Made by a program: the position numbers and the translations under genes
Part shown: piece by piece, positions 1 to 22,582 of the stretch
Layout: each line of letters starts with the position of its first letter
Numbering within the stretch: position 1 is the first letter of the stretch
Notes under the pieces: generated by a model
What the model was told of the DNA's origin: nothing
The model's input: the letters and a program-made list of their open reading frames with translations, nothing else
The model's database searches: none
Source of the DNA: a virus
IMG/VR virus record: IMGVR_UViG_3300010885_063453
Coordinates: 1-22,582 of that record
Direction: 5' to 3' (one strand)
Length of the DNA: 22,582 bases

Positions 1-653
1 TAAGAAAATATTATTCGTTATATACTTCACATTGTATTTTTGCGAATACTTCAAAAAATGATATTCCAAAGATATTTAGCGGGACGAAAAGTAAGCTTGC
101 CGGTACTCAACGTAGTGTGATGGATACAAACGGTTTTAACGCTTCTGATGTTAGCCCAAGCGGAAATATAATAAATAATCCATACTGGAACGGTTCTGCA
201 TTATTAAAATATTTCATAAAGGCTATCATAAAGACGCCTGGTCAAATTTTGAAAGCGGTAGCCGAAGGTGGAGGAGATTTAAATGTATTTATCTCTTCGC
301 TACCTCACAAAATCTTGAAACCGATTTATTTAAGTAGCTTTAATAAGATGCCAGTTGAAGGCTTCCAGACTCATTTTGTTACTCCGATTGCAGGTATATC
401 ATTAGCAGCATTTGGAATAGCTACTTTTAATATAGCTCTGATACCGAGTTTATTGGGAATTATATATTACGGAACTGGTCTATGGTATGACGAAGATTAT
501 GATCGTAGATCTAGCGATGTTAAAACAGGATTAGATGCTTTTGCATATGATTTAAGTAAAAAGATTGATAAATGTGAAATGGTAGTAGAGGATGAAGAAA
601 CAGTTACGCTAAATCATATAAAAAATAGCGATTTAGTGTACGAAACTCTTTAA
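1..653 (+). CDS. 3' end of a phage structural gene, truncated by the left edge
   Basis: Only the C-terminal part of this protein is visible. The frame is open from base 3 to the TAA at 651-653, giving 216 codons without a stop. A GTG at 117 and an ATG at 120 could be called as starts, but no Shine-Dalgarno sequence precedes them and the codons upstream read on without interruption, so the true start probably lies outside the window. A hydrophobic stretch encoded at about 381-488 begins TPIAGISLAAFG and continues long enough for one or two membrane passes or a buried hydrophobic core. It is followed by an acidic, charged tail. The gene stops 12 bases before the gp25 start, so it probably belongs to the baseplate/tail operon. 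In P2 the gene before W (gp25) is the spike gene V, but nothing here resembles a spike. I do not recognise the family. Confidence 0.8.
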   Translation, partial: RKYYSLYTSHCIFANTSKNDIPKIFSGTKSKLAGTQRSVMDTNGFNASDVSPSGNIINNPYWNGSALLKYFIKAIIKTPGQILKAVAEGGGDLNVFISSLPHKILKPIYLSSFNKMPVEGFQTHFVTPIAGISLAAFGIATFNIALIPSLLGIIYYGTGLWYDEDYDRRSSDVKTGLDAFAYDLSKKIDKCEMVVEDEETVTLNHIKNSDLVYETL

Positions 654-659
654 AGAGGA
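654..659 (+). promoter_or_regulatory. Ribosome binding site of the gp25 gene
   Basis: AGAGGA lies directly after the upstream stop codon and 6 bases before the ATG at 666. It is a good Shine-Dalgarno match and fixes the gp25 start. Confidence 0.7.
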
Positions 660-665
660 CATAAA

Positions 666-1058
666 ATGACAGGATATAGTGCAAGATTGCCGCTACAATA
701 TAGCGAATCAGACGGTCCTTACACACTAAATAAGGATCTAAAAGACGTAATACGCCAAAATTTAAAGATGTTGATTCTCACTAACCCAGGCGAGCGTGTT
801 ATGAATGTAGATTACGGGGTTGGCGCAAAACGCTTATTATTTGAAAACCGCTCATCGTCGGCGGTTAGCTATATTCAAAGTGCAATACTGTCGCAAATAA
901 GCAAATATATGGCTTTTATTATCATAAATTCTATAAATGTACAAACAACCGATACAAATATGGAGATTGACGAGAATACAGCATATATTTCACTTGATTA
1001 TTCTATCCCATCCCTAAAAACTGAAGATAGCATTAGTCTAATTCTGTCGTCAAACTAA
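666..1058 (+). CDS. 25: Baseplate wedge protein gp25 (GpW/gp25 family)
   Basis: This 130-residue protein matches the gp25/GpW family in length (T4 gp25 is 132 aa) and in its hallmark segment at residues 40-60, which reads NPGERVMNVDYGVGAKRLLF. That segment corresponds to the conserved Pro-Gly-Glu-Arg plus 'FGVGLRRFLFE'-type core of the family. In T4 and P2 this protein sits at the inner baseplate, binds the gp6/gpJ dimer and helps start sheath assembly. The N-terminus carries the usual 'ND.LKDVIRQNLKMLILTNPGER' helix and loop arrangement, and the C-terminus is beta-rich. The start is supported by AGAGGA at 654-659. The gene lies 25 bases upstream of gp6, as W precedes J in P2-like phages. The old 'lysozyme-like' label for this family does not imply enzyme activity, and no catalytic motif is visible. 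Confidence 0.95.
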   Translation: MTGYSARLPLQYSESDGPYTLNKDLKDVIRQNLKMLILTNPGERVMNVDYGVGAKRLLFENRSSSAVSYIQSAILSQISKYMAFIIINSINVQTTDTNMEIDENTAYISLDYSIPSLKTEDSISLILSSN

Positions 1059-1083
1059 TTATATCCACATAGGATAAAAAAAT

Positions 1084-2895
1084 ATGGCAAAGAAAATAGT
1101 ACCTATACGCTATACAAGTAGAGATTTCACAAGCATTAAGCAAGATTTATTAAATTATACAAAAAAATATTATCCAAATACATCTCAAGACTTTAATGAG
1201 GGGTCTTTTGGGTCGCTAATGCTTGACTATGTGGCTTATGTTGGCGACATTATGTCTTATTATCTCGACTATCAAGCAAATGAATCTTTTCTTGATACAG
1301 CAATTGAATATGATAACATTGTTAAACTTGGTAATCAGCTTGGGTATAAGCAGGCAGGACCAGCAAGCACGACCGGAATTGTTGCTATGTATTTTCGGTT
1401 ACCGTCAGATAATACAGGTAAAGCTCCAGACTATTCATACTTGCCAGTAATTAAAAGAGGCACTTCATTTTCGACAAGCGATGGCAAGCTTTTTAGCTTA
1501 CTTGAGGATGTAGTTGTAACGAGCGCAAACAGCGAGACAAAACCGGCAACAATTGGTTCTAACGCTACGCTAACATGGGCAGTTAAAACATATGGCAAAG
1601 TAATATCTGGTAAAATTGCAACACAAAATATAATAGTTAGTGACTTTGCCAAATTTAGAAAATTAACACTTGACGCGTCAGATATAACCGAAATCATATC
1701 GGTATTTGACTCAAACGGCAATCAGTATTACGAAGTCGATTATCTAAGTCAAAATATTATTTATAAAAGTATAGCAAATATAGGAGATTTCCGTACAGAA
1801 GTTCCATATATTTTAAAACCTTTTTCTGTTGTTAGACGTTTTACCGTAAACAATATAGATAATAAAACATATCTACAATTCGGAGCAGCTTCTGATAACA
1901 CGCTATCTGACAGTAATTCAAGAATCGCAGATCCGTCACAGATTGTTTTGGATATGTATGGTAGAGATTACGTTACCGATACATTCTTTGACCCAACAAA
2001 ACTATTAACAAGTGATAAATTAGGTATTGGCCCAGAGAATACAACACTAGAGATAACATATAGATATAATTCTGCTGTTAACTCAAACGCTCCAGCAGGC
2101 GCAGTAAGTCAAATTGTCAGCATAGACTTATCGTTCCAGAGCGAATTCCTATTAGATCGCGGTATTATATCTGGCATCAGAAGCAGTTTTATTGTTGAAA
2201 ACATTGCGCCAATTGTTGGTCAAACAAGCGATTTTACTGCCGACGAGATAAAAACTAAAATATACGGCGCTTTTGCTTCACAAGGTAGAGCCGTAACAGA
2301 CCAAGATTATAAATCAATCGCTTACCAGATGCCAGCTAAATTTGGTAAAGTTAAAAGAGTTGCAGCGATAAGAGATACAGATGAGTTAAGAAGAAATATT
2401 AACATGTATATTATCTCGGAAGACGATCAAGGTTTTTTGATTGCCCCAAACACAATGATAAAAAATAATTTAAAAACTTGGGTTAACAAAAATAAAATGA
2501 TAAGCGATACAATCGATATCCTTGATGCAAAAATTGTAAACTTTGGTATAGAATTCAGCATCTTAACCGACTCATATGTCTCAAAATACGATGTGCTTTC
2601 AAATTGCATAAAACAATTACAGAAAGACTTTACAGACAAGATGGATATCGGCGAACCGCTTTATATGATAAAAATCTATGACTCGCTTAGAAAAGTTAAT
2701 GGCGTTGCAGATGTAAGAGATGTTAAAATTAAATTTAAGAGCGGAATAGATGCACAGGCTTCAAAAGCTTATTCGCAGTTTTCGTACGACATGAACAGCA
2801 ACATGTCACCAGATGGAAGATATCTAGGCGTTCCAAAAAACGTCATATTAGAATTAAAGTATTTAAACTATGATATTATAGGAAATGTAGTCTAA
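1084..2895 (+). CDS. 6: Baseplate wedge protein gp6 (gpJ-like)
   Basis: This 603-residue protein is close in length to T4 gp6 (660 aa) and has the family's N-terminal signature: YTSRDFTSIKQDLLNY at about residues 10-25, then EGSFGSLMLDYVAYVGDIMS and YYLDYQANESFLDTA at residues 39-73, followed by a LGNQLGY motif. A central domain around residues 325-350 (TYRYNSAVNSNAPAGAVSQI) and a segment at about 409-448 (DYKSIAYQMPAKFGKVKRV) are also typical of gp6/gpJ. In known contractile tails two copies clamp around gp7/gpI to form the wedge heterotrimer and the inner ring that dilates on contraction. AGGA at 1071-1074 is 9 bases before the ATG. The TAA stop shares its last A with the next ATG (TAATG), suggesting translational coupling. 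This is the second strongest assignment in the window. Confidence 0.95.
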   Translation: MAKKIVPIRYTSRDFTSIKQDLLNYTKKYYPNTSQDFNEGSFGSLMLDYVAYVGDIMSYYLDYQANESFLDTAIEYDNIVKLGNQLGYKQAGPASTTGIVAMYFRLPSDNTGKAPDYSYLPVIKRGTSFSTSDGKLFSLLEDVVVTSANSETKPATIGSNATLTWAVKTYGKVISGKIATQNIIVSDFAKFRKLTLDASDITEIISVFDSNGNQYYEVDYLSQNIIYKSIANIGDFRTEVPYILKPFSVVRRFTVNNIDNKTYLQFGAASDNTLSDSNSRIADPSQIVLDMYGRDYVTDTFFDPTKLLTSDKLGIGPENTTLEITYRYNSAVNSNAPAGAVSQIVSIDLSFQSEFLLDRGIISGIRSSFIVENIAPIVGQTSDFTADEIKTKIYGAFASQGRAVTDQDYKSIAYQMPAKFGKVKRVAAIRDTDELRRNINMYIISEDDQGFLIAPNTMIKNNLKTWVNKNKMISDTIDILDAKIVNFGIEFSILTDSYVSKYDVLSNCIKQLQKDFTDKMDIGEPLYMIKIYDSLRKVNGVADVRDVKIKFKSGIDAQASKAYSQFSYDMNSNMSPDGRYLGVPKNVILELKYLNYDIIGNVV

Positions 2896-4319
2896 TGAGC
2901 ATAAAAAGATATACGGCAGAAGCCGATACAACAATCGCAGACGCATTCAAACCAGATATGATTAACCGATCGACTACCTCAAACATGGGTTTGTCAGATT
3001 CTCTTGAGATATTTTCGATATATCAGCAAGTATTGCCAGACTCTCTAGAAAAATCTAGAATGTTAATACAGTTTCCAACTTCAAACATAATTGCTGATAG
3101 AACTTCTGGTAACTTACCAGCTTCTGGCAGTGTCAAGTTTTTTTTAAAGCTATTCAATGTTAAGCATCCTTTTACGTTACCAAAAGAATACAATCTTAGT
3201 GTATTTCCCATTTCTGGCTCTTGGATAGAAGGATATGGACTAGATCTTGATGAGTATTCAGATCTTGGATTTGGCGAAACAAATGGTTATGGAACAAATT
3301 GGAGATACAGAATCAGTGGATCATCATGGACAGAATATGGCGGTGATTATTATGCTGACCGAGAAATTACTCAATTCTTTAAAGAAGGATATGAGGATTT
3401 AAATGTAGATGTTACATCTATAGTTGAGGAATGGGTTTCCGGTAGCCTACCAAACGATGGATTCCTAATTAAATTACAGGATTCCTACGAGGATGCTTCG
3501 CGTAAGCAGAGTTATTATACAAAAAAATTCTCAGCAAGAGGAACACAATATTTCTTCAGTCGACCAGTTATAGAGGCGCAGTGGGATGATTCGATAACCG
3601 ATACACGTAATAGCTATACGCCATATATACATGGAATGAATATTGCAGATGCAACCAATACAGTTTATTTTTATAATAGAGCCTATGGAAATTTAATAAA
3701 TCTTAATACTACAGGCGGTTTACCGGTCTTTAAACTCTATTCCGATGCGGAAGGTACTTCGAAAGTTTCAACGCTCTATAACACGGTTATAAGCCCTTCT
3801 GTGGGCATCTATAAGGCGCAGTTTGCAACCTCGGCAGCATTTGAAACATTGTACGATCGCTGGCATGAGAGTGGGTCAAATAGGCTATTCTTTAGTGGAT
3901 CAATTAAAATTAGACAAGACTCAGATAGATCAGATAGCTACTCAGAACCAGAATATATTATGAATATAACTAATTTAAAATCATCATATTCAAATATGGA
4001 AAAAAGTAGAATAAATATCTATTCAAGAGAGAAAAATTGGCAACCAACAATCTATACAGTTGCTTCAAATAATATTGAAAATACATCTCTTAAGAATTTA
4101 TACTATAGAATATTCAGAATAGATGATAATTACGAAGTATTACCGTATACAACAGGCGCGATTCAATATACAAAAGTAAGCTATGACAAAAATGGAAATT
4201 ACTTTACGCTAGATATGAGCTTACTTGAACCAGATTATTCATATGGAATTAATTTAGGTCAATATATTAATGGCGGTATTAAGCAATATAAGAATACATT
4301 TAAATTTAGGGTTAAATAA
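2895..4319 (+). CDS. DNRLRE-like beta-sandwich structural protein between gp6 and the giant wedge protein
   Basis: This is a 474-residue protein. Residues 1-225 follow the pattern of DNRLRE domains, the carbohydrate-binding-like beta sandwiches common in bacterial surface proteins. They show AEADTTIADAF near the N-terminus, a 'MLIQFP' strand, a 'VKFFLKLFNV' strand, ISGSWIEGYG with the characteristic Trp-x-Glu, DVTSIVEEWVSG, NDGFLIKL, then KKFSARGTQYFFSRPVIEAQW. The last resembles the family's terminal 'F.SRE....P.L.V.W' strand. Residues 230-474 look like further beta-rich domains without a family I can name. AGGA at 2880-2883 precedes the ATG, which overlaps the gp6 stop, and the next start overlaps this gene's stop (both TAATG). 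Its place inside the wedge gene block suggests a baseplate component, possibly an adhesive or bracing protein. The domain call is pattern recognition by eye and function is inferred. Confidence 0.75.
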   Translation: MSIKRYTAEADTTIADAFKPDMINRSTTSNMGLSDSLEIFSIYQQVLPDSLEKSRMLIQFPTSNIIADRTSGNLPASGSVKFFLKLFNVKHPFTLPKEYNLSVFPISGSWIEGYGLDLDEYSDLGFGETNGYGTNWRYRISGSSWTEYGGDYYADREITQFFKEGYEDLNVDVTSIVEEWVSGSLPNDGFLIKLQDSYEDASRKQSYYTKKFSARGTQYFFSRPVIEAQWDDSITDTRNSYTPYIHGMNIADATNTVYFYNRAYGNLINLNTTGGLPVFKLYSDAEGTSKVSTLYNTVISPSVGIYKAQFATSAAFETLYDRWHESGSNRLFFSGSIKIRQDSDRSDSYSEPEYIMNITNLKSSYSNMEKSRINIYSREKNWQPTIYTVASNNIENTSLKNLYYRIFRIDDNYEVLPYTTGAIQYTKVSYDKNGNYFTLDMSLLEPDYSYGINLGQYINGGIKQYKNTFKFRVK

Positions 4320-7300
4320 TGGATATTAAGAGCCTTTTCGATTCAAATAATCAGCAAAGCGAAAATCATAATCTAGAAGTAATCAATAAATCTCTTAGAT
4401 CCGAAGAATATATTGAGAACGTATCTGTTGAAAAAAATAGATACATGCCCGCTGTTGATTACACGACTGCATCTAATTTTGCTAAATATGGTTCGGCAGA
4501 AAAATACTATACAGATAGTATTTCTAGTATTTATAAAACATATCCATATGATGGTTCAAGTCGCGAAAAACAAGAGTGGCGTAACGATGCAAGCGATCTA
4601 GATCTATATTTCTACGACAATCTATATCCAAAATTTAAAGGCTATATTGAGCTAAGTGGCGGACAAAGCGTACGGTTTAATGGAGATATTAAATTAGACG
4701 CCACCGCTACAAACATAAAAGATCTAAAGAAGACTAACGTATATGATCCAAGTTTAAATCGTTCATCAAATATAGTATTTCCAAGCGGCAGCACGGCTGT
4801 TACTGTTGAATTTTTATATAAACGAGATGAAGTATCGAACTATAATCACATATTAGCTAATTTTAAAAGCGATAACAGAGAGATCGCAGTATATTCAAGC
4901 AATACACAGCTAGGAGTATTTCTTAATCTGACAAGCGAAGGTTTTGTTATACCAGAAACAGTAGACGTATACTCCTGGAATCATTATGCATTTGTAATAT
5001 CTACCTCTAGCATTAAATTATTTATCAATGGTGTTTTTATAGAACAAAAAATATTATCTAATGCTTCAAATGATGCTTCGTTGGGTAGCGTAACTGGGTC
5101 GATTGGTGCAAATATCGGTTCATTTCCGCATTTTTTTCAAACATCTGGCAGCTTTGACGAGTTCCGCTTCTGGAAAACCGAAAGAACAGAAGAACAGATT
5201 TACCAATATCACAAATTTAATATCGATGGCGGTTCGAATACCGATAATTATGCTAGTGATTTAAGCGTATATTATAAGTTCAATGAAGGAATTTCTGGTG
5301 TAGCGTCAAACGACGCAATTGTTCTTGATTACTCTGGTCGTATAGCAAATGGTGTAGTACTAAACTATACGCCAGATGTTAGAAAACAAGGATCTGCTAT
5401 CGACTTACTACCAAATAACGATGGTAGTGAGATCGGCGACGTTATACTAAATAGCGCTCACCAAGATGTTGTCGCATTATATGAAGAATATCAATTAAAA
5501 GGACGCGTACACGACGAAGGAAATATTAATAGTTCAATAAATATGTTCCCGTCTTGGATACTAGACGAGGAACAACAAAGCGATAAACAAGAATTAAATA
5601 ATCTTGTTCAAATTATGTCAAGCTATCTTGACAATTTAAATATTCAGATTGATAGTCTGACCAAGATAGGTAACATTTCATATACTCAAGAATTAGAGAA
5701 GCCATTACCAGACTTTTCTAAGATATTAAGCTCTTATGGATTTTCAATAAGTGATATATTTAGCGATACAACAATTCTCGAAGAGATGCTTTCAAGAAAC
5801 GATGACATTAACTACGCAGAACGTCTTGAAACAATAAAGAATTCAATTTATAAAAATATATATAATAATTTATCGTTTATCTATAAATCAAAAGGTACCG
5901 AAAAGTCATTTAGAAATCTTATTAGATGCTTTGGTATTGATGACGAGGTCATAAAATTAAATATCCTAGCTAATAATTTCAAATATAAGCTAGAAAATAA
6001 ATCAACCACTTCTACCGCTTTAAATAAATATATCAATTTTAACTCAACAGATAATTTTGGCGGAACTATATTCCTATCTAAATCTTCAAGCGATGCTGAC
6101 TTTCGTGGATATATTGATGGAATCGACGATTCTCTTGTTCCATTTACACTGGAAGCAGAATTTGTTCTACCTAAAAAATTTGATGTCTCGTCTCCGTTAT
6201 ATTTTGATACGCCATTCCTATCATCTTCAATCTTTGGTATGCATCCGGCAAGCACGGATGAGTCAGATACTTCATGGTATGGAAATAATTGCGATTTAAT
6301 GGCGTATGCCGTTAAGAAAGATACTTTTTCAAAAGATATTAGCTTTCAACTTGTTGTTGAGTCTATTGGATTTACATTAAGCTCTCCAACTATCCCAGAA
6401 GCCTATGAAAACAAAAAGTGGAATCTTGCGATAAGAATAAAAGATAAAAAATTTGACAAGAGTGGAAGAATTTTTAACGACGCAAATGTACCATATACGC
6501 TAGAATTCTACGGTGTTAGTACCTACGCTGGATATATCGACGATAGCTTTAGTGTATCGGCAGATATCACGGCAGAACAAGCATCCAACATGATATCTGC
6601 GAGAAAGCGTATCTACGGTGGAGCGCACTACGACAACTTTACCGGCTCGCTATTACAACAAACCGATGTCAAGCTTTCAAATATTAAATTCTGGTACGAC
6701 TACTTAAACGATGAGGAAATTACTGCTCATTCTTTAGACCCTCTATCCTATGGAGTCGAGAACCCACAAAATATTGCATATTTTCAAAGTACTTCGTCAT
6801 ATTCTAGCGCAGTATCTAGAATAGAAACGTTGGCTTTGCATTGGAATTTTGCCAATGTTAGCTCTAGCGACGATAATGGACAGTTTTCCGTATTAGACAA
6901 TAGCTCTGGTGATGTCGACCTATCGACCAGATCATCTATCTTTAACTCAATTAATAAAAAACATACCGGCCTTGGACGTAATTTTATTGCAAATAGCAAA
7001 AGTATTGTTGACAGTGACTATATTTTTAGAAATAAAAAAACACTACCAGAATATATTAATAGCGACGAGCTAATCCAAGTATTAGAAGAGGATACTATAT
7101 CGTTAAAGAAATCTCCCAAACCAACGGTTTATTACTATAAGTTTGAAAAGAACATGTATCAAACAATTTCAGAAGAAATGCTAAATATGTTCTCGGATGT
7201 ATCTAAATTTGCAAATGTTTTTGCAAAACCAATAGATGCTTTGAAGTATTCTTATGATGATCTAGAGCATATTCGAGGACTATTTTTTGATAAAGTAAAT

Positions 7301-10300
7301 AATAAACCGGATATAGAAAAATTTATTGAATTCTATAAATGGATTGACTCTTCTATAACAGACAGCCTACAACAATTAGTGCCAGCTACAGCAAGAGTTT
7401 CAAAAACTCTTTCAAACACAGTCGAAAGTCACATATTTGAAAGAAATAAAATAAACAATCGTGGTTGGCTCGTAAAAACAAACGATAGATATAAAAATAT
7501 AATCGCTAGACCTACCAAGAGAGATAACTGGGTAGACGAGAAGGCTCCGACATCGCCAGCAGGCGGGAACTGGTACAAAAAAAGAGCAATCAGAACAGAT
7601 GCTGTGGACGGAGTAAATACTCCTGGCCGTCCAGACATTGATGCTCAAAGAGAATTAATTCGTAAGGCGATGTATGTTAAACCTTTAAGCGATGGCAAGT
7701 ACGTTTATGATTCAGTTGGAAATGAAATTCCAAGCTATAAATATTCAACTGGCGATGCCAGTGTACCGGTTCTATCACTTACTTCAAGCCTAAATGATAT
7801 AATTTCTGATTCTATTACACCGGCAAATATATATCCAAAAATTAAAAATTACTCTTTAGCGTATCAAAATATTGTAATAAATGGAAGCGCAGCAAATAAT
7901 AGAATCGGGCTAAATGTTGGTAACTCTGTAGCGAAACTTCTAACCTTTCCGCTTAACTCTGATATTACCGGCTCTGCTGCGCCGATAAAGAAAACATATA
8001 AAACAATTTTCATTAGTAGATTCTCTGCGCCTGGTGAAAGAAAAACGCAGACTCTTGCGTTCTTAGACCCTGCCGGTAGCGAATATTCTGCTTATACAAA
8101 TGTAAATGCTAGAAATTTAGATGTTCGCACTCCATACAACAAACTACTATCGAACACTTCAAGTATTGATACAGTCGCGCCTTCAATTCATAAAGTTAAT
8201 AAAAATCCATCATATGCTTCTTCAAAAATTACATATGATAACTGGTTCGTACAACATCAAATTCCAAGAAGCGATAAGCAATATGCTTGGATAAAAAATT
8301 CCATTATAACAGCAACTACGGGAACAGGATATATGTTCCCAAATTCTCCAAATATTGATGCAACAAGTGAAATAGCTTTTTCTACTGGTACTATTGGTGC
8401 CAACGGCTACATAGATTATGTTGGTACTAATCTTGTAATACAAACATCGGTAGATACCTCAAGTAACACGATAGGGCCAGCCTCATCGTTAACTGGGACG
8501 CTGCTAAACAACTATCTCTTAAACATGAATGGTCCATATGGAGCGCCATCTTGGAAACAATCTCGCGTTGCAAATAATCCATTAATGATATTAGATAGAA
8601 AAAACAATATTATTACCGTACAAGATGGAGATGCGCAAACAACATCTGCATTTAGAGAATCGCCAGTTCAATATAATTTCGAAACACAAGTTCTACTATA
8701 TGACTCTAAGAACAAAAAAATGTATCCTTATGTATTAGAAGTAGAAAATAGTCGAGATACGTTTGCAAACAAGGATTTATTAAGTAAACTTAATTTAGCA
8801 GACTATGATTACGTATACGATTTAGAGAAAACAGCACCAACTTACAAAAAAATTAAAGATATGGTATTTTTGATACCAGAGCAGTATAAACTTATCAGAT
8901 CTATGCATAAACAGGTGCTATTCCCAAACAAATCCCTATTAGGATTAAAAGAGTCGCGTAATAAACCAAATTATACAGAAGCTTCTGGTACTGGCTCTAA
9001 TGGATACGACCGTAATGTTGCCACAATAAGAAGCTTCTGGCGCGATACAGCCACAAATAGATTAAGAACAATTGGAGCAGTAAGCGGAGCAGTAAACAGC
9101 TTAAATTATTTCTTCGTAACGCCACAAGGAAATAATAATATTTCAGTCGCTAATAAGTCTCTATGCTCAAATATAACATTACTATCTGACTCAGTTTCCA
9201 TTACTTCTTCCTATTCTAAGGATAGAAAATATAACAGCTTTTGGGCACAAGACACAAACATAGAAGCATCGACCTCATCACTTCCGACAAGCTATGGAAG
9301 TAATGTATCTATGAGTGTCAATTATAGTTCTGTAACTTTTGGAGAATTAGGATCATACCCAGAATATTATATCTTAAATAATATATTAAGTCAGTCTGGA
9401 TATGTAACAACCGGTAGTATAAATACTAACTTTGGATTAATAACAAATTATTATTTTAATTACAATAATACAACAGGTTCTATTGCTAGTGGGATACAAG
9501 TATCTGATCGATATATTCCAAAGCCACAATTTTTATTTATAAATCACAAGTCTTCTCTTCAGTATAATACTTCTTCAAACGATGTATTTTTATTTACACT
9601 TAATAATGGAACGAAATATTTGACAGATGTACTATCAAATAATAAACCGTGGTTTGACTCATATGATGATTTCTCATCTGATTTTAGAACTATAGGCAAA
9701 AACTACTCGATCATACCAGAATATAAAATTTCAAATAACATGGAGTATTACATTAAAGAGAAGAATGGATATTTTTCTACTGCTCCAAAAAATTATCTAG
9801 ATATAGATGGAGCCAGCGCGTATTCAAACACTTCAAATATATTTAATAAGTTTGTATTGGATAGCGGAGAATCTAAAAAAGTCAAAATAAAAGTAAACGC
9901 AATAAAGAAACTTCTACCATACAAGGGTTTTTATCCATCAGAGAGAAGTACGCAAATAGTTGAATTGTTCCAAGACTCATTCTTTGGACTAACGCCAGAA
10001 CAAATGACGTTTGGGGCAAATACGATGTCTCCAAGCGGTTCCGCTTCTTCAAGTTATTTACAAAACAAGCTTACGCCGTTTGATCAGCAAGTTTCGACAA
10101 TAATACAGCCGCTATTTGCGCCAGGTATTCTCTACAATACAATCAAAGCAGGTATGGCTGTCGATTGGCCTGTTATGTTAAGAACGGATGTTGATTATGA
10201 TAGTGCGGCAGCTCCAAGCTTCTACGAAACAGTAAAGGGAGGAGCTTTAGCTGGTGAATATATGTATCAAATGACAGGTACATTTGATCATAGAATTCAG

Positions 10301-12250
10301 TTTGAAGATATTTTAAATATTGAAACCATTATACCGCAGAACTTTAAAAATAAAAACTTATACTATCTAAATCCAACATATTATAATGGTGATATTGGAG
10401 GGTATACAAGCGGATCCCTAAATACTCTTTATAATTCTGGCTTGAAATATCCTTCTTATCAAGTAAATTATAAATATAATAATATAAATCCGTCTTGGAC
10501 TTCTAAGAACGCATTATATTCTTTAGGTATACATAATTATTTAGCAGAAATTCCAACTTTCTTCCTAAAGAATGAAAGTTTAAATAACTTTACTTCTAAG
10601 CCTGGTAAATCCATAAAATCTGTTATCGCCGGTAAAGTCTATTCTATGGATGTATATATTAAGAAAGACTCAAATTACAGCAATTTTGTTGAATTCACAG
10701 GTTCTGGTATTTATTCAGCGTCTTCGGTGGAACCATTTTATCCTCATAATTACTTTAGCGAAGAATTCTTTGGACCTCCTTCTAAATGGCTTGAAGATAA
10801 TACTTTGGCAACACCGGAAGTACAAAATGGAAATTTTTTAACAAAATTCTCATATCAGCCATACGCTCCGCCTTACTATTATGGAAAATCAATTGCAAGA
10901 TTAAGTTATTCATCTAGTTTTGATGGCTCTACAACAATTAAGGATATATTAGAAAATCTAAAAATTGAATTTATTAATACGGAAAAAGATAATGAGTTAT
11001 CCGCCATAAAGGTTGGAAAAATCGGAGGAGGAATAACCTATTACTACGATACTGCCGCAGCATATACAAATTCTATGAATCTGGGCGCTTGTATAAATTT
11101 TAAGCAGCTATCCACTATTAAAGACATAACATACGATGCGTCTGGAAATCCTATTACTGTCGGTGATTCAACGCAGGACTCGCAGGATGTTTGGAGCATC
11201 CAGACGAAATTTGAAGTACCAGTTCTAAATTTTAATAATGATTTAAACATAAATGCAGCAAATTCATTAATTAAAACACAAAGCTTAAATAGCGGAAAGC
11301 AGTTTAGTAGTATTTTCCAAACTGTAGGATTATGGAGTGGATACGGTTCTGCGCCAGAATCCGGCAAGGGTATAGCTTTTGGTATAGAAGACTCTGTTCC
11401 TAAACTACGTTTTGATCCAATTTCAAAAACCTGGGTAATAAATGTATTAACTGGTTCACTAATAGATTTATGCGGCTTTCAAACTTCGCAAAAAGATATC
11501 GGAGCCGTTGCGGATTCTAAAGAAATATCAGAAGCGGTTATCCTAATCCCTTACGTAGAAAAAGGTTATGAAAACTTAGATAATAACTCCAATGCAAAAA
11601 ATATACTAGGAATTATTGGAGAGAATGGAGTTTCTAGTGATACAAGAGATTTGGGTCCATTCTATTTCTCTATCGATAAGCAAAAGATAAAAGAATTAAC
11701 CGGCACTGATTTTCAATTATTATCAAAAGATGTTGTAAAGAAGGCGTTAAATATTGGAAACAAAGATAATTCTATCTTAAAAACTATGGATTTAATGACA
11801 TCCTATAATATTCCTCCTCATTTAGATTGGTTAAATAACAAAAATATTGATCCGTTTGTTATGTATGTATGCGAATTTAAACATACCCTAGATAAGCAAG
11901 ACTTAACAGATATTTGGCAGGGACTAATGCCAAAAATAGCACAATCGGCTCAATTAGACGACTCTAGCTTTGAACATAAACTAGATGAAAGTGAATTCTT
12001 CCACGGTAAGAACTTACCAAATAATATCAAATTTAAGATCTTTAAGGTTAAAAAGAAGGCAAAAACTAACTATTACAGTCTAACAGCAGACAGTTCAGAC
12101 GATAATAGATTTAAATTTAAGTTCAATAATCAAGAAAAACAAGTAGATTATTCTTATAACTGGCCGTATGATTACTTCTCACTAATCGAAATGGTCAACG
12201 TGGAAGCAACAACCGAATCTGGTATAAAAATTCCAGGATTTGGTGGATAG
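4319..12250 (+). CDS. Giant baseplate wedge-like protein with two LamG-like domains (gp7/gpI-type)
   Basis: This single 2643-residue protein fills 35% of the window. Domain order by eye: residues 1-100 unassigned; about 110-350 a LamG/concanavalin-like domain (SWNHYAFVISTSSIKLFING near 219-238, GSFDEFRFWKTERTEEQ near 278-294); about 396-545 a helical segment with SYLDNLNIQIDSL and SFIYKSKGTEKSFRNLIRCF, the latter resembling the 'KGT' helix of gpI-like tail proteins; about 600-815 a second LamG-like domain (KKWNLAIRIKDKK, LSNIKFWYDYLNDEEITAH); about 971-1044 a segment ending LVPATARV and VESHIFERNK. Further recognisable islands are RFSAPGE near 1234, YDNWFVQHQIPRSDKQYAWI near 1306, LTDIWQGLMP near 2531 and YSYNWPYDYFSLIEM near 2611. 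Position after gp6 and the gpI-like segment suggest the gp7/gpI role, though T4 gp7 has only 1032 aa. AGGG at 4308-4311 precedes the ATG, which overlaps the upstream stop. It ends with the window's only TAG stop. An adhesin or fibre role is the main alternative. Confidence 0.9.
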   Translation: MDIKSLFDSNNQQSENHNLEVINKSLRSEEYIENVSVEKNRYMPAVDYTTASNFAKYGSAEKYYTDSISSIYKTYPYDGSSREKQEWRNDASDLDLYFYDNLYPKFKGYIELSGGQSVRFNGDIKLDATATNIKDLKKTNVYDPSLNRSSNIVFPSGSTAVTVEFLYKRDEVSNYNHILANFKSDNREIAVYSSNTQLGVFLNLTSEGFVIPETVDVYSWNHYAFVISTSSIKLFINGVFIEQKILSNASNDASLGSVTGSIGANIGSFPHFFQTSGSFDEFRFWKTERTEEQIYQYHKFNIDGGSNTDNYASDLSVYYKFNEGISGVASNDAIVLDYSGRIANGVVLNYTPDVRKQGSAIDLLPNNDGSEIGDVILNSAHQDVVALYEEYQLKGRVHDEGNINSSINMFPSWILDEEQQSDKQELNNLVQIMSSYLDNLNIQIDSLTKIGNISYTQELEKPLPDFSKILSSYGFSISDIFSDTTILEEMLSRNDDINYAERLETIKNSIYKNIYNNLSFIYKSKGTEKSFRNLIRCFGIDDEVIKLNILANNFKYKLENKSTTSTALNKYINFNSTDNFGGTIFLSKSSSDADFRGYIDGIDDSLVPFTLEAEFVLPKKFDVSSPLYFDTPFLSSSIFGMHPASTDESDTSWYGNNCDLMAYAVKKDTFSKDISFQLVVESIGFTLSSPTIPEAYENKKWNLAIRIKDKKFDKSGRIFNDANVPYTLEFYGVSTYAGYIDDSFSVSADITAEQASNMISARKRIYGGAHYDNFTGSLLQQTDVKLSNIKFWYDYLNDEEITAHSLDPLSYGVENPQNIAYFQSTSSYSSAVSRIETLALHWNFANVSSSDDNGQFSVLDNSSGDVDLSTRSSIFNSINKKHTGLGRNFIANSKSIVDSDYIFRNKKTLPEYINSDELIQVLEEDTISLKKSPKPTVYYYKFEKNMYQTISEEMLNMFSDVSKFANVFAKPIDALKYSYDDLEHIRGLFFDKVNNKPDIEKFIEFYKWIDSSITDSLQQLVPATARVSKTLSNTVESHIFERNKINNRGWLVKTNDRYKNIIARPTKRDNWVDEKAPTSPAGGNWYKKRAIRTDAVDGVNTPGRPDIDAQRELIRKAMYVKPLSDGKYVYDSVGNEIPSYKYSTGDASVPVLSLTSSLNDIISDSITPANIYPKIKNYSLAYQNIVINGSAANNRIGLNVGNSVAKLLTFPLNSDITGSAAPIKKTYKTIFISRFSAPGERKTQTLAFLDPAGSEYSAYTNVNARNLDVRTPYNKLLSNTSSIDTVAPSIHKVNKNPSYASSKITYDNWFVQHQIPRSDKQYAWIKNSIITATTGTGYMFPNSPNIDATSEIAFSTGTIGANGYIDYVGTNLVIQTSVDTSSNTIGPASSLTGTLLNNYLLNMNGPYGAPSWKQSRVANNPLMILDRKNNIITVQDGDAQTTSAFRESPVQYNFETQVLLYDSKNKKMYPYVLEVENSRDTFANKDLLSKLNLADYDYVYDLEKTAPTYKKIKDMVFLIPEQYKLIRSMHKQVLFPNKSLLGLKESRNKPNYTEASGTGSNGYDRNVATIRSFWRDTATNRLRTIGAVSGAVNSLNYFFVTPQGNNNISVANKSLCSNITLLSDSVSITSSYSKDRKYNSFWAQDTNIEASTSSLPTSYGSNVSMSVNYSSVTFGELGSYPEYYILNNILSQSGYVTTGSINTNFGLITNYYFNYNNTTGSIASGIQVSDRYIPKPQFLFINHKSSLQYNTSSNDVFLFTLNNGTKYLTDVLSNNKPWFDSYDDFSSDFRTIGKNYSIIPEYKISNNMEYYIKEKNGYFSTAPKNYLDIDGASAYSNTSNIFNKFVLDSGESKKVKIKVNAIKKLLPYKGFYPSERSTQIVELFQDSFFGLTPEQMTFGANTMSPSGSASSSYLQNKLTPFDQQVSTIIQPLFAPGILYNTIKAGMAVDWPVMLRTDVDYDSAAAPSFYETVKGGALAGEYMYQMTGTFDHRIQFEDILNIETIIPQNFKNKNLYYLNPTYYNGDIGGYTSGSLNTLYNSGLKYPSYQVNYKYNNINPSWTSKNALYSLGIHNYLAEIPTFFLKNESLNNFTSKPGKSIKSVIAGKVYSMDVYIKKDSNYSNFVEFTGSGIYSASSVEPFYPHNYFSEEFFGPPSKWLEDNTLATPEVQNGNFLTKFSYQPYAPPYYYGKSIARLSYSSSFDGSTTIKDILENLKIEFINTEKDNELSAIKVGKIGGGITYYYDTAAAYTNSMNLGACINFKQLSTIKDITYDASGNPITVGDSTQDSQDVWSIQTKFEVPVLNFNNDLNINAANSLIKTQSLNSGKQFSSIFQTVGLWSGYGSAPESGKGIAFGIEDSVPKLRFDPISKTWVINVLTGSLIDLCGFQTSQKDIGAVADSKEISEAVILIPYVEKGYENLDNNSNAKNILGIIGENGVSSDTRDLGPFYFSIDKQKIKELTGTDFQLLSKDVVKKALNIGNKDNSILKTMDLMTSYNIPPHLDWLNNKNIDPFVMYVCEFKHTLDKQDLTDIWQGLMPKIAQSAQLDDSSFEHKLDESEFFHGKNLPNNIKFKIFKVKKKAKTNYYSLTADSSDDNRFKFKFNNQEKQVDYSYNWPYDYFSLIEMVNVEATTESGIKIPGFGG

Positions 12251-12278
12251 CAAAATTAAATTACAAGATAATTAATAC

Positions 12279-13181
12279 ATGGCATTCTTTAATAAAAAAG
12301 AGGAAGTAATCTCTCTAGAATTAACAAAATACGGTAAAGAAGCGTTTGCGTCTGGCAAATTTGCACCAGAATTCTATTGTTTCTATGATAATGATATAAT
12401 CTATGATGCTGGCGCTACAGGTGTAGACATAGAGCAAAACGATGTAGAGGAAAGAATCGCATCTGATATTCCATCTATAAAAGAAAATTTTAATTTTTTT
12501 GAATCAAGCCTATCAAAACTTTCAAAGATAGCAATAGATAGGAATAATAGTTTTATTGGATTACCGATTGGTACATCTGATCCGCTTAACCCGTATTTCC
12601 CAGCTTGGGATATAAAAATCAGAAATGCAGCTATTAAAAACTGCGTTCCTGTGGTTTCTAAAGATGTGCAACCGTATAATTACATAGGAGATAATCCTAT
12701 CCCACAAATAAATATAGATGATGTCTATCTTGATATAGTCATAGATAAAAGTTATGCTGACGAAAAGATAAATACTGCGGCTGGTGAGTTTTTACAGCTA
12801 GGACCAAAACCAGATAAATCGTTTGTTAAAAGCTTGGAGAATTATATTCTATTAGAGATAACAGAAGAAAATGGTATAGATATAGGAGATAATTTTGATA
12901 TAGAATTCTTATCTGTCGAAAAAACAGCTGTTGGGACCCAACTATTAAATTTAAACACATACGATAAGATTAATAAATTTCCAACAAATAAAGTTGTAGA
13001 TGGAATATTGATGGATGAATTAGATATCCCGACTCGAGATGTTCAAGATATTATGAATAAAGACGTAAAAGAACTATCAAAATATTTCAATGTTCAAGTA
13101 GATGAAGAAATCCCAGAAGAGCTAAAAGTGGAACGTTTGTATCTTTATAGTGGACAATTTAATAATCAAGAGGATTGCTAA
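12279..13181 (+). CDS. Structural protein with the small 'FFNKKEEV' N-terminal module
   Basis: This 300-residue acidic protein has no named family that I can identify. Its first 45 residues (MAFFNKKEEVISLELTKYGK, then SGKFAPEFYCFYDNDIIYD) form a compact module that aligns with the N-terminus of the 309-aa protein at 17169 with a single gap. The start of similar proteins recurs in large environmental phages as I remember them. The module is therefore probably a shared docking or assembly element. The rest includes a 'NAAIKNCVPVVSK' segment and a strongly acidic C-terminus (DIPTRDVQDIMNKDVKELSK). No clear Shine-Dalgarno sequence precedes the ATG in the 28-base gap after the giant gene, but the N-terminal similarity to the paralogue supports this start. 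The stop overlaps the next ATG. Baseplate or tail location is inferred from context only. Confidence 0.85.
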   Translation: MAFFNKKEEVISLELTKYGKEAFASGKFAPEFYCFYDNDIIYDAGATGVDIEQNDVEERIASDIPSIKENFNFFESSLSKLSKIAIDRNNSFIGLPIGTSDPLNPYFPAWDIKIRNAAIKNCVPVVSKDVQPYNYIGDNPIPQINIDDVYLDIVIDKSYADEKINTAAGEFLQLGPKPDKSFVKSLENYILLEITEENGIDIGDNFDIEFLSVEKTAVGTQLLNLNTYDKINKFPTNKVVDGILMDELDIPTRDVQDIMNKDVKELSKYFNVQVDEEIPEELKVERLYLYSGQFNNQEDC

Positions 13182-15262
13182 TGCTAGATAAGATAAATTA
13201 TTCACTATATCTAACACTACAGGAAACTCCTGCCGTTTCAATAGAGGATTTTTATGTATCCGAGAAAGAAAAGACAAATAAGTATTGTATTGATCTAAAT
13301 TTTTCAATTAGAGATACAGTAATTGGTGGAAATTCTAATATCGATCTTATTAAGTCCAGATTTGCTACAAAATGTACTGTTTTTGCTGTTAATAACGAAA
13401 AAGCTTTTAACTTAATCACAAGAGAAAATTATAAAGAGCATCTCAATAGCCATTCTATTGTCTACAAAAGAGTTATAGATATAGCTATCAAAGATAGAAT
13501 CGAGAATACTGAATATTTTTTCGAAACAGACCACGTTATATTTCCTGGCGATAAAACACCAAAGAAAATAAAGCAACTGGAGGTCAAATACGGAATAAAG
13601 AACCCGCATAAATCTGTTATCGTGAGCAGATATTTTTATAAACCTAAGCTTATTTTAAATAAATATAACTTCATCGGCGTATTTGTTGTGTTTGAAGCAG
13701 ACAAATCTATATATCCAGCCTCTATTCACTCCCACAAGTTAATATCTAACAGCAAGATAAATAACAGAGCGGATATCTTTGTTGATATTAGCGGTCAAAG
13801 ACTATTAAATGTATATAACGAGGGCATAGTTAGACCAGATATGAACATAGCGAATAGCTATGGAATAAAATTACTATCGCCTCAAATCAAATCTATCAAA
13901 AAAACAACAGAAATGCCAATAATTGAAGATATATATAAAATTATCGAGCCTGTTGCACCTATTGAAAAAACAAAAGATAAAAAATATACAGACCTCTACC
14001 ATTTCGTGGATACTGATAATAACCATTGTTATATCTACGGTATAGACATAGGTAAATTAATGAACTCCTCTGATATTGCATCTCTAAATGTAAATCAAAA
14101 ACTGCTATATGTAAGCAGGACAACAGGACGTAAATACGAGCTAGATAATATCTCTATACAAAAGTTCGCCAACGTCCAGGCGTCAAATACCGGTATGATA
14201 TTCTACGAAGCAAAGGATCACGATAAATTAAAATCATTAATAAATGGTGACTACAATCTTGAAATCCTTCTTGATATAACTAGCCACGATACCCATACTA
14301 AATCTAGCCATATTTTTAGTCATATAATATCAACTGATAATTATATAGCTGGGCTTCAATACATACTTGCCAGAAATATCGATATATCCGTAATTACAAG
14401 TGGAATTTTGAGCGACTTTCTAACCCCAATACACTTTTCTCATATAGATGAAGTGTATAACTTCAAACAAACGCTAGATTCATCTGGTGCAAAAAAGTAT
14501 ATCAGAGAGATAGGTAAAAAATTATTTGATAAATATCTAAACGATCATGTGTTTTTTATGACGGAGGATAGTCCCTCTAAGGATAAAAACCCTCAATTAA
14601 AGCAAACGATCTTTAAAGTTATAGATAATAAAGAAAAAACAAAAGCTCCGCATGCATCACAACCACAGCAAGCAGATCTAAAGAAAGACAATATAGATTT
14701 ACTTGAAATAGATAACTTCTTTATTTTAAAAATTGGCAAATTTATTCAATATTTTAGATCGCCAGAGACAAAAACAATATATTCCGTAGATACAGATACG
14801 TCAAATATAATAAACTACAGTAGATTCCCCAATATTCAGTCCATCGTATCTATATTGAATAATATGAGCGATGATAAATTAAATTCTATAGCTAATTCTA
14901 TAGCGCCAGACATCCAGCAAGATAAAAAAGGCTATATAAAACAACAAGTTGTAGAAACAGTAATTTCTGATCTATACAATAATTTCGGTTTCGATCCTTA
15001 TTTTTATAAAGATACATATAGTCTTATATCTGTTTTATTAAAATGGGGAAATGTTGCAAGATTGGAAGTTCTGAAGTCATTTAATAATGGTATAGAAGAA
15101 TGGGTAGCGTTAAGTAATATGAAGAGTCTAAAAGGATCTATGCCAACAGGACAAACATATATTTTTAGATTACGTCCTGTTGATTTATATGATTTTGGAC
15201 TAGTTAGTGATCCACAATTACGATTTAATATCTATAACCAATATTTTGCATTGAGTACATAA
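13181..15262 (+). CDS. Large orphan structural protein, 693 aa
   Basis: I do not recognise this protein. The preferred start is the ATG at 13181, which shares its first base with the TAA of the upstream gene and has AAGAGGA at 13168-13174. An in-frame TTG at 13175 would add two residues but lies too close to that ribosome site. The N-terminal 230 residues are beta-rich with several 'VIVSRYFYKP' and 'FIGVFVVFEADK' strand-like stretches. A middle part around residues 285-395 includes DLYHFVDTDNNHCYIYGIDI and SHIFSHIIS. A Lys/Gln-rich linker near 487-505 (EKTKAPHASQPQQADLKKDN) separates a helical C-terminal domain. The last 60 residues contain EEWVALSNMKSLKGSMPTGQ and a 'FRLRPVDLYDFGLVSDP' segment. 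No catalytic motif, signal peptide or membrane span is evident. Packed between structural genes, it is probably a baseplate or tail component. Confidence 0.85.
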   Translation: MLDKINYSLYLTLQETPAVSIEDFYVSEKEKTNKYCIDLNFSIRDTVIGGNSNIDLIKSRFATKCTVFAVNNEKAFNLITRENYKEHLNSHSIVYKRVIDIAIKDRIENTEYFFETDHVIFPGDKTPKKIKQLEVKYGIKNPHKSVIVSRYFYKPKLILNKYNFIGVFVVFEADKSIYPASIHSHKLISNSKINNRADIFVDISGQRLLNVYNEGIVRPDMNIANSYGIKLLSPQIKSIKKTTEMPIIEDIYKIIEPVAPIEKTKDKKYTDLYHFVDTDNNHCYIYGIDIGKLMNSSDIASLNVNQKLLYVSRTTGRKYELDNISIQKFANVQASNTGMIFYEAKDHDKLKSLINGDYNLEILLDITSHDTHTKSSHIFSHIISTDNYIAGLQYILARNIDISVITSGILSDFLTPIHFSHIDEVYNFKQTLDSSGAKKYIREIGKKLFDKYLNDHVFFMTEDSPSKDKNPQLKQTIFKVIDNKEKTKAPHASQPQQADLKKDNIDLLEIDNFFILKIGKFIQYFRSPETKTIYSVDTDTSNIINYSRFPNIQSIVSILNNMSDDKLNSIANSIAPDIQQDKKGYIKQQVVETVISDLYNNFGFDPYFYKDTYSLISVLLKWGNVARLEVLKSFNNGIEEWVALSNMKSLKGSMPTGQTYIFRLRPVDLYDFGLVSDPQLRFNIYNQYFALST

Positions 15263-15263
15263 T

Positions 15264-17135
15264 ATGGAAAAACGTTATAATGTAAGTACAAAAGTAACAT
15301 CCGATGGTGCTGATAGCTTAAGAAAAGCTATCGGATATTGTGCACCATTTGATACTGTAAAGTTTCCATACGAATCCACCACCGATAGTATCAATCTATT
15401 ACGTGAACCGACAGAAGAGTTTTTAAAAGTTGCAGAGTCTTCTACCGGCTCTGTAGACAAACCGATTGAGTACTTTAATACATCAGTTAATTATAATAAC
15501 GATTCCTTTAATGTCAGATTTAATCAAACGCGACTACAAGACGAAATACAAACACTCACAGATAATTCTATAACAAACGAAAGAAGTCTAAATAATTTCT
15601 ATGATTTTATAAATTCATCTGGTTCGCCAGTAGATCAACTTGCATTCACGAATGGTGTTATTTCAGACCAGTTTCACAAAACATATTTTTTTGATTACGA
15701 AACTTCTAAAAAAATAAATAACTATAATAAAAAGAGCCATATTAAAAAAAGCTATGTACAAATAAAAATTGATCTATCAAGAGTAATAATCAAAGATTCA
15801 TTTTTTGATTTTTTACAGAAAGATGAAAAGTATAGTCAAATAGTGTTTAGAAACTATTTATTTTCATTTTATAAAGATGGAGGATCTACAGATACAGAAA
15901 TTTTTTCAAATATCAAATTAGAAAGATCTAGATTCCCTTCTTGTATATATGAAAAAAAATTATTTGATGCATATGCTATAAACGTCAATGACCCAAATTA
16001 TGCAATATTTAAAACAAGCTATACAAATTTCTCTATCGCTCTAAGTACATCGTATACTCTAAGTGAGTTACCTACAAAATCAAATAAGATACATCAAGAC
16101 AAAAATGTCGTTCTAGCGAACGATTCAACTGATTTTATTCCAGTTTATTTAAAAATAGAGAAATATAAAAATAATCAAAAAACCGTATTGCAAGAGTTTT
16201 ATATTTCAATTGGACCGGATGTCAAACAATTCAGCTTCATAGACTCTCAAGTGTTCTCTGGTGGACTTTATTCATACAAATTTAAAATTATAGGTATCTC
16301 AAAGGGTATAAACTATTACTATACAAAAGACGGCAATAACTACAAAATTAACTACGCCCCAGATCAACATAAATTAATAGAAGTTCCATTTGCAGAAAAG
16401 CAGGCATACGTTGATACGATTGCTCCAAGAAAGCCAGCAATTTCTCCAACTCTAATGCCAAGATTGGATAATAATGTAGTTATTCCTCTTACCTCTTCGC
16501 GAGCCAAGGAAGCAAATCTAATACCAAATAATGGATTTACAACTAATAAGATCGCAGTAGGACAAAGTATAAACTTTATTGATGATTTTGACTCGTTTTT
16601 GCTATATAGAATAGAAAACGAACCAACTTCTGTACTTGATTTTATTAATTTGACTCCTATAGCAACAATAAGCAGTAAGCTTAACCTCTATATGGATACA
16701 ATAGAATATAATAAAACATACTACTATACCGTTATCTCAAAAAATATGAGTTTCTACTCTAACCCATCTGAGATTTTTAAGATTAGACTAGCCTATGATA
16801 AAGGCGCATTTATACCTCAATTTGAGAAAATAGTTCTAAGAGAAAAACCCCCAGAAGAGGTTTCTGATAAGTCTAAAAAGATGAAAAAATATCTTAAAAT
16901 ATCACCTTCTGTATATCAATATATCGTAAACGAGGCAGGAGGCATAGGTGATACCTATCAATATTCGGATATTAATGTCAAATCGGTCGGCACCAATGGC
17001 GCAAGTATATGGCAAAACGATATAGAAGATCCAAAATTTAAGGTTAGACTAACGTCTAGAACAACCGGAAAAAAGATAGATATAAATTTAAACTTTAAAT
17101 ATCGCATAATTAATAAATTCGAACAAAACAATTAA
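15264..17135 (+). CDS. Structural protein with FN3-like domains
   Basis: This 623-residue protein starts one base after the upstream stop (TAATATG), with no strong ribosome site. Residues 1-260 are unassigned, with RFNQTRLQDEIQTLTDN near 87-103 suggesting a helix. From about residue 285 the sequence becomes beta-rich: FYISIGPDVKQFSFID, then GGLYSYKFKIIGIS, which has the Tyr-x-Tyr-x-Phe rhythm of an FN3 strand pair. Residues 384-512 resemble a second FN3 domain, opening with DTIAPRKPAISP and closing with KTYYYTVISKNMSFYSNPSE, the usual 'Y.Y.V.A.....S.PS' ending. The C-terminus (residues 540-623) is basic. FN3 and Ig-like domains are common on phage tail and baseplate surfaces, where they are thought to give weak adhesion or act as spacers. 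No other family was recognised, so the role is inferred from domains and context. Confidence 0.85.
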   Translation: MEKRYNVSTKVTSDGADSLRKAIGYCAPFDTVKFPYESTTDSINLLREPTEEFLKVAESSTGSVDKPIEYFNTSVNYNNDSFNVRFNQTRLQDEIQTLTDNSITNERSLNNFYDFINSSGSPVDQLAFTNGVISDQFHKTYFFDYETSKKINNYNKKSHIKKSYVQIKIDLSRVIIKDSFFDFLQKDEKYSQIVFRNYLFSFYKDGGSTDTEIFSNIKLERSRFPSCIYEKKLFDAYAINVNDPNYAIFKTSYTNFSIALSTSYTLSELPTKSNKIHQDKNVVLANDSTDFIPVYLKIEKYKNNQKTVLQEFYISIGPDVKQFSFIDSQVFSGGLYSYKFKIIGISKGINYYYTKDGNNYKINYAPDQHKLIEVPFAEKQAYVDTIAPRKPAISPTLMPRLDNNVVIPLTSSRAKEANLIPNNGFTTNKIAVGQSINFIDDFDSFLLYRIENEPTSVLDFINLTPIATISSKLNLYMDTIEYNKTYYYTVISKNMSFYSNPSEIFKIRLAYDKGAFIPQFEKIVLREKPPEEVSDKSKKMKKYLKISPSVYQYIVNEAGGIGDTYQYSDINVKSVGTNGASIWQNDIEDPKFKVRLTSRTTGKKIDINLNFKYRIINKFEQNN

Positions 17136-17153
17136 GGATACTATTTATTTGGT

Positions 17154-17158
17154 AGGAG
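17154..17158 (+). promoter_or_regulatory. Ribosome binding site of the 309-aa protein
   Basis: AGGAG lies 10 bases before the ATG at 17169, in a 33-base gap. It is one of the two strongest Shine-Dalgarno sequences in the window and fixes this start. Confidence 0.65.
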
Positions 17159-17168
17159 ATTACAGAAT

Positions 17169-18098
17169 ATGGCTTTTTTAAATAACAGTGGTGACATAAT
17201 CCTAGATGCCGTTTTAACTGACACAGGCAGAATGCATCTAGCCAATGGTACTTTCAATGTCGAAAAGTTTGCTCTAGCGGACGATGAGATTGATTATTCA
17301 TTGTGGGATATAGCTGGCACGACATCTACGCAGGATATCAGCATCTTAAAGACTCTTGTTTTTGAGGCATTTACAAATAATGCAGCAACCATGAAAAACA
17401 AGCTAATTACGATCCAGGGTTTAAAAGATATACTTTTCCTACCAGTTATGAGAATTAACAATCTGTCAACGGGTGGACAACCATATTCGACAAAAGTATT
17501 ACCAAGCGGCTATATTGTCGCTGTTGATATTGCAACAGAAACTGCGCTTAGCGGCCTAAAAGGCAGTACCGCCAATAGCGTAGGGACATTCCTATTTGGT
17601 GCCACAACAAACAGCACAAGCGTACTAAGAGTTGATCTTGGTATTGATACAAGCGCAATTGATGTAATCGATGAAAATTTAAAAGAAAGCGCATTTACGT
17701 TTGAGATGGATAACCGCCTAGGGTATCTATTAGACGCAAATAAGCTTTCAATAGAATCAAAAAATAAGCAATATGTCGACGATGACAATATGGCAAGTTA
17801 TCTAGTAACAGTTGCAGAGCAGAATCTTGTCGATTCAAATGTAATTCCTGTTGGTTCTACTGCTGCAAGCGAAGTTATCAGTGGCCCAAGAGACAAGTAC
17901 CTAAAATTCTCTGTTGGCTCTTCGACTCTATTAAAAACAAGTACCTATCTATTTGATCAAATTGGCACAACAGTAAGCTTAACCGGCTTAACAGGTGGTA
18001 CTGTTAAAGTTATCTATTCTTCGATTAACATTCAAGGCGTAGATACAGGCGCGCTCGTAAGCGTGCCAGTTGCGTATGTAAAATATATCGCTAGCTAA
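17169..18098 (+). CDS. Virion structural protein with 'FLNNSGDIILDAVLTDTGR' N-terminal module
   Basis: This is a 309-residue protein rich in Ala, Gly, Ser and Thr. Residues 3-48 (FLNNSGDIILDAVLTDTGR, then LANGTFNVEKFALADDEIDY) form the same small module that opens the 300-aa protein at 12279. This version I associate from memory with structural proteins of large marine myoviruses. After it come segments such as PVMRINNLSTGGQPY and VGTFLFGATTNSTSVLRVDL, then a beta-rich C-terminus ending VPVAYVKYIAS. Codon use looks less AT-rich than in the genes on either side, and AGGAG precedes the start. Both fit a protein made in high copy, though neither was measured. Sheath, tube or baseplate-ring roles are conceivable, but nothing in the sequence identifies it as a sheath or tube family member. 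Confidence 0.88.
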   Translation: MAFLNNSGDIILDAVLTDTGRMHLANGTFNVEKFALADDEIDYSLWDIAGTTSTQDISILKTLVFEAFTNNAATMKNKLITIQGLKDILFLPVMRINNLSTGGQPYSTKVLPSGYIVAVDIATETALSGLKGSTANSVGTFLFGATTNSTSVLRVDLGIDTSAIDVIDENLKESAFTFEMDNRLGYLLDANKLSIESKNKQYVDDDNMASYLVTVAEQNLVDSNVIPVGSTAASEVISGPRDKYLKFSVGSSTLLKTSTYLFDQIGTTVSLTGLTGGTVKVIYSSINIQGVDTGALVSVPVAYVKYIAS

Positions 18099-18102
18099 TA
18101 TT

Positions 18103-18107
18103 AAGGA
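18103..18107 (+). promoter_or_regulatory. Ribosome binding site of the 377-aa protein
   Basis: AAGGA lies 8 bases before the ATG at 18116, inside the 17-base gap after the preceding stop. It supports that ATG as the start. Confidence 0.6.
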
Positions 18108-18115
18108 TTACATAA

Positions 18116-19249
18116 ATGTCATCAACTTATAAGAATTTAGGACCAAACGATAAAGTAGTTTCAAAGACGCTACTATATGAAAACGTACCAGTCACTGGTA
18201 CAATCGTCTCTGGTGCATACGTGGCTTCGGCGGGCGTTGAATCAAACATCTACCGCTATGGACACGGTATGTTCCAGACAGTATATGACTATCCATATGC
18301 TAGCTCATCAGCAAACTCGCTATTTGATATAACCGCCGGTTATAACAAGCAATCATTATCATATAATGTTGGATCGACACAAAATTCCACCAAGGTTAAT
18401 ATCTATAACCAGATGGCTAAAGTTCTTAATGGAGTAGACCCAACTGGTTCTGTTATACCATTCGACATGGATGGAAATACGTCAACAAGCAATACAACAA
18501 TTGATAATGCGTTATTTATAACATTCTCTAGATTATTGGTCAAAGACGAGATCAAAAAAGGCTCATTCTCTTTAAGAATGAACTTAGCTGGCCAAAATAG
18601 AGCAGCTCTTGGTGCATTAACCGGTACAATAATTGATTATTCTGGTACGCTAAATCCTCCATCTTTTGGTACAAACTCACCAGTTGGAGAATATGGAATA
18701 CTATATATCTCAGAAAGCAATGCCGCCTATCCAAATCCAGATAAAAGAGTTGGCTTAATCTATTATCAAGCAGGAGTTGCCGTATTGAATGCTAATCTGT
18801 TTGCGCAGAGTAGCTCTGCTTCCCCAGCTTTAGGCTATGCAACAAGTAGCCTAGGCCAATTATTATATGGCGATATGATGTATACGCTAACATCAAGCTA
18901 TACAAACATCCAAACGCTTATGACAAGCGCATCAATTGATGATATTGGAAATGCGTTAAGAACTCGTATTAACAATGTCCAGCTACAAAACACAACAGAA
19001 TTAAATTCTTCAATCTATTTCCTAAGATTAGATAACGATGAATTTAACTATAGCTCAAATCCAACTTATGTAAGCTCAAGCGCAATAAGAGTAAAAAACG
19101 GAAATCCTATGAATTCTGCAGTATCCTATATAACAACTGCAGGTTTATATTCAAGCCAAAATGAGCTTATGGCGGTTGCTAAACTATCTGAGCCTATCAA
19201 GAAATCAGAAGATCAATCGCTAATATTAAGAGTAAGATTGGATTACTAA
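18116..19249 (+). CDS. Virion structural protein, paralogue A (377 aa)
   Basis: This 377-residue beta-rich protein is similar over its length to the 332-aa protein at 19457. Three shared islands appear in the same order. First, ITFSRLLVKDEIKKGSFSLR (here about residues 143-162) matches the partner's IPSVFYGKSIQKGTVGLDF. Second, VGLIYYQAGVAVLNANLF matches VVLYDQGFVLLTGSWPLL. Third, near the C-terminus, EFNYSSNPTY and then ELMAVAKLSEPIKKSEDQS match EFNTSNNLTY and LLAVAKLATPLKKSDSKD, and both proteins end in an 'RVRLDY/KLKLDI' strand. I recall such proteins from large marine phages as uncharacterised structural proteins. The gene has a good ribosome site (AAGGA) and an Ala/Ser/Gly/Thr-rich composition, which suits an abundant virion protein. 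It is probably a tail or baseplate component, with no specific role assignable. Confidence 0.88.
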   Translation: MSSTYKNLGPNDKVVSKTLLYENVPVTGTIVSGAYVASAGVESNIYRYGHGMFQTVYDYPYASSSANSLFDITAGYNKQSLSYNVGSTQNSTKVNIYNQMAKVLNGVDPTGSVIPFDMDGNTSTSNTTIDNALFITFSRLLVKDEIKKGSFSLRMNLAGQNRAALGALTGTIIDYSGTLNPPSFGTNSPVGEYGILYISESNAAYPNPDKRVGLIYYQAGVAVLNANLFAQSSSASPALGYATSSLGQLLYGDMMYTLTSSYTNIQTLMTSASIDDIGNALRTRINNVQLQNTTELNSSIYFLRLDNDEFNYSSNPTYVSSSAIRVKNGNPMNSAVSYITTAGLYSSQNELMAVAKLSEPIKKSEDQSLILRVRLDY

Positions 19250-19250
19250 T

Positions 19251-19457
19251 ATGATTTATAAGAGATTTGAAGAAGGCGATATATTACATAATACGCTGGA
19301 GGCAAATCCAGAAGTAAAGATCTCTATTAGCAATAAAAAGATATATATAAAGAACTATAATCCAACAGTAGAGGACGTTAGAGTTGCAAAAGAAAGCGGG
19401 CAGCCGCTCTCGGTACAGTCAATATCGCTTCCTCTATTGTTAACAGGATCGATATAA
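19251..19457 (+). CDS. Small conserved-looking protein between two paralogues, 68 aa
   Basis: This 68-residue ORF starts one base after the stop of the 377-aa gene (TAATATG), and its own TAA overlaps the next ATG (TAATG). Without it there would be a 207-base gap in an otherwise gapless operon, which is the main reason to believe it is real. The protein is mixed-charge at its N-terminus (YKRFEEGDILHNTLEANPE), then has a beta-like SISNKKIYIKNYNP stretch and a hydrophobic end (SISLPLLLTGSI). The end is too short and interrupted to be a convincing membrane anchor. There is no clear Shine-Dalgarno sequence, so coupling to the upstream gene is likely. No family is recognised. A small partner or connector of the flanking paralogues is a guess. 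Confidence 0.7.
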   Translation: MIYKRFEEGDILHNTLEANPEVKISISNKKIYIKNYNPTVEDVRVAKESGQPLSVQSISLPLLLTGSI

Positions 19458-20455
19458 TGGCTCGCACACCAAGAGCAGACGAGCATTATTTACAGATCAT
19501 AAATAATGATTCTGTCTCATTCCCAGATACATCTAGAGCTGACTTGAATGTTAGCGGAACGGTATATTTTGATAAGGTACCAAAATCTACCATATCAATA
19601 CAATATCTAACAGCATCAAGCGCAGGCACGCCATATACTGCACTTTCTTCAACGGTCGGCTCTGATCATAAATACTATCTTAATTCCTTAAAAAATACAA
19701 TAAATAGCTATAGAAGCATATCAAAATATTACGATGATTCGTATTATACAGATAGGGAAGTTGCTATTGTATGTATACCTAGCGTTTTTTACGGTAAGAG
19801 CATACAAAAAGGCACAGTTGGGCTAGATTTTTATTATTCCGGCACGCTATATGCAAGAGCAGAAGACGTAAATTTAAATGGCGAACTTATTCAAACAACT
19901 GGGTCTGTAACTGGTGGTGTCGCTGGCGTAGTTCTGTATGACCAGGGCTTTGTGTTATTGACTGGATCTTGGCCTCTGCTCTCGGTAATGGACAATTATG
20001 TATATTATAGCGCCTCAACTGGGGTAGTTATCGGTTCTGATTATCCTAAATGGACAAATTGGGGTAAATCACTTGTTGCAGATATTCCAAGTGCATCATA
20101 TGATATAAACTTTAGTGGCATAACAGAGATAAATACGTTAACTCTTTTAACTCATGCCAATAGAGGCGAATTTAATACATCTAACAACTTAACATACATA
20201 GACCACACTGCGAACACGCTATACACCCCAGCGACTAGCAGCAATTACTACATTGAAGATAAAAAGATACCTATTAAAAACACAGTTAATGTGCCATATA
20301 CGCAAACATCTGGGTCTTTTATAAAGCAAGTATTTATAAGCAAAATTGGAATTTTCGATAAAGACAAAAATCTTTTAGCTGTGGCCAAATTAGCCACACC
20401 TCTAAAAAAATCAGACTCTAAAGACTATACAATCAAGCTTAAATTAGATATCTAA
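19457..20455 (+). CDS. Virion structural protein, paralogue B (332 aa)
   Basis: This 332-residue protein is the paralogue of the 377-aa protein at 18116. It carries the same ordered islands: IPSVFYGKSIQKGTVGLDFY at about residues 111-130, then GELIQTTGSVTGGVAGVVLY and DQGFVLLTGSWPLL around 152-185, the EFNTSNNLTYIDHT segment near 249-262, and LLAVAKLATPLKKSDSKD close to the C-terminus. The N-terminus has RADLNVSGTVYFDKVPKSTI in place of the partner's sequence. A long Tyr-rich region around residues 60-100 (SDHKYYLNSLKNTINSYRSI) is specific to this copy. The ATG overlaps the stop of the 68-aa gene. The pair probably arose by tandem duplication and may form neighbouring or heteromeric layers of the baseplate or tail, but this is inference. 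Confidence 0.88.
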   Translation: MARTPRADEHYLQIINNDSVSFPDTSRADLNVSGTVYFDKVPKSTISIQYLTASSAGTPYTALSSTVGSDHKYYLNSLKNTINSYRSISKYYDDSYYTDREVAIVCIPSVFYGKSIQKGTVGLDFYYSGTLYARAEDVNLNGELIQTTGSVTGGVAGVVLYDQGFVLLTGSWPLLSVMDNYVYYSASTGVVIGSDYPKWTNWGKSLVADIPSASYDINFSGITEINTLTLLTHANRGEFNTSNNLTYIDHTANTLYTPATSSNYYIEDKKIPIKNTVNVPYTQTSGSFIKQVFISKIGIFDKDKNLLAVAKLATPLKKSDSKDYTIKLKLDI

Positions 20456-20468
20456 TCTATTTATAAGT

Positions 20469-21530
20469 ATGACTGAAAATCCAATAATCCCAAATACAAC
20501 AATTGAAACAATTGATACAGCATTTTTTCGCTTTATGGATGAAACGCTAAATCTTCATTGTAATTCTGCCGATGGATGGAAAAAGGTTCCCATTATATGG
20601 GCCTCTGCAGAACGAGCATTTCAAGTAAAAGATAAAAAAGAGCTACGCGATGAGTTTGGAACTCTAATATTACCTATTATCTCTGTCGAGAGAACATCTA
20701 TATCGAAAGATGTTAAAAATAAAGGTACATACCAAGCAAATTTAGCTCCAAAAGACAATAGAATATTTATTGCAAAGCAACTAAATCAAGATAAAACAGA
20801 AAACTTTGCCAATGCTGACTCTTTAAGAAAGAATTCGCAAATAAATTTCGTAACTTCGAAGAAAAACAAAAAGCAGGTATATGAATTTATATCTATCCCC
20901 ATCCCTGTTTATGTAACTGTAGAATATAAAGTATCGCTTTTGACATCTTATGTAACACAGATGAACGAGTTACTACAACCAGTAATGACGAGAAGTGCGG
21001 CATTAAATTATTTTACAATTGACGCTGGCAACACACGGTTTGAATGCTTTATAGATCCAGAATATACACACAATAGTATAGCAGAACTTGATGAGAATGA
21101 GAGAAAGTACAAAACAGATATAAAAATTAAGGTTCTTGGGCACTTAATAGGCGATGGAGAAAACCAAGATAAACCTCAAGAAATCAGATTAGAGAATGCT
21201 GTAGATGTAAAATCTCCAAGAGAGAGTTTATTTCTTATCGAAGATGAAGGCAAGAAACTAAAACCGCTTCCAGTTCCTACAAATTACGGAAAAGTACAGG
21301 CTTCTGGCGTTGCCTTCAAGCAGGTATATTTAATTGGTGATGGTATTAATTCTCTTTATACAATAAATCACGGATTAAACACAAAAGATATGTATATAGC
21401 AGTAAGAGAGAATTTTAGTGGTTATGATCGCATAGAAGCCGGTATTGGATTCCAGGATTCAAACAACATAATTATTGATATGGGTGATATCATCCCAAAT
21501 GATTCATACGCTGTTATAATTATTGGATAA
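20469..21530 (+). CDS. Two-part structural protein with a C-terminal fibre-like domain
   Basis: This is a 353-residue protein. Its N-terminal part has a strongly patterned segment at residues 41-93: VPIIWASAERAFQVKDKK, LRDEFGTLILPIISVERTS and KDVKNKGTYQANL. I recall a related 'RD..G...LP.I...RTS' pattern in structural proteins of T4-like and marine phages, unverified. A middle part (YEFISIPIPVYVTVEYKVSL) leads into a helix (SYVTQMNELLQPVMTRSAAL). Residues 282-353 form a separate beta domain with YTINHGLNTKDMYIAVREN and ending DSYAVIIIG. That pattern is shared with C-terminal domains of some tail fibres ('H.LNT.D..V.V'). No Shine-Dalgarno sequence is visible in the 13 bases before the ATG, and the start rests on frame and spacing. 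A baseplate protein that mounts a fibre is a reasonable inference. Confidence 0.87.
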   Translation: MTENPIIPNTTIETIDTAFFRFMDETLNLHCNSADGWKKVPIIWASAERAFQVKDKKELRDEFGTLILPIISVERTSISKDVKNKGTYQANLAPKDNRIFIAKQLNQDKTENFANADSLRKNSQINFVTSKKNKKQVYEFISIPIPVYVTVEYKVSLLTSYVTQMNELLQPVMTRSAALNYFTIDAGNTRFECFIDPEYTHNSIAELDENERKYKTDIKIKVLGHLIGDGENQDKPQEIRLENAVDVKSPRESLFLIEDEGKKLKPLPVPTNYGKVQASGVAFKQVYLIGDGINSLYTINHGLNTKDMYIAVRENFSGYDRIEAGIGFQDSNNIIIDMGDIIPNDSYAVIIIG

Positions 21531-21553
21531 TAACAAGTGTAGCATACTAATTA

Positions 21554-21573
21554 TTATACTTTAAGTAGTATAA
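21554..21573 (+). repeat. AT-rich inverted repeat in the 73-base intergenic gap
   Basis: TTATACT at 21554-21560 and AGTATAA at 21567-21573 are perfect reverse complements separated by a 6-base loop. The stem has a single G-C pair and no T run follows, so a strong intrinsic terminator is unlikely. It sits in the only gap longer than 35 bases in the window and overlaps the possible late promoter box, so it could be an operator or simply a chance palindrome in AT-rich DNA. Confidence 0.35.
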
Positions 21574-21576
21574 ACA
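21569..21576 (+). promoter_or_regulatory. Possible T4-type late promoter box
   Basis: TATAAACA matches the T4 late consensus TATAAATA at 7 of 8 positions. With T4-like spacing, transcription would begin near 21582, just before the AAGGAG ribosome site at 21588-21593, giving a leader of about 22 bases to the fibre gene. Similar or perfect octamers also occur inside coding sequence here (for example 7736 and 10469), so the match alone carries little weight. The intergenic position is what makes it worth listing. Confidence 0.25.
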
Positions 21577-21587
21577 GGCTTTATGCC

Positions 21588-21593
21588 AAGGAG
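21588..21593 (+). promoter_or_regulatory. Strong ribosome binding site deciding the fibre gene start
   Basis: AAGGAG lies 10 bases before the ATG at 21604. An earlier in-frame ATG at 21583 would put this ribosome site inside the coding region and has no Shine-Dalgarno sequence of its own, so 21604 is preferred. Confidence 0.65.
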
Positions 21594-21603
21594 TGATATA
21601 TCG

Positions 21604-22582
21604 ATGGCAAATCCATTGAAAGTTTTAACAGCGTTAAGCGCAAGTGCTGGCGCGGTAGTTTCTGGTAGCGATGGTTTAAAAGTTAAGCAAGGTGGATTAG
21701 CCGTTGAAGCCGGTAATCTAGCTGTAACAGGTACAATTGCTGCAACCCAAGGCATCACATTATCTGGTACGTTAGACTTTACTCAAGATTCACAAATTAC
21801 AAGCGTTGCACTATCGTCTGGTGACGGAGGCGCGTCTGCTACATTACGTATTATACCAGACAAAGATTTAATCGTAAATCATCAATATATCGTTGTTGAC
21901 CCAACAAGCCCAAGCCATATTCACTTACGTGCTGGTGGTGATATTGATGCTTCAAATGCTGATCTATTTTTAGGCGGTGAGAAGGCAAATGTTCAAGTAA
22001 CAGACGGTGCCACACATAATGTAATGATCCACTCAAGCGGTACAACAACCCATGAGTGGATATTTGGTAACGACGGCATCTTAACTCAAGATGGTTCTGC
22101 TTTAGCGCTAGAGAGTTGGGTAACCGATGGATTTGTTGCTAAAGATGGCAGCGGTAACGTAATAATTGATGGTAACCTTACCGTTAAAGGAACTCCAACA
22201 CAGATAGAAAGTAATGTTGTAAATATTGGCGATATCAATCTTAACCTAGGAACGGGAAGTGCAAATCTATCTTTAATTGATGGAGGTGGTCTTTCGTTAG
22301 GTAGCGGTTCACTTGTTACATTAAATTATGTAAGCGCAAGTGATGCATGGACATCAAATAAAAATCTTGATCTAGGCGAAACAGGCGTTTATAAATTACA
22401 AGGAACCACAGTATTAAGCGGAACATCATTAACAAATATTAATAATGCACCAGATCTATATAATATCGGTACTAATGGTGGAGATGCTGTTACTATTTAT
22501 ATATACAGTGACTACGATTGTACTTCGTCATATGCTCAGTTTAATTTTCGTGCTGATCTTGATATATTTCCACATGTATGGA
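21604..22582 (+). CDS. Tail fibre or virion decoration protein, 5' part (cut by right edge)
   Basis: The frame is open from the ATG at 21604 to the window end, giving 326 codons without a stop, so the C-terminus is missing. The composition is fibre-like: Gly, Ser, Thr, Asn and Val rich with few charges. Residues 21-60 are repetitive short beta strands (GLKVKQGGLAVEAGNLAVTG). A domain at about 84-166 contains HIHLRAGGDIDASNADLFLG, NVQVTDGATHNVMI and then HEWIFGNDGILTQDG. I associate this 'HLRAGG...LFLGG...W.FG.DG.L' pattern with tail fibres of marine myoviruses, from memory. Residues about 187-219 (IIDGNLTVKGTPTQIESNVV, then NIGDINLNLGTG) match the 'LTV.GT.T.I.S..V.I.D..I.LG' stretch common in phage fibre and appendage proteins. 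The gene has a strong AAGGAG site and its own upstream gap. The receptor-binding end, if any, lies outside the window. Confidence 0.85.
   Translation, partial: MANPLKVLTALSASAGAVVSGSDGLKVKQGGLAVEAGNLAVTGTIAATQGITLSGTLDFTQDSQITSVALSSGDGGASATLRIIPDKDLIVNHQYIVVDPTSPSHIHLRAGGDIDASNADLFLGGEKANVQVTDGATHNVMIHSSGTTTHEWIFGNDGILTQDGSALALESWVTDGFVAKDGSGNVIIDGNLTVKGTPTQIESNVVNIGDINLNLGTGSANLSLIDGGGLSLGSGSLVTLNYVSASDAWTSNKNLDLGETGVYKLQGTTVLSGTSLTNINNAPDLYNIGTNGGDAVTIYIYSDYDCTSSYAQFNFRADLDIFPHVW

Follow-up and report, generated by a model that had tools for sequence, protein, structure and literature searches.

The best-described counterparts of the protein reported here are T4 gp7 and P2 gpI (PF09684), whose genes likewise lie directly, or nearly so, after gp6 or gpJ and whose helical KGT region stands in register with its own. 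Several wedge proteins of this kind are already linked to host contact. Tail spikes or fibres are attached to the gp7-like proteins of Vibrio phage XM1 and of AlgoCIS (PMC10457771, PMC8894135): in XM1, receptor-binding spikes are carried by a loop and the C-terminus of gp17 (PMC10457771), and in AlgoCIS the gp7-like part has been termed a re-engineering hotspot and tail-fibre site (PMC8894135). Carbohydrate-binding domains on wedge proteins are also known, in Vp4 Gp119 and AlgoCIS Alg11 (PMC11406892, PMC8894135). Gp119 was shown to bind host cells (PMC11406892), Alg11 has two carbohydrate-binding modules (CBMs) in its domain IV (PMC8894135), and in phage K8 a mutant putative wedge protein binds core oligosaccharide (PMC9887876). 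Given the precedents of Vp4, AlgoCIS and K8, host contact in the baseplate is not in itself a new idea.

Here we describe a 2643-residue protein encoded on a 22.6-kb fragment of an uncultivated virus (22,582 nucleotides, hereafter the window), which combines these themes in a distinct way. Its N-terminal part resembles T4 gp7 in size (about 1000-1100 aa), but, unlike in T4 gp7 and P2 gpI, a pair of LamG sandwiches encloses the core, and the chain continues into a fused module of ~1520 aa. Vp4 Gp119 (wedge protein 3, Herelleviridae) is similarly a wedge protein with two folds of carbohydrate-binding type, but is an 831-aa protein of the A511 gp105 type, with other CBM families and a Gram-positive host. 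AlgoCIS Alg11 and Alg12 share the feature of large insertions in wedge proteins; there, the CBMs lie in Alg11, with the gp7-like part fused to a gp6-like part, whereas in the giant protein the sandwiches lie in the gp7-like chain and the fusion partner is an unrelated C-terminal module. XM1 gp17 is a gp7 orthologue, but has 242 aa, and its spikes are separate proteins. In the literature searched we found no LamG-bearing wedge protein; what is new is how widely the family extends, together with its fused extension and the LamG pair that flanks the gp7/gpI core.

Gene order and integrity of the locus

The window presents, in order, gp25, gp6, a DNRLRE-like protein and the giant (Table 1), an arrangement proposed from inspection of the sequence and borne out by matches to PF04965, phrog_6 and NF033679/PF06848, although those of the DNRLRE-like protein (NF033679, E=1.2e-6; PF06848, E=5e-5) both lie under the curated cut-offs. 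Full-length tblastn matches to the window gp6 were found in Microcystis phage Mel-JY01, Flavobacterium immuto phages and LR756508. The giant was correctly read as a single ORF: 2643 codons run without an internal stop at 4319-12250 (+), and residues 673-2643 recur at 100% identity in an independent IMG/VR contig. It is very improbable that separate genes were joined artificially, by an error of assembly or frame, to give this length, since, even though separate ORFs occur in 16/80 related loci, the identical second contig spans the junction at ~1120 and 62 relatives carry one uninterrupted colinear ORF.

Table 1. Features of the window, with residue numbers of the giant protein where applicable
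Feature	Residues	Position	Strand	Basis or remark
gp25-like wedge / sheath initiator		666-1058	+	PF04965 E=3.5e-14; phrog_261, phrog_43
gp6-like wedge subunit, 603 aa		1084-2895	+	phrog_6 E=1.2e-17; phrog_219
DNRLRE / disaggregatase-repeat-like protein, 474 aa		2895-4319	+	between gp6 and giant
Giant, 2643 aa: gp7/gpI-like wedge subunit and fused C-terminal module		4319-12250	+	
Nt module, helical, strongly conserved	40-105	4436-4633	+	conservation and secondary structure
LamG1 sandwich	105-350	4631-5368	+	Pfam core 158-294 = 4790-5200
KGT helical core, gpI/gp7 trifurcation-type region	375-560	5441-5998	+	
LamG2 sandwich (predicted)	562-907	6002-7039	+	AlphaFold; Foldseek to LG pairs, pentraxins, CBMs
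LER segment, helical, 'ESHIFER-NK' type end of wedge part	940-1060	7136-7498	+	
Junction / insertion hot-spot 1	~1080-1165	7556-7813	+	natural split point in 8 relatives
C-terminal extension, ~1520 aa	~1120-2643	7676-12247	+	no known homologue
Insertion hot-spot 2	~1282-1314	8162-8260	+	
C3, fastest-diverging of shared domains measured	2240-2450	11036-11668	+	
C4, conserved C-terminal end	2480-2643	11756-12247	+	

Flanking ORFs were also inspected. Upstream of gp25, positions 3-653 encode an N-terminally open protein of 216 aa with a long hydrophobic stretch (GISLAAFGIATFNIALIPSLLGIIYYGTG) and without a family match. Behind the giant, the products of 13175-15262 (695 aa) and 15264-17135 (623 aa) have no significant PHROGs or Pfam match and are probably further tail proteins. 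At their C-termini, the products of 18116-19249 and 19457-20455 have a domain in common (24.6% identity, E=2e-7; end 'LLAVAKL..P.KKS...') that marks them, at sequence level, as tail paralogues. Those of 12279-13181 and 17169-18098 both start 'MAF(F/L)N..' and continue alike with 'LT..G...A.G.F....FA..D..I.Y', a likeness seen by eye and not detected by BLAST.

Relatives and conserved domain order

A scan with gp6 retrieved 57 loci. Wherever the sequence reaches far enough beyond gp6, the order is gp25, gp6, a variable gene or two and then a long ORF at the gp7 position; irrespective of lineage, the giant is separated from gp6 by one or two genes. Complete giants among the first relatives fetched from the window's clade measure 2741-3968 aa, all longer than the window protein, and those of a second clade, clade B, 2962-3074 aa. 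Scanning with a C-terminal profile revealed 592 relatives, of which 80 were kept, and the 59 complete single-chain giants span 2627-4037 aa (median 3246). Nine segment HMMs occur in one colinear order, Nt-LamG1-KGT-LamG2-LER-C1-C2-C3-C4, and the same order is found in 62/62 single-ORF relatives for the eight of nine segments tested.

Unfused cousins of 1135-1400 aa also occur. Two are from cultured phages, Microcystis phage Mel-JY01 (WWT39511.1, 1336 aa) and Flavobacterium phage immuto (gp109, YP_010114574.1, 1265 aa); like the giant they hold KGT and LER and occupy the same position behind gp6, but they lack such a C-terminal extension and are annotated as hypothetical. The others are a 1400-aa protein of LR756508, a 484-kb uncultured huge phage, and a 1135-aa protein on contig L037; the Nt module was found too in L078/L037.

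The design is widespread in uncultivated phages, being conserved in dozens of them, but carried no annotation in the databases. Over the whole giant, LamG1 was the sole match in Pfam, NCBIfam and PHROGs; phmmer and profile searches against the PDB returned only 4dqa, with the N-terminal profile, and nothing with the C-terminal profile. In annotated phages, tblastn returned the LR756508 cousin and, besides it, only a LamG match in Brevibacillus phage Sundance, which was rejected as a relative, having LamG in common but not the wedge context. Self-comparison of the giant revealed no internal repeats.

Identity of the KGT core

The original prediction assigned the giant to the gp7/gpI wedge subunits from its position and from a gpI-like motif given as residues ~523-539. 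That motif, YKSKGTEKSFRNLIRCF, is present at residues 522-538 (positions 5882-5932) of the all-helical 'KSKGT' core, within the most conserved stretch of the chain (residues 501-550), and its K525, G526 and T527 are invariant in a 33-sequence alignment. The counterpart stretches are 'FYSTKGIEASYKFLFKVLY' in T4 gp7, where the region corresponding to KGT lies at ~620-760, and 'IHCHKGTIGAIRRVVEPLG' in P2 gpI. For comparison by hhalign, bacterial genomes served as the source of diverse P2 gpI sequences, a scan of viral contigs having given near-identical copies. The core aligned to this family with KGT in register (E=0.0016, score 27.4), a score reached by 0/150 shuffled-column controls (mean 11.1, sd 2.1, max 21.5). 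T4 gp7 aligned to the core in register as well (E=0.018; 1/60 shuffles reached the score), and by the same method the accepted orthologue pair, P2 gpI and T4 gp7, gave only E=0.49. The stretch aligned with gpI and gp7 comprises only 20-23 columns, a short length that makes this evidence of moderate strength.

Further indications came from Tail_P2_I, which was the second most recurrent among 24,736 Pfam models over 88 core sequences, with weak matches in 8/88 (best 0.053), and which matches the LR756508 cousin at the motif (E=0.024). The window protein has no match to the curated model (PF09684) and is therefore not filed under that family proper, which leaves the claim of gp7-type function unaffected; nor does the window core itself have a significant family match in PHROGs or Pfam. 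Foldseek of the isolated core against the PDB and BFVD returned no gp7/gpI match, on a poor model (pLDDT 69, pTM 0.37). The isolated fold is a weak test, because gp7-type cores share a bundle with gp6 (PMC10457771, PMC6300606) and probably fold only with it. The LER segment, which closes the wedge part, is matched by its HMM in all distant cousins, including those from cultured phages (E 5.5e-6 to 3e-26).

The assignment is thus supported by synteny in all relatives with sequence past gp6, the exact register of KGT and the recurrent weak Tail_P2_I matches, and its structural part yielded no match on a poor model. Residues 1-1120 are most likely a gp7/gpI wedge subunit, with a homology that is supported but not proven by sequence. 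We consider it unlikely that the giant is instead a tail fibre or adhesin adjoining the wedge genes, with an incidental KGT motif and with LamG1, LamG2 and the extension all engaged in receptor binding. LamG is frequent in adhesins, some relatives have extra LamG copies, Foldseek also matches the phage tailspike CBA120 TSP2, and a significant gp7/gpI fold match is missing; against these stand a gene that always lies behind gp6, a P2 gpI motif register better than 150/150 shuffles, LamG1 and LamG2 domains that diverge only moderately, and a KGT core and LER segment that are the most conserved parts and common to all distant cousins, clade B and the cultured phages.

LamG1 and a predicted LamG2 sandwich around the core

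Two LamG-type sandwiches framing the core had been predicted, and both are supported, at residues 105-350 by Pfam and 562-907 by AlphaFold and Foldseek. LamG1 corresponds to Laminin_G_3 (PF13385; E=8.5e-13, 49.1 bits against a cut-off of 27.6). This model matches 17/33 relatives, and an iterated HMM detects LamG in the window-clade giants with an intact N-terminus; LamG1 is fixed in the window's clade. In a near-identical pair of giants (L273 and L210, ~0.9 in the rest), a large insertion inside LamG1 differs, and LamG1 can thus accept inserts too.

No part of the AlphaFold model is predicted better than LamG2, a beta-sandwich with pLDDT mostly 70-93; Pfam LamG models gave no second matching stretch in this region of the window protein. 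The top Foldseek matches were 4dqa, a carbohydrate-binding protein (8.7e-6), tandem laminin LG4-LG5 pairs and pentraxins; those to LG4-LG5 pairs extend over ~730 columns, and the LamG2 assignment rests on these two-domain targets, for which query ranges are not given. Matches to clostridial neurotoxins were discounted as a guide to function, the lectin-type sandwich in common explaining them by itself. Profiles of LamG2 and LamG1 align colinearly over 140 columns, with a weak E=0.09, and have the landmarks 'W..A' and 'hFW...L...EI' in common. Mel-JY01 has a LamG2-type domain at the corresponding site (hhalign E=1.1e-5), as LR756508 probably does (E=0.0022), whereas immuto has only ~80 residues between KGT and LER and no LamG2. 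From the structural model, LamG2 appears to be a ConA-like sandwich, an assignment supported but not proven.

Across 77 relatives the divergence of LamG1 and LamG2 exceeds that of the core only slightly, and the fast divergence of a receptor tip was not seen: in the class with 0.7-0.9 core identity, LamG1/LamG2 stand at 0.67/0.64, KGT/LER at 0.74/0.81 and C3 at 0.56. Their stability does not favour the original proposal that these two domains make host contact, and the variable cassettes lie elsewhere. A reading that we hold possible, at somewhat less than even chances, and that is compatible with our preferred explanation, is that the pair are pure spacers or docking platforms on the wedge, binding no glycan. 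The fixation of LamG1 and the modest divergence of both sandwiches are in keeping with it, as are the equivalent placement of a LamG2-type domain in distant cousins and the published gp7-like proteins, which mainly dock fibres (PMC10457771, PMC8894135); but the fold matches are to carbohydrate- or glycan-binding sandwiches (4dqa, pentraxins, CBMs), and the Vp4 wedge protein Gp119, with its CBM folds, binds cells (PMC11406892).

A second module fused to a gp7-sized unit

The giant had been described as a gp7 2.5 times longer than that of T4. The T4 length is indeed 1032 aa, but the comparison is wrong: the counterpart of gp7 is limited to residues 1 to ~1120, and what follows is a fused second module, which is encoded separately in eight relatives and missing in the cultured cousins of 1265-1336 aa. 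In these 8/80 loci (L214, L226, L229, L232, L235, L251, L253, L259) a separate second ORF directly follows LER, the first ORF having 1216-1246 aa and the second 1679-2520 aa. Six further loci are split further down and two inside LamG2. In the cultured cousins and L037 the chain continues past the wedge part for no more than a few hundred residues, and C1-C4 profiles found no match in the stretches read. The window copy of the extension has no match in Pfam, PHROGs or the PDB. Clade B giants carry a ~2000-aa extension after LER, with no detectable homology to the extension of the window's clade (clade A). The middle part of this extension differs strongly between close relatives among clade B giants of ~3000 aa (e.g. 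L079:7169-16318 (-)).

The split and unfused versions, together with the unrelated clade B extension, identify the gp7-sized wedge part (~1120 aa) as the conserved unit. On two or more occasions this unit seems to have gained a C-terminal extension, each time with another passenger.

Exchangeable cassettes and divergence

At the two hot-spots (Table 1) relatives carry inserts of 250-340 aa (280-340 aa at hot-spot 2), several with an extra LamG; the window protein is without them. Close relatives exchange segments near residues ~1110-1165 and ~1296-1314, and C3 can diverge sharply, as between L248 and L260 (core 0.97, C3 0.55). One or two extra LamG domains were noted in ten giants (L066, L068, L072, L074, L075, L076, L244, L265, L267, L268), at several different sites that include the vicinity of LamG1 and the extension. 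Because cassettes are exchangeable at the junction and at ~1300, binding specific to the host, or the docking of fibres, is more likely to take place in the extension. These comparisons of sequence suggest that the fixed LamG1/LamG2 pair is a permanent element of the wedge; specific host contact, provided that the chain makes it at all, would lie in the extension and its cassettes.

Proposed organization and significance

We conclude that the giant is probably a gp7/gpI-type wedge subunit bearing a LamG pair and a fused tail-periphery module. The ORF, its synteny and domain order, the natural splits, the exchange of cassettes and the identity of LamG1 are observed directly. In the mechanism we propose, the first ~1120 residues would form a gp7/gpI-type wedge subunit of a contractile-tail baseplate, in which the KGT core, probably with Nt and LER, would join two gp6-like chains into a (gp6)2-gp7 wedge under gp25. 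LamG1 and LamG2, ConA-like sandwiches that flank the core as insertions, would project from the wedge, where they most likely make fixed, low-specificity contacts with glycans, as their fold suggests, or with neighbouring tail proteins. Residues ~1120-2643 may represent a second protein of the tail periphery, joined by in-frame fusion; the junction and the ~1300 site take exchangeable cassettes.

A bolder reading, which we regard as rather doubtful, is that the wedge subunit is itself the receptor-binding apparatus, one covalent chain leading from a gp6-binding core to an exchangeable host-contact region, the extension with its LamG cassettes; if true, binding would act on the opening of the wedge directly, with no separate fibre in between.

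This analysis provides a first functional label for a family of 2.6-4.0 kilo-residue proteins present in several hundred viral contigs; its relatives in cultured phages bear only the name hypothetical. The analysis portrays the gp7-type wedge chain as a site both for insertion of lectin-type domains and for insertion or fusion of a whole neighbouring gene, through which contact with the host could be made by the wedge protein directly. That fused, split and unfused versions occur in nature makes direct host contact by a wedge protein testable.
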